Assembly: GCA_963728475.1 (NCBI GenBank)
Contig: CAVSKL010000003.1
Location: 310,001-374,000, forward strand
Reading direction: 5' to 3'
DNA: 64,000 bases
Source of the DNA: CAVSKL01 sp963728475 [NCBI: Candidatus Eiseniibacteriota bacterium]
GTDB taxonomy: Bacteria; Eisenbacteria; RBG-16-71-46; JABDJR01
Shown: in pieces, positions 1 to 64,000 of the stretch
Numbering within the stretch: the first letter of the stretch is position 1
Layout of the letters: every line of letters starts with the position of its first letter
Translations under genes and position numbers: made by a program
Notes under the pieces: model-generated
Databases searched by the model: none
The model's input: the letters and a program-made list of their open reading frames with translations, nothing else
What the model was told of the DNA's origin: nothing

Positions 1-2
1 TC

Positions 3-2456
3 TACGTCACGGTTGCCATGTCGCTGCTTCCCTTGTGGGGCTGGCTGACGGACGAGGGCGTACTTCGGTCGATTCTCCCCCGGCACGTGGCGATGAACCC
101 GGCCACGGCCCTGTGCTTCCTGATCAGTGCGGCGTCACTTTGGCTTCTGAGGCGAAACCGCCTGTCGGGCGGGGAGCGATGGGGAGCCTGCCTTGGCGCG
201 TGCATCGTCCTTCTGGCTGCGCTTATCAAGTTGGGTGGAGTTGTCACGGGCCGGGATATCTGGCTCGATCAGGCGCTCTTCCCGGACCGGCTTGCGACCG
301 AGGCCACCTTGCCCGCGAATCGGATGGCGCCCAACACGGCCCTGGGCTTCCTCTTCCTGGGAGCCGCCTTGCTCGCCCTGGGGGTGAGAGGTACCAGATG
401 GGCGAAGCTCTCCCAGGGACTGGCGGCGCCCCCGCTCCTCCTGGGGGCGCTTGCGTTTCTCGGCTACGTCTACGGCGCCAAGCCCCTCTACGGAGTGCCG
501 GCCTTCATTCCGATGGCGTTCAACACAGCTATCCTGTTCATGCTTATGGCCGCAGGTGTGGTCTTTGCCAGACCCCGGTTGGGACTGCCTGCCATCCTCA
601 TGGCCGACGACCCGGGAGGGCACCTGTTCCGGCGCCTCTTGCCAATAGGCCTTACTGGGCTTGCGGTCTCGGGATGGCTGGAGCTCAAGGGAGAGGCGGC
701 GGGCCTTTACGACGCACACTCCATGATTTCCGTGCTTAACCTCTTGTTCCTCACGATAGTCGTATACGCCAGTGCTCGGTCCTTGAGCCACGCGGACAAG
801 GAGCGCCGAGACGCCGGCAAACAACTTCGAAAGGCCCGCGATGAACTCGAAGAACGAATCGCGGAGCGCACTTCAGAACTCGAGATAAATGCCCGACTGA
901 TGCATGAGAACGAAGAACGCCGGCGGGCCGAGGAGGCTCTGGCTGCCTCCGAACGATACTACCGGCTCCTGTTTGACGAGAACCCGCAACCCATGTGGGT
1001 TTACGATCGCGAGACGTTGGCCTTCCTGGCCGTGAATCAGGCCGCGGTCCGCCAGTATGGGTACTCCCCGGATGAGTTCCTGGCCATGACCATCAAGGAT
1101 ATTCGACCGGAGGAGGACGTTCCGGTCCTGATCGCGGACGCGAGGCATGCCACGCCCGAGCAACCGGGCCGGGAGTGGAAACACCGTCGCAAGGACGGGA
1201 GCCTGCTGGACGTGCAGATCTGGGCCGACCGGCTGCCGTTTGCCGGTCGCACCGCGGGGCTGATCCTTGCAGTCGACATCACCGAGCAGAAGAAGCTGGA
1301 AGCCCAGTTGCAGCAGGCACAGAAGATGGAAGCGGTCGGGCGGCTGGCCGGGGGGGTGGCCCATGACTTCAACAACCTACTGACGGTGATCCTGAGCTAT
1401 AGCCAGTTCCTGCAGACTCGCTTGGGGGTGGACCACCCATCGCACAAGGACGCGGTCGAGATCCACAAGGCGGGCAAGAGGGCCGAGTCGTTGACGCGCC
1501 AGCTCCTGGCCTTCAGCCGCCAGCAGGTGGTCCGGCCCAAGGTGCTGGAGCTCGGCGCCGTGGTCGAGGACCTTCAGAAGATGCTCCGCAGGCTGTTGGG
1601 GGAAGACATCGAGCTGGTCACCGACGGCGACGGCGATCTGGGTAAAGTGAGAGCCGACGTGGGGCAGATCGAGCAGGTGATCATGAATCTGGCGGTCAAT
1701 GCCCGGGACGCGATGCCGACCGGTGGCGCCCTATCCATCGAGACCAGGAACGTGGATCTGACAGAGGCCTATGCGAGAACTCACCTCGGCGTCAGTCCTG
1801 GACGCTACGTGATGCTCGCGGTCAGCGATAGCGGTCAGGGCATATCCCCGGAGATCCGGTCCCGGATCTTTGATCCGTTCTTCACGACCAAGGAAGTGGG
1901 GAAGGGGACCGGCCTGGGTCTCTCCACCGTATTCGGGATCGTGAAGCAGAGCGCGGGACACGTGGAGGTGTACAGCGAGCCGGGCTGGGGAGCCACGTTC
2001 AAGGTCTACCTGCCGCGAGTGGATGAGGAGGCCGAGCCGCAGATCATAACCAGGGCGCCCCGTCCCCAGTCCATGAGCACCGAGACCGTGCTCCTGGTCG
2101 AGGACGACGAGATGGTCCGCGAGGTGGTGAGGGACGGTCTGCAGCACTCGGGCTACGAGGTGATCGCGGTCTCGGGAGCCGCGGAGGCAATCCAGGTCTT
2201 CGAGACGGATCCACCCGAGATCGACCTTCTGGTAACCGACGCCGTAATGCCCGGCATGAGTGGCCCGGAGCTGGCACAGTCGCTTCGGGCGAGGGGTGCG
2301 ATCGACCGAATCCTCTACATCTCCGGTCACACTGCCCCGGTGGCTCTCGCGCTGATGGAGGAAGATCCCCAGGCGCTGTTTCTCCAGAAGCCGTTTACCC
2401 CGGAGGTTCTGGCGGCCAAGGTGCGGGAGGCCCTGGAGCTTCGGGAAGCAGCCTGA
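3..2456 (+). CDS. Membrane-bound PAS hybrid histidine kinase (5' partial)
   Basis: The frame is open to the window edge, so the N-terminus may be incomplete; the first ATG is at 18. Numbering from that ATG, residues 1-260 are hydrophobic with several membrane spans. A charged coiled coil (about 260-305), a PAS domain (about 310-425), a HisKA domain with H-box AGGVAHDFNNLL (His449), an HATPase_c domain (N-box NLAVNARDAMP, then DPFFTTKEVGKGTGLGLS) and a C-terminal receiver with Asp741 in LLVTDAVMPG follow. This is the usual order of hybrid sensor kinases that pass phosphate internally from His to Asp. There is no DNA-binding output domain, so the signal must go to a phosphotransfer protein or another regulator elsewhere. 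The membrane sensor region is not assigned to a named family. Confidence 0.9.
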   Translation, partial: YVTVAMSLLPLWGWLTDEGVLRSILPRHVAMNPATALCFLISAASLWLLRRNRLSGGERWGACLGACIVLLAALIKLGGVVTGRDIWLDQALFPDRLATEATLPANRMAPNTALGFLFLGAALLALGVRGTRWAKLSQGLAAPPLLLGALAFLGYVYGAKPLYGVPAFIPMAFNTAILFMLMAAGVVFARPRLGLPAILMADDPGGHLFRRLLPIGLTGLAVSGWLELKGEAAGLYDAHSMISVLNLLFLTIVVYASARSLSHADKERRDAGKQLRKARDELEERIAERTSELEINARLMHENEERRRAEEALAASERYYRLLFDENPQPMWVYDRETLAFLAVNQAAVRQYGYSPDEFLAMTIKDIRPEEDVPVLIADARHATPEQPGREWKHRRKDGSLLDVQIWADRLPFAGRTAGLILAVDITEQKKLEAQLQQAQKMEAVGRLAGGVAHDFNNLLTVILSYSQFLQTRLGVDHPSHKDAVEIHKAGKRAESLTRQLLAFSRQQVVRPKVLELGAVVEDLQKMLRRLLGEDIELVTDGDGDLGKVRADVGQIEQVIMNLAVNARDAMPTGGALSIETRNVDLTEAYARTHLGVSPGRYVMLAVSDSGQGISPEIRSRIFDPFFTTKEVGKGTGLGLSTVFGIVKQSAGHVEVYSEPGWGATFKVYLPRVDEEAEPQIITRAPRPQSMSTETVLLVEDDEMVREVVRDGLQHSGYEVIAVSGAAEAIQVFETDPPEIDLLVTDAVMPGMSGPELAQSLRARGAIDRILYISGHTAPVALALMEEDPQALFLQKPFTPEVLAAKVREALELREAA

Positions 2457-2745
2457 GACAGCGCCGTAAGGGGACGGTGACACGACCCCGACGCCACCAA
2501 GGAGACGAAACCATTCCTGCTACTCGTTTGTTGTCCCATCAGGACCCTCCGGTCGGCTAGGATTCGGCCCCTCAACCAGCACTCCAGAAGCCGGGGCGGG
2601 CTCACCCGCCGCACCTATGGACCGGCGTCTACGCATGGCCACGCCGCGCGGCGCTGCCCTATACTTCCGGCCTGCTCCCAACCCCCAGAGTAACGCGTGT
2701 TGACTCGCACCAAGTTGCTCGTGATCTCAAATCGGAGGCGCATTG

Positions 2746-3426
2746 ATGAAGACGCTGCTGGCCGTCCTGCTACTGCTCGCCTTGGGTCACACCCCCGCTT
2801 CCGGGCAGGCCCTCTTCTCCGACGACTTCTCCGGAGACCTATCGCGCTGGAGCATCGATGCGCCGTCCTACTGGTCCATCGCCGACGGTTGGATGCAAGT
2901 GCATTTGTTCAACGACAAGATTTCCAAGGCCCTGGTAGGTGATCCCGCGTGGTCTGACTACCGGGTCGACTTCGATGTGGTCCAGCTTTCAGGAGTCGAC
3001 AAGTTCTGCTATTTGCGCTACCAGGATGAGACGATTGGCTACTTCGTCAACTTCCGAGGGCCAGTACCCGCCGAGAATGGCGATCCGGGGGCGGTCCGCC
3101 TCTTCCGGCTGAACAATCGGAATCAATGGCCCTGGGGAAGCTGGGACCTCGTGGACTTCGCCTTCTTCCCCAACAACCTTGGAACGACCTACCATCTGAC
3201 CATCGAGGCTGTGGGAAACCGGATCACCGTCTGGGTGGACGGAACCGAGATGCTCTCATTCGCCGACACAGTAGCGCCGGTCCTGAACGGCAAGGTCGGG
3301 CTCGGGGGGTTCAACGGGGCCAGCGGCGGACCGTGCCAGGCAAAATGGGACAACTTCAGGGTGACAGTCCCGGCGGTGGCCACCGAAACGACCAGCTGGG
3401 GAAGGGTCAAGGCTCTGTTCCGATGA
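2746..3426 (+). CDS. Secreted LamG/DUF1080-like protein with Trp-Gly C-terminal tail
   Basis: The protein has 226 residues. A TTG at 2743 precedes the ATG at 2746, but GGAGG at 2734-2738 lies 7 bases before the ATG, which decides the start. Residues 1-20 form a signal peptide (LLAVLLLLALGHTPASGQA). The body (FSDDFSGDLSRWSI, then alternating strands and IEAVGNRITVWVDGTEM near the end) looks like the concanavalin-type jelly roll of LamG/3-keto-disaccharide-hydrolase-like domains, so carbohydrate binding is likely; no catalytic residues are evident. The last 19 residues, VPAVATETTSWGRVKALFR, match the tails of two other exported proteins in this window (ending at 15967 on the minus strand and 41324 on the plus strand). 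The gene stands alone. Confidence 0.8.
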   Translation: MKTLLAVLLLLALGHTPASGQALFSDDFSGDLSRWSIDAPSYWSIADGWMQVHLFNDKISKALVGDPAWSDYRVDFDVVQLSGVDKFCYLRYQDETIGYFVNFRGPVPAENGDPGAVRLFRLNNRNQWPWGSWDLVDFAFFPNNLGTTYHLTIEAVGNRITVWVDGTEMLSFADTVAPVLNGKVGLGGFNGASGGPCQAKWDNFRVTVPAVATETTSWGRVKALFR

Positions 3427-3534
3427 CCTTGAGACCGTTCGATTCCTTCTCGAGAACCCATGCGCAGAGCGCCGAAGAAGGTCACTTGACCGATCGGAAC
3501 CTGTCAACGAGAATGAGACACTCATCGCGTGAAT

Positions 3535-4653
3535 TTACTGTACGGCCTTGATGAGACCCGACCCCTTGAGAGGGGGGGTACTCCGGTGACTCCCCAGGTC
3601 GAGATCGTTGATCCTGGGACTTCCCTGTGCGTCGATCTCGCGTCGCGATCCGACGATTCCCTCAGTGGAGCGTTCGACCTCGATCTTCGGCTTGTTGATC
3701 CAAACCTCCCGGGGAAGCGCCGGCGGCTGAGGATTGCCGTTCGTGAACCGTTCCGGATGGGCGGCGTGCGCCTGCGCCAGCACGGCGGCGCGCCGGGCGA
3801 GCTTCTCCTGCGCGAGTCCGTAGTGCACGTCGTGCGGCGTCAGCAGCCCAAGTCCGCTGTGGCGGTGCTCGGTGTTGTACCACGGGAAGAAGTCACCGCC
3901 GTGAGCTCGGGCGTCTTGGATCGAGCCGAAGCGTTCCGGAAAGTCCGGCCGGTACTTGAGCGTCTTGAACTGGCTCTCGGAGTACGGGTTGTCGTTCGAG
4001 ACATGCGGTCGGGAGTGCGTTTTTGTGACTCCTAGGTCGGCCAACAGGAACGCCACGGGTTTGGACTTCATCGACGAACCTCGGTCGGCGTGGATCGTGA
4101 GCTGGCCCGGCACGATCCCCTGCCTCGCGCACGACTCCTCGATGAGCCGCCGGGCCAGCACCGCCGACTCCCGGTACGCTACCATCCAGCCGACGACGTA
4201 GCGGCTGAAGACGTCCAGGATCACGTAGAGGTAGTAGTACGTCCACTTCGCCGGCCCCAGGAGCTTGGTGATGTCCCAACTCCAAAGCTCACGCGGGCGC
4301 GTGGCCAGAAGCTCGGGAGCCGCGTAGGACGGGTGCCTCAGCTGGTCTCGCCGCTCCCGCACTTCGCGATTCGCGGCCAGGATGCGATACATGGTCCGCT
4401 CCGAGCACAGGTAGTTTTCCTCGTCGAGGAGCGTCGCATAGACTTCGGCCGGGGCAAGGTCCGCGAATCGAGGCTCGTGAAGGACCTCAAGCACCGCATC
4501 CCGCTCCTCGGGAGTCAATGCCCGGGGGATCGTGCGAGGCTGGGGATCCGGCCTGGGACTCAGGCTCCGGTAGTACGTCGCCCGGGAGAGCGCCAGAGCG
4601 GCGCAGGTGGGAGCAACGCCCAGCCCGGGACCGACGGCCTGTACCGTCTGCAT
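3535..4653 (-). CDS. IS3-family transposase OrfB (DDE integrase domain)
   Basis: The 372-residue product has an N-terminal HTH_21-like region and an rve-type catalytic core. The acidic triad is intact: Asp in WSWDITKLL, Asp in TIHADRGSS, Glu in YSESQFKTLK. It catalyses strand transfer of the element. Its ATG overlaps the orfA stop (TGATG on the minus strand at 4655-4651), and its frame is -1 relative to orfA and stays open upstream to the A8 run, so it is probably made mainly as an OrfAB fusion. The C-terminal tail runs into the left inverted end of the element. Nothing indicates inactivation. Confidence 0.92.
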   Translation of the reverse strand: MQTVQAVGPGLGVAPTCAALALSRATYYRSLSPRPDPQPRTIPRALTPEERDAVLEVLHEPRFADLAPAEVYATLLDEENYLCSERTMYRILAANREVRERRDQLRHPSYAAPELLATRPRELWSWDITKLLGPAKWTYYYLYVILDVFSRYVVGWMVAYRESAVLARRLIEESCARQGIVPGQLTIHADRGSSMKSKPVAFLLADLGVTKTHSRPHVSNDNPYSESQFKTLKYRPDFPERFGSIQDARAHGGDFFPWYNTEHRHSGLGLLTPHDVHYGLAQEKLARRAAVLAQAHAAHPERFTNGNPQPPALPREVWINKPKIEVERSTEGIVGSRREIDAQGSPRINDLDLGSHRSTPPLKGSGLIKAVQ

Positions 4654-5063
4654 CAGCGCCTCCCGTTGCTCTCGGAGAGCTCGATCCCCAAAAGCTGCGA
4701 GAGTTTTTTTTGGACCTCGACCAGGCCTTCCGCACGCTCGGCACGCGCCCGGGACCGCCTGAGCTCGCGCTCCAGTTCTGAGATCCGCTTGTCCCGCGGA
4801 TCGGGTGGCTGCACCTTGGGGCCGCGCTTCCTGGGCCGGAGCCCGGCCAGCTCACCCCGGGAACGGGCAGCTCGCCAAGCGGACAGATGCGAGGAGTACA
4901 ACCCCTCGCGTCGGAGCAGCGCTCCCATCTCCCCGGGCTTGCTGCAAGCTTCGGCCTCCTGCAAGACCCGCCGCTTGTACTCCGCCGTGAACCGCCGCCG
5001 CTGTGCCTTGGCCAAAACCTCAACCTCTCGATCGTTCGTCCTGACTTCCGTCTCGCTCCCCAT
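4653..5063 (-). CDS. IS3-family transposase OrfA (HTH_Tnp_1)
   Basis: The 136-residue product starts with a helix-turn-helix typical of IS3 OrfA (RRRFTAEYKRRVLQEAEAC). A long charged coiled coil with leucine-zipper character follows (RDKRISELERELRRSRARAE). It binds the element ends and, alone, usually represses transposition. An A8 run near its 3' end allows -1 slippage into orfB. Confidence 0.92.
   Translation of the reverse strand: MGSETEVRTNDREVEVLAKAQRRRFTAEYKRRVLQEAEACSKPGEMGALLRREGLYSSHLSAWRAARSRGELAGLRPRKRGPKVQPPDPRDKRISELERELRRSRARAERAEGLVEVQKKLSQLLGIELSESNGRR
4704..4711 (-). promoter_or_regulatory. Programmed -1 frameshift slip site (A8) of the IS
   Basis: On the minus strand orfA reads GTC CAA AAA AAA CTC. 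Slipping back one base at the eight A residues enters the orfB frame, which I read codon by codon from here to the orfB ATG without a stop (it continues LREQREALMQTV, the usual IS3 OrfB entry). A-run slip sites at this position are the known mechanism for making OrfAB in this family. Confidence 0.75.
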
Positions 5064-5073
5064 CGGAGACCCC

Positions 5074-5472
5074 TTACTCGCCCTCTACACTAAACTCCCG
5101 GGGGGTCCGTGTCTCATCCATATTGGCAGAGAGGGGATTATGCACTGACGAAGGGTCAAGCCCACTCTCAGTGGAACCTCCACGGCCCATGATCGTTTGA
5201 ATGACTATTCCGGGTCCCGTCGGGTTGGCTCCGCAGGCGGCGGAGTAGAGGACGTAGTTGCAGGGGGCCTGAATGGCCAGGACCGGAACCGTCCCCGCCA
5301 GCTTGGCCATGAGGCTCGCGCCGGTGAGGATGGCTTCGGACTCCTCGAACCGGGCCCGGACGACCTTCCCGCTGAAGATCGTGACCGCGAGGTCCTCGTC
5401 GCCCCGGCGGGCGCGGTAGACAGTGACCCAGACCGGCGACAACGGGAGGTCCCCCACCAAGAGCGCCGCCAC
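5074..5472 (-). pseudogene. Unrecognised ORF, probably truncated by the IS
   Basis: A GTG-started frame of 132 codons lies 48 bases after the kdpE stop. Codons from 5472 down to about 5230 nearly all end in G or C and read like real protein (VWVTVYRARRGDEDLAVTIF, then MAKLAGTVPVLAIQAPCNYV). Further on the codon bias fades, and the last 14 or so codons (SANMDETRTPREFSVEGE) come from intergenic DNA and the end of the IS. The likely picture is a small host gene following kdpE whose 3' end was lost. I do not recognise the family. Confidence 0.4.
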
Positions 5473-5519
5473 CGGAGACGGCCGCCCGAAGCCGCGGGGC
5501 CGATGGGGACCCGCTGCGT

Positions 5520-6239
5520 CTAATCAGGGGACGCCGGCGGGGGGCCGACAAAGCGATACCCCACTCCCGGCTCCGTCTGCAGGTAGAGTGGACGCATGTG
5601 GTCCTCGCCGAGCTTCTGCCGGATCTTTGCTACCACGATCCGAAGATAGTGCGTGTCCTCGAGGTGATCAGGCCCCCAGATCTCCCGAAGCAGGTGCTGC
5701 TGCGTGACCACACTGCCGGGATGACGCACCAGTATGGCTAACACTCCGTACTCCTTGCGTGAGAGGTGCACGGGCTCACCTCGGAGGATCACCAGCCGGT
5801 GCGCCAGATCGACCCTCAGACGGCCGTCATCGAAGAGGGGAGGGCCGTCCGCAGCCGCGCCTTGTTCCCGGAGCAGGCTGCGTACTCGCGCCATCAACTC
5901 CTGGATACCGAAGGGCTTGGTGACGTAGTCGTTCGCCCCGCCGTCGAGGGCCGCGACCTTCTCGGTCTCGGTGGCTCGGACGGACAGAACGATGACCGGT
6001 ACTCGCGACCACTGGCGCAGCTCCTGCAGGACCTCGTGGCCGTCCATGTCCTCGAGCCCGAGATCGAGCACCACGAGGTCGGCCCCCCGTGTCGCCAGCT
6101 TCTCGATGCCCTCCCGCCCCGTCGGCGCCTCGTCCACCACGTATCCCTGCGAACGCAGGCTGATCCTGAGGAAGCGGCGGATCTGCGGCTCGTCATCAAT
6201 GACCAGGATTCGTGCCGGAATCGTCGCCGCGTCGCTCAT
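5520..6239 (-). CDS. kdpE: KdpE response regulator
   Basis: The 239-residue OmpR-type regulator has an N-terminal receiver (acidic pocket in LVIDDEPQI, phosphoacceptor Asp59 in [11 protein letters not shown], conserved Lys in YVTKPFG). A C-terminal winged helix follows ([20 protein letters not shown], then [16 protein letters not shown]). It is the partner of KdpD and activates the kdp transporter genes at low potassium or high osmolarity. It is the last gene of the operon and overlaps the kdpD stop by 4 bases, so the two are translationally coupled. Confidence 0.96.
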
Positions 6240-8944
6240 TCCGCATCTTCAGCAGCGTCTGGCTGGGGCCGCTGGGGAAGGGGTAGCGTGATGCGGATGG
6301 TCGTACCGATGGAGTCGGGTCCGCTCAAGGCCTCGATCTTCCCTCCGTGCGCCCCGATCATGCCCCGGACGATGGCCAGGCCTAGACCGGTGCCGCGGCG
6401 CCCCCGGTCGCCCCGCTCTGAGCTATAGAACATGTCGAATATCCGTCGCCGTTCATGTTCCGGGATACCGGGTCCTCGATCGATCGCCTCGACGATCAGC
6501 CGCTCTTCGTCGCTGGTCGCTCTGGCGATCACGGGGAATCCGGATGGCGAGAACTTGGCCGCGTTCTCGAGTACGTTATAGAGAGCCTGCTCGACCAATG
6601 CCGGATGGACGTACAACAGCGGCAGATCGGGCTTGATCTGCATCTCGAACGTCACTTCCGGAAACGGCTGGCGGACGCGGTTGATCGCCGAGCCCAAGAG
6701 CTCGTCTACCGCCACCCAGTCCCGTTGCAGCTTCAGGTTGCCGGAACCCAGCCGCGTCATGTCGAGGAGATTCTGGATGTATCGGTCGAGCCGTTCCCCC
6801 TCGGCCCGGATCGAGGCGAGCAACTCCTGGCGGTCGGCGGGAGGCATGGTTTCGCCGTAAGCGGCCAGGCTTGTAGCGGCCCCGATGACGGAAGCCAGCG
6901 GCGACCGCAGGTCGTGGGATACCGAGGAGAGCAGGGCCGTACGCAACCGCTCGGTCTCGCTCTCCACCTCGGCCCTTCCCAGATCCGCAACCAGGTTCGT
7001 CCGGTCCGCGGCCATCGCAATCTGACGCACCATTGCCTCAGCTATCTGGCGTTGCTCCTGGCTGAGATTCGGCCGGCCGGGGCCAAAACGAAACCCCACG
7101 ACGCCCAGACAGGTTGAATCGACCAGCAACGGCAGCAGCCACCACACCGAGGCTGAAAGCGTCCCGGTAAAGCGCCCGGCCGGTTGGCGGTGCTCAGCCA
7201 CCCACTCCGCGGCGGCTGCGTCCTTGGGGTCGAGGGCGACCGCCTGCGGTCTGCTGGCCACCAATCGCAACCGGCCCGACGCGCCGCCGGTTCGGCCGCT
7301 CCGCAACACAATCGTCTCGCAGTCCAGGGCGAGCGCCGCCTGCTCGGCGCCGGAGGCGAACACCTGCGTCTCGTCTGCGGCCCGGGCAAGGCGCTCGCCC
7401 AGCGCCTGCATGGCGACGGTGTATTCACTGCCGGCGCGGAGCGCGACCACCTGTGAGCGCAGCCGGGTGGCGAGGTGGCTGCACACCAGGGCGGCGACCA
7501 GGAAGGCAAAGACGGCGACCACGTCCGTACTGTGGGTAATCCGGAAGGTGAGCCGGGGATCGGTGAAGAAGAAATTGTAGGAGAGGAAACTCAGAAAGGC
7601 CGCGTACACCGCTATCCATCGGCTGGAACGAGCAGCGACGGCGATTACCGCGGTGAGGAAGACGAGGCTCAGGCTATCCACCGACAGCAGGTTGCGTAAA
7701 GCGAACGCGAGCCCGGTGGCGGTGGCAATTACGGCGGTGGAGACAACAAGTCCTGGGATTCGTGTCCGCCACGGCTCGTTACTTAGACGCTGTCGCTGTG
7801 GAGATACCCGCGAGTAGGGAGTGTCCACGATCGTCACGTCAAAATGTCCGCCCTTGCCGAGCAGTCTCTGGGTGATCGTCCGTCCGAGTGCTCGGGCCAG
7901 CGCGGGCTCATGAGTATGGCCGACGACGATGGTCGAAACGCCCCGTTTGTCGGCGTAGCGCAGGATTTCGTCTGTGACGTTGCTACCGTGCAAGGTCACC
8001 GTATCGCCGCCCAGTTGACTCGCCAGCTGAAACGCGCGTTGGAGGCTCTCGTGGTCGGTCCGTGGGTTGCCGGTGTCGACGTAAGCGACGGTCCACGGTG
8101 CCTTGCGATGCTCGGCGATCCGGCGGGCGATGCGGACGAGGTACTCTGTATGGGGATGGCCGTCGACGGCCACCAGGACCCGCCGCCGGATCAAGGCCCC
8201 CGGGGAGGCGCCGTGCGCACGCAGATATTCCCGGAGATCGGAGTCGATGCGGTCGGCCGCGGTCTGCATGGCCAGCTCGCGCAGGGCGGCCAGGTTGCGA
8301 GGCGAGAAGAACGACTTGAGGGCGGCTCGCGCCTGCTCGGGAACGTAGACTTTGCCCTGGCGGAGCCGCTCGATGAGTTCGCGTGGCGGCAGGTCGATGA
8401 GAACGATCTCGTGCGGGCGATCGAAGAAGCGGTCGGGGACGGTCTCCTGAACCCGCACCCCGGTTATCTGCCGTACCACGTCGTTCAGGCTCTCAAAATG
8501 TTGGACGTTGAGGGTGGTGAAGACGTCGATCCCGCTCCCGAGCAACTCCTCGACGTCCATGTAGCGGCGGTGGTGGCGGGCGCCCGGGGCATTGGTGTGG
8601 GCGAGTTCGTCGATCAGCGCTACCTTGGGGTGGCGCGCGATGAGGCCATCCAGGTCCAGTTCCTCGAGAATCCTTCCCTTGTACGGGAGACGCGCCCGCG
8701 GCAGCATCTCTAGCCCTTCGAGCAACGCCTCGGTCTCCGGCCGGCCGTGGGTCTCGACCAGGCCGACCACCACGTCTCCGCCCTCCCGCCGGAGCTGGTG
8801 CGCCGCGTTGAGCATCGCATAGGTCTTGCCGACACCGGCAGCAGCGCCGAGAAAGACCTTCAGGTTGCCTCGATGCTGCCGCTCGGCCTCGGACCGAGCG
8901 ACGGCGAGCAGGTCGTCGGGATCGGGTCGCTGACTCTCCGGCAT
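6236..8944 (-). CDS. kdpD: KdpD potassium/turgor sensor histidine kinase
   Basis: The product is 902 residues from the ATG at 8944 (GAGG 9 bases upstream; the start aligns with the RPDPD beginning of KdpD proteins). A TTG at 8959 overlapping the kdpC stop is the alternative. An N-terminal KdpD domain has Walker [14 protein letters not shown] and Walker [15 protein letters not shown]-like domain follows ([14 protein letters not shown]), then a four-span membrane block, a GAF-like region, HisKA with [14 protein letters not shown], and HATPase_c ending [17 protein letters not shown]. It senses potassium and ionic strength and phosphorylates KdpE. It is a complete, full-length member of the family. 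Confidence 0.96.
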
Positions 8945-8955
8945 TGGAGTCGGCC

Positions 8956-9540
8956 TCAATCAACGCGACGAACTCGCCCGGGGGCGCCGGTGAGGTCGTC
9001 GAGTGCCAGGTTCAACTCAAGGACGTTGACCAGGCGGCCGCCGGTGAGCGGCCCGCCTGGAGAGAAGCCATGTTGCCGCACCAGCGCCTCCACGCGCAAG
9101 AGGTCAAGGCCCCTTGCCGCGGCGACTCGGGGGGCCTGGTAAAGGGCCGCATGCAGCGTGATATGGGGATCCAGGCCGCTGCCGGAGGCGGCCGCGAGAT
9201 CCGCAGGAAGGGGACGCCCGCCGGATGCGCCGTAGCGGGTCGCGAGTTCGTCGGCCCGGCGGGTCAGAAATGGGCTGGTAGGAGACTTGTTGCTTCCACC
9301 CGCCGCCGCCGCATTGTAGTCGACCGCCGACGGACGCGGCCAGAAATACGCCGGGTTGGTGAACCGCTGAGCGACAAGGCGGCTTCCAACGACGCCGCCG
9401 TCGGCCCCGGTGATCAGTGATCCCGCGGCGGTGTAGGGTCCGAACACCTGCGCAAATCCGAGTATCAACGAAGTGTACCCGCCGACGCAGATGAGCAAGG
9501 TGACAAGGGCTAGGCGCAGGCTGGCGACGAACGATGGCAT
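8956..9540 (-). CDS. kdpC: KdpC subunit of K+-transporting ATPase
   Basis: The 194-residue product has one N-terminal membrane anchor ([20 protein letters not shown]) and a periplasmic domain with family hallmarks ([21 protein letters not shown] and GSGLDPHIT near the centre, LNVLELN-like end). KdpC stabilises the KdpFABC complex and raises its potassium affinity. It sits 22 bases after kdpA and overlaps the beginning of the kdpD frame. Length is normal. Confidence 0.95.
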
Positions 9541-9562
9541 CCTGGTACTCCTCTTGCGGCGG

Positions 9563-11239
9563 TTAGTGGACGAACTGCAAGTGTTCGGCGATCGGTCCCA
9601 GCGCGGCAGCGGGAAAGAAAGTCAACGCGCCGAAGATCAGGATGGTGGCAATCAGCATCAAGCCGAACGTCGGGTCCTCGACGCCGAGCGTACCGGCGGT
9701 CTCCGCGGTCTTGCGCTTTCCGGCCAAGGATCCAGCGATCGCGAGCGGCAGGATAATGGGGATGAACCGGGCGAGCAGCATGATCACGCCGGTGGCGACG
9801 TTCCACGGTACCGTGTTGTCGCCGAGTCCCTCGAAGCCGGAGCCGTTGTTTGCGTTGGCCGAGCTGAATTCGTAGAGGATTTCCGAGAAACCGTGGGCCC
9901 CGGCGTTGTTGACCGTGCCCTGGCCCAGGGAGGTAGCGGCAAAGACCGCGGTGGGCACGAGCACGAAGAACGCGTGCACAAGCATGACCACCGCGGCCAA
10001 CTTGACCTCGCGCCCCTCGACCCTGCGGTTCAAATACTCCGGCGTGCGTCCCACCATCATGCCGGCCAGGAAGACCGCGACGAGGATATACACGAACATG
10101 TTGATCATGCCGACCCCGACACCCCCGAAGGTGGAATTTAGCCACATACCGACCATCGGCATCAGGCCGGTGAGCGGGTTGAGGCTGTCGTGCATGGCGT
10201 CGACGGACCCGTTGCTCGTCGACGTGGTGAGGACCGCCCACAGTGGACCGGAGGCGGTGCCGAAACGCAACTCCTTGCCTTCCAGGTTCCCGACGGTCTG
10301 CTCCACCGGCGAGCCGGAGAACGCCTGGGTCGGAAGGCGCTCGAACCACAGCCCGCCCCCGACCTTGGCAAGGAGGAACACGAGCATCACGGCGAAAACC
10401 ACCATCGCATGCCGCATCCGTCCGATGATCCGGCCGAACATCCAGACGCAAGCCATGGGAATCAGGATGATGGCGATCATCTCGATCGCGTTTGTCCAGA
10501 AGGTTGGGTTCTCGAAGGGATGCGTGGAGTTGGGGCCGAAGAACCCGCCGCCGTTGGTTCCCAGCTGTTTGATGGCGACGAAGGCCGCCACCGGCCCGCG
10601 GGCGATGGTCTGCACCGCCCCCTCGAGGGTGCTGGCCGATACCGCCCCCTGCAGGGTCATCGGCGTGCCGCCAAGGACCATCAGGGTGGCGACAAGCAGG
10701 GACAGCGGCAGCAGCACGAGAAACGTCACGCGCTGGAGGTCGACGTAGAAGTTGCCCATCTTCTCTTGGCCGGCGAGTCCGCGGGCGAGAGCTACGAGCG
10801 CGGCGATCCCGGTGGCCGCCGAAACGAACTGCAGCCACATGAGCGCGCAAAGCTGGGAAAGGTAGCTCATCGTCACCTCGCCCGAGTAGTGCTGCAGGTT
10901 GGTGTTGCTGGTGAAGGAAGCGGCGGTGTGGAAGATCAGGCTGCCCTCGATAGGCCCCTTGCCGTCGGGGTTGAGCGGCAGGTGCTGCTGCAGGGCCATG
11001 AAGGCGAAGCTCACCACGAACATGACCACGTTGAACACCAGCATAGTGAGAGCGTATTGCTTCCAGCCCTGCTGGGAGCGGCCGCCGGGGCCGGCGATGG
11101 CGGTGAAGATGCGTTCCAGGGACTGCCGGCGCGGCCCCGGCCCGGCCGGGTCCACCGCCCATTTCATGTAGTGGCCGAGCGGCCACGACAGCAGGGCGGT
11201 GCCGCCGACGATCAGGGTGACGAAAGCGACTGCTTCCAT
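9563..11239 (-). CDS. kdpA: KdpA potassium-translocating channel subunit
   Basis: The protein has 558 residues, close to the 557 of E. coli KdpA. The open frame begins at 11305, but homology starts at the ATG at 11239 (MEAVAFVTLIVGGTALLSWP). An AAGGA ribosome site about 10 bases upstream lies inside the end of the preceding micro-gene. About ten membrane segments and repeated pore motifs are visible (TNTNLQHYSGE, LGTNGGGFFGPNSTHPFENP, TSTSNGSVDAMHDSLNP, FSSANANNGSGFEGLG), all matching the four selectivity-filter repeats of KdpA. It binds and passes K+ through the inner membrane, driven by KdpB. It lies downstream of kdpB here, unlike the common kdpFABC order. Confidence 0.96.
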   Translation of the reverse strand: MEAVAFVTLIVGGTALLSWPLGHYMKWAVDPAGPGPRRQSLERIFTAIAGPGGRSQQGWKQYALTMLVFNVVMFVVSFAFMALQQHLPLNPDGKGPIEGSLIFHTAASFTSNTNLQHYSGEVTMSYLSQLCALMWLQFVSAATGIAALVALARGLAGQEKMGNFYVDLQRVTFLVLLPLSLLVATLMVLGGTPMTLQGAVSASTLEGAVQTIARGPVAAFVAIKQLGTNGGGFFGPNSTHPFENPTFWTNAIEMIAIILIPMACVWMFGRIIGRMRHAMVVFAVMLVFLLAKVGGGLWFERLPTQAFSGSPVEQTVGNLEGKELRFGTASGPLWAVLTTSTSNGSVDAMHDSLNPLTGLMPMVGMWLNSTFGGVGVGMINMFVYILVAVFLAGMMVGRTPEYLNRRVEGREVKLAAVVMLVHAFFVLVPTAVFAATSLGQGTVNNAGAHGFSEILYEFSSANANNGSGFEGLGDNTVPWNVATGVIMLLARFIPIILPLAIAGSLAGKRKTAETAGTLGVEDPTFGLMLIATILIFGALTFFPAAALGPIAEHLQFVH

Positions 11240-11244
11240 GGCGG

Positions 11245-11340
11245 TCAGTCCTTGCAGCGGCCGCGGTCGGCTGCGGGGATGAGGGCAAAGAGGGCGGCGA
11301 AGCACGCCAACCCGAGGAGTAGATAGAGGAGGTTGTTCAT
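11245..11340 (-). CDS. 31-residue single-span membrane protein between kdpB and kdpA
   Basis: Read on the minus strand, an ATG at 11340 opens a 31-codon frame: MNNLLYLLLGLACFAALFAL, then IPAADRGRCKD and TGA. It is one membrane helix with a short positive tail. It starts 22 bases after the kdpB stop, and its end carries the kdpA ribosome site, so it is built into the operon. It is not the main KdpF, which lies upstream of kdpB at 13446-13535. It resembles the short hydrophobic leader ORFs sometimes found before kdp genes. Role unknown; an accessory subunit of the pump is a reasonable guess. Confidence 0.7.
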   Translation of the reverse strand: MNNLLYLLLGLACFAALFALIPAADRGRCKD

Positions 11341-11361
11341 GGCGCGTCCCTCGCGGTGGCC

Positions 11362-13446
11362 TCAGCCGAGGCGCAACGCCGTCAGAAGGAGATCGATGGC
11401 CTTGATGCCGATGAAGGGCGTGACTACTCCACCGAGCCCGTAAAGGAGCAGGTTACGACGGAGAATCACCGCCGCGCGAGACGGGCGATACGCGACGCCT
11501 CTGAGCGCCAGAGGTATGAGAGCGACGATGACCAGTGCATTGAAGATCACGGCGGAAAGGATGGCCGACGTCGGTGAGTGCAGGTGCATGACATCCAGGG
11601 TGGCAAGGGGGCCGCGGGCGGTCTCGGCCGCGTAGAGCGTGGCAAAGACCGCCGGAAGGATGGCGAAGTACTTGGCGACGTCGTTGGCGATCGAAAAGGT
11701 GGTGAGCGCCCCGCGTGTCATCAAGAGCTGCTTGCCGATCTCGACGGTCTCGAGCAGTTTGGTCGGATTGGAATCCAGGTCGACCATATTGCTGGCCTCC
11801 TTGGCGGCCTGGGTGCCCGAGTTCATCGCCACCGCCACGTCGGCCTGGGCGAGCGCGGGGGCGTCGTTGGTGCCGTCGCCGGTCATGGCCACGAGCCGGC
11901 CGCCGCGCTGGTAGGTGCGGATGAGCTCCAGCTTCGCCTCCGGCGTGGCCTCGGCGAGAAAGTCGTCCACCCCAGCCTCGGCGGCGATGGCGGCGGCGGT
12001 CAACGGGTTGTCGCCGGTTATCATCACGGTCTTGACGCCCATTTCGCGCAGCGTGGCGAACCGCTCACGGATGCCTCCCTTGACGATGTCCTTCAAGTGG
12101 ACGGTGCCCAGGGTGCGACCGCCCTCGGCGACGACCAGCGGCGTGCCACCGCCGCGCGCGATGGAGTCGACGGCGGCCTTGACCTCGGGCGGGATGGCGC
12201 TCCCGTGTTCTTGCAGCCACGCGGCGACGGCGTCGGCGGCACCCTTGCGGATTTGTCGCCCCGGGAGATCGATCCCGCTCATCCGGGTATGGGCGCTGAA
12301 CTGGACGAAATGCGCGTCAATTTCGTGGAGCTTATGCTCGCGGATGCCGAAGCGCTCCTTCGCCAGGACGACGACGCTGCGACCTTCGGGGGTTTCATCG
12401 GCCAGCGAGGAGAGCTGGGCGGCGTCCGCGAGGTCCCGCTCGGGAACCCCGCTCGCCGGCACGAAGGCGCTGGCCTGTCGGTTTCCGAGGGTGATGGTTC
12501 CGGTCTTGTCGAGGAGCAGCACGTCGACGTTGCCCGCCGACTCGACCGCCTTTCCCGACGTCGCGATGACGTTGGCGCGGATCATCCGGTCCATTCCCGC
12601 GATGCCGATCGCCGAAAGCAGCGCTCCGATGGTAGTGGGGATGAGACACACCAGAAGCGCCACCAGTACGGTCACCGGGACCGGGAGGCCGCTGCCGGAC
12701 GTGGTCACGGCGTAGATGGAAAAGGGCAGGAGGGTTATGGTGACAAACAGAAAGATCAAGGTGAGGCCGCTGAGGAGGATCTGCAGAGCGATCTCATTCG
12801 GGCTCTTCTGCCGGTGGGCGCCCTCGACCAGGGCGATAATTCGGTCGAGAAAGGTCTCCCCGGGGTCGCTGCTCACCCGAATGACCAGCCAGTCCGAGAG
12901 AACGGTGGTGCCGCCCGTTACCGAGCTTCGGTCCCCGCCCGCCTCGCGGATCACGGGAGCGCTCTCGCCGGTTACCGGGCTCTCGTTGACCGAGGCAATC
13001 CCGTCGATGGCTTCGCCGTCGGCCGGGATGATGTCGCCGGCCTCGACCAGGACCAGATCGCCCTTGCGCAGTGCGCTTGAGCCCACCGTCTCGAAGCCGG
13101 AGTCTCGCCCGGGGCCCGACAGGCGTTTGGCTGAAGTCTCCTCGCGGGTCTTCCGCAGCGCCTCGGCCTGTGCCTTGCCGCGGCCTTCGGCCATCGCTTC
13201 GGCGAAGTTCGCGAAGAGAACGGTCGCCCACAGCCAGGCGGTAACGGCGAAGATGAATCGCGCCGGAGCCTCTCCGGCCCCGATCAGGGCCTGGACCCAC
13301 AGAGCGGTGGTGAGCAGGGCGCCTACCACGACGACGAACATGACGGGATTCCTGATCTGCACCCGCGGGTCGAGCTTGGAAAGACTCGCGACCAGCGCCG
13401 GCCTCACGAGGGCCGGGTCGAAGAGGGGACGCGGTTGACGGGTCAT
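11362..13446 (-). CDS. kdpB: KdpB P-type ATPase catalytic subunit
   Basis: The 694-residue product carries all P-type ATPase landmarks: the actuator loop TGES in [15 protein letters not shown], phosphorylation Asp313 in [12 protein letters not shown], nucleotide-binding region, and hinge [19 protein letters not shown]. It hydrolyses ATP to drive K+ uptake through KdpA. Its ATG overlaps the kdpF stop (TGATG, 13448-13444). It precedes kdpA, with a second micro-gene in between, which is unusual. The sequence is intact and of normal length. Confidence 0.96.
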
Positions 13447-13535
13447 CAGAACTTCTCCGGCTTGAGCAGGGCCACAAAGAGGTAGATGACCAGCAGGCCG
13501 GAGATGACGGCTCCGATCCAGTACAGGGCGTGCAT
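13446..13535 (-). CDS. kdpF: KdpF small stabilising subunit
   Basis: The 29-codon frame on the minus strand begins [20 protein letters not shown] and ends ALLKPEKF. Like E. coli KdpF (29 residues, ending ALINAEAF), it is one hydrophobic helix with an aromatic end. AGGAGG lies 5 bases before the ATG and overlaps the stop of the upstream porin gene; the TGA overlaps the kdpB ATG. KdpF sits at the KdpA-KdpB interface and stabilises the complex. It is too short for usual gene callers. Confidence 0.88.
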
Positions 13536-13544
13536 GCCGACCTC

Positions 13545-14723
13545 CTAGAAGGTGACGATCGCCGCGAACACGACAAGCTGCTGGTCGCGTGACGGCGTGG
13601 CGTGATCGGTGAAGACGGCGGCGTCGGATCGGTCCCGGCGCCCCTCGAGCTTGACGACAAGATCGGGGTGCGGGCGGAGAGCCACGGTGAGGGTGGCCTC
13701 ATCCCAGGTTTGGGCCAATCCCGTAATGGTCCCACTCGCATCCTGCATCCGCTCCGCACGGGCGGAAATCGTCCATCGTTCGGTCGCTTCCCAGCGCCCC
13801 CAGAGTGCGAAGGCCGACCAGCGGTCGTCGGCGCCCGAAGGCCGCTCCTGGCGGCCGGCATAGCTCTCGCCGGCGAAGGCCCATCCCGGAGCTGGCCGCA
13901 CGAGGGCGACAAGGTCGAGGAGCCGCCGGTAATCGCTCCCGTTGCCCGGGATCTCTGCGCCGTACCATGTGTTGACGGCGAGGGAGACGGTCTCGGTGTC
14001 CCAGGCCAACCTGGTGCCCAGGCTCTTGGAGCGATTGACGTCGCCGATCGTCTGCCAGCCGTTGCCGACGTGGAGCTCAGCCCTCCATCCCTTGCCGAGG
14101 CCGACGGAGGTCCTGATGCCGGCGTTGTACGAGGGCGTGAACGAGCCGGCAATGCTCTGGGTGTAGTTCCAGTTGTCGCGCGGCAGCGGGCTCTCGAACC
14201 CGATGTGGCCCGGGTACAGACCGGCCTCCAGGACGATCTCTCTTCCCCGGTCGATGGCATAGGAAAGGGATGCCTGGTAGAGGTTGTCCCAGATTTGGGG
14301 ACCGGCCGCCTCGCCTTGGGGTTCTCCGCCGTGCAGGAGTTCCATCTCGGTGCCGGCCCCGGCCACGACCCGGAACCCCACCGGCTCCGGAGCGCGTGAG
14401 ATCTCCAGTGCGACGAGATTGACGGCGAACTCATTGGCGCGTTTTGCGGAGCTCCCGACCCCCGGGTAGAAGCTGGTCTCGTCCGTACCCGCGGCGTGGT
14501 TCCAGGCGAAGTAGAGGTCGACGAACCCCCCGATCAGGCAGGCAGGCGTTCCGTGCTCTCGTGGCGCCTGCCGCGTCGTGTCCTTCGCCGCATCGACGAA
14601 GGGAGCGTCCTGGGCCTGCGCGGCCACGGCATCGACGGCGAGCAAGAGAGCCGGCAAAACGTGGCAGAGGATGCGAAGGGGGATTCGGCGGGGGGAGATC
14701 TTCAGCGGGCGTCCGGCGGTCAT
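13545..14723 (-). CDS. Outer-membrane beta-barrel porin leading the kdp operon
   Basis: The product is 392 residues from the ATG at 14723 (GGAG 8 bases upstream). An in-frame extension to 14771 lacks such a site. A signal peptide ([20 protein letters not shown]) is followed by a long series of alternating amphipathic strands (for example [47 protein letters not shown]), and the protein ends in Phe (VVFAAIVTF), the classic C-terminal signal of outer-membrane barrels. It resembles the BBP2/OmpL-like porin-2 family. Its stop overlaps the kdpF ribosome site, so it is co-transcribed with and leads the K+ pump. The inferred job is to admit K+ across the outer membrane when K+ is scarce. Confidence 0.85.
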
Positions 14724-15119
14724 ACTTGGCTCCATCGCCGGGCGAGCGCTCGACCGGCGGGCAAACGACACATGAAGCTCTCGAGCTTCCCATGTTCATT
14801 CACGGTGACGATGCGCGTACTCAGGACTTGCATCGGCACAGTGTGGATCCCGCGCGCGTAAAGAAGCTAGACCGGGAACCGCTCTTGCCCGTAAAGGATG
14901 AGCAAAGACGGAGAGTCGAGGTCCTCGGTTCGGGAAGCATGTAGATTCGCCTGCGGGAAGCGCATAACGCTTTGCTGGAAAGCACGTTGGGTTTGAGCAT
15001 GCGGGCAGCAGAGTCCGTTGGTTGCGGGCGAGGTCCGCGGGGCCGCCTCCGACGCCGTGACCGTGCCGCCGAACCTCGCCGAGGTTACCCATGGGAGCGG
15101 TCAAGGGGTCTGGAACCCG
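14724..15119. other. Gene-poor stretch upstream of the porin-kdp operon
   Basis: No convincing gene is seen. The promoter of the porin-kdp operon must lie here on the minus strand, but I cannot point to clear -35/-10 boxes. I looked for the conserved blocks of the ydaO-type c-di-AMP riboswitch, which controls K+ transporters in other phyla, and found none. Confidence 0.4.
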
Positions 15120-15376
15120 GGGGAGCGTCTCGGGGATCGACCTCTTCCGCGAGCGCTCCTTCGTCCCGGCCTCCGAGATGCTCCACCTCCACGACCCCGA
15201 CCGGGTGAACCAGACCCGCGGGGTCACCCGGGTGCACTCGGTCATGGTCCCCGCCCACATGCTGAACGCCTACGAGGAGTCGGAGGCCGTCGCCGCACGG
15301 ATTGAAGGAACGGTTCGAGGCCGAGGTCACCGCCCGCCGCAACGAAGTCCTGCAGAAGATCCTCGGAACCCCCTGA
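15120..15376 (+). pseudogene. Decayed lambda-type phage portal protein fragment
   Basis: About 55 codons (from GIDLFRERSF near 15136) read SFVPASEMLHLHDPDRVNQT and RGVTRVHSVMVPAHMLNAYEE. This matches the lambda-family portal signature: VPA..hlH..p.R.gQtRG, followed by a [LM]..YEe.E stretch. Near 15299 the frame must shift to continue as LKERFEAEVTARRNEVLQKI and stop at 15374-15376. No N-terminal portal region, start codon or ribosome site is present. It is a remnant of a prophage or gene-transfer-agent-like structural gene with at least one frameshift and deletions at both sides. Confidence 0.55.
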
Positions 15377-15785
15377 TCCCCTCCGTCAACCCGGGCGTGA
15401 CCGAACGGTTACCGATGAACTCGTCGAGGCCGTCGTGCTCGAGCCAGCCGAGGTTGACCCCCTGGGAGAAGTCCGGCCCGCTCACCGAGGCTACCCGGTC
15501 GGTGGCGGGCCGGGCGGCCACGACGATCGCTTCCATCCGTTGGTCGATGGCCGCGACCACGGTCCCGGAGGGGGTAAAGAATGGGACGTCGGTGGGGACG
15601 AACCAGCTTCCAACGCCGCGGTCCACGTGCACCTTGTACCCCATCGTGAGCCCGGGCGAGCCCCGGGCGGCCATGACCACCTCCTGCTGGACGTCGGTGC
15701 CCTGGAGCCCGTAGTCCTTGACGGCCTCGTAGGGGGCTGCGAGGGGGGGGGCCGCACTTTTCAACCGCCCCGCCGACCGCCGCAC
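15327..15785 (-). CDS. Unrecognised ORF with strong coding bias
   Basis: A 152-codon frame on the minus strand. From about codon 20 to 130 almost every codon ends in G or C, and the product reads like folded protein (VHVDRGVGSWFVPTDVPFFT, then GTVVAAIDQRMEAIVVAARP). The first 20 and last 20 codons lack that bias, and the 3' end overlaps the portal remnant, so this may be a gene fragment. No family, signal peptide or membrane segment is recognised. Its place beside phage debris suggests it may belong to the same decaying island. Confidence 0.4.
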   Translation of the reverse strand: MRRSAGRLKSAAPPLAAPYEAVKDYGLQGTDVQQEVVMAARGSPGLTMGYKVHVDRGVGSWFVPTDVPFFTPSGTVVAAIDQRMEAIVVAARPATDRVASVSGPDFSQGVNLGWLEHDGLDEFIGNRSVTPGLTEGIRGFRGSSAGLRCGGR

Positions 15786-15900
15786 TCTTCGACCGGCGTT
15801 TACAAGCGCGTACCGGAGCCGTCAACGGGAACCGGGCGGTGTGTGAAGAATTGTCTGCCGCGCCATGGAACCTTCCAGCCGGGCGCCGCTCTGCACGAAG

Positions 15901-15933
15901 CGAGGGGCCGGACCCGGAGGGTCCGACCCCTCG
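15901..15933 (-). terminator. Strong hairpin downstream of the secreted-protein gene
   Basis: A 14-bp perfect stem (GAGGGGCCGGACCC with GGGTCCGACCCCTC, allowing one G-U pair) and a 3-base loop lie 34 bases beyond the stop of the gene ending at 15967. There is no U-tract, so it may protect the mRNA end rather than terminate by itself. Confidence 0.5.
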
Positions 15934-15966
15934 ACGAGGCGGAATGCGGTCTCTTGGCGCTTGGGA

Positions 15967-16638
15967 TCAGTTGGAGGACGGGTAACGCGCCTTGAGCGAG
16001 CCCCAACTGGTACGCTCGGTCGGCACCGCCGAGACCCGCACGATGCAGACGTCGTCGATCAGACCCCACGAGACGAAGTCACCGTCGTTGACGGTGGAGT
16101 CGTTCTCGGGGTTGATTGTGATCCACGACGCGTTGTTTGGGGCCGTCCAGTCGGGAAACGTGTAGGAAATCCAAGAGGTCGACGATGTGTTGGGCGTGGC
16201 GCCGATCACGTCGTTGGTCGAGGTCGCGGGATAGCCGGTGGGGGAACCCGCCGAGGCGGTGAGACGGAACCGAACGTATTGTGGAAGAACGAGGTTCCCA
16301 TTATCCAGCCAGCGATAGCATACGGTGACGCTGTAGGTCTTCCCGGCCTGAATCCCGGCTCCAGGCAGATTCTGCTGGATTGATTCGCCGACCACGAGGT
16401 TGCCCCACATCTGGACCGATCCGGAGTCGGCCTGGCAGCCGTCGACGACGACTTGGGGGGTCCCCGTGAGCGTACTCCAGTCGGTGACCGCTCCGGGCGG
16501 GATTGAGTTGCCGGGGATCCAGCCGTCGGTGAAGTGGCCGTTGGAGACGATGGAGTCGTTGCAGTCCTGAGCGGAGACGGGAGCGGTGAAAGGCAGGAGC
16601 AGGGCAAGCGATGCGAGGAGCGCGCAAAGCACTCTCAT
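15967..16638 (-). CDS. Secreted carbohydrate-binding-like protein with Trp-Gly tail
   Basis: The 223-residue product has a signal peptide (LLASLALLLPFTAPVSAQ) and then a beta-rich body beginning CNDSIVSNGHFTDGW. The NGxFxxGW opening and the YSVTVCYRWLDNG core are typical of jelly-roll carbohydrate-binding (CBM4/DUF642-like) modules. Four Cys in the mature part fit an extracellular, disulphide-stabilised protein. The tail VSAVPTERTSWGSLKARY, then PSSN, shares the T-[ST]-W-G-x-[VL]-K-A core with proteins at 2746 and 40620. No enzyme residues are evident. A strong hairpin follows the stop. Confidence 0.75.
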   Translation of the reverse strand: MRVLCALLASLALLLPFTAPVSAQDCNDSIVSNGHFTDGWIPGNSIPPGAVTDWSTLTGTPQVVVDGCQADSGSVQMWGNLVVGESIQQNLPGAGIQAGKTYSVTVCYRWLDNGNLVLPQYVRFRLTASAGSPTGYPATSTNDVIGATPNTSSTSWISYTFPDWTAPNNASWITINPENDSTVNDGDFVSWGLIDDVCIVRVSAVPTERTSWGSLKARYPSSN

Positions 16639-16824
16639 GACACCTAGCCTCCTGAGGAAGATCGCCCCTTCTGAACGGGGTATTCCCTTGGATGACGGAC
16701 TTGCTTGGAGGACCGGCCTGCAGCACCAAAGGGAAGACGATGACTATCCACGCAGCCGGTCAGCCGAACGAGGAACAATCGGGTCAGTTTGACCCGAAAT
16801 GTCGGCTTGGCTGGAACAGTAGCA

Positions 16825-16869
16825 CCCGGGGGTATAGATGACAAGATTGATAGTAAGTCTACCCCCGGG
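16825..16869. repeat. Perfect 10-bp inverted repeat flanking an AT-rich loop
   Basis: CCCGGGGGTA at 16825-16834 is perfectly repeated inverted as TACCCCCGGG at 16860-16869, with a 25-base AT-rich spacer between. It lies in the 480-bp gap 16639-17118, about 190 bases upstream of the secreted-protein gene on the minus strand. It could be an operator, a cruciform-forming site or the trace of a small mobile element. Confidence 0.5.
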
Positions 16870-16911
16870 GACGAGGCCTACGCCGTCGACCCGTAACCAG
16901 GCGGAGGAAGG

Positions 16912-16949
16912 TGGAACCGCCAGGCGGATTCGAACCGCCGCATGGCGGA
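16912..16949 (-). other. tRNA-3'-end-like fragment (T arm, acceptor, CCA)
   Basis: On the minus strand, a perfect T arm GGCGG-TTCGAAT-CCGCC (16939-16923) is followed by a 7-base acceptor strand TGGCGGT, a discriminator T and CCA (16914-16912). TCCGCCA, which pairs with six of the seven acceptor bases, sits only three bases before the T arm, so no D or anticodon arm fits between. Reading further upstream gives no foldable anticodon stem. This is therefore not a working tRNA. It may be a duplicated tRNA 3' end left by an integrating element, or a chance minihelix. The rest of the 16639-17118 gap holds no gene. Confidence 0.45.
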
Positions 16950-17118
16950 TATGCAGACCTTCTCTGAGCCCATGTGTCAAACCCGCTCAGCTTCAGCGTT
17001 TCCAGGCCACGGAGGGGATCGCAGCTGCAACCCGTCTCAGTCCTGTGGAGGTCAACGGCTGAACGTGTCTGCCGGCGTTCGCGGATGCCGGACCTGGGAC
17101 CGCGGAGTTACGCGGCGC

Positions 17119-18579
17119 TCAAGGGGCGACCATCGCCGCCAACAGCTCATCCAGGGGCACGGTGGCGAACGTTGTGGCGTGGTCGGACATGGCGTATGGA
17201 ATGACAAGCAGCCGCCCGTGCAGAAGGCTGCCGCAGGAATAGACGACGTTGGGCACGTAGCCCTCCCGCTCGCTCTCGACCGGCTTGATGAGGGGCTCGC
17301 GCAGGCGGCCGATGACCCGGGCCGGGTCGTTGCGGTCGAGCAAGAATGCGCCGATGCAGTACTTCCGCATCGGCCCCACGCCGTGGCTGAGCACGAGCCA
17401 CCCGGCGTCGGTCTCGATCGGTGAGCCGCAGTTGCCGATCTGGATGAACTCCCACGGGAACGCCGGCTTGAGAAGGAGCTTCGCGGTGTGCCAGAAATGC
17501 AGGTGCTCGGAGAACATCAGGTAGATGTTCTCGGAGTCCTGGCGGCTCAGCATCGCGTAGAGGCCCCCGATCTTCCGCGGAAAGAGCGCCATGCCCTTGT
17601 TCCGCACCGCCGGGCCGTTCAACGTGATGAACTTGAAATGGCGGAAGTCGGGCGTCTCGATGAACTGCGGCAGGATCAGCTTCCCGTCGTAGGCGGTGTA
17701 GGTGGCGTAGTAGGTCCGCGTGCCGTCCTCGTTCACGAACTGCACGAAGCGCGCGTCTTCGATGCCGTTCCTCTGCGACGGCGTGACGGGGAACAGCACC
17801 CGTTCGGACAGGTGGGAGTCCGGCGGGAACTGAACCTCGTAATTCGACTGGGCCAGCGCCAGGGTCTTCCTGGCCACCCCCGAACTCTCCTGGCCGCGAG
17901 CTCCGAGGCGCGCCGCCGCGATGCGGATGGCGGCGCGCAGCTCGTCCAGCGTGAACGCGTCTCCCACGCCTTCCAGGACCCGCCGGGTGAACTCGCCGGT
18001 GAGTCCGAGCTCCTGGAGCTTCCGTGCGAACAGCCCCTTCTCGAACGACGCGCTGGGTATCTGCGCAGGCTCCAGGCAGTAGCGGGTAGGGGCGGTGACA
18101 CGGACGGTGCCCTCACGGTCCAGGTATCCCGTGCGAAACGTGATCGAGGAGATGTGCCCCTCGCCCGTGGCCCGCAGGCTCAAAACGAAGCGCAACGAGC
18201 CCGCGGGCAGGTCCGACTGGTCCGGGTGCGGCACGATGGAGGGATTGAACAGGGCTGAGGCTTCCAGCGAGTACTCGTGGGTGAAGTACGAGCCCAGCAG
18301 CAACATCTGCTCGTCGGAAAGCGACCGGGCGGCGCCCAGCGAGGGCCTTACCTGGTCGAAACGCCTCCGGAGGAACTCCAGCATCTGCAGGTGGCGGTCC
18401 CCGAACTCGGCCTCCACCAGCTCGAGCAACGCCCGGACCTCGCCCTCGGGCAGGGAGATGACTCGCTCGAAGATCTCGGCCGCGCGCTGCCTGGTCGCAA
18501 GATCGAGCGGCCGGGCGAGCACCCGCGTGTCGTCGGGATGAAGGACGAGCCCGCTGCGCCGGACGGTGATCCCGCTCAT
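17119..18579 (-). CDS. GH130-family glycoside phosphorylase/mannosidase-like protein
   Basis: The 486-residue product has an N-terminal helical part (about 1-140) and a five-bladed propeller typical of GH130 (beta-mannoside phosphorylases and beta-1,2-mannosidases). Family-like stretches include NGIEDARFVQFVNEDGTRTY (substrate pocket with the catalytic Asp region), TLNGPAVRNKGMALFPRKI, and GGSP-like NCGSPIETDAGWLVLSHGVG. It would cleave or phosphorolyse a mannose-containing glycan. There is no signal peptide, so it acts in the cytoplasm. It begins 13 bases after the stop of a GT4 glycosyltransferase, so the two are an operon that may build and trim one product. Confidence 0.85.
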   Translation of the reverse strand: MSGITVRRSGLVLHPDDTRVLARPLDLATRQRAAEIFERVISLPEGEVRALLELVEAEFGDRHLQMLEFLRRRFDQVRPSLGAARSLSDEQMLLLGSYFTHEYSLEASALFNPSIVPHPDQSDLPAGSLRFVLSLRATGEGHISSITFRTGYLDREGTVRVTAPTRYCLEPAQIPSASFEKGLFARKLQELGLTGEFTRRVLEGVGDAFTLDELRAAIRIAAARLGARGQESSGVARKTLALAQSNYEVQFPPDSHLSERVLFPVTPSQRNGIEDARFVQFVNEDGTRTYYATYTAYDGKLILPQFIETPDFRHFKFITLNGPAVRNKGMALFPRKIGGLYAMLSRQDSENIYLMFSEHLHFWHTAKLLLKPAFPWEFIQIGNCGSPIETDAGWLVLSHGVGPMRKYCIGAFLLDRNDPARVIGRLREPLIKPVESEREGYVPNVVYSCGSLLHGRLLVIPYAMSDHATTFATVPLDELLAAMVAP

Positions 18580-18592
18580 CGGGCAAGTGCCG

Positions 18593-20872
18593 TCAAGGAG
18601 CCGGCTCGTTGAACACGATCACCGCGTTCTGCATCAGGCGCATCTCCGCCAGCGAGAGGAGGAAAGCCAGCGTCGATTCGGCACCCTGATTCCCGTTGAC
18701 GCGGTCCACGTGCAGCGCATCACGGCAACCTCCGGTGCTGGGGGCGTAGAGTTCCAGCCCGAGGTCGTTCCAGCCGAGGAACCAGTCGAACGCCCGGTGG
18801 GCCTGTTCGTACCACCGGCCGTCCGAGGTGGCCCGATACGCTTCCAGGCAGGCGGACACCATCGCCTGCGCCTCGATCGGCTGCTGGTCGAAGTGGGCGC
18901 GCGGGCCGCCCCGCCGGTAGAAGCCGATGCTCCCGATCGGCCGAAAGTGGCCGTCCTCGGAGGTCTGGACCTCCGCCAGCCATCGAAGCGCCTCAAGGCC
19001 CCGCTCGAACACCGCCGGTTGCCCGGCGGCGCGCCCGGTCAAGATCAGGGCATGCGCAAGCTTGGCGTTGTCGTAGGTCAGTTCCTCCTCGAACCAGGGC
19101 CAGTCTGCCCGGGTGGACCGGTCGAATAGCTCCATGAGCCGGTTGGTAAGGGCTTCGCGGCTCTGCTGGACCTGGCGATCTCCGCTCATCCGGCGCAGAT
19201 ACTCGTCAATGCCGAGGAGGCTGAACGCCCACGCCCTCGGGGAGGTGAACTCCCTCACCACCGGCAACGCCCGCTCGAAGAGCTGGCCGGCCATCACCTG
19301 GAAGCCGCGGTGGCGAGAACGCCCCGCCCCCATGCCCAGGGCCCAGAGCGCCCGGCCATGGGAGTCCTCCGATCCCTGCTGATCCAGCCAGCGGCGATCG
19401 AAGCTCAGGTAATTATGAAAGCGCCCGGTGGCGGAATCGAACGCGTAGTTCAGGAACGCTGCGTACGTGGTGGCCAGCGTCCGCGCCCGCTCTCCCTCCT
19501 CTCCCAGCTCGTCGAGCAGGACAGCAAGGATGAAGGCCCGGGCATTGTCGTCGGTGCAGTAGCCCTCGAAGAAGTTCGGCACGGTGAGGATCGCGTGCTG
19601 GAAGAGCCCGGTGGAATCGGTCATCCGCGAAAGGTGCTCGAGCTTCATTTCCGGCAGATCGCGCGGCTGCTGGTCGAGCGTCTTGGTCGCGAACGATTTG
19701 CGCGAGACCGCCGCCCCCTCCAGGCGCGCCAGCTCGAACGAGCGCCAGTAAAGCCGCGCGGTGTTGCTCCAGATCATCTCCCGGCCCAGCTTATATGCGG
19801 TCTTGCGCATGGCGTGCCGGCGGGTGTCATCGCGCAGCAACCCGGTCACCGCACGGGCCATGGCGTCGGCGTCGCCGAACGGCACGAGCACGCCGCGATC
19901 CTCCGCCAGCAGCTCCTCCGCGTGCCAGTACGGCGTCGAGATCACCGCCTTGCCGGCCCCGAACGCGTACGCCAGCGTTCCCGAGGTGATCTGCGCCTCG
20001 TTGAGGTACGGCGTGATGTAGAGATCGGCGGCGCCGATGAACTCCTTCAACTCCTCGAGCGCGACGAACCGGTTGTAGAAGATGACGTTCCTGTCGACAT
20101 GATTCTTCTTCGCCAGACGCTCGAGACCAAGACGATAGGCCTCGCCCTGCTCGCGTAGCTCGTTCGGATGCGTGGCCCCCACGACGATGTAAACCACCTC
20201 GTGAAATTCCGAAAGGATGAGCGGTAGCGCATTCAGGACCTGCTCGATGCCCTTGTTCGGGGAGAGGAGACCGAAGGTGAGCAGGACCGTCCTTCCCTCA
20301 ACGCCGAAAAGGTCCTTGTAGTAATTCGGGTCGACGAACGGAATGTCCGGTATGCCGTGCGGGATGAGATCTACCTTGGTGGGGGGCGCCTTGTATACGT
20401 CCTGCAATATCTGGCGCCCCCGCTCGGCCATGACTACCAGGCGGGTCGAGCGCGCGATCAGCTCCTGCGTCACGCGCCGCTGATCGGCGTTTGGCTCCCG
20501 GAGTATCGTGTGGAGGGTCGTGACGACGGGCATTCTCAGCTCGCGGATCAGCGCCAGCAGGTGTCGACCCGCGGGTCCACCGTAGATGCCGAACTCGTGC
20601 TGCACGCAGACAATGTCCACGTTGCCGATGTTGAGGAAGTCCGCCGCCCGCTGGTAGGACGCGAGATCCTGCTCCTCTATTTCGAAGCGGACGACGTTTG
20701 GATAGTCGTAGCCTCCCTCGATGTCGTTGACCGGCACCGCGAAGCACTGGCTCTGGGGGTAGCCCGATGCCACCGCGGCAAGCAGGTCGGAGGTGAAGGT
20801 CGCAATGCCGCATTTGCGGGGCAAATAATCACCTAGAAACGCAATACGCTCGATCTCCGACCTACTCGCCAT
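18593..20872 (-). CDS. GT4 glycosyltransferase fused to an alpha-helical-barrel domain
   Basis: The product is about 759 residues from the ATG at 20872 (GGATG upstream; ATG 20884 and TTG 20893 are alternatives). Residues 1-400 are a GT-B glycosyltransferase of family 4: GDYLPRKCGIATFTSDLL at the start, FGLLSPNKGIEQVLNALP, and the donor-binding segment NEAQITSGTLAYAFGAGKAV. Residues about 420-759 form a helical domain rich in Trp and acidic residues (WALGMGAGRSRHRGF, DGHFRPIGSIGFYRRG), like the six-hairpin fold of carbohydrate-active enzymes. It probably transfers a hexose from a nucleotide sugar; the second domain may bind or process the glycan. It precedes the GH130 gene by 13 bases. Confidence 0.85.
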   Translation of the reverse strand: MASRSEIERIAFLGDYLPRKCGIATFTSDLLAAVASGYPQSQCFAVPVNDIEGGYDYPNVVRFEIEEQDLASYQRAADFLNIGNVDIVCVQHEFGIYGGPAGRHLLALIRELRMPVVTTLHTILREPNADQRRVTQELIARSTRLVVMAERGRQILQDVYKAPPTKVDLIPHGIPDIPFVDPNYYKDLFGVEGRTVLLTFGLLSPNKGIEQVLNALPLILSEFHEVVYIVVGATHPNELREQGEAYRLGLERLAKKNHVDRNVIFYNRFVALEELKEFIGAADLYITPYLNEAQITSGTLAYAFGAGKAVISTPYWHAEELLAEDRGVLVPFGDADAMARAVTGLLRDDTRRHAMRKTAYKLGREMIWSNTARLYWRSFELARLEGAAVSRKSFATKTLDQQPRDLPEMKLEHLSRMTDSTGLFQHAILTVPNFFEGYCTDDNARAFILAVLLDELGEEGERARTLATTYAAFLNYAFDSATGRFHNYLSFDRRWLDQQGSEDSHGRALWALGMGAGRSRHRGFQVMAGQLFERALPVVREFTSPRAWAFSLLGIDEYLRRMSGDRQVQQSREALTNRLMELFDRSTRADWPWFEEELTYDNAKLAHALILTGRAAGQPAVFERGLEALRWLAEVQTSEDGHFRPIGSIGFYRRGGPRAHFDQQPIEAQAMVSACLEAYRATSDGRWYEQAHRAFDWFLGWNDLGLELYAPSTGGCRDALHVDRVNGNQGAESTLAFLLSLAEMRLMQNAVIVFNEPAP

Positions 20873-21169
20873 GAGATCATCCATAGTCAGCAAGTGTCGT
20901 CGGGTGTAACTCAGGAAGCAAGAGGGTATTTGTTGCAGGCGGAGCCTCTCCGACGATCTGAACCGTCGAGCAGGTCCGAAGTGGCGCCAGCAGGGCCGTC
21001 AAGGCCCGAAGCCGGCGGCCGGGACGTGCGCCCCCAGGACCCCGTGGCCTCTCGCCGGGGCGCGATCGCCGGCGGTCGGGGCGCGGGCCCGCGCCCGGGA
21101 GTGGAGAGAACGCGGTCTGGATGGCCGCGAGGACGCAGCCCGGCTCCTCCGTGAGCCCGTCTCGGACCG

Positions 21170-22339
21170 TCAGGCGGGGATCCTCCCGCGGAGAGTCTCC
21201 GGATCGTGCGGACCCGGTTCGGCGATGAGGTTCCGCGCGACCTCCATCTGGCCAAAGACGCCCCACGCCAGCACGCCTCGCACGCGGCCATCCGCAACGT
21301 AGTAGATGATCCCTCTGCGATTGGGCTCCTTCCAGTCGGAGACGACCTCAAGGCGTGGGTCAAGCACGCCGGCCGCCTCGTACCCGAGATCGAAGAGGTC
21401 CGAGTAGAAGAACGGCAGGTGGCGATAGGCGACCTCCGCCCCGGCCATCGCCCGGCCGGCTTCCCGCCCCATGGTGTTGGCGTTGTCCTCGTGTTCGACC
21501 CGGATGTGCTCACCCAGCGCCGGGTTCGGAAATCGGGCGACGTCACCGGCGGCGAACACGGCGGGGTCGGAACTGCGCAGTGCCTCGTCCACGAGAATGC
21601 CGTCGGTAGTGGCGAGCCCGGCTTCCGCGGCGAGGCGGTCGTTGGGAACGATGCCGATCCCCGCCACCACGAGGTCGGTCCGGATCTCGCTCCGGTCGGT
21701 CCGAAGTGTGAATCCTGATCCTTGTGACCCGAGCCCGGTGACCCGCTCGCCCGGCCGGACTTCGACGCCACGTTCCGCGTAGTAGCCGTTCAGATGCACT
21801 GCAAGATCTCGAGGGAAGCGGCGAGCGCCGATCCCCTCGTCGGGGAACACGAGGGTGACGCGGTAACCGGCGGTGGCGAGCGAGGCGGCAATCTCGGAGC
21901 CGACGAAGCCTCCACCGACGACCGCCACGTGCTTGCCCACCGGCAGCGCCCGGACGCGGCGGAAGTCGGCGACAGTCCTGAAGTAGACGATGCTGTCCCC
22001 GCCGAAGGGCAAACGGCGTGGACGGCCGCCGGTAGCGAGCAGGAGCCGCTCGTAGCCGACGGTCCCGCCATCGTCGAGCGCGACACGCTTCGCGGCACGA
22101 TCCACCGCCGTGACGCGCACGCCGGTGCGGACCGAGACGTGCTCGACCGCGGGCAGCCGGATCGAAGCCTCCTCCCTCCCCGTCCAGAGTGCCTTCGTCA
22201 GCGGCGGGCGGACGTAGGGTTCCTCCGGCTCGTCGCCGAGCAGGGTGATCGACCCGCTAGGGTCCATTGAACGGATCCCCTGGGCGGCCGCGTGTGCCGT
22301 CATTCCGCCCCCGACCACGACGTACTTGAAGTCAGTCAT
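21170..22339 (-). CDS. FAD/NAD-dependent oxidoreductase (ferredoxin-reductase/AIF-like)
   Basis: The product is 389 residues from the ATG at 22339, preceded by TTGGAGGGATTG; an in-frame extension to 22384 has no such site. The FAD-binding Rossmann motif VVVGGGMTAHAAAQGI stands at the start, the NAD-binding motif HVAVVGGGFVGSEIAASL in the middle, and VFAAGDVARFPNP marks the second FAD contact. A C-terminal dimerisation/reductase-like domain follows. It resembles rhodocoxin/rubredoxin reductases and apoptosis-inducing-factor-like flavoproteins and should pass electrons from NAD(P)H to an unknown acceptor. It is downstream of doxX in the same operon. No partner ferredoxin is nearby. Confidence 0.88.
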   Translation of the reverse strand: MTDFKYVVVGGGMTAHAAAQGIRSMDPSGSITLLGDEPEEPYVRPPLTKALWTGREEASIRLPAVEHVSVRTGVRVTAVDRAAKRVALDDGGTVGYERLLLATGGRPRRLPFGGDSIVYFRTVADFRRVRALPVGKHVAVVGGGFVGSEIAASLATAGYRVTLVFPDEGIGARRFPRDLAVHLNGYYAERGVEVRPGERVTGLGSQGSGFTLRTDRSEIRTDLVVAGIGIVPNDRLAAEAGLATTDGILVDEALRSSDPAVFAAGDVARFPNPALGEHIRVEHEDNANTMGREAGRAMAGAEVAYRHLPFFYSDLFDLGYEAAGVLDPRLEVVSDWKEPNRRGIIYYVADGRVRGVLAWGVFGQMEVARNLIAEPGPHDPETLRGRIPA

Positions 22340-22449
22340 CAATCCCTCCAAAGTGCGAGCAATCCATCGCCCTCCCGGTCTCAAACCGGGATCGCATCCG
22401 GGAAGCCGGCCGGCTCACGGCGGGGAAGATCGCCGGGTGTCGTGTCATG

Positions 22450-22914
22450 TCACTTTCGGCCGCCCGTACCTGCGTCGAACTCCTTGCTCAGGCTGCCGAG
22501 AGCGAGCGCCCCGAGCGCAAGCCCCAGATCCCTCAGCGCGATGTCGTAGTAGCCTGGGATCAAGAGCAGGTTCGCCACGATCCCCAGGAGCCAGGCGGCG
22601 ACGACGTAGGAGAAGATGCGCGGCCGGAACGCGATCCCGAATCCCGCCGCTATCTCGATGGCCCCGGCCGCCATCATGAACTCGTGTCCGTGCCCGCCAA
22701 GCAACTTGTTGACGGACGGGGCAATATACTTGTCCCAGTCGACAAGCAGGCCGAGGAACTTGTCGAGACCCGCGAGAAGCGGGGCGATCGTGAACCCCGT
22801 ACGGAGGATCCAGAACGCCTGATACGCGGGGCGCCGGGCCGGGCCATGCTCCACCCGGGTCGCGCCGGCCTCGACCGGCGCAGGATTCACCGCTTGGATG
22901 CTGCTTCCACTCAT
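22450..22914 (-). CDS. DoxX-family membrane protein
   Basis: The 154-residue product has four predicted membrane spans and the DoxX pattern (FWILRTGFTIAPLLAGLDKF, EFMMAAGAIEIAAGFGI, NLLLIPGYYDIALRDLGLAL). AGGAGGT lies 6 bases before the ATG. DoxX proteins are quinone-linked or redox-stress membrane proteins of poorly known activity. Here the gene is first in an operon with an FAD oxidoreductase and is divergent from a SufR-like regulator, which points to a redox-responsive role. Confidence 0.88.
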   Translation of the reverse strand: MSGSSIQAVNPAPVEAGATRVEHGPARRPAYQAFWILRTGFTIAPLLAGLDKFLGLLVDWDKYIAPSVNKLLGGHGHEFMMAAGAIEIAAGFGIAFRPRIFSYVVAAWLLGIVANLLLIPGYYDIALRDLGLALGALALGSLSKEFDAGTGGRK

Positions 22915-23020
22915 CTCGCACCTCCTGTTGTTGTTTCGACCGTCTGTCGCGGGGCCGCGGTTTCCACGGCGGCGGTTGGACTTGGCCGGAGAACTGCCGA
23001 CCCCACGATCCTTCTATAAC

Positions 23021-23057
23021 TAACAGTAATTATCTATAGAGATCGGGGCACGGTCAA
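23021..23057 (-). promoter_or_regulatory. doxX promoter with AT-rich operator-like dyad
   Basis: Read on the minus strand, TTGACC (23057-23052), a 17-base spacer and GATAAT (23034-23029) form a good sigma-70-type promoter directed at doxX. An AT-rich patch around TAACAGTAATTATC overlaps the -10 box and lies inside a looser dyad of GATC and TCTATA elements (23008-23044). It is the only AT-rich stretch of the intergenic region and sits beside the regulator gene, so it is the natural binding site for that regulator. Confidence 0.6.
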
Positions 23058-23112
23058 GTCTTTTCGTTAGCCTGGATTTGTTTTACAGTTGGAAAGAGAG
23101 AGGAGGGGTCTC

Positions 23113-23823
23113 TTGAACCTCGAAGAGCAGATCAAGAAGGTGGCGGCCTTGAGTGAGCCAACGCGCTGGGCCATCTATAGTTACGTTTCTGATCTTGGTC
23201 GCGAAGTGGGCCGGAACGAGGTTTCCCAGGCCCTTGGTATCTCCCGAGCCCTGGCCGCTTTCCACCTCGACCGCCTGGTGGAGGAGGGCCTTCTCGCCAC
23301 GGCGTTCCGACGGCTGACGGGCAACACCGGCCCTGGGGCCGGCCGCCCCGCGAAGCTCTACCGGCGCTCCGAATCCCGGGTGGAGCTTTCTCTTCCCCAG
23401 ACGCGGTACGAGATGGTGGCTCGGCTGCTGGTCCGCGCCGTTGCAGAGGCGGGTGCCGACTCGGCGGCGCCGGTATTGACGTCGCTCGCGACTGAGCAGG
23501 GAGTCGAGATCGGAGCCGGGGCGCGGCGGCGCGCTGGCTCGCGGGCCGGCCGAGCCGCTCTCCTCGGGAAGGCGGTCGAAGTTCTCGCTGAGTACGGTTT
23601 CGAGCCCATGACCGGCCCTCAGGGCGAGATCCTCCTCCGAAATTGTCCGTTCGACGCCGTGGCCCGGGAAAACAGGGAGATCGTCTGTGGGATGAATCTC
23701 GCCCTCGTGGAAGGTCTCCTGCGCGGGCTCCGTGTCCACGGTGTCGCCGCGAGACTCGATCCGAAGCCAGGCTTCTGCTGTGTCGCGATCAGTGCGTGGA
23801 GAGGCGCCGCGGGACAGAGGTGA
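23113..23823 (+). CDS. SufR-like winged-helix regulator with Cys-rich C-terminus
   Basis: The product is 236 residues from a TTG at 23113, preceded by AGGAGG with 6-base spacing; the frame is open from 23089 but that start lacks a ribosome site. The N-terminal winged helix reads LSEPTRWAIYSYVSDLGREV and SQALGISRALAAFHLDRLVE. The C-terminal domain has Cys in RNCPFDAVARENREIVCGMN and PGFCCVAIS. This matches the spacing of SufR-like regulators that bind a 4Fe-4S cluster and repress when the cluster is intact. It is transcribed away from doxX, and the shared region has a plausible operator. It is probably a redox or iron-sulphur sensor for the doxX operon. Confidence 0.75.
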   Translation: MNLEEQIKKVAALSEPTRWAIYSYVSDLGREVGRNEVSQALGISRALAAFHLDRLVEEGLLATAFRRLTGNTGPGAGRPAKLYRRSESRVELSLPQTRYEMVARLLVRAVAEAGADSAAPVLTSLATEQGVEIGAGARRRAGSRAGRAALLGKAVEVLAEYGFEPMTGPQGEILLRNCPFDAVARENREIVCGMNLALVEGLLRGLRVHGVAARLDPKPGFCCVAISAWRGAAGQR

Positions 23824-24304
23824 TGGGGCCGGGAGTACCGGCGGCCGTAGCGATTGGGGTCCTGCCCCGGGCCGCACGCAGCGGCGGGATCCGGCTGCCT
23901 GGACGCGGAGATCGCCGGGACCGTCTGCGGCTTCTCGGCGCGATCGTCGCCGGAGGAATCTGTGGCCGCCCCGGAGCGTAGCGGAGGGGCGATTCCCGAC
24001 CCCGCCGTGGCGCCGGCGCGATCTGGCGAACCGGACTTCCGGCATGCTATCTTGCCGCCGGTGCTCACCGAACGCCCGCGATTCCCGGATCGAGGCGGTG
24101 GCAGCCGTTCCCGGGTCGGATCCGGAGCGGAACGCTTCCCTCCCGGTCCGGAGAGGGGCGGGGGGTGAGCTTCCTCACGACGAATACCGACCATGCGACC
24201 GGGGGGCCTCGGCTTGAGTGCCGGGCCCCACACGCCGGCGAAGGCCGCACCTTCATAAAGACATTCGATGCCCCATCCTCGCGGTCGGGGCGTGAGGGAG
24301 AGCG
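23824..24304. other. 481-bp gap without a recognisable gene
   Basis: No frame on either strand has a start with ribosome site, consistent codon bias or a known motif. The region should contain the promoter of the S9 peptidase gene, but no box is clear. Confidence 0.4.
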
Positions 24305-26956
24305 ATGCGCGCTCCTGCTTTCCTCCTGTCTACCCTGCTCTTTGCCGGGACGATCTCCTCCCCGGCTCATGCCGGCACGGCGGCCCTTGCGGACTGGTTG
24401 GTGGTCGGCCCGGTCCGGAGCCCGTGCGCGGCGGTCGATTCGATCGCGGACTGGACGGCGACGGCTGCCTTCCTGTCTTCAAACCCGGTCGCACCGGAAC
24501 AGTTCTGGCCGGCCGCGGGGAGTACGATCGCCCTCGCCCCGGGCACGGAGAGCGCGTTCACCCCGGGGGGCCTGACGTTCCCACCGCCGCCGGCCGGCGC
24601 CGCGGGGCTCGCGGCGGCCGGTGGGGCGCTCTATCTCGACTGTCCCGCCTGGCAGAAGGGAAAGCTCGAGGTCAAGGGCCGCGCAGCCTTCAAGCTCTAC
24701 CTTGACGGCGTCGAATTGATCTCCCGGGCCGCCCCTGCCAAAGCAGACACCAGCGCCGAGTCCAAGTCCGTTACCCTCGACCAGGGGCTCCACCGCCTGT
24801 TCCTGCTCACCGCCGCCGCCGGCCGCGATTCGCTGGCCCATTGGGGTTTCACGGTGAGCTACAGCTCCGCGCAGGACACCCTGCCCGGCGGCTGGACCCC
24901 GAGGGCCGCCCTCTCACCGGTCCACCCCTTCGACATCACCGACTATTCCCTGCAGGAGTCCGTCGAAGACCTGGCGATCAGCCCCGACGGCATCTGGCTC
25001 GCCGTGGTCACCTCGCGGCGCACCTACGACAAGCTACAGCCTCGAAACCAGCTCAGTGTCTGGGACATGACGCGCAAGCAGAAGGTGTGGGATTACGGCG
25101 CGCCGGTGAGCCCGCAGGCGCTCCGCTGGGCGCCCGATGGCCGGACCCTGCTGCTGGGGATGAAGGGCGACGACGACGGCACCGACCTCTACCTGCTCTC
25201 CACCGGGAACTGGCTCCTGAAGCGGATCGGCAAGGGCCTGGAGGATGCCGCCGGCTTCCGCTGGGCGCCGGACGGTCGGGGGATCTACTACCTCCACAAG
25301 ATCGCCTGGAAGGACAAGGACAAGGAGAAGGACAAGAAAGACTACAAGGTGATGTGGGGTCTGCAGGACCGCGAACAGGGCTGGCGCGACCAGACCGAGT
25401 TCAAGTATTTCGACGTCGAGAGCGAGACGTCGACGCTGGTGGCGCGTCTCAAGTACACCCCGGACGTGTATGCCGTAACCCCCGGCGGCGACCAGCTCTA
25501 TCTCTACCGCACCGTGACCGCGACGGGCCGTCCCTATCATAAGATGGAGTTCTGGGCGGTGCCGACCCACGGGGGCGTTCCGCGGATGATCTTCAGCCAG
25601 CGCACCATCGAGCAGAGCGCCCTGGCCATCAGCCCCGACGGCAAGCTGGCCGCCTTCAGCGGCCCGGTGGCTCCGGTGGGGCCCGACGACGATCCCGCCC
25701 AGGCCCACAACGAGGCCTACCAGGATCTGTGGATCGTCGATCTCGCTTCCGGCTCCGCGCGGAACGTGAGCCTAGACTTCCCGCCCTCGGTCAACACCTC
25801 CGCCTACGGCACCGGTGATGGTTGCGACTTCGTCTGGAAAGACGACGGCATGCTCTACTTCAGCGCCTTCGACCAGGGCGAGATGCTGCTCTGCATCTTC
25901 GACCCGGGGAGCGGCAAGATCACCGGCCGGCAACTGGGGACCCCGGGGTTCGGCCGGCTCGCCATCCCCTCCGGACGGGGGGCGACCCTGATCGCCTACC
26001 GCGGCGACCGTCTGGCCCGGATCGGCGACGTCCAGTGGTACGACCTGAAAGAGAAGCGCGGCGGGCAGCTCGTCCCCCTGAACCGGGACCTGCACCGCGT
26101 GACCACGCCGCCGGCGCGGGTCGTCCGGTACGACTTCGTGAACAGCGACAGCATCACCGTGCCCGGCTATCTCTACTACCCGGCCGATTACGACTCGACA
26201 AAGAGCTATCCCTTGATCGTCGACACCTACGGCGGGGTCATCGGTTTCGGGGAGGGCTGGCTCTGGGGCAACGCCCTCTTCTCGGATCGCGGCTACTTCG
26301 ACTACATCCCGGTGCCGCGCGGCGCCGCGGGCTACGGCCTCGCCTTTGCCGACGCCCATTGCGGCGACTGGGGAACGCTCGCCGCCCGCGACATGAACGA
26401 GGGGGTGCGGCATGTGATCGCCCACGTGGCCGGGGTCGACAGCGCCCGGATCGGTTTCGACTCCGGCAGCTACGGCGGCTTCCTGGCCATGTATCTGATG
26501 TCCATGGACAAGGACGATCCCGACTACTTCCCCTATGCCACCGCGGTGGGAGGCTACGGCATCGCGGACCTGGCCGACTACTGGGGCATCGGCAATTGGG
26601 GATCCTGGTACATGGAGGTCTCCGCGCCGGGGAAGCAGCCGTGGGAGACCCCGCAGTGGTTCATCGACCATTCGCCGGTGTTCCACGCCAAAAACATCAC
26701 CGGGCCGCTCTTGCTGGTCCATGGCGACGCCGACGACAACGTCCCGGTCGGCAACAGCGACGAGATGTACACCGCGCTCAAGCTGCTCGACCGCAACGTG
26801 ACCTTCATCCGCTGGCCGGGGGAGGGCCACGGCGTGGCCACCGACCGCGTCCACTACCTGGAGCGCAAGCGCATCGAACTCGAGTGGTTCGACAAGTGGC
26901 TGCGCGGCCGCGATGGAGCTTGGAAGGCGCGGATGGAGGGAGAGCTGGAGAAGTAG
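24305..26956 (+). CDS. Secreted S9-family (prolyl-oligopeptidase-type) peptidase
   Basis: The 883-residue product has a signal peptide (LLSTLLFAGTISSPAHAG) and an N-terminal beta-sandwich-like region to about 210. A seven-bladed-propeller region follows (about 215-620, with repeats such as EDLAISPDGIWLAVVTSRR and ALAISPDGKLAAFSG), then a C-terminal alpha/beta-hydrolase. The triad is Ser722 (DSGSYGGF), Asp810 (HGDADDNVP) and His842 (GEGHGV). The residue two before the serine is Ser instead of the usual Gly (S-G-S-Y-G-G against G-x-S-x-G-G). A highly charged KDKDKEKDKKD insert lies in the propeller. It should cleave short peptides in the periplasm. It is monocistronic. Confidence 0.9.
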   Translation: MRAPAFLLSTLLFAGTISSPAHAGTAALADWLVVGPVRSPCAAVDSIADWTATAAFLSSNPVAPEQFWPAAGSTIALAPGTESAFTPGGLTFPPPPAGAAGLAAAGGALYLDCPAWQKGKLEVKGRAAFKLYLDGVELISRAAPAKADTSAESKSVTLDQGLHRLFLLTAAAGRDSLAHWGFTVSYSSAQDTLPGGWTPRAALSPVHPFDITDYSLQESVEDLAISPDGIWLAVVTSRRTYDKLQPRNQLSVWDMTRKQKVWDYGAPVSPQALRWAPDGRTLLLGMKGDDDGTDLYLLSTGNWLLKRIGKGLEDAAGFRWAPDGRGIYYLHKIAWKDKDKEKDKKDYKVMWGLQDREQGWRDQTEFKYFDVESETSTLVARLKYTPDVYAVTPGGDQLYLYRTVTATGRPYHKMEFWAVPTHGGVPRMIFSQRTIEQSALAISPDGKLAAFSGPVAPVGPDDDPAQAHNEAYQDLWIVDLASGSARNVSLDFPPSVNTSAYGTGDGCDFVWKDDGMLYFSAFDQGEMLLCIFDPGSGKITGRQLGTPGFGRLAIPSGRGATLIAYRGDRLARIGDVQWYDLKEKRGGQLVPLNRDLHRVTTPPARVVRYDFVNSDSITVPGYLYYPADYDSTKSYPLIVDTYGGVIGFGEGWLWGNALFSDRGYFDYIPVPRGAAGYGLAFADAHCGDWGTLAARDMNEGVRHVIAHVAGVDSARIGFDSGSYGGFLAMYLMSMDKDDPDYFPYATAVGGYGIADLADYWGIGNWGSWYMEVSAPGKQPWETPQWFIDHSPVFHAKNITGPLLLVHGDADDNVPVGNSDEMYTALKLLDRNVTFIRWPGEGHGVATDRVHYLERKRIELEWFDKWLRGRDGAWKARMEGELEK

Positions 26957-27004
26957 GCAGCCCCCCCGGCTTGGGAAAAGAGACAAACCCTGTAAGATGG
27001 TGCG

Positions 27005-29332
27005 ATGAGCGCGACCTCGGACTCCGACTCCCACCCCCCGCATCTTCCCGCCGGCCTCACCGAGACGGTGGGAGTCGTGGAGGCGATCCTGGGCGAGGTG
27101 GTGGCGGCGGCGGAGGGCGAGGATCTCTACGACGCGGTCGAGGCGATCCGCCGGGAGATGGTGGCGTTTCGCGAGGGCGCGGACATCGCCGCCCGGGAGG
27201 TGGCGCTGGAGCGGGCGGCCGAACTGCTCAACGCTCTCTCCATCGACGAACAGCTGGCGCTGGCGCGGGCCTATACGTTGTACCTGGAGCTGGTCAACGT
27301 GTGCGAGAACGCATACCGGACGCACCGGCTCCGGGAGCGGCTCCGCTCGCCCGCGGAGACCGGCGCCCGGGCGCGCCTCACCTTCGTCCTCACCGCCCAC
27401 CCCACGGAGTCGCGCTCCCCGGCGAGTATCCGGCTCCTGCGGCGGGTCCAGGACGAGATTGTTCAGGCGCTAGCCGGGTGCCGGCCGGTCAACCGGGCGG
27501 AGATCGAGAACCTTCTCCACGTGGCATGGCGGGTGGGGACCCATCCCCCGGCCAAGCCGTCGGTGGAGGACGAGGCGAACCACGTCTTCTCGCTCCTCAC
27601 CGACCCGATCCTCGCCGAGCTGGTGGAGCTGGCCGGGACCGGGCACCGGGTTCTCTTCCGCTCGTGGGTGGGGGGGGACAAGGACGGGCACCCGGGGGTG
27701 GGGCCGGACCAGACCCAGGCCGCCCTGAACCTGGCGCGGGCCCGGCTCCTGGCCTTTGTGGAGGGACGGCTCCTCGGGCCGGTCCGCACCGACGTGGAGC
27801 TGGCGGGGGGCGAGTCCGGCCGGAGCGCGCTGTCCACGCTGGAGAGCACGCTTGCCGCTCTGAAAATCGTGACCGCCGGCGACGGCGGCCGTGTTGCCGC
27901 CCTGCACCGGGCGATCGGCGCGTTCCAGGCGGCGTGGCGAACGCGGCTGGGGATCGACCACCCGGGGGTGGCGCGGCTCGGCATCTTGCTGAAGATCTTC
28001 CCGGCCCTGGTCGTCCCGCTGGAGTTCCGCGAGGAGCGGGGCCGCTTCGAAGCCGGCCGGCCGATCGGGGCGATGATGGGGCGAATCGCGGAGATCGCCC
28101 AAGGTGGGCGGATCGACGACTACGTCCGGGCCTGCGTGGTCAGCATGGCGCGCGAGGCGGGCGACCTGGCCGAGGCGGCACGGCTGGTCGGCGAGACCTT
28201 CGGCCGCCCCGCGATCCCGGTCATCCCCCTCTTCGAGCTTCCCGAAGTCCTCGAGCGCGCGACGGACATCCTGGGCGCGGCGTGGGCGGACGAGACGTTC
28301 CGCGCGGGGATCGAGGCCCGCGGCACCCTGGAGGTCATGCTCGGCTACTCGGACACGGCCAAGCGGATGGGGGTCCTGGCCAGCCGGGTGGCCCTCCACG
28401 CCGCGATGCGCAGGATCGCCGCCTGGGCCGACTCGGTGGGCGTGGCGGTCCTCTTCTTCCACGGCCACGGCGGGAGCGTGGGGCGGGGCGGCGGGCGGAT
28501 CGAGGACCTGGCCGCGTCCTGGCCGCCCGAAGCGCGCTCGCCCTACAAGTACACCGTCCAGGGCGAGATGGTCGAGCGCACACTGGCCACGCCGGAGATC
28601 CTCCGGAGCCTGGTCGAGAAGGTGGCCGCCGTCCAGGCCGTGCCGCCTCCCTATGCCGGGGCCGGCGGCTTCACGGCGGAGCTGGCGTGGGCGTCGCGGG
28701 ACGCCTTCGCCCGAACCGTGGCCTCGGAGGCATTCCGCGCCCTGCTCGAAAGCGCGACCCCCTACGCGCGGCTCAGCACGCTCACCATCGGCTCCCGGCC
28801 GTCCAGTCGGTCCAAGGCCGGCGGGCTGGCGGAGCTGCGCGCGATCCCGTGGGTCCTGTGCTGGACCCAGACCCGGCTCCTCCTCCACGCGTGGCTCGGG
28901 GTCGGCGCGGCGTGGCGGGAGATGCGCGAGCGCGACGGTGCCGGGGCCCGGCTCGCCGAGGCGTACCGCGAGGATCCGCTCTTCCGGTCCTACGCCCGGC
29001 TCCTGTCGTTCACGATGGCGAAGACCGCGCCCGAGGTCTGGCGGCGCTACCGGCGGGTTCTGGCGCCGGACGCCCCGGCGGATCTGACCGAGGCCCTGGA
29101 CGCGGACTTCGAAGCGGCAGTCGACCTGGCGCTCCGGGCCCGTGGCGGGGAGGAGCCCCTTCCGGAACGGCGCTGGCTCGCCGAGTCGATCCGCTACCGG
29201 GCCCCCATGATCCACCCCCTCAACCTCATCCAGATTGAGCTTCTGGCCAGGCCCGAATGGACCGAAGCCGAGGTCCGCCTCTTCCGCGAGACCGTGACCG
29301 GCATCGCCGCGGGGATGCTGACCACGGGGTAG
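27005..29332 (+). CDS. ppc: Phosphoenolpyruvate carboxylase, short form
   Basis: The 775-residue product makes oxaloacetate from PEP and bicarbonate, refilling the TCA cycle. Motifs in order are VLTAHPTES (His132), FRSWVGGDKDGHP, MLGYSDTAKRMGVLASR, LFFHGHGGSVGRGGG (486-488 region), KYTVQGEMVE and RAIPWVLCWTQTRLLLHAWLG. It is about 100 residues shorter than typical bacterial enzymes. The usual HGRGG loop reads HGHGG: the first Arg is His488, while the second Arg (GRGG) is kept. Several other flanking positions are diverged (KYTVQ for RVTEQ). The short length and loop change suggest a distinct subgroup, and loss of an allosteric segment is possible. Confidence 0.92.
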   Translation: MSATSDSDSHPPHLPAGLTETVGVVEAILGEVVAAAEGEDLYDAVEAIRREMVAFREGADIAAREVALERAAELLNALSIDEQLALARAYTLYLELVNVCENAYRTHRLRERLRSPAETGARARLTFVLTAHPTESRSPASIRLLRRVQDEIVQALAGCRPVNRAEIENLLHVAWRVGTHPPAKPSVEDEANHVFSLLTDPILAELVELAGTGHRVLFRSWVGGDKDGHPGVGPDQTQAALNLARARLLAFVEGRLLGPVRTDVELAGGESGRSALSTLESTLAALKIVTAGDGGRVAALHRAIGAFQAAWRTRLGIDHPGVARLGILLKIFPALVVPLEFREERGRFEAGRPIGAMMGRIAEIAQGGRIDDYVRACVVSMAREAGDLAEAARLVGETFGRPAIPVIPLFELPEVLERATDILGAAWADETFRAGIEARGTLEVMLGYSDTAKRMGVLASRVALHAAMRRIAAWADSVGVAVLFFHGHGGSVGRGGGRIEDLAASWPPEARSPYKYTVQGEMVERTLATPEILRSLVEKVAAVQAVPPPYAGAGGFTAELAWASRDAFARTVASEAFRALLESATPYARLSTLTIGSRPSSRSKAGGLAELRAIPWVLCWTQTRLLLHAWLGVGAAWREMRERDGAGARLAEAYREDPLFRSYARLLSFTMAKTAPEVWRRYRRVLAPDAPADLTEALDADFEAAVDLALRARGGEEPLPERRWLAESIRYRAPMIHPLNLIQIELLARPEWTEAEVRLFRETVTGIAAGMLTTG

Positions 29333-29487
29333 GCCCGGCGCTCCCGGCGGCACTCGACCGGCGCGCGGGGGGCTGCCCTCCGGGGCGCTTCGATTCCGCC
29401 CCCCCCGGAAGGCGGCGGGTCAGTCTTGGCACAGGACCAGCATCACCTCGGCAAGCTCCTCCGCCGGCTCACCCTCGACCCAGCGGG

Positions 29488-30582
29488 GACCGGCAGCTGG
29501 CGGTGCAGGGCCTGGTCCGGAAGTGGGTCCGGGAGTTCGAACTGGAGCCCCACCTGCGGCTGGGATGCGAGGTCTCGTCCGTTGCGTGGTCCGAGGACCA
29601 GTGGCGCGTGGATACGAACCGGGGGGAGTTGAGTTCCCGGTACCTGGTGGTGGCCTCCGGCGTCCAGAACGGGCCCCGGATCCCGAAGGTGGCGCGCAGG
29701 GACTCCGCCATCGACGAGCTTCATTCGTCGGGGCTGGAACGCCCGGAGGAACTGGCCGGAAAACGGGTGACCGTGGTCGGCGGCGGCGCCTCGGCCCTGG
29801 ACATGCTCGATCTGGCGGTCCGGAACGGCGCGACGGACATCCGGTGGGTGTACCGGGGTACGCGCTGGTTCTTTCCCTCGTCGAAGTCCAAGCAGGAGAA
29901 CCCGCTCAACAACCTCCGCCGGCTTTCCCTGTTCCAGACCCTGGGTAAGTCTCCGGCCGAGGTCTCGGCGAAGGTGCAGGGCGAGCTGGACAGGGAGTAC
30001 GAGCATTTCCGTCTGGAGAGCATCCGGCCCGCCTACGACATCGACTTCACCGAGCACCAGATCTTCCCGGGCCGCCCCGCCATGATCGGAAACCTGGACG
30101 CCATCTCGCGCCACCGAAGCGAGATCTCCGGACTGCAGGGGCACGAAGTCGTGCTGGAGAACGGCGACCGGTTCGAGACCGATTTCGTCCTGTGGGGGAC
30201 CGGGTACCGGATGAACCTGGACTATCTGGGGCTGCCGGAGTTCCACGGGGTCGAGACGGTGAAGCAGCTCTACCCGAAGCTCGGATCGCTGGTCCGCTCT
30301 CTCGACTATCCCAACCTTTTCTTCGTGGGGATGTGGGTGATCCAGAGCAACACCTCCACCCCTTTTGCCGCCGCCGTCGAGGCCAAGAGCATCGTCGCGC
30401 ACATGCAGGGCAGGTGTGAGATCCCGATGAGGAACATCCCGCACCAAGTCAATCACTGGAACCTCTTCCGGTTCTTCGCCGGGTTCGACCGCGCCACCTA
30501 TCCCCGGTATTGGTGGAAAATCGAGTACGGGTTGCTTGCCTTGTGGTACCTCGCGTTTCCGAACAAGCTGGTGAAAATATAG
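29488..30582 (+). pseudogene. 5'-truncated flavin-dependent monooxygenase-like protein
   Basis: The frame encodes about 365 recognisable residues beginning LAVQGLVRKWVREFELEPHL. It includes the NADP-binding motif RVTVVGGGASALDMLDLAV and the FMO-like end region FVLWGTGYRMNLDYLG. The N-terminal 90 to 120 residues that carry the FAD-binding GxGxxG of this family are absent: the frame runs back into ppc (stop at 29332) without any such motif, and no other frame supplies it. The remaining 1.1 kb is uninterrupted, with strong GC3 bias, so the loss looks recent. It would not bind FAD normally. Confidence 0.65.
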
Positions 30583-30748
30583 CCGCCCGCCCCGGCCGGC
30601 GCGTCGCGACCCCGTTTCCTCGAACTCTCTTGATCCCAAGCAGCGAACAACAGCTGGGCTTCCCGATCAAGGGGACCACGGACCCCGGTCTCCGCCGCCG
30701 TTTGTGCGAGCTATCTTGCTGTGAGACAATAAATTGTGAAATCTGTTC

Positions 30749-30777
30749 TTGACATACATAGTGACGCTATGTATCGT
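30749..30777 (+). promoter_or_regulatory. PadR-gene promoter with embedded palindromic operator
   Basis: TTGACA (30749-30754), a 17-base spacer and TATCGT (30772-30777) form a promoter 11 bases upstream of the PadR start. The spacer holds a perfect 8-bp inverted repeat, ATACATAG-TGACG-CTATGTAT (30754-30774). An ATGT/ACAT-type dyad overlapping the promoter is the classic PadR binding arrangement, so autorepression is very likely. Confidence 0.8.
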
Positions 30778-30787
30778 GGCGCAAGGT

Positions 30788-31156
30788 ATGGGCATCAACA
30801 AGGACCTCGTCGCCGCCTCCGCCACCCCTCTCGTCCTGGCCATCCTGGCCCAGGGCGACAGCTACGGCTATGCCATCCTGAAGCGGGTGAGCGAGCTGTC
30901 CGGGGGGAGCCTTGAGTGGAGCGACGGCATGCTCTACCCGGTGCTGCACCGGCTCGAACGCCTGGGCTACATCGCCGGAAAGTGGCAGAAGTCGGAGACC
31001 GGCCGGCGGCGCAAGTACTACCGGATCACCCCGGAGGGAAGAGGCCATCTCGCCGACGAGCGGCGGCAGTGGCAGGCGGTCGACGCCGCGCTCCGGAACG
31101 TGTGGTCGCTCCTGGCCGCCGGCGCCACCCCCAACCCTTTGCCCCAGGGAAGTTGA
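30788..31156 (+). CDS. PadR-family transcriptional repressor
   Basis: The product is 122 residues from the ATG at 30788 (AAGG just upstream); the frame runs back through its own promoter to 30749, which cannot be translated. The PadR winged helix is clear: LVLAILAQGDSYGYAILKRV, then GMLYPVLHRLERLGYIAGKW and RRKYYRITPEGRGHL. It probably represses its own promoter and the downstream membrane-protein gene, which starts 5 bases after its stop. Effector unknown. Confidence 0.92.
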   Translation: MGINKDLVAASATPLVLAILAQGDSYGYAILKRVSELSGGSLEWSDGMLYPVLHRLERLGYIAGKWQKSETGRRRKYYRITPEGRGHLADERRQWQAVDAALRNVWSLLAAGATPNPLPQGS

Positions 31157-31160
31157 TCAC

Positions 31161-32522
31161 ATGAACGAAAGCGCCGGCGCGATCGAGCGACAGATCCAGG
31201 AGTGGCGGCAGTTCGTCGCCCGCGCCCGGGCGATCGGGGACGCCGACGTCGAGGAACTCGAGGATCACCTCCGGGACCAGATCGAGGCCCTCACCGCCGC
31301 CGGTCTGGACGGCGACGAGGCCTTCCTGGTCGCGGTGAAGCGGATCGGGAGCCTGGACGCGCTTTCGCGCGAGTTCGCCCGGGAACACTCCGAACGTCTC
31401 TGGCGCCAGCTCGTGTTGGGAGGGGAGAGCGCGGCCGGGACGCCGGGGCGGGCCGAACCGCTCTTGGTGGTGGCGCTGGCGGCGGCGGCGGCGGCGGCGA
31501 TCAAGATTCCGACGCTTTTCGGCGTCCCCTTCGCGGACGCCGGCCAGGAATTTTATGCCCGGAACCTCGTCTTCTTCGTCCTCCCGTTCCTCACCGGTTA
31601 CCTGGCCTGGAAGCGGGGCCTCGGGGCCGGCCGCTTGGCCCGCCTGTTTGTCCCCTTCGCCGCGGCCGCCCTGCTGGTGAACCTTTATCCGTTCCAGCCC
31701 CAGGGACACACCTTCGTCCTGGCCGCGATCCATCTCCCCATCGCTCTGTGGCTGGTGGTGGGCCTTGCCTATGCCGGCTTCCGCTGGAGGGATTCGGACG
31801 AGCGCATGAACTTCGTCCGCTTCTCGGGCGAACTCTTCATCTATTACGTCCTCATCGCGCTCGGCGGGGGGGTGCTCTCGGGTTTCACGGGGGCGATGTT
31901 CCAGGCCATCGGCATCCATGCCGAGCCCTTCATCACGCAATGGCTCCTCCCCTGCGGCGCCATGGGGGCCGTGCTGGTCGGCTCGTGGCTGGTGGAAGCC
32001 AAGCAGGGCGTGATCGAGAACATGGCGCCGGTGCTCACCCGGATCTTCACCCCGCTTTTCACGCTCGTGCTTCTGGCATTTCTGGCGACCATGATCTGGA
32101 CGGGCCGAGGCATCGACGTGAAGCGCGAGGTGCTGATCGGCTTCGATCTCCTGCTCGCGGTGGTGCTCGGGCTCCTGCTCTACTCGGTGTCCGCCCGCGA
32201 TCCGCTCGCGCGCCCCGGCGCTTTCGACTTCGTCCAGCTCCTGTTGGTGGCGAGCGCGCTCGTGGCCGACATGGTGGCGTTGGTGGCCATCGCCGCGCGC
32301 ATCTCGGACTTCGGCTTCACCCCCAACCGCACCGCGGCCCTGGGCGAGAACCTCATCCTCCTCGTCAACCTCGGGTGGTCGGCCTGGCTCACCACGCGTT
32401 TCCTCCGCGGCCGGGCCCCGTTCGGCGCCCTGGAGCGGTGGCAGACCTCGTACCTCCCCGTTTATTCCTTGTGGGCCGCGGTAGTGGTCGCCGTCTTCCC
32501 GCTCATCTTCCGCTTTGCGTGA
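31161..32522 (+). CDS. Multi-span membrane protein paired with PadR
   Basis: The product is 453 residues from the ATG at 31161, 5 bases after the padR stop. Residues 1-85 form a soluble helical domain (RQIQEWRQFVARARAIGDAD, DVEELEDHLRDQIEALTAAG) like the permease-prefix domain found on PadR-linked membrane proteins. About ten membrane helices follow in a DUF4153-like arrangement. No catalytic motif is seen. It is co-regulated with PadR; a role in membrane stress or export is possible, but no substrate can be named. Confidence 0.8.
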   Translation: MNESAGAIERQIQEWRQFVARARAIGDADVEELEDHLRDQIEALTAAGLDGDEAFLVAVKRIGSLDALSREFAREHSERLWRQLVLGGESAAGTPGRAEPLLVVALAAAAAAAIKIPTLFGVPFADAGQEFYARNLVFFVLPFLTGYLAWKRGLGAGRLARLFVPFAAAALLVNLYPFQPQGHTFVLAAIHLPIALWLVVGLAYAGFRWRDSDERMNFVRFSGELFIYYVLIALGGGVLSGFTGAMFQAIGIHAEPFITQWLLPCGAMGAVLVGSWLVEAKQGVIENMAPVLTRIFTPLFTLVLLAFLATMIWTGRGIDVKREVLIGFDLLLAVVLGLLLYSVSARDPLARPGAFDFVQLLLVASALVADMVALVAIAARISDFGFTPNRTAALGENLILLVNLGWSAWLTTRFLRGRAPFGALERWQTSYLPVYSLWAAVVVAVFPLIFRFA

Positions 32523-32641
32523 ACCAGACCCCGGCCCGGGCGCGGGCATCCCGGGAATGGCGAGGAAATCCCCCGGGCCGTTCCGGCGGGCTCCGCGTCC
32601 GATTGACGCGCTCCCGGGCGGGGATGCTAACCTGAGAGGCG

Positions 32642-33217
32642 ATGACACGAACGAGGATCCATCTCACCCGTACCCTGGTGTTGGTAGCGCTGGCCGGCGC
32701 GATCGCGGCCGGGTGCAACAAGAGCACGGCCCCCAAGACCTCGGGTCCGGCTCTCGGGACCCTGGCGCCCGACTTCGCCATCCGCGACGTCAACCCCAAC
32801 TCGGCCCGCTACCAGGCCCCGGTCTCCCCGCGCGACTACTTCGGCCGGGTGTCCGCCTGGTACTTCGGCCACGCCACCTGAGGCTACTGCCGGAGCCAGT
32901 TCGGCTACCTCAACGATATCCAGCACGAGCTGGACGCCGAGAGCCTCCCGGTGGCGGTCTCCATCCTCGGCATCAACCCGCCCGGCCTGGATTCCGCCGA
33001 CAGCCTCATCTCCGCCGGGCGCACCATCGCCTGGCTGCAGGAAGAGGCTGGCGGCGACGACGCCTGGAGCGACTGGAAGGTCACCTATCGCGACGTGGTG
33101 ATCCTCGACTCCTCGAACGTGATCGTGGACGTCTACAACCTGACCGAGCACGACCTCGCGTCGGCCGCCAACCGGGACACGCTGAAACAGAAGCTCAGGG
33201 CCGCCGAAGCCCACTAG
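32642..33217 (+). CDS. Thioredoxin-fold lipoprotein, candidate selenoprotein (in-frame TGA at UxxC)
   Basis: The frame has 191 codons with one internal TGA at codon 80 (32879-32881) and a TAG at 33215-33217. The start is the ATG at 32642. Residues 1-25 form a lipoprotein signal with lipobox AAGC (Cys25). LGTLAPDFAIRDVN matches the beginning of redoxin/TlpA domains. The TGA falls in YFGHAT-[TGA]-GYCRSQFGYL, exactly where such proteins have the first Cys of C-x-x-C, giving U80-G-Y-C83. The frame then continues as normal thioredoxin fold with full codon bias (VAVSILGIN, VVILDSSNVIVDVYNLTEHD). Sec at this place would be redox-active in the periplasm. The alternatives are a nonsense mutation or a sequencing error, but a random stop landing exactly on the active-site Cys is unlikely. 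Confidence 0.8.
32879..32910 (+). promoter_or_regulatory. Possible bacterial SECIS hairpin after the TGA
   Basis: Seven bases beyond the TGA, GCCG (32889-32892) can pair with CGGC (32902-32905) around a 9-base loop. The stem base is thus at about the distance required of bacterial SECIS elements. An alternative GGCT/AGCC stem starts immediately after the TGA. The stem is short, so this is only a candidate. Confidence 0.35.
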
Positions 33218-33397
33218 CGGGCCGCCCATCCGGCTCCGGAGCGGCTTCCCAGGGGTCACGGCGAAGCGCGCGGGGTACGCGCTGGGGTTCCTCTGGAGAC
33301 CGCCGAGATGCGAGGGATGCGGCGCCGCTCCCTCTCCCGTTTGTGTGCGGGTCGTGGTCCCGTCACGGATCCGGGAGAGGGGGCGGCGCCGGAGAAT

Positions 33398-33889
33398 TCA
33401 GCCGTGGATCCGCTCGCCTCCGGTGGTCTCGAAGATCTCCCGGGCCTCCTTCCGGCGGTCGTCGTGAGCATAGACGCCGACCAGGATGCCGCCCTTCTCG
33501 ATCTGCTCGGAGTAGAGCTTCGCCTCGTGCTCCGGGATGCCCAGCCCGATCAGACCCCCGATGAATCCGCCGGCCGCCCCTCCCGCTCCGGCTCCGGCCA
33601 GAGCGGCCACGATCGGCCCCGCAGCCACCAGGGCGACTCCGGGTACCAGGAAGACCCCCGTCGCGACCAGGCCGGCCGCCACCGCTCCCAGCACGCCCCC
33701 GGTCACGGCGCCGATGGTCGCGCCCTCGGGGGCCTTCGTCTCCTCCTCGATGGCGAACTCCCGGCCCCGGGTGGCGTCGGTGAGGACAAAGCTGATGTCG
33801 TTGCGCGAATATCCCGCGTCCGTGAGGAGCGCCACGGCCTCCATGGCGGCTTCGCGGGTGTGGTAAATGGCGGTAATGGACTTGGACAT
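33398..33889 (-). CDS. YflT-like general stress protein
   Basis: The product is 163 residues from the ATG at 33889 (GGAGG 6 bases upstream). The N-terminal domain SITAIYHTREAAMEAVALL is the fold of the general stress protein 17M/YflT family. A long Gly/Ala-rich hydrophobic hairpin follows (GAVTGGVLGAVAAGLVATG, GAGAGGAAGGFIGGLIGLG), then ILVGVYAHDDRRKEAREIFE. Members are induced by general stress; the glycine-zipper segment may insert into membranes. The gene stands alone with a GC-rich heptamer repeat upstream. Confidence 0.75.
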   Translation of the reverse strand: MSKSITAIYHTREAAMEAVALLTDAGYSRNDISFVLTDATRGREFAIEEETKAPEGATIGAVTGGVLGAVAAGLVATGVFLVPGVALVAAGPIVAALAGAGAGGAAGGFIGGLIGLGIPEHEAKLYSEQIEKGGILVGVYAHDDRRKEAREIFETTGGERIHG

Positions 33890-33990
33890 GACGACCTCCA
33901 TGATGGTATCGGTTAATCGACGAAGCTGAATCGGACCCGTCCTGATACCTTCATTAGAAACTTGCCGGGCGGGCGGCACAAGAGAATTCG

Positions 33991-34039
33991 GCCGCTGGCC
34001 GCTGGCCGCTGGCCGCGCGCCGCTGGCCGCGCGCCGCTC
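33991..34039. repeat. Seven tandem copies of a 7-bp unit (GCCGCTG)
   Basis: Perfect copies are at 33991, 33998, 34005 and 34019; variants (GCCGCGC, GCCGCTC) fill the rest of the array. It lies about 100 bases upstream of the YflT-like gene, in the 380-bp gap 33905-34285, which otherwise shows no gene. It is a slippage-prone microsatellite that could vary in length between strains. Confidence 0.8.
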
Positions 34040-34285
34040 GCCGGAGCCCGCCACCGCCCCCGCCCGGAAAAGGGGCTGAGTCGACCGGAACCGGGGAGTA
34101 GGATTTATGGGCGCCCGGTTCCCATCTGCCTCCGCCGGACGCCCCGTGCCCTGCCCGGATGTACGGGTTCCGGCGTTCCCTCACGGCGTTCCGGGCCGGG
34201 GATCTCGGGAACCGGACGGGTCCGGGCGACGGGCATGGGCTCTCGTATCGATCCGATCACGCCCCCAAACGGAAGGAGTCCTCAC

Positions 34286-34591
34286 ATGCGTTTCCTCATG
34301 CACGTCACGTTTCCGCACGAGCCCTTCAACAAATTCACGCGGGACGGGAAGATGGGCCAGAAGATGGGTCAGCTCCTGGAGGCGACCAAGCCCGAAGCCG
34401 CGTACTTTTGCGCCATGAACGGCAAGCGCGGCGGGTTTCTGGTGGTCGACCTGAAGGAGCCCTCGGACATGGCACGCTACGCGGAGCCGTGGTTCCTTTC
34501 CCTCAACGCGGACGTGGAATTTCTTCCCGCGATGACGCCCGAAGATATCCAGAAGGCGAACCTCGACGATATCGGAAAGTCGTGGAGGTAG
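34286..34591 (+). CDS. Small conserved alpha/beta protein (DUF3303/YCII-like)
   Basis: The product is 101 residues from the ATG at 34286, with AAGGAG about 9 bases upstream. It begins MRFLMHVTFPHEPFNKFTRD and has an alternating strand-helix pattern (AAYFCAMNGKRGGFLVVDL, then DVEFLPAMTPEDIQKAN). This resembles small ferredoxin-like dimeric alpha/beta-barrel proteins of the DUF3303/YCII kind; the family call is tentative. No signal peptide, no known motif. A strong terminator follows 37 bases later. Confidence 0.65.
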   Translation: MRFLMHVTFPHEPFNKFTRDGKMGQKMGQLLEATKPEAAYFCAMNGKRGGFLVVDLKEPSDMARYAEPWFLSLNADVEFLPAMTPEDIQKANLDDIGKSWR

Positions 34592-34627
34592 GCCGCCTCG
34601 GCCTGAACGCGATCCAGGCATCCCGAT

Positions 34628-34666
34628 CCGAGTCCCGGGGGCGGCCCCCCCGGGACTCGGCTATTT
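34628..34666 (+). terminator. Strong intrinsic-type terminator
   Basis: CCGAGTCCCGGGGG (34628-34641) pairs perfectly with CCCCCGGGACTCGG (34647-34660) over 14 bp with a 5-base loop; CTATTT follows. It closes the small alpha/beta gene and separates it from the remnant on the other strand. Confidence 0.75.
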
Positions 34667-34711
34667 CACCGTCCGCGGGAATCCGCGCCGGAACCTCCGC
34701 GATCGGTCCCG

Positions 34712-34960
34712 TCACCCCCCTCCTGCCGCCGCCCGCACATACCGCGCCCCGTTCGCGAGGTTGAAGTTGACTACGCCGGTGAAGGTGCCGGCTCCGTCCC
34801 CTCCCAGGATTCCCTGGGGCGGGAGCACCGGGCCGAGGAACTGGTTGGAGGCATGGTTGTGATTCGCGTTGTTCACGAACGCACACACGCTGATGTCCCC
34901 GCACTGTGGTTGTCGCCGAACCCCGTCTGGGCGGCCCGGACCGAGGAAGCGGCGCCGTAA
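34712..34960 (-). pseudogene. 3' remnant of a secreted protein gene, frameshifted
   Basis: On the minus strand, one frame reads AASSVRAAQTGFGDN. After a shift of frame near 34900 another reads CGDISVCAFVNNANHNHASN, then GTFTGVVNFNLANGARYVRA, and stops at 34714-34712. The two pieces join naturally (FGDN-QCGDIS) if two bases are removed, so this is the C-terminal part of a broken gene. No start or signal peptide remains upstream. The style (small Cys pair, Asn-rich loops) fits an extracellular protein with a thiol or Omp28-like domain, but the family is not certain. The rest of the 34592-35142 gap is empty. Confidence 0.45.
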
Positions 34961-35142
34961 CCGTCATGCTCCAGCGTTGGAGGGCGACCGGCTTTTCGCG
35001 AACCGGTCCCCCTCGGCTCGATGGTGGAAACCGGCGGGAACGACCTGGTGGCGCCCCGGCCGGGACACGGGAAACCCCGAGGGCGCCCGCCCCCGGGGTT
35101 CTCCTGCTGACCGGCGCCGGCTCGGGAGGGCCGGACCGTCCG

Positions 35143-36255
35143 CTAAACCACCGCCACCTTGACCACGTTGATGGGCGGCAGGGACTCGAACAGGCACTCC
35201 CACTCTTCGCCCCCCTCGCGCCCCATCCAGAGCTGTCCGGTGGTGGTTCCGAAGTAGAGCGCGGGGGTCTTGAGCTCGTCCACGTCCATGCCGTCCCGCA
35301 GCACGGTGAAGTAGCTTTCCTTCTTGGGAAGCCCCTTGGAGAGCTTCTTCCAGGAGTCGCCGCCGTTCTCGCTTCGCCAGACTCCCGGGGAGGCGCCGGG
35401 GCAGGTCCGGGTCATGGGCTCCAACGGGAGCACGTAGACGGTATCCGCGTCGTGCGGGTGGACTGCGATGGGAAAGCCGAAGTCCGAGGGAAGCCCCCTG
35501 GCGATGGAGCGCCAGGTCTTGCCGTGGTCGTCGCTCCGGAGCACCCCGATGTCGGGCCGCCGCCCCCCCGGGCCGTCCCACTCCCCCCAGCCGCCATGGT
35601 TCTGCATGTAGAGCCGTCCGGGCGCATCCTTGTGCCCGGCGATCTTGTGCACGCACTGGCCGAACTCGGGATAGGGATCGGGGGAAAAGCCGGCCCCCAC
35701 CCCCTGGTTGGACGCCTCGAACGTCTTCCCGTCATCCTCGCTCAGGTAATGGCCGCCGGTCGAGATCCCGAGGTGCACCCGGTCCCCGTCACGGAGGATC
35801 GTGTGCATGCAGAGCCCGCCGTTCCCCGGCTGCCACTTCCGCGAGTGCTCATGATTGCTGATGCTATCGACCAGCTCCCATGAGTTCCCTCCGTCGCCGC
35901 TCCGGAAGAGCGACGCCGGCTCGACTCCGGCCCAGACCTCCTTCTTGCCCGGCCCCGGCTCCAGCGACCAGATGTTGGCCAGCGCCCGGCCGTCGTCGGC
36001 AGGGAAGGCCGGCGCCGACTTGGTCTCCTTGAACGTTTTCCCCAGATCGGTCGAGCGCAGCACCTTCATGCCGAAGAACGGGTTGCAGCTCGAGGCGAGA
36101 ATCTGGGGCTTGCCGCGGGTGTCGATGAGCGCGGAATAGACCGGAACCCCCGGGCCGAACGGCCCGCGAAGCGCGAACTTCTTGCGGGACTTGGCCCCTT
36201 CGGCCACGAACAATCCCTTCTTGGTTCCGATGGCGAGGACGACGCGGTCGGCCAT
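35143..36255 (-). CDS. BNR/sialidase-type beta-propeller protein
   Basis: The product is 370 residues from the ATG at 36255. AGGAGG 6 bases upstream is formed by the Gly-Gly codons of the preceding gene; a TTG at 36261 overlapping that stop is the alternative. Several Asp-box repeats are present (RSTDLGKTF, RSGDGGNSWE, LSEDDGKTFE, RSDDHGKTWR, RSENGGDSWK), giving a BNR propeller as in sialidases and sortilin-like proteins. There is no signal peptide, so it is cytoplasmic, unlike true sialidases, and the catalytic Arg triad cannot be assigned. It is translationally linked to a ubiquitin-fold protein ending in Gly-Gly. Function unknown. Confidence 0.85.
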   Translation of the reverse strand: MADRVVLAIGTKKGLFVAEGAKSRKKFALRGPFGPGVPVYSALIDTRGKPQILASSCNPFFGMKVLRSTDLGKTFKETKSAPAFPADDGRALANIWSLEPGPGKKEVWAGVEPASLFRSGDGGNSWELVDSISNHEHSRKWQPGNGGLCMHTILRDGDRVHLGISTGGHYLSEDDGKTFEASNQGVGAGFSPDPYPEFGQCVHKIAGHKDAPGRLYMQNHGGWGEWDGPGGRRPDIGVLRSDDHGKTWRSIARGLPSDFGFPIAVHPHDADTVYVLPLEPMTRTCPGASPGVWRSENGGDSWKKLSKGLPKKESYFTVLRDGMDVDELKTPALYFGTTTGQLWMGREGGEEWECLFESLPPINVVKVAVV

Positions 36256-36257
36256 GT

Positions 36258-36545
36258 TCAACCTCCTGAAACGGCGGGCACGATGAGGATCACGTCTCCC
36301 GGGGAAAGCGCGGACTCGAGTCCTTCGAGGTCGCGCACGTGGGTCGAGTTCACGAAGATGTTCAGATGGCGCCGGACCGCGCCCGTTTCGTCGCAGATGT
36401 TCCGGTAGAGCGCAGGGTGACTCGCGGCGAGTTGCTCCAGGGCGGCGCCGACGGTGGGGGCGGACAGCGCCAGGTCCGAGGCCCCGTCGCAGTAGGCGCG
36501 GAGAACGGTGGGAACCCAGACTTTGATGGTCGCGGTGTCCGGCAT
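36258..36545 (-). CDS. ThiS/MoaD-like ubiquitin-fold protein ending in Gly-Gly
   Basis: The 95-residue product has a beta-grasp pattern (TIKVWVPTVLRAYCDGA, VGAALEQLAASHPAL, RRHLNIFVNSTHVRDLEGL, GDVILIVPAVSGG). The exposed C-terminal Gly-Gly is where E1-like enzymes adenylate MoaD/ThiS proteins to form thiocarboxylates or isopeptide conjugates. No E1-like or molybdopterin/thiamin gene lies nearby, so it is not an ordinary cofactor gene here. It directly precedes and overlaps the ribosome site of the BNR propeller gene. Confidence 0.85.
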   Translation of the reverse strand: MPDTATIKVWVPTVLRAYCDGASDLALSAPTVGAALEQLAASHPALYRNICDETGAVRRHLNIFVNSTHVRDLEGLESALSPGDVILIVPAVSGG

Positions 36546-36664
36546 GCCCGAAAGGACGGCTCCGTGGCGAAGGGTAATAAACGACCGGGAGTGTCGGATA
36601 TTCTACTCCACACCCGGGGGCCGGTCCATGAACTTGAGATCCCCCCGTGGGGCGACCCGGCCCG

Positions 36665-37009
36665 CTAGGCCGAGAAGTCGCAGTCGGGCGGGGAGAAGGG
36701 GAGCGGGCCCCGGGAGGGGTCCCATCCGTGGATCCCCTTGAGGACCTCCTCCACGAACCAGCGGTCGAACGGGGCTTCGGAGGCGAGCATGGCGGCGAAA
36801 GCCTTCGGCAGGTCCTCGGCCTCCATGTAGACCGCCACCAGGTCGCCCTGGGGCGTGCTCTGCAACCCCACCACCTCCCGCTTCACCCCGATCCGGCGGC
36901 GGGCTTCCTCGTACTCCTTCCGGCGGGGTCCGTTGATGCTGGCCATCGCCTCCTTCCAGGCCTCGGTCTTGCCCGGGAGAATCGGGACCGCGAACGTCGA
37001 GACTGCCAT
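36665..37009 (-). CDS. Conserved protein, DUF6176-like
   Basis: The product is 114 residues from the ATG at 37009, with GGAG 8 bases upstream; a long in-frame extension to 38197 runs antisense to another gene and is not real. The sequence MAVSTFAVPILPGKTEAWKE, then GPRRKEYEEARRRIGVKREV and LVAVYMEAEDLPKAFAAML, resembles a small ferredoxin-like stand-alone family (DUF6176). The ligand and function are unknown. It is divergent from an exported FlgD-tail protein and shares its upstream region. Confidence 0.7.
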   Translation of the reverse strand: MAVSTFAVPILPGKTEAWKEAMASINGPRRKEYEEARRRIGVKREVVGLQSTPQGDLVAVYMEAEDLPKAFAAMLASEAPFDRWFVEEVLKGIHGWDPSRGPLPFSPPDCDFSA

Positions 37010-37192
37010 GGGTTCACTCCTTCCTGGGGGTACAGGTGAGTCCGAACGGGAGAGAAGGGAGCCCTCGCCGCCGGTAGGGGCGGGGCCCGGGAAAGCGAGT
37101 GGCCAGTCTACACGCCGCCCGGACTGGGAGACAGGGGAGGGCCCGAGACCCGGCCGGTATTCGGTCGCCCCCGGCCCACGCGCAAAAACAGT

Positions 37193-37221
37193 TTGTTTTG
37201 CACCCGAACAAAGTGTATGCT
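37193..37221 (+). promoter_or_regulatory. Promoter block with 13-bp motif shared with 40478-40507
   Basis: TTGTTT (37193-37198), a 17-base spacer and TATGCT (37216-37221) point at the gene at 37340. The 13 bases CGAACAAAGTGTA (37205-37217) are repeated exactly at 40491-40503, again about 130 bases before the start of an exported protein. The 330-bp gap 37010-37339 shows nothing else. Confidence 0.55.
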
Positions 37222-37339
37222 CTGGAAGGAATTTGCGCGACTTTCGTCTCTTCCACGCGGTGGATCGCCGGACGCGCAACGCGCTCGCCCCGAGGGCTCG
37301 GCCGGCGCGGGTGGATTCACCCACAGGGAGGTCACTACC

Positions 37340-38314
37340 ATGCTGACTCGGGCTACTGCGGTGCTCACGGTGGTCGTGCTGCTGTGCGCGGTCACCGCTA
37401 CCGGCTTCGCCGTCACTCCCTACAGCCAGGACTTCGAGAGCCTGACCCAGTCGGACTCGAACGCCCTGGCCAACGACGGCTGGCTGGTCTACGGCAACGT
37501 CTACGCGCCGGACACGACGTACCTCTACGGGTACGGCCCCTATCCGGCTCCCAACCACAACCTCGCCTTCTGCCAGATCGTGGCCGGCGAGGGCGGCGTC
37601 GACCAGGGCAACCAACAGCTCTCGGTGTTCAGTGACTACGAGAACACCGATCACGCCAGCGGCGACCTCATCGAGTCGAACGTCTACCGCGAGTGGACGA
37701 TCAGCAGCGCCGACACCGGGTTGGTGTGGACCTTCGCCTTCCAGGCCAAGCGCGGGAACATCCAGGACGCCTCCACCGCCGCGGCCTTCATCAAGACCCT
37801 GGATCCGAACAACGGTTACGCCACCACCAATTTCCTGACCGTGAAGACGACCGCCATCGACACCACCTGGGCCGGCTACCGGATCCAGCTCAACGTGGGC
37901 TCGGGCCTGGCGGGCCAGCTCTTCCAGATCGGCTTCGTGAACACGGCCACCCACTACGAGGGATCGGGGATCTTCTACGACAACGTGGCCCTCAGCTCGT
38001 CGAGCGCGACCGGCGTTCCCGACGCCGAGAGGTTCGTGGGCGCGACGCTGGCGGCCAACTATCCCAACCCGTTCAGCCCCAGCACCCGGATCGACTTCAC
38101 GATGAAGGCGGTGGGGCAGGCGGAGGTCTCGGTCTTCGACCTGGCGGGCCGCAAGGTCGCCTCCCTGGCCGATGGCACGTTCACCGCCGGCGAGCACACG
38201 GTGAGCTGGAACGGGCGGACCGACGACGGAGCTCCCGCCGCCGCCGGCCAGTACTGGTACGTGCTGCGGACGCCGACCGGCCGGGTCGCCCGCTCCATGA
38301 CCCTGCTTCGCTGA
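37340..38314 (+). CDS. Exported protein with FlgD/Ig-like C-terminal sorting module
   Basis: The product is 324 residues from the ATG at 37340 (GGGAGG upstream). A signal peptide (ATAVLTVVVLLCAVTATGFA) is followed by a beta-sandwich body to about residue 235 (YSQDFESLTQSDSNALANDG, then GYRIQLNVGSGLAGQLFQIG), jelly-roll in style. The last 85 residues form a FlgD/T9SS-type-A-like module: NYPNPFSPSTRIDFTMKAVG, EVSVFDLAGRKVASL, GEHTVSWNGRTDDG, GQYWYVLRTPTGR. Such modules mark secreted or cell-surface proteins in FCB bacteria. No catalytic site is seen. A hairpin terminator follows. Confidence 0.8.
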   Translation: MLTRATAVLTVVVLLCAVTATGFAVTPYSQDFESLTQSDSNALANDGWLVYGNVYAPDTTYLYGYGPYPAPNHNLAFCQIVAGEGGVDQGNQQLSVFSDYENTDHASGDLIESNVYREWTISSADTGLVWTFAFQAKRGNIQDASTAAAFIKTLDPNNGYATTNFLTVKTTAIDTTWAGYRIQLNVGSGLAGQLFQIGFVNTATHYEGSGIFYDNVALSSSSATGVPDAERFVGATLAANYPNPFSPSTRIDFTMKAVGQAEVSVFDLAGRKVASLADGTFTAGEHTVSWNGRTDDGAPAAAGQYWYVLRTPTGRVARSMTLLR

Positions 38315-38371
38315 ACCGTTTTCCGCCCCGGAGCCGGGAAGGCTGGTTCCGGTTCGGAGAGGCCGACGACA

Positions 38372-38405
38372 GACCGGTCGGACGCCAAGGTCCGGCCGGT
38401 CTTTC
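38372..38405. terminator. Hairpin between convergent genes
   Basis: GACCGGTCGG (38372-38381) pairs with CCGGCCGGTC (38392-38401) over 10 bp with one G-U pair, and TTTCC follows. It lies in the 117-bp gap between the FlgD-tail gene and the convergent GH16 gene and probably serves the plus-strand gene. Confidence 0.65.
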
Positions 38406-38431
38406 CGTGACCCGATGCGCGCGGCGCGGGA

Positions 38432-40330
38432 TCAGCGAACCACCGTGACCCGCTTCGTCTCGGAGATCCCGCCCGCGTCCAGGCGGTAGAAGTACACACC
38501 CGAACGGACCCGCCGCCCGCTCCCGTCCCGTCCGTCCCAGGTGGCCCGTCCCGCCCCGGCCGGCATCCACTCGCCACGAACGAGGGAACGGATCAACCGC
38601 CCGGAGACGTCGTACACGTCGAGGTGGACCGCTCCGGCCCCGGGAAGCGTGTAGCGGATGACGGTGGAGGAGGTGAACGGGTTGGGCATTCCCGCGGAGA
38701 GGGTATAGCCCTCCCGGACGCCGCCGCCGGCGACCCCGCCCGCGTCGCCGGAGAACGCCAGGTAGTTGAGGTTGAACCCGGCGCTCTCGATGGCCACCCG
38801 CAGGGTCTGGGTCCCCGCGGCCAGCTCCACCGGGGTCGAGACCGTGGTCCAGTTCTGCCAGGCTCCGGTGACCGGCACGGTCAGCGTCCCGGTCTTGTCC
38901 ACGCCGTTCACCTCGACCCGGAACGCCCCGCCGGAGGACTCTGACGCCACCCGGGTGTCCAGGGTGTACGCGCCGGCCGCCGGCACCTCGATGGTGTACT
39001 CCAGCCACTCCCCCGCGTTGGTCCACCCCACGTCGTACCCGCCGCCGGCGTCCGAGCACGCCTCCAGGTCCACCCCCTCGCCGGCGCGGTATTGCCCGCC
39101 GTTGTTCGAGGCGTCCTGGTCGTGGTAGGCCACGCCCTCGCCCCCGTCGTCGTAGTCCTCCGCCTCGATCCGGGCGGGAAGCGCGAACGGCGTACCGTGA
39201 TAGGGAGCCCGCCCGCAGCCGGCGCCGACTGTGATCTCCACCGCGTCGGTGGCCTCCCCGCCCAGGTTGTCCAGCGCCCGCGCCGTGAGCTGGTAGCAGC
39301 CGTCGGGGACCGCGCTCCAGGTGAAGCTGTAGGGGGCGGTGGCGTCCGCGCCCAGGTAGTTCGACCCGTCGTAGAACTCGACCGACGCCACCGTCCCGTC
39401 CGGGTCCGAGGCGTCGGCGGTCACGGTGACGTCGCCGGCGGGAAGGTCCGCCCCCCAGGCGGGGGAGGTGATGGCCACGGTGGGAAGGGCGTTGGGGATG
39501 TCCTCGTAGACCCGCACGTAGTCCACCAGGTACTGCTGGGGGAAGCTCGCGCCGACGCAGCCGGGGTCGGTGCAGCCGGTGTAGTTCCCGCCCACCGCGA
39601 GGTTGAGGAGGATGTAGAAGGGTTGATCGAACGGGGCCCGCGCGTCGCCGGGGGCGCCGTCGGAGTACCACTGGGAGCTGGTCCGGGAGAAGTACAGCGT
39701 TCCGTCCACGTACCAGCGGATCTCGTCGGGGTCCCACTCCACCGCGTAGACGTGGAAGCCGTCGGCGAAGCTCCCGCCGCCCAGGGAATGGGAGCCGGTG
39801 GAGTAGGTGTTGTTCGGCCACTGGCCGCCGAAGTGGATCGTGCCGCCCACCGAGGTCATGGCGTTGGCGGCCTCCATGATGTCGATCTCGCCGCTGGCCG
39901 CCCATCCCCCGTAGACGTCGCTTTCGGGCATCATCCAGAAGGCCGGCCACATGCCGCCGCCCACGGGGAGCCTGGCCCGCATCTCGACCCGGCCGTAGAG
40001 CACGGTGCGCTTCCCCCGGGTGTGGATCTTCCCCGAGGTGAACGAGGCCCCGCCGTAGGACTCGGCCTTGGCGGTGAGTACGAGGTTCCCCCCGGAAACG
40101 GACACGTTCCGGGTCAGGTAGTACTCGAGTTCGCTGTTGCCCCAACCGCAGAGGTTCGGGCACCCGGTCCCGGTGTCGACGGTCCAGGAGCCGGTGTCGA
40201 GGGTCGTGCCGTTGAACTCATCCGCCCAGACCAGGGACCAGCTCGCCTCGACCCGGGCGGCGGGGGCGGCGGCGGCCAGCACCCCCAGGGCGATGACCCC
40301 CGCCTTCTTGAACGATCTCCACGCAATCAC
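38432..40330 (-). CDS. Secreted GH16 beta-glucanase with Ig, CBM6 and FlgD-like modules
   Basis: The 632-residue product starts at a GTG (AAGGGG upstream). A signal peptide (VIALGVLAAAAPAARVEA) is followed by a GH16 domain (about 31-280) with the catalytic signature GEIDIMEA (Glu148, Asp150, Glu153). The laminarinase-like segment GKIHTRGKRTVLYGRVEMRA and MWPAFWMMPE are also visible. Then come a bacterial Ig-like domain (about 285-370, VAITSPAWGADLPAGDVTVT), a CBM6-type module (about 385-530, IEAEDYDDGG, NAGEWLEYTIEV) and a FlgD-like C-terminal module (GMPNPFTSSTVIRYTL ... DVYDVSGRLIRSL). It would cut beta-1,3(-1,4)-glucans outside the cell, probably held at the surface. Confidence 0.93.
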   Translation of the reverse strand: MIAWRSFKKAGVIALGVLAAAAPAARVEASWSLVWADEFNGTTLDTGSWTVDTGTGCPNLCGWGNSELEYYLTRNVSVSGGNLVLTAKAESYGGASFTSGKIHTRGKRTVLYGRVEMRARLPVGGGMWPAFWMMPESDVYGGWAASGEIDIMEAANAMTSVGGTIHFGGQWPNNTYSTGSHSLGGGSFADGFHVYAVEWDPDEIRWYVDGTLYFSRTSSQWYSDGAPGDARAPFDQPFYILLNLAVGGNYTGCTDPGCVGASFPQQYLVDYVRVYEDIPNALPTVAITSPAWGADLPAGDVTVTADASDPDGTVASVEFYDGSNYLGADATAPYSFTWSAVPDGCYQLTARALDNLGGEATDAVEITVGAGCGRAPYHGTPFALPARIEAEDYDDGGEGVAYHDQDASNNGGQYRAGEGVDLEACSDAGGGYDVGWTNAGEWLEYTIEVPAAGAYTLDTRVASESSGGAFRVEVNGVDKTGTLTVPVTGAWQNWTTVSTPVELAAGTQTLRVAIESAGFNLNYLAFSGDAGGVAGGGVREGYTLSAGMPNPFTSSTVIRYTLPGAGAVHLDVYDVSGRLIRSLVRGEWMPAGAGRATWDGRDGSGRRVRSGVYFYRLDAGGISETKRVTVVR

Positions 40331-40477
40331 AAGCCACCCCTTGAGTTGCAGATTTCAAGCCGGCCGGCGGCGCTCCCGGTCCCGTCGCCCCTGGAAGAGG
40401 GAAGGGGCGACGGTGGCCGGCCGGGGGAGGGTCCCACGTTGCCCTCACGTCGGCGACCGGTCCCCGGCATTTGCGAC

Positions 40478-40507
40478 TTGATTCGGTTAACGAACAAAGT
40501 GTACACT
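40478..40507 (+). promoter_or_regulatory. Promoter block with 13-bp motif shared with 37193-37221
   Basis: TTGATT (40478-40483), an 18-base spacer and TACACT (40502-40507) precede the gene at 40620. CGAACAAAGTGTA at 40491-40503 is identical to 37205-37217. As the GH16 gene is divergent, the block could also act in its direction. Confidence 0.5.
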
Positions 40508-40619
40508 CATCCTGTGGGGATCGGCCACCAGAAACGCATCCGGAGAGTTCCGGAGACCGCGGGGCGATTCCACCAAGCCAAGTGCTTCGGACGCGTCAAC
40601 CACACAAGGAGTCTGAGAG

Positions 40620-41324
40620 ATGAGGAAGCTTGCTACCGCAGCCCTTCTCGCCATGCTCATTCCGATCGCCGGGCTCGCGTTGAGCGCGGGAACCGCCCAG
40701 GCCGACGTCAACGTGACGGTGGATCCCGCCGCGATCAACCTCGGCTACATGAACGTCTACAACCTTCCCTCCGCCGGCGGTGCCTACCAGTTCGGCAGCA
40801 CCTGGGGTCTCTCCGACCTCACCGCCGTCTTCTCCGGCAACCTCCTGACCCTGGGACCGAACACGATCGGCGACATCAACGAGTACTGGTACCAGTGCGT
40901 CGGTGACTCGACGGCCCCGAACTGCGGGGGTCCCGGGGCCCCCGGCAACAAGATCATGGAGGCGAACTCCTACGCGGAGGTCAACGACGGGTCCATGGCC
41001 GGGCAGACCGTGACCTTCAGCGGCGTCGTGTCGGCCTACAGCCTGACCAGCGCCCACACCGTCGTGGCCTTCGTCAAGGATTACGCTCCCGATTACTCCT
41101 CGTTCACGCAGAACACGGTGGCCCTGACCGGCACCGGTCCGTTCACCGTCAGCCTGGCGACCGTCAACGATCCGAGCCGCCACGTGCAGTGGGGGTTCCA
41201 GATGGTGGGCGTCAACGTCTGGGCCACCGACGTCGGCCCCTACGGCACCATCACCGTGGGCCCGGAGGGTTCGGTGCCCACCGTGCCCACCACCTGGGGT
41301 CACGTGAAGGCGCTCTACCGCTAG
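40620..41324 (+). CDS. Secreted protein with Trp-Gly C-terminal tail
   Basis: The product is 234 residues from the ATG at 40620, with AGGAG upstream. A signal peptide (LLAMLIPIAGLALSAGTAQA) leads a beta-rich body (VNVTVDPAAINLGYMNVYNL, GQTVTFSGVVSAYSL, HVQWGFQMVGVNVWA). One Cys pair is present (YQCVGDSTAPNCGG). The body looks like a Ig-like or CBM-like domain but matches no family I can name. The tail GSVPTVPTTWGHVKALYR is the third case in this window of the T-[ST]-W-G-x-x-K-A end. A perfect terminator follows. Confidence 0.75.
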   Translation: MRKLATAALLAMLIPIAGLALSAGTAQADVNVTVDPAAINLGYMNVYNLPSAGGAYQFGSTWGLSDLTAVFSGNLLTLGPNTIGDINEYWYQCVGDSTAPNCGGPGAPGNKIMEANSYAEVNDGSMAGQTVTFSGVVSAYSLTSAHTVVAFVKDYAPDYSSFTQNTVALTGTGPFTVSLATVNDPSRHVQWGFQMVGVNVWATDVGPYGTITVGPEGSVPTVPTTWGHVKALYR

Positions 41325-41374
41325 CCGGCACGCAAGTTCCGGGGCTCTCCCCGGGCATGCTGCGGGAGCTTCAG

Positions 41375-41414
41375 GAACCGGCCCCCTCCCTGTGGGGGGG
41401 CCGGTTCATTTTTT
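41375..41414 (+). terminator. Perfect intrinsic terminator
   Basis: GAACCGGCCCCC (41375-41386) pairs perfectly over 12 bp with GGGGGCCGGTTC (41396-41407); ATTTTTT follows. It ends the Trp-Gly-tail protein gene and separates it from the convergent ABC importer operon. Confidence 0.92.
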
Positions 41415-41508
41415 CGCCGTTCGGGGAGTCCGGGGGGCGCGAGGCCGGCCAAGCGCATCCGGGCGCGGGGATCCGCGGGGAACGCGGCCGGCCGGGCCCG
41501 CGCCGCCC

Positions 41509-42462
41509 TCACTCCTTCTCGTAGGGCTTGCCGATCGCGGCCGGAGCGATCGCCCGGCCCATCACCCCCGCCAGCACCACCACGGTCAGGATGTAGGGGA
41601 GCATCCAGAAGAGCTGAGGCGGGATGTTCACGATCCCGCGCAGGATCTGAAGCTTGATCTGGAGCGCGTCGGCGAATCCGAAGAGCAGCGAGGCAAGGTA
41701 GGAGCCGGCCGGGGTCCAGCGGCCGAAGATGTTGGCGGCGAGGGCGATGAACCCGCGGCCGCTGGTCATGCCCTCGGTGAAACTCCCCACCTGCTCCAGC
41801 GAGAGGTTGGCGCCCGCGAGCCCCGCCAGCGCCCCGCTCACGAGCACCGCCACGTATCGCCCGCGCGCCACGTTGATCCCCACCGTGTCCGCCGCCCGCG
41901 GATGCTCGCCCAGGGCCCTCAGATGCAACCCCCACCGGGTGCGGAACACCGCCCACTGCGCGGCCCCCGCGATGAGCACGGTGGCGTAGACGAGCGGGGT
42001 ATGGCTGAGGAAGATGCCGCTCACCCACCGCCAAACTTCGCCCGCCGCGCCCTGGGCCGGTCCCTCCACCCGGAAGAGGGGGGGGAGAGTGGCGGCGGCG
42101 TCGGTGGTTCCGGGATGCCCGTAGACGACCTCCATGAGGAACCCGGTGAGCCCCAGGGCGAGGATGTTGATCGCGGTGCCGGAGACCACCTGGTCGGCTC
42201 GCAACGTGATCGAGGCGAACGCGTGAAGGCCCCCGAAGGCCATCCCCGCGGCCACCGCAGCCAGGACCCCCACCCAGGTGTGGCCGGTGGCCAGCGCCAC
42301 CGCCACCCCGGCGAAGGCCCCCACCAGCATCATCCCCTCCAGCGCGATGTTCACCACCCCCGAGCGTTCACAGATGGTGCCGCCGATCGCGGCCAGGGCG
42401 AGCGGGGTGGCCATGCGGATGGCGGATGCAAACAGGTCGGGGGTCAGGATGTGGCTAAGCAC
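41509..42462 (-). CDS. ABC importer permease, nucleoside/BMP type (NupQ-like)
   Basis: The 317-residue hydrophobic product is of the BPD_transp_2 family: IAAIGGTICERSGVVNIALEGMM-type start (TPLALAAIGGTICERSGVVN), then VVSGTAINILALGLTGFLME and GRGFIALAANIFGRWTPAGS. It is the second permease of a four-gene importer for purine nucleosides or related compounds, overlapping the upstream permease gene by 8 bases. It is the last gene of the operon. Confidence 0.9.
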   Translation of the reverse strand: MLSHILTPDLFASAIRMATPLALAAIGGTICERSGVVNIALEGMMLVGAFAGVAVALATGHTWVGVLAAVAAGMAFGGLHAFASITLRADQVVSGTAINILALGLTGFLMEVVYGHPGTTDAAATLPPLFRVEGPAQGAAGEVWRWVSGIFLSHTPLVYATVLIAGAAQWAVFRTRWGLHLRALGEHPRAADTVGINVARGRYVAVLVSGALAGLAGANLSLEQVGSFTEGMTSGRGFIALAANIFGRWTPAGSYLASLLFGFADALQIKLQILRGIVNIPPQLFWMLPYILTVVVLAGVMGRAIAPAAIGKPYEKE

Positions 42463-43549
42463 CGGTTACCGCCGCCTTCTGTCGCCGGCGGATGGCCCAG
42501 TGGACGATCGACTCGGCGGCGACCAGGAAGATCACCACCGCCTGCACGATGAGCACCAGCTTCTGGGGCACGTCCGCCTCGAGCTGCATGGTGCCGGCTC
42601 CCGCCGAGAGCGCCCCGAACAGGAGCGCCGCCGCCACCACCGCGAGCGGGTTGTTCTTGGCCAGGAGGGCCACCGCGATCCCGGTGAAGCCGAAGCCGGA
42701 TGAGAACTGGTCGAACAGCCTCCCGTACACTCCCATCACCTCGACCCCGCCCGCCAGCCCGGCCAGCGCGCCGGAGATGCAGAGCGCCTTCACCGTGGTC
42801 GCTCCCACCGGGATGCCGGAATTCGCCGAGGCGAGCGGGTTGAAGCCCACCGCGCGGGCCTCGAACCCCAGGGGGGTGCGCTCGAGGAGCCACCAGGTCA
42901 CGATCGCCGCCCCCACCGCGACCAGGATCCCCAGGTGCGCCCGGCCGGTCGCGAGGAAGGTGAATACCTCCGAGAGGCGGGGGAGGGTGGACTCGGGGGG
43001 GAGCGCCGCGGTCTGCGGGATCTGGCCGGGGGCCTTGAGCGGCCCCGTGACCAGCCACGACACCAGGTACCGCCCGATGTAGGAGAACATCATGGTGGTG
43101 ATGACCTCGTGCGCCCCCACCCGCGCCTTGAGCACCGCGGGCACGAACGCCCAGGCCGCGCCCGCGACCGCCGCCGCCGCCAGGAGCGCGGGGACGTTGA
43201 TCCACCAGGGAAGGCCGGCCAGCACGATCCCGAGCCAGGCCGCGGCGAGCCCGCCCAGAAAGAGCTGCCCCTCCGCCCCGATGTTGAAGAGCCCGGCGCG
43301 AAACCCGTAAGCCACCGCGAGGCCGGTCAGGATGAGGGGGGTGGAGCGCATGAGGGTCTCGCCGATCTGGTGCGAGCCCCCGAACGCCCCGTGAAAGAGG
43401 GCGGAGAAGGCGAGGAGAGGATCCCGCCCGGAGGCGAGAATGAAGGCGGACCCGATCAGGATCGCCAGCACCACCGAGGCCACCGGGACCGCCGCGCCCT
43501 CGAAGAGGGAAGCGGCGCGGCCGGCTCCCGCGCGCGGCGCGCCGCTCAC
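42455..43549 (-). CDS. ABC importer permease, nucleoside/BMP type (NupP-like)
   Basis: The 364-residue product has about ten membrane helices and family stretches AYGFRAGLFNIGAEGQLFLG, VGAHEVITTMMFSYIGRYLV, and GFTGIAVALLAKNNPLAVVA. It pairs with the NupQ-like permease to form the membrane channel. It starts 19 bases after the ATPase gene stop. Confidence 0.9.
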   Translation of the reverse strand: MSGAPRAGAGRAASLFEGAAVPVASVVLAILIGSAFILASGRDPLLAFSALFHGAFGGSHQIGETLMRSTPLILTGLAVAYGFRAGLFNIGAEGQLFLGGLAAAWLGIVLAGLPWWINVPALLAAAAVAGAAWAFVPAVLKARVGAHEVITTMMFSYIGRYLVSWLVTGPLKAPGQIPQTAALPPESTLPRLSEVFTFLATGRAHLGILVAVGAAIVTWWLLERTPLGFEARAVGFNPLASANSGIPVGATTVKALCISGALAGLAGGVEVMGVYGRLFDQFSSGFGFTGIAVALLAKNNPLAVVAAALLFGALSAGAGTMQLEADVPQKLVLIVQAVVIFLVAAESIVHWAIRRRQKAAVTGA

Positions 43550-43568
43550 CTGGGCCCCCCCGCCGCGG

Positions 43569-45098
43569 TCACGCGGAGGCCCCCGGCCCGGCTCCGGAAC
43601 TGCCTCCGGTCATGAGGAGCCCGAGCCCCTCGGCGTCGGCGCGGCCGGCGTCCACTTCCGCCGCCAGCCGGCCCTCGAACAGCACCAGGATCCGGTCGGC
43701 CAGCGCCAGCACCTCCTCCAGTTCCATGCTCACCAGCAGCACCGCGGTGCCGGCATCGCGCTCGGCGAGAATCTGACGGTGGACGAACTCGATCGCCCCC
43801 ACGTCCAGGCCGCGGGTGGGCTGGGCGGCCACCAGGAGCCTGGGCCCCCGGCCCAGTTCCCGCGCCAGCACCACTTTCTGCTGGTTGCCCCCCGAAAGGT
43901 TTCCGACCAGCGTCCCCGCCGAGGGGGTGCGCACGTCGTACTCCTCGATCCGCCGCCGGGCGTTGGCGGCGATCGCCGCCGGCCGGAGCATGCCGTGCCG
44001 GGCGAAGGGCGGATGCCGGTGGTCGCCGAGGATGAGGTTCCCGGCCACGTCGAATTCCAGCACCAGGCCCCGGCGGTGCCGGTCCTCGGGCACGTGCGAC
44101 ACCCCCGCCGCGATCGCGTCGCGCGCGCCGGAACGCGTGAGGTCGCGCCCCGAGAGCGCGATCGACCCCGACCGGGGCCGGCGCAATCCCACGATCGCCT
44201 CGATCAGCTCGTGCTGGCCGTTCCCGTCCACTCCCGCCACCGCCACCACCTCGGCCCCGCGCACCGAGAACGAGACCTCGCGCACCGCCTCCAGACCGCG
44301 ATCGTCGGGCACGGAGAGGCTCCGGACCTCCAGCACCGGCTCCCGAGGCCGCGCCGGTGTCTTCTCCGCCCGGAGCGTGACCTCGCGCCCCACCATCATC
44401 CGGGCCAGCCCCCGCTCGTCGGTCTCCGCCGGACGCGTCTCCCCCACCACCCGGCCGTCGCGCATGACCACGATGCGGTCGGCGGCCGAGAGCACTTCCT
44501 CCAGCTTGTGGGTGATGAAGAGCGCGGCCATCCCTTCCGCGACCAGGGAACGGATCACCCCGAAAAGCTCCTTCACCTCCTGCGGGGTGAGGACGGCGGT
44601 CGGCTCGTCGAGGATCAGGATGCGCGACCCCTGGTAGAGCGCCTTCAGGATCTCGACCCGCTGCTGCTTCCCCACCGAGAGGTCCCGGATGCGCGCGTCC
44701 GGGTCCACCTGGAGGCCGTAGCGGCCGGAGAGGCCGGCCACCCGGGCGCGCGCCGCGCGGAAGTCGATGACCCCCGCCCGCGATGGCTCGCGGCCGAGCA
44801 CGATGTTCTCGGTGACGGTGAGGGGTTCCACCAGCATGAAATGCTGGTGCACCATGCCGATCCCCAGCGCGATCGCCTGACGGGGGGAGCGCAGGCGGAC
44901 CGGGCGCCCGTCCACCCGGACCCGGCCGGAGTCGGGGGCGAGAAGCCCATACACGATGTTCATGAGCGTGCTCTTGCCCGCTCCGTTCTCGCCGAGCAGG
45001 GCCACGATCTCACCGCGATCCAAAGAGAAGGTCACCCGGTCGTTGGCCAGGACGCCGGGAAACGCCTTGGTGATGTCCTGGATCTCGAGAATCGGCAT
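43569..45098 (-). CDS. Dual-domain ABC ATPase of the nucleoside importer (NupO-like)
   Basis: The 509-residue product has two ATPase halves, as in sugar and nucleoside CUT2/BMP importers. The first half has Walker A GENGAGKSTL, signature LSVGKQQRVEI and Walker B ILILDEPTAVL. The second half is degenerate at Walker A (VDGNGQHEL, no GKT) but keeps LSGGNQQKVVLAREL and a Walker-B-like LLVAAQPTRGLDVG. That asymmetry is normal for the family: one site hydrolyses ATP, the other mainly binds it. The gene follows the binding-protein gene by 42 bases. Confidence 0.93.
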   Translation of the reverse strand: MPILEIQDITKAFPGVLANDRVTFSLDRGEIVALLGENGAGKSTLMNIVYGLLAPDSGRVRVDGRPVRLRSPRQAIALGIGMVHQHFMLVEPLTVTENIVLGREPSRAGVIDFRAARARVAGLSGRYGLQVDPDARIRDLSVGKQQRVEILKALYQGSRILILDEPTAVLTPQEVKELFGVIRSLVAEGMAALFITHKLEEVLSAADRIVVMRDGRVVGETRPAETDERGLARMMVGREVTLRAEKTPARPREPVLEVRSLSVPDDRGLEAVREVSFSVRGAEVVAVAGVDGNGQHELIEAIVGLRRPRSGSIALSGRDLTRSGARDAIAAGVSHVPEDRHRRGLVLEFDVAGNLILGDHRHPPFARHGMLRPAAIAANARRRIEEYDVRTPSAGTLVGNLSGGNQQKVVLARELGRGPRLLVAAQPTRGLDVGAIEFVHRQILAERDAGTAVLLVSMELEEVLALADRILVLFEGRLAAEVDAGRADAEGLGLLMTGGSSGAGPGASA

Positions 45099-45140
45099 CG
45101 CGTCTCTCGCGGGAAACCCGCCGGGGCCTCGGGGTGGGCG

Positions 45141-46217
45141 CTAGGAGCGGGAGGCGGGTACCGACACCGCTCCGCTCACGATGCCGGCCGACGCCTTCTC
45201 CACCGCGGCCTTGATGTCGGGCGGCACCTTGTCCTGGAAGTCGTGGAAGGGGGCGAGGCCGACTCCGCCCTCGCCGATGCCGAAGTAGCGGTTGTGGCCG
45301 CCCGTCCAGGTGCCGTCCAGGATCGATTTCACCGTGTTGTAGACCGCGACGTCGAGCCGCTTCACCGCGGAGGTGAGCATGACGTCCCCCGAGCCGGGCA
45401 CGGTCTGGAACTGGTCGGCGTCCACCCCGATGAAGAGCGCGCCGCGCTCCTGGCAGGCCTTGATCGCCCCCAGGCCGGACTGCCCGGCGGCGGCGAAGAT
45501 CACGTCGGCCTTCTGGTCGATGAGCGAGAGGCCGATCTCCTTCCCCTTGGCCTGGTCGTCGAACTTGCCCGCGTAGAGGATGAGCACGCGCGCCTCGGGG
45601 TTCACCGACTTGACGCCGGCCACGAAGCCGACCTCGTAGCGCTCCACCGGCGGGATGTCCATGCCGCCCACGAATCCGACCACGTTCTCGGGGTTGAGGC
45701 GCGGATCGTATCCGGAGCGGGTGGAGAGGCCGGCCACCACGCCGGCCAGGTATCCCGCCTCCTGCTCCTTGAACAGGATCCCCACGACGTTGGGCGCGGG
45801 GGACTCGAACGACTCGTCGATGGCCCCGAACTTGACCTCGGGGTAGTTCGGCGCCTCCTTGCCCAGCGCGTCCTGCATGAGGAAGCCGACGGTGAAGATG
45901 GGGTTGAAGCCGGCCCGGGCGAGCTGGTCGATGTTGGAGGCGTAGTCCGCGATCTCGTGCGATTCCAGGACCTTGATCCGGATCCCGAAGTCGGCCTTGG
46001 CCTTCTCGAGCCCGGCGTAGGACAGGTCGTTGAAGGAGCGGTCGCCGAGGCCCCCCACGTCGGTGACCATGGCCGCCCGGAGCGGCGTCTCGCCGGAACT
46101 CGTCTTCGCCTGGGAACCGGTATCGGTCTTCCTGGCGCACCCGGCGACGGCCAGCCCGAGCGCGAGAACCGCCGCCAGCGCCGCCCGTCCCCGGATCCTG
46201 GATCGCATACCCTGCAT
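45141..46217 (-). CDS. BMP-family substrate-binding lipoprotein
   Basis: The product is 358 residues from the ATG at 46217 (GGGAGAGAGAC upstream); the longer frame from 46244 has no better site. The lipobox LAVAGC follows a signal peptide. The BMP domain is recognised by MVTDVGGLGDRSFNDLSYAG, YAGVV-like AGYLAGVVAGLSTRSG, and ADVIFAAAGQSGLGAIKACQ, ending AVEKASAGIVSG. It binds purine nucleosides or similar ligands in the periplasm and feeds the permeases. It is the first gene of the importer operon. Confidence 0.93.
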   Translation of the reverse strand: MQGMRSRIRGRAALAAVLALGLAVAGCARKTDTGSQAKTSSGETPLRAAMVTDVGGLGDRSFNDLSYAGLEKAKADFGIRIKVLESHEIADYASNIDQLARAGFNPIFTVGFLMQDALGKEAPNYPEVKFGAIDESFESPAPNVVGILFKEQEAGYLAGVVAGLSTRSGYDPRLNPENVVGFVGGMDIPPVERYEVGFVAGVKSVNPEARVLILYAGKFDDQAKGKEIGLSLIDQKADVIFAAAGQSGLGAIKACQERGALFIGVDADQFQTVPGSGDVMLTSAVKRLDVAVYNTVKSILDGTWTGGHNRYFGIGEGGVGLAPFHDFQDKVPPDIKAAVEKASAGIVSGAVSVPASRS

Positions 46218-46368
46218 GTCTCTCTCCCTTCCCCTCCCGGACACCGTCCGAGGCCCCCATACTGCCCGACCCGGCGGGTTCGGTCCACGGTTAATGTCGG
46301 GCGCGGCAACGACCTGGAAGGGATTGCCGGCCCTCCGCCGCGGCCGCCGCGGCCGGCGCCGCCCGCGG

Positions 46369-47379
46369 CTACCCCGTCGCCTCCTCGATCGCCTCGATCA
46401 ACTCCTCCTTGGACATCCGGCTCCGGCCGGCAATGTCGAGTTCCTTGGCCCGGTCGTAGAGATCCGCCTTCGACCGGTGGTGGAGCCCCTCCCGCGATCG
46501 CCGGCCGTTCCCGCCATTCCCCTTTGGGGCCCCGCCTCTCGTCTTCGACGCCCCGCCCTGCAACCGCTCCCTGAGCACTTCCATGAGGTCGATCACCTTG
46601 CTTTCCTCCGGCGCCCGCTCCTCGCGTTCGACCTCGATCACGTCCCGCTTCCGCTTGAGCTTTCCGGCGGCCAGCTTCTCGAGGGCCCGGGAGTCGCGGT
46701 CTTCCAGGGCGCCGGGATCGAACCGCCCCGCGTGTTCCCGGATCGCCCGGGCGAACGCCGCCACCTGTTTCCGGGGGACCTCGGCCGGCTCCGGAAGCCC
46801 GATCTCCTCCGGAACGCGCAGCTCCCCGGTGAACCGCAGCGTCTCCGCTTCCAGAATGCCCTGGCTGGCCAGGATCGCCACCATGTACGACCGGCCGCGC
46901 ATCACGAAGGTGGCGATCCCCGCTCTTCCCGTGCGCTCCATGATCTCGGCAAGGAGGCGGTAGGCGCGGGTGCTGCTCCCGGCCGGCGCCAGGAAGAACG
47001 GCCGGTCCAGATAGAAGCGGGGGATTTCCTCCACCTTGACGAACCGCTGAAGCTCGATGTCGCGCGTGCGCTCGGGCTCGGCGGCCTCGATGTCCTCGTC
47101 CTCGATCACCACGAACCCGCCCCCGTCGAGGGAATAGCCCCGCACGATCTCATCGGGTTCCAGCTCGCGGTTCTCCTTCGGACAGAAGTAGCGCCGCGAG
47201 AGGGGCGTCCCCCGGGGGCCGATCATCCGGAGCGGCGCCGATCCCCCCCGGAGGCCGGCGTAGAAGTCCACCGGCACGCTCACCAGCCCGAAGGTGATGG
47301 TTCCCGACCAGAAGGCCTGGACGCCGCCGGAGCCGTCCTCGGGCCGGTCGCCGGAACCGTCGTCGTCTTCCCGTGCCAT
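46369..47379 (-). CDS. ku: Ku protein 1 with SAP/Rho-N-like tail
   Basis: The 336-residue product contains the Ku core (FWSGTITFGLVSVPVDFYAG, FVKVEEIPRFYLDRPFFLAP, ATFVMRGRSYMVAILASQGI). A basic low-complexity linker (GGASKTRGGAPKGNGGNGRR) and a C-terminal SAP/Rho-N-like helix pair (LYDRAKELDIAGRSRMSKEE) follow. Ku binds broken DNA ends and recruits LigD in non-homologous end joining. It is third in an operon ligD-ku2-ku1, 15 bases after ku2. The DNA-binding tail is a known extra of some bacterial Ku proteins. Confidence 0.92.
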   Translation of the reverse strand: MAREDDDGSGDRPEDGSGGVQAFWSGTITFGLVSVPVDFYAGLRGGSAPLRMIGPRGTPLSRRYFCPKENRELEPDEIVRGYSLDGGGFVVIEDEDIEAAEPERTRDIELQRFVKVEEIPRFYLDRPFFLAPAGSSTRAYRLLAEIMERTGRAGIATFVMRGRSYMVAILASQGILEAETLRFTGELRVPEEIGLPEPAEVPRKQVAAFARAIREHAGRFDPGALEDRDSRALEKLAAGKLKRKRDVIEVEREERAPEESKVIDLMEVLRERLQGGASKTRGGAPKGNGGNGRRSREGLHHRSKADLYDRAKELDIAGRSRMSKEELIEAIEEATG

Positions 47380-47394
47380 GTGCGCCGCCCTTTC

Positions 47395-48177
47395 TCAGGC
47401 CGCGTGCTTCCCGGCCTTCTTCAAGCTCTCCCGGAGCGCCTTCTCCAGATCCTCCGCTTCGCTGCGCCCGCGCCGCCTCGGCGCGCGGATCGTCTTGCCC
47501 GAGGCCTTGGCCTCCACGATCTCGCGCAGCCGCCCGGTATAGGTGTCCGGGTAGGCGGCGGGATCGAAGCTCCCGGACAGCGCCGATACCAGCTGCTCCG
47601 CCAGCTTCAGCTGCTGCGGGTCGAGCCGGGTCCGGCCGGGCGAAGGGAGCGCGCCGGCCGGCACCACCTCGCGGGTATGGCGGAGGCGCACCAGGGCGAG
47701 CCACTCCCCGTCGCTCCGGAGCGCGGCGAGCTGGTGGTGTCTGCGCATCGCCCAGCGCGCGATTCCGTCCCGGCCCGACGCGGCCAGGGCCTTGGCCAGG
47801 GCGAAGTAGGCCGCGGCGTCCCCGTCCGGGCCCAGGTAGTAGGGACGGTCGTACCACGCGTGACCGATGGCGGCGGTCTCCACGAAACGGTCCACGCTTA
47901 TCCTTCTCTCGGTGGGGGGGGCGATCGCCTCCAGCTCCTCGGGCTCGAACAGCACGAACCGCCCCTCCTCGACCTCCAGGCCCCGGCGGATCTCTTCCGG
48001 CGCGACCGGCTTCCCGGTCTCCGGATCGACCATCCTCTCCACCACCGGCTCCCCGTCCTTCTCGTGAAGGAGCCGGAAGTGCACGCCGGTGTCCCGGACC
48101 GCCGCGTAAAGCCGGACGGGCACCTGGAGGCCCTCCCCCAGATCGAGATACCCCTTGAACATGGTCCGGGCGCTCAT
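47395..48177 (-). CDS. Ku protein 2
   Basis: The product is 260 residues from the ATG at 48177, overlapping the ligD stop by 4 bases (ATGA-type coupling). The Ku core is clear: ARTMFKGYLDLGEGLQVPVR, VDPETGKPVAPEEIRRGLEV, FVETAAIGHAWYDRPYYLGP, and a C-terminal helical region with basic residues (KTIRAPRRRGRSEAEDLEKA). It is clearly diverged from Ku 1 and lacks its SAP-like tail. Two Ku proteins may form a heterodimer or serve different conditions, as described for some rhizobia. Confidence 0.9.
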   Translation of the reverse strand: MSARTMFKGYLDLGEGLQVPVRLYAAVRDTGVHFRLLHEKDGEPVVERMVDPETGKPVAPEEIRRGLEVEEGRFVLFEPEELEAIAPPTERRISVDRFVETAAIGHAWYDRPYYLGPDGDAAAYFALAKALAASGRDGIARWAMRRHHQLAALRSDGEWLALVRLRHTREVVPAGALPSPGRTRLDPQQLKLAEQLVSALSGSFDPAAYPDTYTGRLREIVEAKASGKTIRAPRRRGRSEAEDLEKALRESLKKAGKHAA

Positions 48178-50024
48178 GCCCCGCTCCCCGGGCCGGGCGG
48201 CTCCACCGCACGGCGGGCGGCCGCCGTCACCGCGCGGCGCGCATTCTCGAATCCCGCCCACGGATCCGCTCCCGGCCCGCGCGTCCGGACGACGACCCGG
48301 TCCGGGGTGAATTGGAGCGGGCGGCGGCTCGCCTCCAGCTCCTCCCAGCTCACCGGAACCGCCACCGGCGCGCCCGGGCGCGCCCGCACCGAGTAGCTGC
48401 CGACCGCGGTGGCTCCGCGCTGGTTTCGCAGGTAGTCGAGGAAGATCCGCCCCTGCCGCGCGCTCTTCTTGAGGTTGGTGGTGAAGCGGCCGGGGGTTTC
48501 CCGGACCATCTCCCGCGCCAGCGCGCGGGTGAAGGCCTTGGCTTGGGCCCAGCCCAGGCGGCGTTCGATGGGAACCACCACGTGGATCCCCTTGCCTCCG
48601 GTGGCGCGCGGGAACGCGGCCAGCCCCAGGCTTTCCAGGCGCGCCCGGAGCAGTCCGGCGGTGGCGACGACGTCGGACCACGGCGTGCCGGAGCCGGGGT
48701 CGATGTCGAGGACCAGCCGGTCGGGGCGCTCCAGCCGGTCCGCCCGGGAGCCCCAGACGTGGAACTCGAGGACGCCGCTCTGGACCAGGGCGATCAGCGA
48801 GGGGAGGCCGTCGATCATGAGATAACGTCCCTCCTTCCCCACGTCGACCCGGGGCACCGTATCGGGCATGCCCCGCCCCGCGCGCTTCTGATGGAAACAC
48901 TCCCCCTCGATACCCTCCGGGCACCGGAGCAAGGTCAGGGGGCGCCCCGCCAGTTCCGGGAGCGCCGCTCCGGCGACCGCCTCGTAGTAGAGGGCCAGGT
49001 CCCGCTTGCTCAGCCCCGCGCCCGGAAAGAGTATCCGGCCGGGGTGGGTGAGCCTCACCCCCGCGACCTCGGCACCGGATCTCCGGGGCGGTGGCGCCGG
49101 CGCCCCGGGCTCCTCCCGGACCACGTCCCGCGGGTCCCGGTCCTCCCGGAAGCCCTGGAAACTCGGCTGACGCACGTGGCCGGCGGACGTCCATTCCCGG
49201 AACGCGACCTCCACCACCCGCTCCGGCTCGGTCCAGTGCACGCCGGCAAGGCGCGGCCTCCCGGCCTCCAGGGCGCTGTCCGGGCGCTCGATCGACTCCA
49301 GATCACGCCGCATTCGGGGGAGGTCCTTGGCCCGGAAGCCGGTTCCGACCTTGCCGGCGTAGCGCAGGCGGCCGTCGTCGTGGACGGCCAGGAGGAGCGC
49401 CCCCAGCCCCGCGCGCGCGCCCGAGGGCTCGGTGAACCCGGCCACCACGAATTCCTGACGGTGGACGCACTTCACCTTGAGCCAGGAACGGCTCCGGCCG
49501 CTGGTATAGGGGGCATCCGCGCGCTTGCTCACGATGCCCTCGAGCCCGGCGCGGCAGGCCTCCTCGTAGAACCGCTCCCCCCGGCCGGCGACGTGGTCCC
49601 CGTATCGGATCGCGCCCGGCCCGTCGCTCCCGAGCAGGGCGAGGAGTGCGCGTTTCCGTTCCAGCAGAGGCGTGGAGCGGAGGTCGGAGCCGTCCAGAAA
49701 GAGGAGGTCGAACGCGGCCAGGACCGGGTCGGCGCCCTCCTGGAGGGCCTGGAAGCTCGTCCGGCCGTCGGGAAGGTAGACCACGGCCTCGCCGTCCAGC
49801 ACCGCCGACTTCGCCCGGAGCCGGCCGGCGGCCCGCGCGATGGCCGGATAACGGGCGGTCCAGTCGTTCCCTTTCCGGGTGACCAGACGCACCCGGCCCG
49901 GAGCGAGGAAGCAGAGGAGCCGGTATCCGTCGAGCTTGATCTCGTGGACCCAGCCCGCGCCGCGGGGCGGAGCCTGGACCAGGGTGGCGAGCTGCGGACG
50001 CAGGTCCGCGGGAAGGGTGGCCAT
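48174..50024 (-). CDS. ligD: LigD: ATP-dependent DNA ligase fused to polymerase domain
   Basis: The 616-residue product has a ligase domain first: the adenylated Lys30 in HEIKLDGYR, LDGEAVVYLPDGRTSF, EGIVSKRADAPYTSGRS, WLKVKC. The LigD C-terminal OB region follows (VVAGFTEPSGARAGLGALLL). After a linker comes the primase-like polymerase domain (from about 325: LTHPGRILFPGAGLSKRDLA; catalytic Asp pair in VLDIDPG; ATGGKGIHVVVPI). No 3'-phosphoesterase nuclease domain is present. It fills in and seals double-strand breaks with Ku. It is first in the NHEJ operon. Confidence 0.94.
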   Translation of the reverse strand: MATLPADLRPQLATLVQAPPRGAGWVHEIKLDGYRLLCFLAPGRVRLVTRKGNDWTARYPAIARAAGRLRAKSAVLDGEAVVYLPDGRTSFQALQEGADPVLAAFDLLFLDGSDLRSTPLLERKRALLALLGSDGPGAIRYGDHVAGRGERFYEEACRAGLEGIVSKRADAPYTSGRSRSWLKVKCVHRQEFVVAGFTEPSGARAGLGALLLAVHDDGRLRYAGKVGTGFRAKDLPRMRRDLESIERPDSALEAGRPRLAGVHWTEPERVVEVAFREWTSAGHVRQPSFQGFREDRDPRDVVREEPGAPAPPPRRSGAEVAGVRLTHPGRILFPGAGLSKRDLALYYEAVAGAALPELAGRPLTLLRCPEGIEGECFHQKRAGRGMPDTVPRVDVGKEGRYLMIDGLPSLIALVQSGVLEFHVWGSRADRLERPDRLVLDIDPGSGTPWSDVVATAGLLRARLESLGLAAFPRATGGKGIHVVVPIERRLGWAQAKAFTRALAREMVRETPGRFTTNLKKSARQGRIFLDYLRNQRGATAVGSYSVRARPGAPVAVPVSWEELEASRRPLQFTPDRVVVRTRGPGADPWAGFENARRAVTAAARRAVEPPGPGSGA

Positions 50025-50359
50025 GAGTGTTCCCGTCGATGAGTCGGCCCACCGGGGAAGCCGGATGATGAGGTACGGCCGGGACGAACGATTGATTTCC
50101 GGCGGGCCAGGGTTTCATTCCAAGCTGCCACCGGGTGCGGGCGGTGTCAAGCGCGGCGGTGGGGCGGGAGGACCGCGGCCGCCGCGGGGTCTCCGGGCCG
50201 GAGCCGGCCGTCGTCCGCGTGCGGGCGTCCCGGAACCGGGACCCGGGTCCCGCCTCGAGAGGACCGAAGGGCCTGTATGATGAAGCCGGCGCCGGGCGGG
50301 AGGTTCGCAATTCCCGGACACCCGGGCCGGCGGCCCCACCCACCTTCAACCCGGAGTCC
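50025..50359. other. 335-bp intergenic region between divergent genes
   Basis: It separates the NHEJ operon from the divergent DUF488 gene and must hold promoters for both. Apart from long GC runs, no convincing boxes, repeats or small genes are seen. Confidence 0.4.
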
Positions 50360-50749
50360 ATGATGAGCGTGCGAGTCGTCCGCCTGGGGACACCCCGGCT
50401 TCCCGGAGAAGGCACGCGGATCGGAACCGTGCGCCGGCCCCCGCGCGGCGTGCCGAAGTCCGAGTTCGCGAAGCAGGACTGGTACGACGTGTGGTTCCCG
50501 AACCTCGCGCCCGCCAACGAGACCGTGAAGCTCGGGCAGGCGGCGGCGTCGCCGGCGGAGTGGAAGGCGTTCAAGCGGAAGTACCGGTCCGAGATGGCGG
50601 CCCCCGAGGCCAGGCACGACCTGGAGCTTCTGGCCGCGCTCTCGCACATCGCGGATTTCTCGGTCGGATGCTATTGCGAGAACGAGGACCACTGCCACCG
50701 CTCGGTCCTGAAGGAGCTTCTCGTGGAGCACGGGGCCGAACTCGGGTAG
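50360..50749 (+). CDS. DUF488-family protein
   Basis: The product is 129 residues from the ATG at 50360 (GGAG 5 bases upstream). The DUF488 pattern is clear: VVRLGTPRLPGEGTRIGTVR, then FAKQDWYDVWFPNLAPANET, WKAFKRKYRSEM, and a Cys/His-rich end GCYCENEDHCHRSVLKELLV. The C-x-C..C-H..R motif is conserved in the family and could bind a metal or act as a thiol. The function is unknown. It lies opposite the NHEJ operon. Confidence 0.85.
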   Translation: MMSVRVVRLGTPRLPGEGTRIGTVRRPPRGVPKSEFAKQDWYDVWFPNLAPANETVKLGQAAASPAEWKAFKRKYRSEMAAPEARHDLELLAALSHIADFSVGCYCENEDHCHRSVLKELLVEHGAELG

Positions 50750-50857
50750 GGAGTCCGGCGTAGAGCCGGCCGTATGCGGAGCGCCGCCGGCGCCCGCGGC
50801 CGGGTCCCGGGAGCGCCCACGGCCCGAGCCCGGGAGCGCCGGGGGTCCGATCCCGGA

Positions 50858-53785
50858 TCAGGCCATGGCGGCGACGTCGGCCAGGGACAGGGAACGGCCC
50901 TCGAGGCGTTCGGTCTCGAACACGCGGTCCCCCAGCTCCGACCGCAACGAAGCGGTCGCCCGCTCGAAGAGATCCAGCTCGATCGCCTCGAGGGAGGCCT
51001 CGATCCTCATCAGCAGCGCCTCGGCTGCGCCCACCAGCCGCGCCGCGGTCTTCGGCTCGCCCTCCAACCGGTAGATCTCGATGAGGGCGGGGAGGTCGTT
51101 GGCGACGCCGTAGGCGTTCTCCGTCTCCCGGTTGATCCGCATGCACTCGCGCAGGCGCTCCCGCGCCACGGCCGGGTGTCCCTCCAGCACGTCCACGATG
51201 GCGAGGTTGCCCAGACCGACCTGGACGCGCGTCAGATCGCCGGCCCCCTCCGAGTACGCCAGCGCCCGGTCGAAACAGCGCCGGGCTTCGGCGAGAAGGC
51301 CGCCCATCACCCCGACCAGGCCCACCGTCATGTCGAGGCGGGCCATCCCCGCGCGGTCGTCCAGCTCGGTATAGATCGCGCGGACCCGGTCCAGAAGGGC
51401 GTGGGTGCTCTCCGGCTCCCGGCGGTAGGAATAGATGTTGGCCATGTTGAGCATGGCCGCGGCCATTCGCGACTTGTTCCCGAGGCCGTTCTGGATGACG
51501 GTCTCCTCCCCGTAGAACGCCAGCCCGGCCTCGTAGTCGCCCTGGAGGAACGCCAGGCGCCCGGACCGGGAGAGGGCCGCCGCCCGGCGCCGGGGAGGGA
51601 CGGCATCCCCCAGGTTCAGGGTTTCCGCGAACCACCCCCGCCCCTCGGAGTAGTAGCCGGGGACGAACCACAACCGGCTCAATCGCTCCGTCAGCAACAC
51701 CGCCCGCTCCGGTTCGTGCTGGAAGCCCCAGGTCAACGCCCCCCGCAGGTTGTCCTCGTCGGCCTGCACCCGGTGCAGCACCACCACCTCGGAGTCCCGC
51801 CGCAGGTCCTCCCTCAGCCCGGAGACCCAGGCCAGGAAATACTCCAGGTGGGCGGCGCGCACCGCATCCGCCCGCCCCGACTCCGCCAGCAGCTCCACTC
51901 CGAACTGGCGCAGGGTCTCCAGCATCCGGTACCGCACCGGGCTGCCGTCGACGCGTTCGGTGACCACCAGCGACTTGTCGATGAGGCCGGTCAGGCGATC
52001 GAGCACCTGGAATTCGTCCGCCCCGGCCAGGCACGCGGCGGCCTCCAGCGTCCACCCGCCGGTGAAGGCCGAGAGCGACACGAACAGCTCCTGTTCGTCC
52101 GGGGCGAGATGATCGTAGCTCCACTGCACGGTCGCGCGGAGGGTGCGGTGCCGCTCGAGCGAGGACCGCGATCCGCCGGTCAGCAGCCGGAACCGGTCGT
52201 CCAGCATGTGCGCGATCTGTTCCACCGACAGCACGCGAACGCGCGCGGCGGCCAGCTCCAGGGCCAGCGGGATGCCGTCGAGGCGCCGGCAGATGTCGGC
52301 GACGATGCGGCCGTTGGCGGGGGCGAGCACGAACTCCGGATCGGCCTCCCGCGCCCGGGTCGCAAAGAGCCGGACCGCCTCGTAACGAAGGAGGTTCTCC
52401 GGATCCGGGTCGGCGCCGGCGGCCGGAAGGGTCAGGCTCTTGACCGCGAACAGCCGCTCTCCGTCGATCCCCAGCCCTTCGCGCCCGGTGGCCAGCACCT
52501 TGAGGTCCGGGAGCGCCCCCAGCAGGCGGTCGGCGAGTTCCGCGCTCGAGCGGAGGAGGTGCTCCACGTTGTCGAGCACGAGCAGGCACTTCAGGCCGGC
52601 CAGGCTCCGGATGACCGCGTCCTCGTGCCGCTCCGAGGCCTCGACCTTGGCCCCCACGGAGCTCGCGGTAACCTGCGCCACCAGCGAATCGGATTCGACC
52701 GAGGCCAGGTCCACGAACCACACCCCATCGGGATAGGTATCGAGAAGGCTCTCCGCCAGCCTCAGCGCGAGCCGGGTCTTTCCCGAGCCACCCACCCCGG
52801 ACAGGGTCAGCAACCGGGTCTCGGCCAGGACCCGGGCGCACTCGGCCAGCTCCTTCTCGCGGCCGATGAACCGGGTCCGTTGCCGCGGCAGGTTGTGGGG
52901 GGTGGTGACCGGCCGGTCCCCGGCCAGGGGGGTCGGGGTGGACGTCCGGTCCAGCAGGAGGGCCTCCGCGAACCGGCTCATGGAGGCGAACCGGTCCGCG
53001 GGGAGCTTCTCCAGCGCCCGGCTCAGCGCCGCCGCCACCGGACCGGGAACGTTGGGGCGGAGGTCGTTCACCGGACGGGGGAGGGCGGTCAGGTGGAGGC
53101 GGAGGAGCGTCTCGCCGGTGGGGGCGACGAAGGGAGGCACGCCGGCCAGCATCTCGTAGAGCACGCAGGCGAGCGCGTATTGATCGGCCCGGGGGTCCGC
53201 GCCGGCGCCGGTCGTCTGCTCCGGCGCCATGTACTGCGGCGTTCCGAGCAAGGTTCCGGAAGATGTGGCCCAGGCGGCGGTGGCTGCATCGTCCGCCCGC
53301 GGCTCGGCGGGCACCGATCGCGCGATCCCGAAGTCGGCCACCAGGGGGATCCCGTCGGCCAGGAGCAGGTTCTCCGGTTTCACGTCGCGGTGGATGAGCC
53401 CGTGCTGGTGAGCGTGGTCCAGGGCGCTCGCGACCTCCCGGGTCAACCGGAGCGCCTCCTCCAGGCCGAGCTGCCTTTCGCGGTTCAGCCGGTCGCGCAG
53501 CGACCCCCCCTCGATGAACGGCATCACGTAGTAGACCCGCCCGTCGGCGGCCCCGGAGTCGAAGAGCGGGAGGATGTGCGGGTGGGTGAGGCGGGCGGCG
53601 ATCTCGATCTCCCGCAGGAACCGGTCGTGGCCGATCGCCGCGGCCACGTCGTTCCTCAGCACCTTCACCGCGACCCGCCGGCCGTGCTTGAGGTCGTCGG
53701 CCAGGTAGACGGTGGCCATCCCGCCCCGGCCCAGCTCGCGCTCGATGCGGTACCGGTTGCCGAGAGTCGCCAGGGGGGCGCTCAT
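50858..53785 (-). CDS. Ser/Thr kinase - STAND ATPase - TPR fusion regulator
   Basis: The product is about 975 residues from the ATG at 53785 (chosen by kinase homology; a GTG at 53908 is alternative). The kinase domain (1-270) has GRGGMATVY, VAVKVL, LIHRDVKPENLLL, VADFGIARS and QYMAPEQ. A STAND/AP-ATPase domain (about 315-640) follows: FIGREKELAECARVL, Walker A LSGVGGSGKTRLAL, Walker B CLLVLDNVEHLL, GIPLALELAAARVRVL. The rest is TPR-like helical repeat (MAAAMLNMANIYSYRR, VQVGLGNLAIVDVLEGHPAV). It resembles signal-integrating STAND regulators but with a kinase instead of an HTH. No membrane span. Autoinhibition by the TPRs, released by a ligand, is the likely mode. Confidence 0.9.
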   Translation of the reverse strand: MSAPLATLGNRYRIERELGRGGMATVYLADDLKHGRRVAVKVLRNDVAAAIGHDRFLREIEIAARLTHPHILPLFDSGAADGRVYYVMPFIEGGSLRDRLNRERQLGLEEALRLTREVASALDHAHQHGLIHRDVKPENLLLADGIPLVADFGIARSVPAEPRADDAATAAWATSSGTLLGTPQYMAPEQTTGAGADPRADQYALACVLYEMLAGVPPFVAPTGETLLRLHLTALPRPVNDLRPNVPGPVAAALSRALEKLPADRFASMSRFAEALLLDRTSTPTPLAGDRPVTTPHNLPRQRTRFIGREKELAECARVLAETRLLTLSGVGGSGKTRLALRLAESLLDTYPDGVWFVDLASVESDSLVAQVTASSVGAKVEASERHEDAVIRSLAGLKCLLVLDNVEHLLRSSAELADRLLGALPDLKVLATGREGLGIDGERLFAVKSLTLPAAGADPDPENLLRYEAVRLFATRAREADPEFVLAPANGRIVADICRRLDGIPLALELAAARVRVLSVEQIAHMLDDRFRLLTGGSRSSLERHRTLRATVQWSYDHLAPDEQELFVSLSAFTGGWTLEAAACLAGADEFQVLDRLTGLIDKSLVVTERVDGSPVRYRMLETLRQFGVELLAESGRADAVRAAHLEYFLAWVSGLREDLRRDSEVVVLHRVQADEDNLRGALTWGFQHEPERAVLLTERLSRLWFVPGYYSEGRGWFAETLNLGDAVPPRRRAAALSRSGRLAFLQGDYEAGLAFYGEETVIQNGLGNKSRMAAAMLNMANIYSYRREPESTHALLDRVRAIYTELDDRAGMARLDMTVGLVGVMGGLLAEARRCFDRALAYSEGAGDLTRVQVGLGNLAIVDVLEGHPAVARERLRECMRINRETENAYGVANDLPALIEIYRLEGEPKTAARLVGAAEALLMRIEASLEAIELDLFERATASLRSELGDRVFETERLEGRSLSLADVAAMA

Positions 53786-53966
53786 GCGGGGCGCGACGGT
53801 GAAATGCGGCCGCCGGGGCCGGAAGAATGGTTCATGGGAGTGTGGATGCCTACGCTCCGATGAGTTTCGGTTGGACGCCGCCAGGGGGAAATCGAGCCGA
53901 GTATACACAACCCCCCCCGCCCGCAGGGCCGGCCTCCCTCGGGGGGCAAGCGGTGGGGGAGGGCGG

Positions 53967-54923
53967 CTAGAGCCGCGCGAAGCCGTCGAGCGCCTCCACC
54001 ACCGCGCCCGGGAAGTGCTCCATGTCCCCGTGTCCGGTGTCGGGGAGCACGTGGAGCCGGCTCGTGGTCCAGCGCCGGGAGAGCCGCCACGCGGTCTCGA
54101 GCGGGCTGCTCACGTCGTAGCGGCCGTGAATGAGCACGCCGGGGATGCCGTTCAGCGCCGCCGCGTCGCGGACGAGCTGGTCCTCCTCCAGGAACGCGGC
54201 GTGCCGCCAGTAGTGGGTGACCAGCCGCGCGAAGCGAAGCCGGAAATCCGGGTCCGCGAACCGCGGATAGGGCCGGTGCCCCGGCGAGAGGGAGACGTGG
54301 GCGTCCTCCCAGGCGCACCACTCCCGCGCCGCCCGGTCGCACTCGGCGGGGTCGGGATCGAAGAGCAGGGTGTGGTAGGCGTCCACCAGGCGCATCCCCC
54401 GCAGGTGTTCCGGCACCGCCGAGGCGAACCGGCGCCACTCCTCGGGGAAGATCCGCCCCACCCCTTCGGTCATCCACTCCACCTCGCGCTGGGAGGTGGT
54501 GCCGACCAGGGCCAGCGCCAGGGCGGCGACCCGTCCGGGATGAGCCTGGGCATAGGCGAGGCCCAGCGTGGTCCCCCACGACACCCCGAGGAGGGTCCAC
54601 CGCTCGACCCGGTGAAGCTCCCGGAGCGCCTCGATGTCGGCGATGAGGTGCTGGGTGGTGTTGGCGCTCAGATCGGCGACGGACCGCCCGGCGAGGGGGC
54701 GGCTGCGCCCGCAGCCCCGCTGGTCGAACAGCACGACCCGGTAGGCCTCGGGGTCGAAATAGTTGCGCGCGCCCGGGGTCAAGCCCGAGCCCGGCCCGCC
54801 GTGGAGATAGAGGGCGGGGCGCCCGGAGGGATTGCCGCAGCACTCCCAGTAGATCCGGTGCCCGTTCCCGGCCTCCAGCATGCCGGTCTGGTACGGTTCG
54901 ATGGGCGGATACTTCGCGGTCAC
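53967..54923 (-). CDS. pip: Proline iminopeptidase (S33 alpha/beta hydrolase)
   Basis: The product is about 318 residues from a GTG at 54923, which overlaps the stop of an upstream micro-ORF (GTGA). A longer frame reaches 54947. Family motifs are LYLHGGPGSGLTPG (oxyanion hole), FDQRGCGRS, the nucleophile elbow LLGVSWGTTLGLAYA (Ser), VLIHGRYDVSSPL (Asp) and LPDTGHGDME (His). It removes N-terminal proline from peptides in the cytoplasm. Length and motifs are complete. Confidence 0.92.
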   Translation of the reverse strand: MTAKYPPIEPYQTGMLEAGNGHRIYWECCGNPSGRPALYLHGGPGSGLTPGARNYFDPEAYRVVLFDQRGCGRSRPLAGRSVADLSANTTQHLIADIEALRELHRVERWTLLGVSWGTTLGLAYAQAHPGRVAALALALVGTTSQREVEWMTEGVGRIFPEEWRRFASAVPEHLRGMRLVDAYHTLLFDPDPAECDRAAREWCAWEDAHVSLSPGHRPYPRFADPDFRLRFARLVTHYWRHAAFLEEDQLVRDAAALNGIPGVLIHGRYDVSSPLETAWRLSRRWTTSRLHVLPDTGHGDMEHFPGAVVEALDGFARL

Positions 54924-55090
54924 GCGCCACCCCCGGCCGCGGGGCATCCGGCCGGCCGGCCGCTCGGCCCGGAGCCCAAGGCGAGGGTCGGGAGCCGGTC
55001 CAGGAACCGGGGACGGCCGGATCCCTGGCCGGCAAGGGCGAGGCCGGAAACCGCCAGCAGAACGACGGACATCCTGGTGAACCGACGCAT
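54920..55090 (-). CDS. 56-residue secreted micro-protein coupled to the iminopeptidase
   Basis: An ATG at 55090 with AGGAG about 10 bases upstream opens a 56-codon frame: RMSVVLLAVSGLALAGQGSG, a signal-peptide-like hydrophobic segment, then a Pro/Gly-rich end (LALGSGPSGRPAGCPAAG). Its TGA overlaps the GTG start of the iminopeptidase by 4 bases, which argues that it is translated. It may be a small exported peptide or simply a leader that couples translation. No family is known. Confidence 0.5.
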   Translation of the reverse strand: MRRFTRMSVVLLAVSGLALAGQGSGRPRFLDRLPTLALGSGPSGRPAGCPAAGGGA

Positions 55091-55400
55091 GGGGTGGGGT
55101 CTCCTATCGGCTTACGGGAGGTACCGGGGAGGCCGGAGCGGCGACGGCCCGGGCCGGAATGCCGGTATTCTAGTCAATGCGTGCCGGGAGCGTGCCCGTT
55201 CCTTCTTTCGATGGTTTCCGGGCGGGGGAGCCCGGCCGGCGGAAGCGAATTCAGAACAAGGATTGTCGGCTCCTGCCGATACCTGCTAGAGTAGCGGCTC
55301 GCGCGCAGTTCGGTCTGCGCCGGCGAAGAGGACGTACTCCTTACGGCCCCTTCAAACCCTCGATCATTATCCCGCCTAGACCGTCCCACAGCACATCGCT

Positions 55401-55423
55401 CTGGGTAGGCTGATACCCAGGAG
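55401..55423 (+). promoter_or_regulatory. Hairpin overlapping the RBS of the RNA helicase
   Basis: CTGGGTA (55401-55407) pairs perfectly with TACCCAG (55414-55420) across a 6-base loop. The right arm shares its last two bases with the AGGAG ribosome site (55419-55423), 7 bases before the ATG at 55431. Opening of this stem should change translation, as for temperature-responsive leaders. The rest of the 340-bp gap 55091-55430 is a long leader with a weak upstream promoter (TTGTCG, TAGAGT near 55262-55291) and no gene. Confidence 0.55.
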
Positions 55424-55430
55424 CGCTTTC

Positions 55431-56987
55431 ATGCCTTTTCGTGCTCTCGGCCTTCGGGCCGAGCTCGTTCGTGCCGTGTCCGAAGAGGGCTATGACCGGC
55501 CCACGCCGGTCCAGGTCCAGGCCATTCCCGTGGTTCTCGAGGGCCGCGACCTCATGGCCGGCGCCCAGACCGGAACCGGCAAGACCGCCGCCTTCACCCT
55601 TCCCCTGCTCCAGATCCTCGCCGAGACCCCCAGCCCGGAGCCCCCGCCCCGGCACTCGAAGCCCTACGAGGACCCGCGGCCCGGCGCGCGCCGTCGTGGA
55701 CGCCCGGCCCCCCGGCCGGTCCGGGCCCTGATTCTCGCCCCCACCCGGGAGCTGGCCATCCAGGTGGCGGAGAGCGTGAACACCTACGGCCGCTATCTTC
55801 CACTCCGCTCCGCGGTGGTCTACGGCGGGGTGGGGATCGTGCCCCAGATCGAGGCGCTTCGCCGCGGCGTGGACGTCCTGGTGGCGACCCCCGGCCGGCT
55901 CCTCGATCTCATGGGCCGGCGATCGGTGGACCTCTCCGGGATCGAGATCCTGGTCCTGGACGAGGCCGACCGCATGCTGGACATGGGCTTCATCAAGGAC
56001 ATCCGGAGGATCCTCGGGGTGCTCCCGCGGAAACGCCAGAACCTGCTCTTCTCGGCGACCTTCCCCGACGCGATCAAGGCCCTGGCCAAGGACCTGCTCC
56101 ACGATCCGGAGTCGATCCAGGTCGAGCGCCGGAACGCCCCCCCCGACCTGGTGTCGCAGGTGGTATATCCGGTGGACGGCGCGCGCAAGCGGCAGGCGCT
56201 CGCCCACCTCATCGGCACCAACCGGTGGAACCGGGTCCTGGTGTTCACCCGCACCAAGCGCGGGGCCAACCGCCTGGCCCAGCAGCTCGAGGACGACGGC
56301 ATCACCGCGTCGGCCATCCACGGCAACAAGAGCCAGGGGGCGCGCACCAAGGCGCTTCACGATTTCAAGAAGGGCGCGGTGCGGGTCCTGGTGGCCACCG
56401 ACATCGCGGCCCGAGGCCTCGACATCGACCAGCTGCCGCACGTGGTCAACTACGAGCTTCCCCACGTCCCTGAGGACTACGTCCACCGGATCGGCCGCAC
56501 CGGCCGGGCCGGCAACGAGGGGGCGGCGGTGTCGCTGGTCGCCGCCGACGAGCGCGGGTTGCTCGGGGGCATCGAGAGGCTTCTGAATCGCGAGATTCCG
56601 GTGGCGGCCCTGGAGGGCTTCGTGCCCGTGCTCACCGCCCGGCGGCCCGGATCCGACAACCGGCGCCCGGGACCCGGCGGCCGGCGGCCCGGATCGGACA
56701 ACCGCCGGCCCGGATCGGACAAACGGCGTGGCGGGCCGGACGACCGGCGCGCAGCGTCCGATAGCTGGCGCTCCGCGCCCGACGACCGGCGCTCCGGCGC
56801 GTCCAGGCCGGGCCGGGCCAAGGCGGTCCCGGCCCCGGCGGCCCCGGCCCACAATCGAAGCGGCCGCGCCCCCGGGGACGCGGTCCGGAACCCCGATCGT
56901 CCCCACCGGAAGGACGTGGTGAAGCCGGCCCCGGGCCGCCCCGAGTTCGGCCGCCCCCGCCGGAAGCCGTCGCGCCCCCGGCCCTGA
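55431..56987 (+). CDS. rhlE: DEAD-box RNA helicase, RhlE-like
   Basis: The 518-residue product has all helicase motifs: Q-motif [13 protein letters not shown], motif [12 protein letters not shown], Ia [82 protein letters not shown]. The last 130 residues are a low-complexity basic tail with repeated RRPGSDN units, typical of RhlE-type helicases and used for RNA binding or condensate formation. An insert of about 35 residues ([20 protein letters not shown]) lies between motifs I and Ia. It unwinds RNA in ribosome assembly or mRNA decay. A hairpin covers part of its ribosome site. Confidence 0.93.
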
Positions 56988-56996
56988 CGCCGTCCC

Positions 56997-57015
56997 GGTC
57001 GGGGCAAGCCCGACC
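56997..57015 (+). terminator. Short hairpin just after the helicase gene
   Basis: GGTCGGG (56997-57003) pairs with CCCGACC (57009-57015) around GCAAG, 9 bases after the stop. There is no U-tract, so termination is possible but not strong. Confidence 0.4.
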
Positions 57016-57199
57016 TCATTACCGGGGAAAGCCTCAATTGACACCGCTTCCATCCCGGCTCTAGGTTGAGAAATCATGAGTGGCCGGTCGACGGGCCGGT
57101 TCGAGCCAGGCGGCCATCCGGCCGGTGGCGTTTATGGCCCGTCGATCCGCGACGAAGTTCTTGTGTCTCCTCCCCGATGCCATTGGAAGTGGGTTCGAG

Positions 57200-57322
57200 A
57201 TGTTCGGAACGAAACGCCTGGCGGCCGGCGTCAGAGGCACCGCGCAGGGCGTAGGATTTCGTCCCTTCGACTGCGGCCTCGCCTCGCGCCTTTCCCCGGC
57301 TCGGGTCCGGCCATGTCGTTGA
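57200..57322 (+). pseudogene. HypF/acylphosphatase N-terminal remnant
   Basis: A 40-codon frame from ATG 57200 reads RLAAGVRGTAQGVGFRPFDC, then GLASRL, and soon stops. V-R-G-x-x-Q-G-V-G-F-R-P-F is the phosphate-binding signature of the acylphosphatase domain at the start of HypF, the carbamoyl-transfer protein of NiFe-hydrogenase maturation. The rest of HypF (about 700 residues) is missing; the frame runs into the start of the next small gene. It is a leftover of a deleted hyp gene. Confidence 0.6.
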
Positions 57323-57576
57323 CCGACGATTTCTACGCATACCGGCGAGAGTGCCCCGCCTGCGGCGAGGTGCTGGATCCCACGAGTCTCCACGGCCAAT
57401 CCCTGCGCTGCCCGGGTTGCGGCCGTGTGTACGACGCGCGGCGGGCGGGGCGCTCGCCGGATGCCCCCGGCCTGCAGCTGGAGCCGGTCCCGCTTCTTGA
57501 GCTAGCGCCGGATCCGGGCCGGGGCGGGTTCGATTCCGGCGAGTCGTCCCTCACCTCTCCCGAAGGAGGAAGCTGA
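57313..57576 (+). CDS. Small zinc-ribbon protein
   Basis: The product is 87 residues from the ATG at 57313. Two CPxC knuckles (ECPACGEVLDPTSLHGQS, LRCPGCGRVYDARRAG) form a single zinc ribbon or rubredoxin-like metal site. The acidic Pro-rich C-terminal half (LQLEPVPLLELAPDPG) is probably unstructured. The start codon overlaps the end of the HypF remnant. It is followed 1 base after its stop by a 32-codon membrane protein, so the two are coupled. Function unknown; a protein-interaction or metal-delivery role is possible. Confidence 0.6.
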   Translation: MSLTDDFYAYRRECPACGEVLDPTSLHGQSLRCPGCGRVYDARRAGRSPDAPGLQLEPVPLLELAPDPGRGGFDSGESSLTSPEGGS

Positions 57577-57577
57577 C

Positions 57578-57676
57578 ATGAAGTGGGTTCTGCTGGCCAT
57601 TCCCGCGCTCGCTCTTCTCGCGGTCGCGATGGGGATTCCCGAGCTTCGCCGGTATCGGGAGATGAAGAGCATGTGA
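57578..57676 (+). CDS. 32-residue single-span membrane protein
   Basis: The ATG at 57578 has AGGAGG about 10 bases upstream. The product begins MKWVLLAIPALALLAVAMGI and ends PELRRYREMKSM: one membrane helix followed by a short basic amphipathic tail. This is the layout of the DUF6893-type small proteins. It follows the zinc-ribbon gene by a single base. Too short for usual gene callers; role unknown. Confidence 0.65.
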   Translation: MKWVLLAIPALALLAVAMGIPELRRYREMKSM

Positions 57677-57712
57677 GGCGGGGGCGGCTTATCCCGCCCC
57701 ACAGGAGAGACC

Positions 57713-57748
57713 GGCCCGGACTTGGAACCCTCCTTCCGAGTCCGGGCC
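57713..57748 (+). terminator. Strong hairpin after the small genes
   Basis: GGCCCGGACT (57713-57722) pairs perfectly with AGTCCGGGCC (57739-57748) over 10 bp. No U-tract follows. The gap 57677-57960 holds nothing else. Confidence 0.55.
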
Positions 57749-57960
57749 GTGTCGTGTACGGAGCCGGAGCCGACTTCCGGAGCGCCACCTCCACTCGCCC
57801 GGCGATTATGGAAGCAAACCCTTGTCCCACCCCGCCAGGGAGGGCCCCGGGACCCCCCGGCGCGCTAGTTCGTTGACTTGGCGCACCCCATGGAGCATTC
57901 TCCCAATCCTTCATACCCACCCTATTTCCCGCACGCCAGAGAGGCCCGGCATTTCCAACC

Positions 57961-59034
57961 ATGCCCCGCGGGATTCCGCTCACCCTTGACCGAAACGAGA
58001 ACCACTACGGCCCTGCTCCCGCCTGCCTGAACCTCCTCTGCGACCTCGACCCCCGGTTGCTCCACGACTACTCCCGGGACTTCCAGGCCGGTAGCTATAG
58101 CCGCCTTTCCCGCCGGTTGGCCGGAATCCACGGGGTGGACGAGAACCGGATCATCCTGGGCTACGGCTGCGAGGACATCCTCAAGGAGGCGGTCCACCAC
58201 TTCGTGCGGGCGGGGGACCCGGTGCTGGTGCCCACCGCTTCCTGGTGGTACTACCGGTCGGTGGCCGGCGAGGTGAACGGCAGGATCGTGGAGTACCCGC
58301 TGGTCGAGACCCCCACCACCTACCGTTACGAGCTGGACGCCCTGCTCGATCTGCGGCACCGGATCCCTCCGGCGATCCTCCTCCTCGCCAGCCCCAACAA
58401 TCCCACCGGTAACCCGCTCAGATTTGAGGAATTGCTCGAGATCCTGGCCCGGTACCGGGGGGTGCCGGTGCTCCTCGACCAGGCCTACTACGGGTTCTCG
58501 GCGAACGGCTTCGACGACTGGGGCGGCCTGACCGACGAATTCCCCGACCTCATCGTGCTTCGCTCCTTCTCCAAGCTCTACGGGCTGGCGGGCGCGCGCA
58601 TCGGCTACGCGATCACCGGGCCGGGAAACGGGGAGTTCACGCGGTTCTGCTCCCGGAACCTGGGATACAACCGCATCTCCGAGAGCCTGGCTCTGGCCGC
58701 CCTGGACAGCCCCGGCTACTACGCCTGGGTCCGCGACCTCATGGCGCTGGACCGGGCGGAGATCTACTCCGCCCTGCGCCCGATGGAAGGGGTGCGGGCC
58801 TACGAGTCGGAGGCCAACTTCGTGCTCGCGCGGTTTCCCCGCGAGGCGCTATCCGCCCTGGACCTCGAGCTCCGGAGACGCGGCCTCATCGTGAAGTTCT
58901 TCAAGGAGCCCGGGTTTCTCGACTGTGCCCGCATCACCCTGGGCACCCGGGAGGAGAACGCCTTGCTCCTGGAGGCGTTGGTCTCGGCATTGCCCGCGCT
59001 CCAGGTAGCGCGAGCGGTGGAGAAGACGGCTTGA
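57961..59034 (+). CDS. PLP-dependent aminotransferase-fold enzyme (HisC/CobD-like)
   Basis: The 357-residue fold-type-I PLP enzyme resembles histidinol-phosphate aminotransferase and the related phospho-amino-acid decarboxylase CobD. It shows LTLDRNENHYGPAP at the start, ILLLASPNNPTGNPL, VLLDQAYYGFSA, and the PLP lysine Lys205 in SFSKLYGLAGARIGY; FKEPGFLDCARITLGTREEN ends the small domain. No histidine-synthesis gene is nearby. It heads an operon with a CDP-alcohol phosphotransferase, a nucleotidyltransferase and an exporter, all overlapping by 4 bases. This suggests it makes a phospho-aminoalcohol or amino-phosphonate head group. The exact substrate is unknown. Confidence 0.8.
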   Translation: MPRGIPLTLDRNENHYGPAPACLNLLCDLDPRLLHDYSRDFQAGSYSRLSRRLAGIHGVDENRIILGYGCEDILKEAVHHFVRAGDPVLVPTASWWYYRSVAGEVNGRIVEYPLVETPTTYRYELDALLDLRHRIPPAILLLASPNNPTGNPLRFEELLEILARYRGVPVLLDQAYYGFSANGFDDWGGLTDEFPDLIVLRSFSKLYGLAGARIGYAITGPGNGEFTRFCSRNLGYNRISESLALAALDSPGYYAWVRDLMALDRAEIYSALRPMEGVRAYESEANFVLARFPREALSALDLELRRRGLIVKFFKEPGFLDCARITLGTREENALLLEALVSALPALQVARAVEKTA

Positions 59035-59937
59035 GCCCGCGGCGGCGGCTCCGCGCCGCCTATCGGGCCGTGCTCAAGGCTCCCGAGACCGAGGAGTCCC
59101 TCGATCTCCTCTTCTTCCGCCCCCTGGCCTACCTGGTGGTCCGGGGGGTGGAAGGCACCCCTCTCACCGCGAACCAGCTCAGCTTCGTCAGCATGCTGTT
59201 CGGGGTGGCGGCGGGGTGGCTGTTCTGGGGGGCCACCCCGGTCTCGCTGGCCCTGGGCGCGGCGGCGGTGCTCGTGTTCAACGTGCTCGACTGCGCGGAC
59301 GGCATGCTGGCGCGGGTGCGCGGCACCGGGTCCTCCGTGGGCTACGTCTGGGACGGTTTGTGCAACTACGTGGCCTCGGCGGCGCTGGTCGTGGGGCTGG
59401 GGCAGGCGTCGGCCTCCCGTCACCACGGGTCGTTGCTGTGGTGGGGCCTGGCGGTGGCGGCGGGCATTTCCCTCGCCTGGTGGTGCTCGGTGGTGGACGG
59501 CATGCGCCTCCGCTGGATGCACCGGGTCCACGGCCGCCGCCTCGACCGGGGCGGCGAGCTGGCCGGGCTGACCGCGGCCGCCGCGGGATGGCGGGCGAGA
59601 CGGAGGCCACCGGTTCGAGCGCGCCCTGGTCGCGGTTTACGCCCTCTACGTGGGCCTGTGGGACGGTTCTGCGGACGGGGGGCAGGCCAAACCGGGCCCC
59701 GACGACCTCCTGCCCGCCGCGGATTGGGCCCGGGCCAACCGTCCCGTCCTCCGCCTGGCGCTGATCTACGGTTCCTCGGCCCAGCTCACCGGGATCATCG
59801 TGGCCGCGCTTCTCAACCGCCCCGAGTGGGCGCTCTGGGGCGCGGCGACCGCCGGCAACCTCTGGGGCGCGGGGATCCTGCTCTACCGCTGGGTGGTCCG
59901 CCGGCGCCTGCTTTCGCACGCTCTGGCCGAGGCATGA
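59031..59937 (+). pseudogene. CDP-alcohol phosphotransferase, frameshifted in this assembly
   Basis: It begins at a TTG overlapping the previous stop (TTGA). The first 180 or so codons give the CDP-alcohol phosphatidyltransferase core: LSFVSMLFGVAAGWLFWG and VLDCADGMLARVRGTGSSVG, then YVWDGLCNYV. Between about 59540 and 59590, in a run of CCG/GCC, the coding frame must shift by +1 to continue as RFERALVAVYALYVGLWDGS, then RLALIYGSSAQLTGIIVAAL, to the stop at 59937. It is either a sequencing error or a real lesion. The fourth Asp of the motif D..DG..AR(8)G...D...D is Asn here (WDGLCN). The enzyme family links a head-group phosphate to a lipid or inositol. Confidence 0.75.
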
Positions 59938-60668
59938 GGCTCCACGCGGTTCTCCTCGCCGCCGGACGCGGCGCCCGGCTCCGCCCTCTCACCGACACCC
60001 GGCCCAAATGCCTTCTGGAAGCGGCGGGAACCCCGCTCCTCACCCGGATGGTGGACATGCTCCTGGCCCGGGACGTGGCCCGCATCACCGTGGTGGACGG
60101 CTACCGGGGCGGGATGATCCGGGCCGCGCTCGGGGAGCGATTCCCGGGGGCCGCGTTCCGGTTCGTGCGGAACGCGGATTGGGAGAGCACCAACAACGCG
60201 TATTCGCTCCACCTCGCCCGGTTCCCCGAGGCCGGGCCGATGCTCCTCCTCGACACCGACCTCCTCTTCCAGCCGGAAGTACTGGACCGGATGATGGAGG
60301 ACCCCCACCCGAACCGGATCGCGCTCCGGACGCGCGGGGGCTGGGGGGAGGAGGAGATGAAGGTGCGGCTCACCGGGGACGGGCTCGTGGCCGGCCTGGG
60401 CAAGGACATTCCCCCCGACGAGGCCGCGGGCGAGTCGCTGGACATCGAGGTCTTCTCCGCCGCCTTCACCCGGAAGCTCTTCACCGCCCTCGACCGGCGC
60501 GTGGCCTCCGGGGAGGGCCGGCACGAGTTCTACGAGGCGGCGTTCGGGGAGGTCATCGGCGCGGGCGAGCCGGTGCACGCGGTGGACCTGGGGGGGCTGG
60601 CCTGCATGGAGATCGACACCGCCGAGGATCTCGCGCTCGCCGAGCGCGCGTTCGGGACCGCGCGGTGA
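59934..60668 (+). CDS. Nucleotidyltransferase (CTP:phosphocholine cytidylyltransferase-like)
   Basis: The product is 244 residues from an ATG that overlaps the previous stop (ATGA). The NTP-binding start LLAAGRGARLRPLTDTRPKC is typical of sugar/choline nucleotidyltransferases. FVRNADWESTNNAYSLHLAR and the metal-binding LLLDTDLLF are like LicC/PntC-type enzymes that make CDP-choline, CDP-ethanolamine or CDP-aminoethylphosphonate; ACMEIDTAEDLALAERAF closes the fold. It would activate the product of the PLP enzyme for the CDP-alcohol phosphotransferase. Sugar-phosphate activation cannot be excluded. Confidence 0.85.
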   Translation: MRLHAVLLAAGRGARLRPLTDTRPKCLLEAAGTPLLTRMVDMLLARDVARITVVDGYRGGMIRAALGERFPGAAFRFVRNADWESTNNAYSLHLARFPEAGPMLLLDTDLLFQPEVLDRMMEDPHPNRIALRTRGGWGEEEMKVRLTGDGLVAGLGKDIPPDEAAGESLDIEVFSAAFTRKLFTALDRRVASGEGRHEFYEAAFGEVIGAGEPVHAVDLGGLACMEIDTAEDLALAERAFGTAR

Positions 60669-61291
60669 CGCGCGGTCTGCTGGGGTTCGGGCTCGGCTGG
60701 CTGGGCTCGATGCCCCTGGCCGGCCCGGTCTCGCTCTTTGTGCTTCGGCGGGGCGTGGCGGGTCGTTATCGCGACGGTATTTCCCTCGCCGGAGGCGCGG
60801 CCGCGGCCGAGGCGGCCTATTGCGCGGTGGCGATATCCGGGTACGGCCTCCTCCTCGACCGGTGGCCGGCGGCCCGGCCCGTGAGCACAATGCTCGGCGC
60901 CCTGATCATGGTCGGAGTGGGCGTCTACCTCCTCCTGGCGCGTCATCCCCTCCCCGCGGGGGAAGCCGCCGCCCCTGCCGCCTTGGGCTGGCCCCGCGAT
61001 CTCGCCCTCGGGTTCTCCCTGGTCGGATTCAACCCCATGGTGGTCGTCAACTGGCTGGCGGTGCTGGCCGCACTGCACGCGGTGGGGGTCACGGTGGGAG
61101 GATGGACTCAGCGCCTGGAGTTCGTGGGAGGGGTGGCGCTGGGGATCACCTGCTGGTTCAGCCTACTGACCTGGCTCCTCCACCACGGGCGGAGCCGGAT
61201 CCGGCCGCGGGTGTTCCAACGGGTGATCTCGGCCTTCGGGGGAATCCTCTGCCTGGCCGGGATCTACGCTCTGGTCACCGCGTTCTCCTGA
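60665..61291 (+). CDS. LysE/RhtB-family exporter
   Basis: The product is 208 residues from a GTG that overlaps the previous stop (GTGA). Six hydrophobic spans are visible: LGWLGSMPLAGPVSLFVLRR (the LysE P-G-P region is here L-A-G-P-V), GGAAAAEAAYCAVAISGYGL, GALIMVGVGVYLLLARHPLP, FSLVGFNPMVVVNWLAVLAA, ALGITCWFSLLTWLLHHGRS and a C-terminal span. LysE proteins export amino acids or related small amines. Its place at the end of the aminoalcohol operon suggests it relieves a build-up of an amine intermediate. Confidence 0.82.
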   Translation: MTRGLLGFGLGWLGSMPLAGPVSLFVLRRGVAGRYRDGISLAGGAAAAEAAYCAVAISGYGLLLDRWPAARPVSTMLGALIMVGVGVYLLLARHPLPAGEAAAPAALGWPRDLALGFSLVGFNPMVVVNWLAVLAALHAVGVTVGGWTQRLEFVGGVALGITCWFSLLTWLLHHGRSRIRPRVFQRVISAFGGILCLAGIYALVTAFS

Positions 61292-61392
61292 CCGCCCCGG
61301 GCTCCCGCCGCCGTTCCCGCCTTCCGGCCGCTTCCCCCCGTCCGCCCGTGGGCGCGGACCCCCCGCGGGCGGGGACCGGGGTGTTGGAATTC

Positions 61393-61423
61393 TTGACAGC
61401 GGGCGTCGGGAGTGTGCTATAAG
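61393..61423 (+). promoter_or_regulatory. Sigma-70-type promoter
   Basis: A perfect TTGACA (61393-61398) and TATAAG (61418-61423) are separated by 19 bases (18 if CTATAA is taken). Transcription would start near 61430 and read the membrane-protein gene at 61459. Confidence 0.7.
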
Positions 61424-61458
61424 CGGAACTCGATTTTTCGCTTCCGGAAGGAGGAAAG

Positions 61459-61950
61459 ATGCCGCGGATCCGGATCGTCCTGGTGGTGCTGGCGCTCTTT
61501 GGACTCTCCCTGCTCCTGGGGGCGGGAGTCTACGACTCGGTGGTGCTCGCCCCCAACCTGGCCGGGGGCGCCCAGGTCCTGGAGCACGGGCGCCAGTTCA
61601 TGAGCCGGGCCACTCCCGGGACCTTCTACCGTCACGTCGCCCCCCTGGCCGCCCTGGGCCTGGTGCTGGCAATGGTGGCGTGCTGGCCGGCGCGCGCTTC
61701 CCGCTGGCTCCTGCTCGCCGGCTTCCTGCTCCTGGTTGTGACCGACACCATCACCTTCACCTATCACTATCCCCGGAACCACCTCCTCCTCCACGACCCG
61801 CTCGCCACCGATCCCGGAGTCCTGGCCCGGGCCGCCCGTGAATGGGCGTGGGGGAACCTGGCCCGGGTGTTCCTGGTGTTCCTGGCCTGGCTGGGGGCGG
61901 TGACCGCGTTCTGGAGGCTGGGGCCGGGGGCCCCTCGCCGGGAGGCCTGA
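61459..61950 (+). CDS. Four-span membrane protein (DUF1772-like)
   Basis: The product is 163 residues with GGAGG 8 bases before the ATG. Spans are at about 5-27, 58-76, 83-101 and 130-150. GAGVYDSVVLAPNLAGGAQV and the LVVTDTITFTYHYPRNHLLL segment look like the DUF1772/anthrone-oxygenase-like membrane family, including its H-x-x-x-x-N pattern. A redox role is possible but unproven. It has its own strong promoter and no close partner. The 288-bp gap that follows (61951-62238) shows no gene. Confidence 0.65.
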   Translation: MPRIRIVLVVLALFGLSLLLGAGVYDSVVLAPNLAGGAQVLEHGRQFMSRATPGTFYRHVAPLAALGLVLAMVACWPARASRWLLLAGFLLLVVTDTITFTYHYPRNHLLLHDPLATDPGVLARAAREWAWGNLARVFLVFLAWLGAVTAFWRLGPGAPRREA

Positions 61951-62238
61951 CCCCCGGAGCCTCCCCCCCGGGGGCCTCGGGAGGGGCGCGGCCGCGCCCC
62001 CCGCGCCCCGCCGGCGCGCTTTCCCCAACTCCTGCCATCCCGGTGCCACATTCGCGGGGTAGAAGGGAGCGGGGGCCGGGGACCCCGGAACCCTCAATCC
62101 CCCGCAGGGTATATGCTTCCGGGCCTCTCCCCCTCGTGGGCGCGGCCCGGGCTGGACCCCGGCCCCCGGCATGCGAGACGCTCGTAGCGAGTATTGGGAC
62201 GGGGACAGGCGCCGCCGAACCGGACCGAGGGGGACGAG

Positions 62239-63396
62239 TTGACCACCAGACGACAGGAAGTGCGACGGGAGCCCGGAGCCGGGACATGGCTTCTGGCCGG
62301 GTTGCTCACGCTCCTCCTGCACGTCGCGGTGGTGGGGGGGATCTATGCCGGCCGCCCCCCGTCCCCGCCGCCGCCTCCCGTCCCCGACCCCGCGCCCATC
62401 GAGTTCGTGTTCGCGCCCAAGGCGGCTCCGCCCGCGCCGGCCCGGGACGCCGGCCAGCCCCGGGAGTTCACCGAACTCCCCCCCGACCGCAAGGACCAGG
62501 CCCCCGAGCACGCCGACCTCCTCAGCAACGTGACCAGCCGGGCGCGGCAGGAAAGCCCGAGCGACCGGGACACCGGGCTCCCCCGGATGACCGGGGCCTC
62601 GGACTTTCCGCACGTCGCCCTCAGCCCGGGCGGAGGGCCCGCGCAACCGAAGCAGCCGTCCCCGGCCCAGGCGAACCCCGCCCAGACCCCGCCTCGAGAG
62701 CAGCCTCCCTCTCCGGACCGGACGGCGGGGTCCCCGGAAGAGCCCAAGGCCCCCGCCGACCCGTCCGAGGCCGTGAAGGACGGTTCCAAGCCTGCCGAGC
62801 GCATCCCGGGGAAGCCGGCCTTCGAACCGAACCCGGCGCCGCCGAAGCCCGCGCCGGACGAGAGCCCGCTCATCCGCAAGTTCGATCCGGATCACCCCGC
62901 GGCCCTGGACCCGGACAAGGCCCGGTTGCTCTCGCCCTTCGCCAACTACGACATCCTCCAGGACGCCATGCAGAACCCCGGCGGGGGGGCGCCGCTCCCG
63001 GGCGGGATCAGCCTCAACACCCTCGAGTGGCCCTACGCTCCATGGCTCCAGCAGTTCACCCGGGACTTCCTGGCCCGGTGGACCGCCCCCTACGCCTATC
63101 GCATGGGGATGATCCACGGCTCCCAGGTGCTGGAGCTGGAGATCGCGCCGGACGGGAAGCTGCTGCGCATGGACCTGTTGGCCGAGGAAGGGGACAGCGT
63201 GCTGGTTACGACCAGCGAGCTCACCTTCCGGGCGATGGCCCCGTTCCATCCGCTCCCCTCGGACTTCCCGGAGAAGACGCTCATTCTCCGCATCAAGCTC
63301 GTCTATCCCGACCTGCGGCGGGAGTACGAACAGCTCCAGGAGCGCCGCCGGGAGCAGGAGCCCGAGCGCCCCCGGCGCGGAGGCCGCCGCCCCTGA
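62239..63396 (+). CDS. TonB-like energy transducer
   Basis: The product is about 385 residues from a TTG at 62239 (AGGGGGA upstream); the frame extends to 62194. A single N-terminal anchor (WLLAGLLTLLLHVAVVGGIY) is followed by a long Pro/Ala/Lys-rich periplasmic spacer (residues about 40-240: PPPVPDPAPIEF, GPAQPKQPSPAQANPAQT). A C-terminal domain has the TonB-C pattern (SQVLELEIAPDGKLLRMDLL, FPEKTLILRIKLVYP). It transmits proton-motive energy from ExbB-type complexes to outer-membrane transporters. An ExbB/TolQ gene starts 39 bases downstream. Confidence 0.82.
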   Translation: MTTRRQEVRREPGAGTWLLAGLLTLLLHVAVVGGIYAGRPPSPPPPPVPDPAPIEFVFAPKAAPPAPARDAGQPREFTELPPDRKDQAPEHADLLSNVTSRARQESPSDRDTGLPRMTGASDFPHVALSPGGGPAQPKQPSPAQANPAQTPPREQPPSPDRTAGSPEEPKAPADPSEAVKDGSKPAERIPGKPAFEPNPAPPKPAPDESPLIRKFDPDHPAALDPDKARLLSPFANYDILQDAMQNPGGGAPLPGGISLNTLEWPYAPWLQQFTRDFLARWTAPYAYRMGMIHGSQVLELEIAPDGKLLRMDLLAEEGDSVLVTTSELTFRAMAPFHPLPSDFPEKTLILRIKLVYPDLRREYEQLQERRREQEPERPRRGGRRP

Positions 63397-63435
63397 TCCC
63401 CGCCGCAATCCCGCGGCTCCACCGGAGGTTCGTGA

Positions 63436-64000
63436 ATGCTCGATTTCTTCGCCAAGGCAGGAATTCTCATCTACCCCCTGGGGCTGTGCAGCCTGGTCGC
63501 CTGCACCATCACCATCGAGCGGATGTTCGCGCTCCGCCGGAGCCGGGTGCTCCCGCGCGAGATCGTGGAAGTGGTGGACGCGGTGCAGCCGTCCCGGGAC
63601 CTGAGCGTGGCCCTGCAGGTGGTGCGGAAGAACCCGGGAGTGCTGGCCAACATCATGCGGGCGGGGCTCGAGAACGCGGACCAGCCCTGGGAGATCATGC
63701 GCGACACCACCCTCGACGTGGGCCGCCAGGAGACGAGCCGGCTCGAACGCAACCTGGTCTGGCTCCAGACCGTGGCCCAGGCGGCGCCGCTCCTGGGGCT
63801 GCTCGGCACCGTGCTCGGCATGATGAAGGTGTTCACCGCGATCTCGGTGGCGGGCCTGGGGAATCCCAAGGTCCTCTCCGAGGGGATCAGCGAAGCCATG
63901 ATCACCACCGCGGTGGGGCTGGGGATCGGGATTCCCGCGCTCATCGCCTACAACCTGCTCGAGGCCAAGGCCGAGGGGCTGGTCACCGCCATCGAGGCCC
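63436..64000 (+). CDS. ExbB/TolQ/MotA-type proton channel (3' partial)
   Basis: The ATG at 63436 has GGAGG about 7 bases upstream; the gene runs off the window after 188 codons. The MotA/TolQ/ExbB domain is clear: LIYPLGLCSLVACTITIERM at the start, then QTVAQAAPLLGLLGTVLGMM with the conserved pore region, and SEGISEAMITTAVGLGIGIP with the Thr of the proton path. It drives the TonB-like protein encoded just before it; an ExbD gene is expected beyond the window. Confidence 0.93.
   Translation, partial: MLDFFAKAGILIYPLGLCSLVACTITIERMFALRRSRVLPREIVEVVDAVQPSRDLSVALQVVRKNPGVLANIMRAGLENADQPWEIMRDTTLDVGRQETSRLERNLVWLQTVAQAAPLLGLLGTVLGMMKVFTAISVAGLGNPKVLSEGISEAMITTAVGLGIGIPALIAYNLLEAKAEGLVTAIEA

What the first reader, a model, noticed from the sequence alone, without database searches (positions are those of the whole stretch)
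32642..33217. New selenoprotein candidate: periplasmic thioredoxin-fold lipoprotein with U-x-x-C
One in-frame TGA (32879) interrupts an otherwise fully coding 191-codon frame exactly at the first active-site position of a redoxin/TlpA-like protein (HAT-TGA-GYC). Codon bias and fold continue on both sides, and a short stem can form about 10 bases downstream. Sec at U-x-x-C is an established redox motif; its use in a membrane-anchored, likely periplasmic lipoprotein is uncommon.
Basis: partly seen in the sequence, partly recalled or inferred. Interest (0 to 1): 0.92.

Follow-up and report, generated by a model that had tools for sequence, protein, structure and literature searches.

The report
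Bacterial selenoprotein of known TUGYCR family
This gene most likely uses a stop signal to insert selenocysteine into the active site of an exported redox protein; it belongs to a family already catalogued by NCBI, but its sister family in myxobacteria resembles the working end of the animal selenium carrier selenoprotein P.

Summary
In detail: window 32642-33217 is one frame broken only by TGA at 32879-32881. The reading, selenocysteine in a U-x-x-C thioredoxin-fold, probably lipid-anchored protein, is well supported, but the family is not new: NCBIfam NF053656 "TUGYCR motif thioredoxin fold (seleno)protein" scores 204.7 bits, cut-off 100. In family searches 76 of 88 matches over the cut-off contain one TGA; 8 of the others have Cys in the column. 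A hairpin 10 bases after the TGA covaries across 88 TGA sequences (514 of 528 pairs; synonymous-codon null 448±5); 0 of 8 Cys homologues keep it whole. In Myxococcota, SelB occurs in 48 of 51 genomes with a TGA copy, 169 of 326 others. The window's own genome is not held, so its sel genes are untested; its hairpin has one mismatch and a rival fold is more stable. The model is a confident TlpA/ResA-like fold. Likely role: exported thiol-disulfide oxidoreductase, partner unknown. A sister TGA family in Myxococcota passes Pfam SelP_N, selenoprotein P's N-terminal domain, in 41 of 377 genomes. That link is the interesting part.

The parts
32634..32639 (+). purine-rich GAGAGG, a possible but closely spaced ribosome-binding site (2 bases before the ATG)
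   Evidence: sequence; by eye only
32642..33217 (+). selenoprotein gene, 191 codons plus TAG; NF053656 redoxin_TUGYCR domain at residues 43-187
32642..32716 (+). probable lipoprotein signal peptide, residues 1-25 (...LAGAIAAG|C25)
   Evidence: sequence; lipobox-like pattern in 40 of 75 family members; low pLDDT in residues 1-30
32879..32881 (+). TGA read as selenocysteine (residue 80)
32888..32890 (+). resolving Cys83 (TGC) of U-x-x-C
   Evidence: Cys in 88 of 88 distinct TGA sequences of 100 bits or more
32892..32909 (+). SECIS-like hairpin: 5' arm 32892-32897 GGAGCC, loop 32898-32902 AGUUC, 3' arm 32903-32909 with A32907 mismatched to G32893 or bulged
   Evidence: 5 of 6 family pairs formed; the window alone folds better in another register

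Best explanation
The gene encodes a selenoprotein of the NF053656 (TUGYCR) family. During translation the UGA at 32879 is decoded as selenocysteine because a hairpin that begins 10 bases downstream (5-base AGUUC loop, 16 bases from the UGA to the loop) recruits SelB with Sec-tRNA. The product is exported, probably lipid-anchored at Cys25, and folds as a TlpA/ResA-like thioredoxin domain with Sec80-Gly-Tyr-Cys83 at the start of a helix. Sec80 would attack a disulfide or other oxidised substrate and Cys83 would resolve the mixed bond as a selenenylsulfide. Shown by computation: family membership, TGA conservation, Cys in the same column, hairpin covariation, SelB co-occurrence in relatives, fold. 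Inferred: SelB recruitment in this organism, export and lipidation, the chemistry. Not known: the substrate and the reductase, as no conserved neighbour was found.
For: NF053656 match 204.7 bits, E 5.8e-61, cut-off 100; 40 of 40 aligned members match it at E<=1e-5. Family searches: 76 of 88 matches over the cut-off contain one TGA, namely 57 of 66 in 377 Myxococcota genomes, 15 of 18 in 392 Planctomycetota genomes, 2 of 2 in 5 genomes and 2 of 2 in 7 genomes; the place of the TGA was read only in the fetched ones. Of 99 distinct sequences of 100 bits or more read here, 88 have TGA, 8 Cys, 2 Ser, 1 Ala in the column; 49 of the 88 come from a pattern scan that demanded TGA, 38 from the family searches, 1 is the window. 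Hairpin: 514 of 528 pairs kept against 448±5 (maximum 463 of 2000) under synonymous-codon shuffling; 79 of 88 full stems against at most 42; Cys homologues keep 25 of 48 pairs and 0 of 8 full stems. A count on 60 of the 88 gives 96.7% paired, 51 cells changed on both sides, 0 of 500 shuffles as high; RNAalifold finds the same hairpin unprompted. SelB at E<=1e-60 in 48 of 51 Myxococcota genomes with a TGA copy against 169 of 326 others, Fisher p 1.1e-9, not corrected for kinship. AlphaFold2 pLDDT 91.5, pTM 0.81; best solved matches DsbE 3gl3 Z 17.8 and, third, ResA 2h1b Z 17.1.
Against: The window's genome is not held, so no sel gene was tested in it. In the window pair +15/+29 is G.A, shared by 4 of the other 87 TGA sequences; the family hairpin reaches only -7.9 kcal/mol, with a bulged A, while the isolated 42 bases prefer another register at -14.2. 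Three of 51 Myxococcota genomes with a TGA copy show no SelB; of the 20 handed-in genomes, G008 shows none of SelA, SelB, tRNA-Sec, and G020 (L031, a 3.8 Mb single contig) has SelA but neither SelB nor tRNA-Sec over the cut-off. The near-invariant Pro of LPWLQ is Ala in the window. No protein evidence exists.
Confidence: 0.88

Rival explanations
1. The TGA is a true stop and the gene is a decaying pseudogene or encodes only a 79-residue peptide.
For: One stop in frame; the window's copy of the hairpin is imperfect; one relative with TGA (G020) lacks SelB and tRNA-Sec over the cut-offs and another (G008) lacks SelA too.
Against: 76 of 88 family matches contain one TGA and it lies in the same column in the 88 distinct TGA sequences read; the 110 residues after it are conserved, including W131, Q133, R150 and D151; no other stop interrupts the window's frame.
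Confidence: 0.04
2. TGA is read as another residue (altered code or general suppression), or it is a sequencing error for TGC or TGT.
For: Cys codons do occur in this column in 8 homologues.
Against: 88 distinct sequences carry TGA, so an error is not needed; in 23 of 52 homologous pattern-scan loci the same frame ends in TGA, so TGA looks like a terminator there; a full stem is kept in 79 of 88 TGA sequences and 0 of 8 Cys ones.
Confidence: 0.02
3. It is a selenoprotein, but its role is peroxidase-like (peroxiredoxin or glutathione peroxidase chemistry) and not disulfide exchange.
For: Peroxiredoxins (Bcp4, AhpE, Tsa1, Prx) score nearly as high in the structure comparison, Z about 15.5-16.9; of two chains matched by the family profile at E<=0.01 one is glutathione peroxidase 7, E 0.0018, with the U column on its active Cys, the other a flagellin-hook repeat protein that looks spurious; the near-invariant R150 in YRDVVILD recalls the conserved Arg of peroxiredoxins (recalled, from no call).
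Against: Sec is followed by Cys at +3 in 88 of 88, as in TlpA-type reductases; the top structural neighbours are DsbE, a Bacillus thiol-disulfide oxidoreductase and ResA, though Z values within 1 are ties; AhpC-TSA and Redoxin cut-offs are not met by the window.
Confidence: 0.3

Closest known systems
NCBIfam NF053656 redoxin_TUGYCR
   Same: Matches residues 43-187 at twice the cut-off; same T-U-G-Y-C-R motif.
   Different: Nothing of substance; the window is a member. No held paper contains the word TUGYCR.
TlpA / ResA / DsbE thiol-disulfide oxidoreductases
   Same: Fold (3gl3 Z 17.8, ResA 2h1b Z 17.1), active pair spacing, probable membrane anchor.
   Different: Sec replaces the first Cys; identity about 13-19%; below Pfam AhpC-TSA and Redoxin cut-offs.
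Selenoprotein P N-terminal domain (Pfam PF04592 SelP_N)
   Same: The window family's sister group matches SelP_N and has U-x-x-C; sister and window families align over 161 columns with U on U.
   Different: The window and its own family do not match SelP_N; [quoted passage not shown]
'Redoxin family protein', UxxC, in Table 1 of PMC13188914
   Same: Redoxin with U-x-x-C predicted as a prokaryotic selenoprotein (passages seen).

Membership tests
NF053656 redoxin_TUGYCR | score over the curated cut-off of 100 bits | tested here: met
   204.7 bits
NF053656 redoxin_TUGYCR | T-U-G-Y-C-R motif | tested here: met
   HAT-TGA-GYCRSQ
bacterial selenoprotein | in-frame TGA in a column where homologues have Cys | tested here: met
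   88 TGA, 8 Cys, 3 other among 99 distinct sequences
bacterial selenoprotein | bSECIS: 3-9 base loop, 4-16 pair upper stem, G in first two loop positions, 16-37 bases from UGA to loop, energy <= -7.5 (PMC13188914, Fig 2 legend seen) | tested here: met
   5-base loop AGUUC, 16 bases, 6 pairs with one bulge, -7.9 kcal/mol on the 22 bases of the hairpin; but the 42-base fold prefers another register
bacterial selenoprotein | selA, selB, selC, selD in the same genome | not testable with these tools
   no genome held for the window; relatives only; selD was not searched
bacterial selenoprotein | Sec detected in the protein | not testable with these tools
   needs 75Se label or mass spectrometry
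TlpA/ResA-like thiol-disulfide oxidoreductase | thioredoxin fold with redox pair at helix start | tested here: met
   model pLDDT 91.5; helix 81-99 follows U80
TlpA/ResA-like thiol-disulfide oxidoreductase | cis-Pro opposite the active site | tested here: inconclusive
   the YRDVVILD strand appears to carry Arg or Asp there, compared with ResA from memory; model geometry not inspected
Pfam AhpC-TSA / Redoxin | gathering score | tested here: not met
   17.1 against 26 and 15.3 against 26.6
SelP_N (PF04592) | gathering score, window protein | tested here: not met
   no match listed up to E 1; not among families matched by the 40 aligned members at E<=0.01
SelP_N (PF04592) | gathering score, sister family | tested here: met
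   41 of 377 Myxococcota genomes over the cut-off, 0 of 14 control genomes with a match; 30 of 32 aligned members match at E<=0.01
bacterial lipoprotein | lipobox with Leu-like residue at -3 | tested here: inconclusive
   window has IAAG-C; crude pattern in 40 of 75 relatives

The most novel reading that the evidence does not exclude
The window's family and a sister family of myxobacterial U-x-x-C selenoproteins form one bacterial selenoprotein superfamily with a shared SECIS geometry, and the sister family is the closest known bacterial kin, possibly the source, of the Sec-bearing N-terminal domain of animal selenoprotein P. The Sec of that domain would then be an inherited bacterial trait and not an animal invention on a Cys-type TlpA scaffold.
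Probability: 0.4. Interest if true: 0.75.

Novelty: new member of a known kind. Interest (0 to 1): 0.5.

Why it matters
The gene itself adds one more case to a catalogued selenoprotein family; such genes are often mis-annotated as truncated at the TGA (PMC13188914, passage seen). The reach is wider: Lobanov et al. 2008 (PMC2397514; abstract passage, section 7 read) called selenoprotein P a protein of unclear origin and tied its N-terminal domain to bacterial TlpA/ResA, which have CxxC, by fold prediction. Bacterial selenoproteins that pass the SelP_N cut-off and carry their own SECIS-like hairpin would give that question concrete, testable relatives, and simple bacterial proteins in which to study what the U-x-x-C domain does.

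Tried and rejected
Sel genes in the window's own genome: not possible, none held. Peptide-based scans of genome contigs and viral contigs with the window protein found no relatives, nor did plasmids by tblastn with the protein or megablast with window 26000-39000; the DNA pattern scan worked. ARAGORN found no tRNA and Rfam no family over its gathering score in the window.

Taxon of the window: not settled. Two other window proteins gave best matches of 27% and 36% identity, scattered over several phyla, in the 24 and 23 genomes searched. The nearest family member among those compared is L002, titled Gemmatimonadetes bacterium HKST-UBA01 (59%, 62%).

Conserved neighbourhood: none found. All-against-all comparison of ORFs within up to 5 kb of 88 distinct TGA members (many loci hold only about 1.5 kb on each side) gave, among the 25 largest clusters printed, the gene itself with overlapping ORFs in other frames, one cluster of 8 loci that looks like protein kinases by eye, and clusters of 2 or 3 loci. 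Nine nearby window ORFs, several in frames that look non-coding, had no match at E<=1e-4 in the loci then held.

Other TGA-interrupted genes in the window: a crude codon-bias scan listed two places, neither with U-x-x-C or C-x-x-U; it missed the known gene itself, so it is weak.

Literature: TUGYCR is in no held paper. Searches for bacterial selenoprotein P homologues, of which I saw listings only, showed none on bacterial SelP-like selenoproteins; the word SelP is absent from the 2026 and 2022 reviews of prokaryotic selenoproteins (word search and passages). The held library lacks most subscription papers, so this does not prove absence. Haft and Tolstoy 2025 is not held (nothing seen).

Not done: selD search; a tree with real selenoprotein P sequences (I had none in hand and typed none from memory); inspection of model coordinates.

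Full report
What was checked. The frame 32642-33217 encodes 191 codons and a TAG with a single internal TGA at 32879-32881, codon 80. The window is 69% GC and long chance frames are common, so the open frame alone is weak. Third-position GC is 0.91 before and 0.94 after the TGA. The decisive result is homology: with TGA read as U the protein matches NCBIfam NF053656, 'TUGYCR motif thioredoxin fold (seleno)protein', over residues 43-187 with 204.7 bits against a cut-off of 100. Pfam gives only sub-threshold AhpC-TSA, SCO1 and Redoxin matches.

Relatives. Peptide-based scans found nothing. A degenerate DNA pattern for F-G-x-x-T-TGA-G-Y-C-R hit 58 stretches of genome contigs; 52 of 58 are homologous to the window protein (one of these cut off just after the motif) and 6 look like chance. 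Record titles include Planctomycetota, Myxococcota, Verrucomicrobia, Latescibacterota and Eisenbacteria. That set demands TGA by design, so I also searched with the family model, which does not. The genomes there are unnamed; I take the phyla of L017 and L003 as Myxococcota and Planctomycetota from the record titles. Over its cut-off the model matched 55 of 377 Myxococcota genomes (66 matches, 57 with one TGA), 15 of 392 Planctomycetota (18 matches, 15 with one TGA), and 2 of 5 and 2 of 7 genomes in the phyla of L002 and L038 (all 4 matches with one TGA): 76 of 88 matches. Of the 12 without TGA, 8 have Cys, 1 Ala and 2 Ser in the column; 1 partial match was not read. The two Ser domains are the first halves of tandem proteins whose second half has TGA (L020, L050). 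Among 99 distinct sequences of 100 bits or more by a profile built here, 88 have TGA, and Cys at U+3 is present in 88 of 88; 49 of the 88 are from the TGA-demanding pattern.

SECIS. In the 88 TGA sequences a 6-pair stem, +14 to +19 with +25 to +30 (T of TGA = +1), with loop AGUUU or AGUUC in 81 of 88, keeps 514 of 528 pairs. Shuffling synonymous codons within columns among sequences of equal residue gives 448±5, maximum 463 of 2000; full stems are 79 of 88 against a maximum of 42. The 8 Cys homologues keep 25 of 48 pairs and 0 full stems; one, L106, still has 5 of 6. On an alignment of 60 of the 88, 5 of 6 pairs have changes on both sides and 0 of 500 shuffles reach the covariation score; slid controls pair 26-54% of cells against 96.7%. 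These counts ignore relatedness. RNAalifold recovers the same stem without prompting. The geometry meets the published bSECIS limits: 16 bases from UGA to loop, 5-base loop with G second followed by U (PMC13188914, passages seen). In the window itself pair +15/+29 is G.A, as in 4 of the other 87; a version with one bulged A has -7.9 kcal/mol, and another register is more stable in isolation, -14.2 kcal/mol, z -2.45.

Machinery. The window's genome is not held. G008 shows none of the three; G017 and G020 show SelA only, and G020 is a single 3.8 Mb contig. In 377 Myxococcota genomes SelB (E<=1e-60) is in 217: 48 of 51 with a TGA copy, 169 of 326 others, p 1.1e-9. Of four Myxococcota genomes with only a Cys copy three also have SelB. 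Kinship is not corrected for.

Fold and function. AlphaFold2 on 40 sequences gives pLDDT 91.5, pTM 0.81, with lower confidence before about residue 30. The best-scoring solved structures are DsbE 3gl3 (Z 17.8, 2.1 Å over 138 residues), a Bacillus thiol-disulfide oxidoreductase 4nmu (17.2) and ResA 2h1b (17.1), with peroxiredoxins close behind. Sec80 lies just before helix 81-99. I read it as an exported thiol-disulfide oxidoreductase; peroxidase-like activity is the live rival. No conserved gene neighbourhood was found, so the partner is unknown.

Sister family. Below the NF053656 cut-off, Myxococcota hold further TGA proteins with motifs such as ALLAGWUSYCVSQAG and GGxKDDxxIYD. Of ten such low-scoring TGA proteins scanned, NF053656 gives 51-82 bits on nine and Pfam SelP_N, the N-terminal region of selenoprotein P, 30-51 bits on seven against a cut-off of 23.2. 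SelP_N searched in the 377 Myxococcota genomes is over its cut-off in 41, 28 of them with a copy holding TGA, and matches 0 of 14 control genomes. Of 37 distinct sequences read, 25 have TGA and 12 Cys in the column; I left five of the 37 (L147-L150, L185) out of the alignment A3. Profile comparison with the window's family: probability 99.9, E 2e-32, 161 columns, U on U and C on C. The sister TGA genes have the hairpin at the same place, loop AGGCU in 19 of 25: 131 of 150 pairs against 117±2, maximum 126 of 2000; full stems 19 of 25, and 0 of 12 in the Cys copies. SelB is in 25 of 28 genomes with a TGA copy, p 2.5e-4. A quick tree of 72 sequences puts the two families on two sides of one branch with support 100 and needs 11 changes between U and non-U; its root is unknown. 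The window's own family does not match SelP_N, the sister family also matches Redoxin (31 of 32) and AhpC-TSA (30 of 32), and no animal sequence was compared, so kinship to selenoprotein P rests on the Pfam model and needs a proper tree.

Verdict. The window gene is a well-supported selenoprotein of a known family: new member of a known kind. The sister family and its SelP_N signature are the part worth following.

Noticed in passing
L151-L154, L157, L158, L161-L165, L168-L179 and others of A3 (Myxococcota); L124 (Planctomycetota): Sister family, mostly TGA (U-x-x-C) with some Cys members such as L166, L167, L172, that matches Pfam SelP_N (selenoprotein P N-terminal) and, in TGA members, carries a SECIS-like hairpin of the same geometry with loop AGGCU.
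   Followed up: partly
L155, L156: A further pair of TGA proteins with motif HGYUPTC, below the NF053656 cut-off and without a SelP_N match at E<=0.001, next to the sister group in the tree.
   Followed up: partly
L020 (Ser codon at 2167, TGA at 2626) and L050: Tandem TUGYCR proteins whose first domain has Ser and Ala in place of the redox pair while the second keeps TGA and Cys.
   Followed up: no
L031 / G020: Single-contig Phycisphaerales genome with a TGA family member and SelA but no SelB or tRNA-Sec over the cut-offs.
   Followed up: no
window frame ending at 32522: Upstream same-strand membrane protein with an N-terminal stretch like permease-prefix domains (by eye); no Pfam match in 31140-32519.
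   Followed up: no
window 33398-34054, minus strand: Downstream convergent gene for a glycine- and alanine-rich protein with a YflT match over its cut-off and an ActD match under it.
   Followed up: no
L133 (Planctomycetota): Another TGA at the first active-site position (WUGPC) of a ResA-like protein, outside this family.
   Followed up: no
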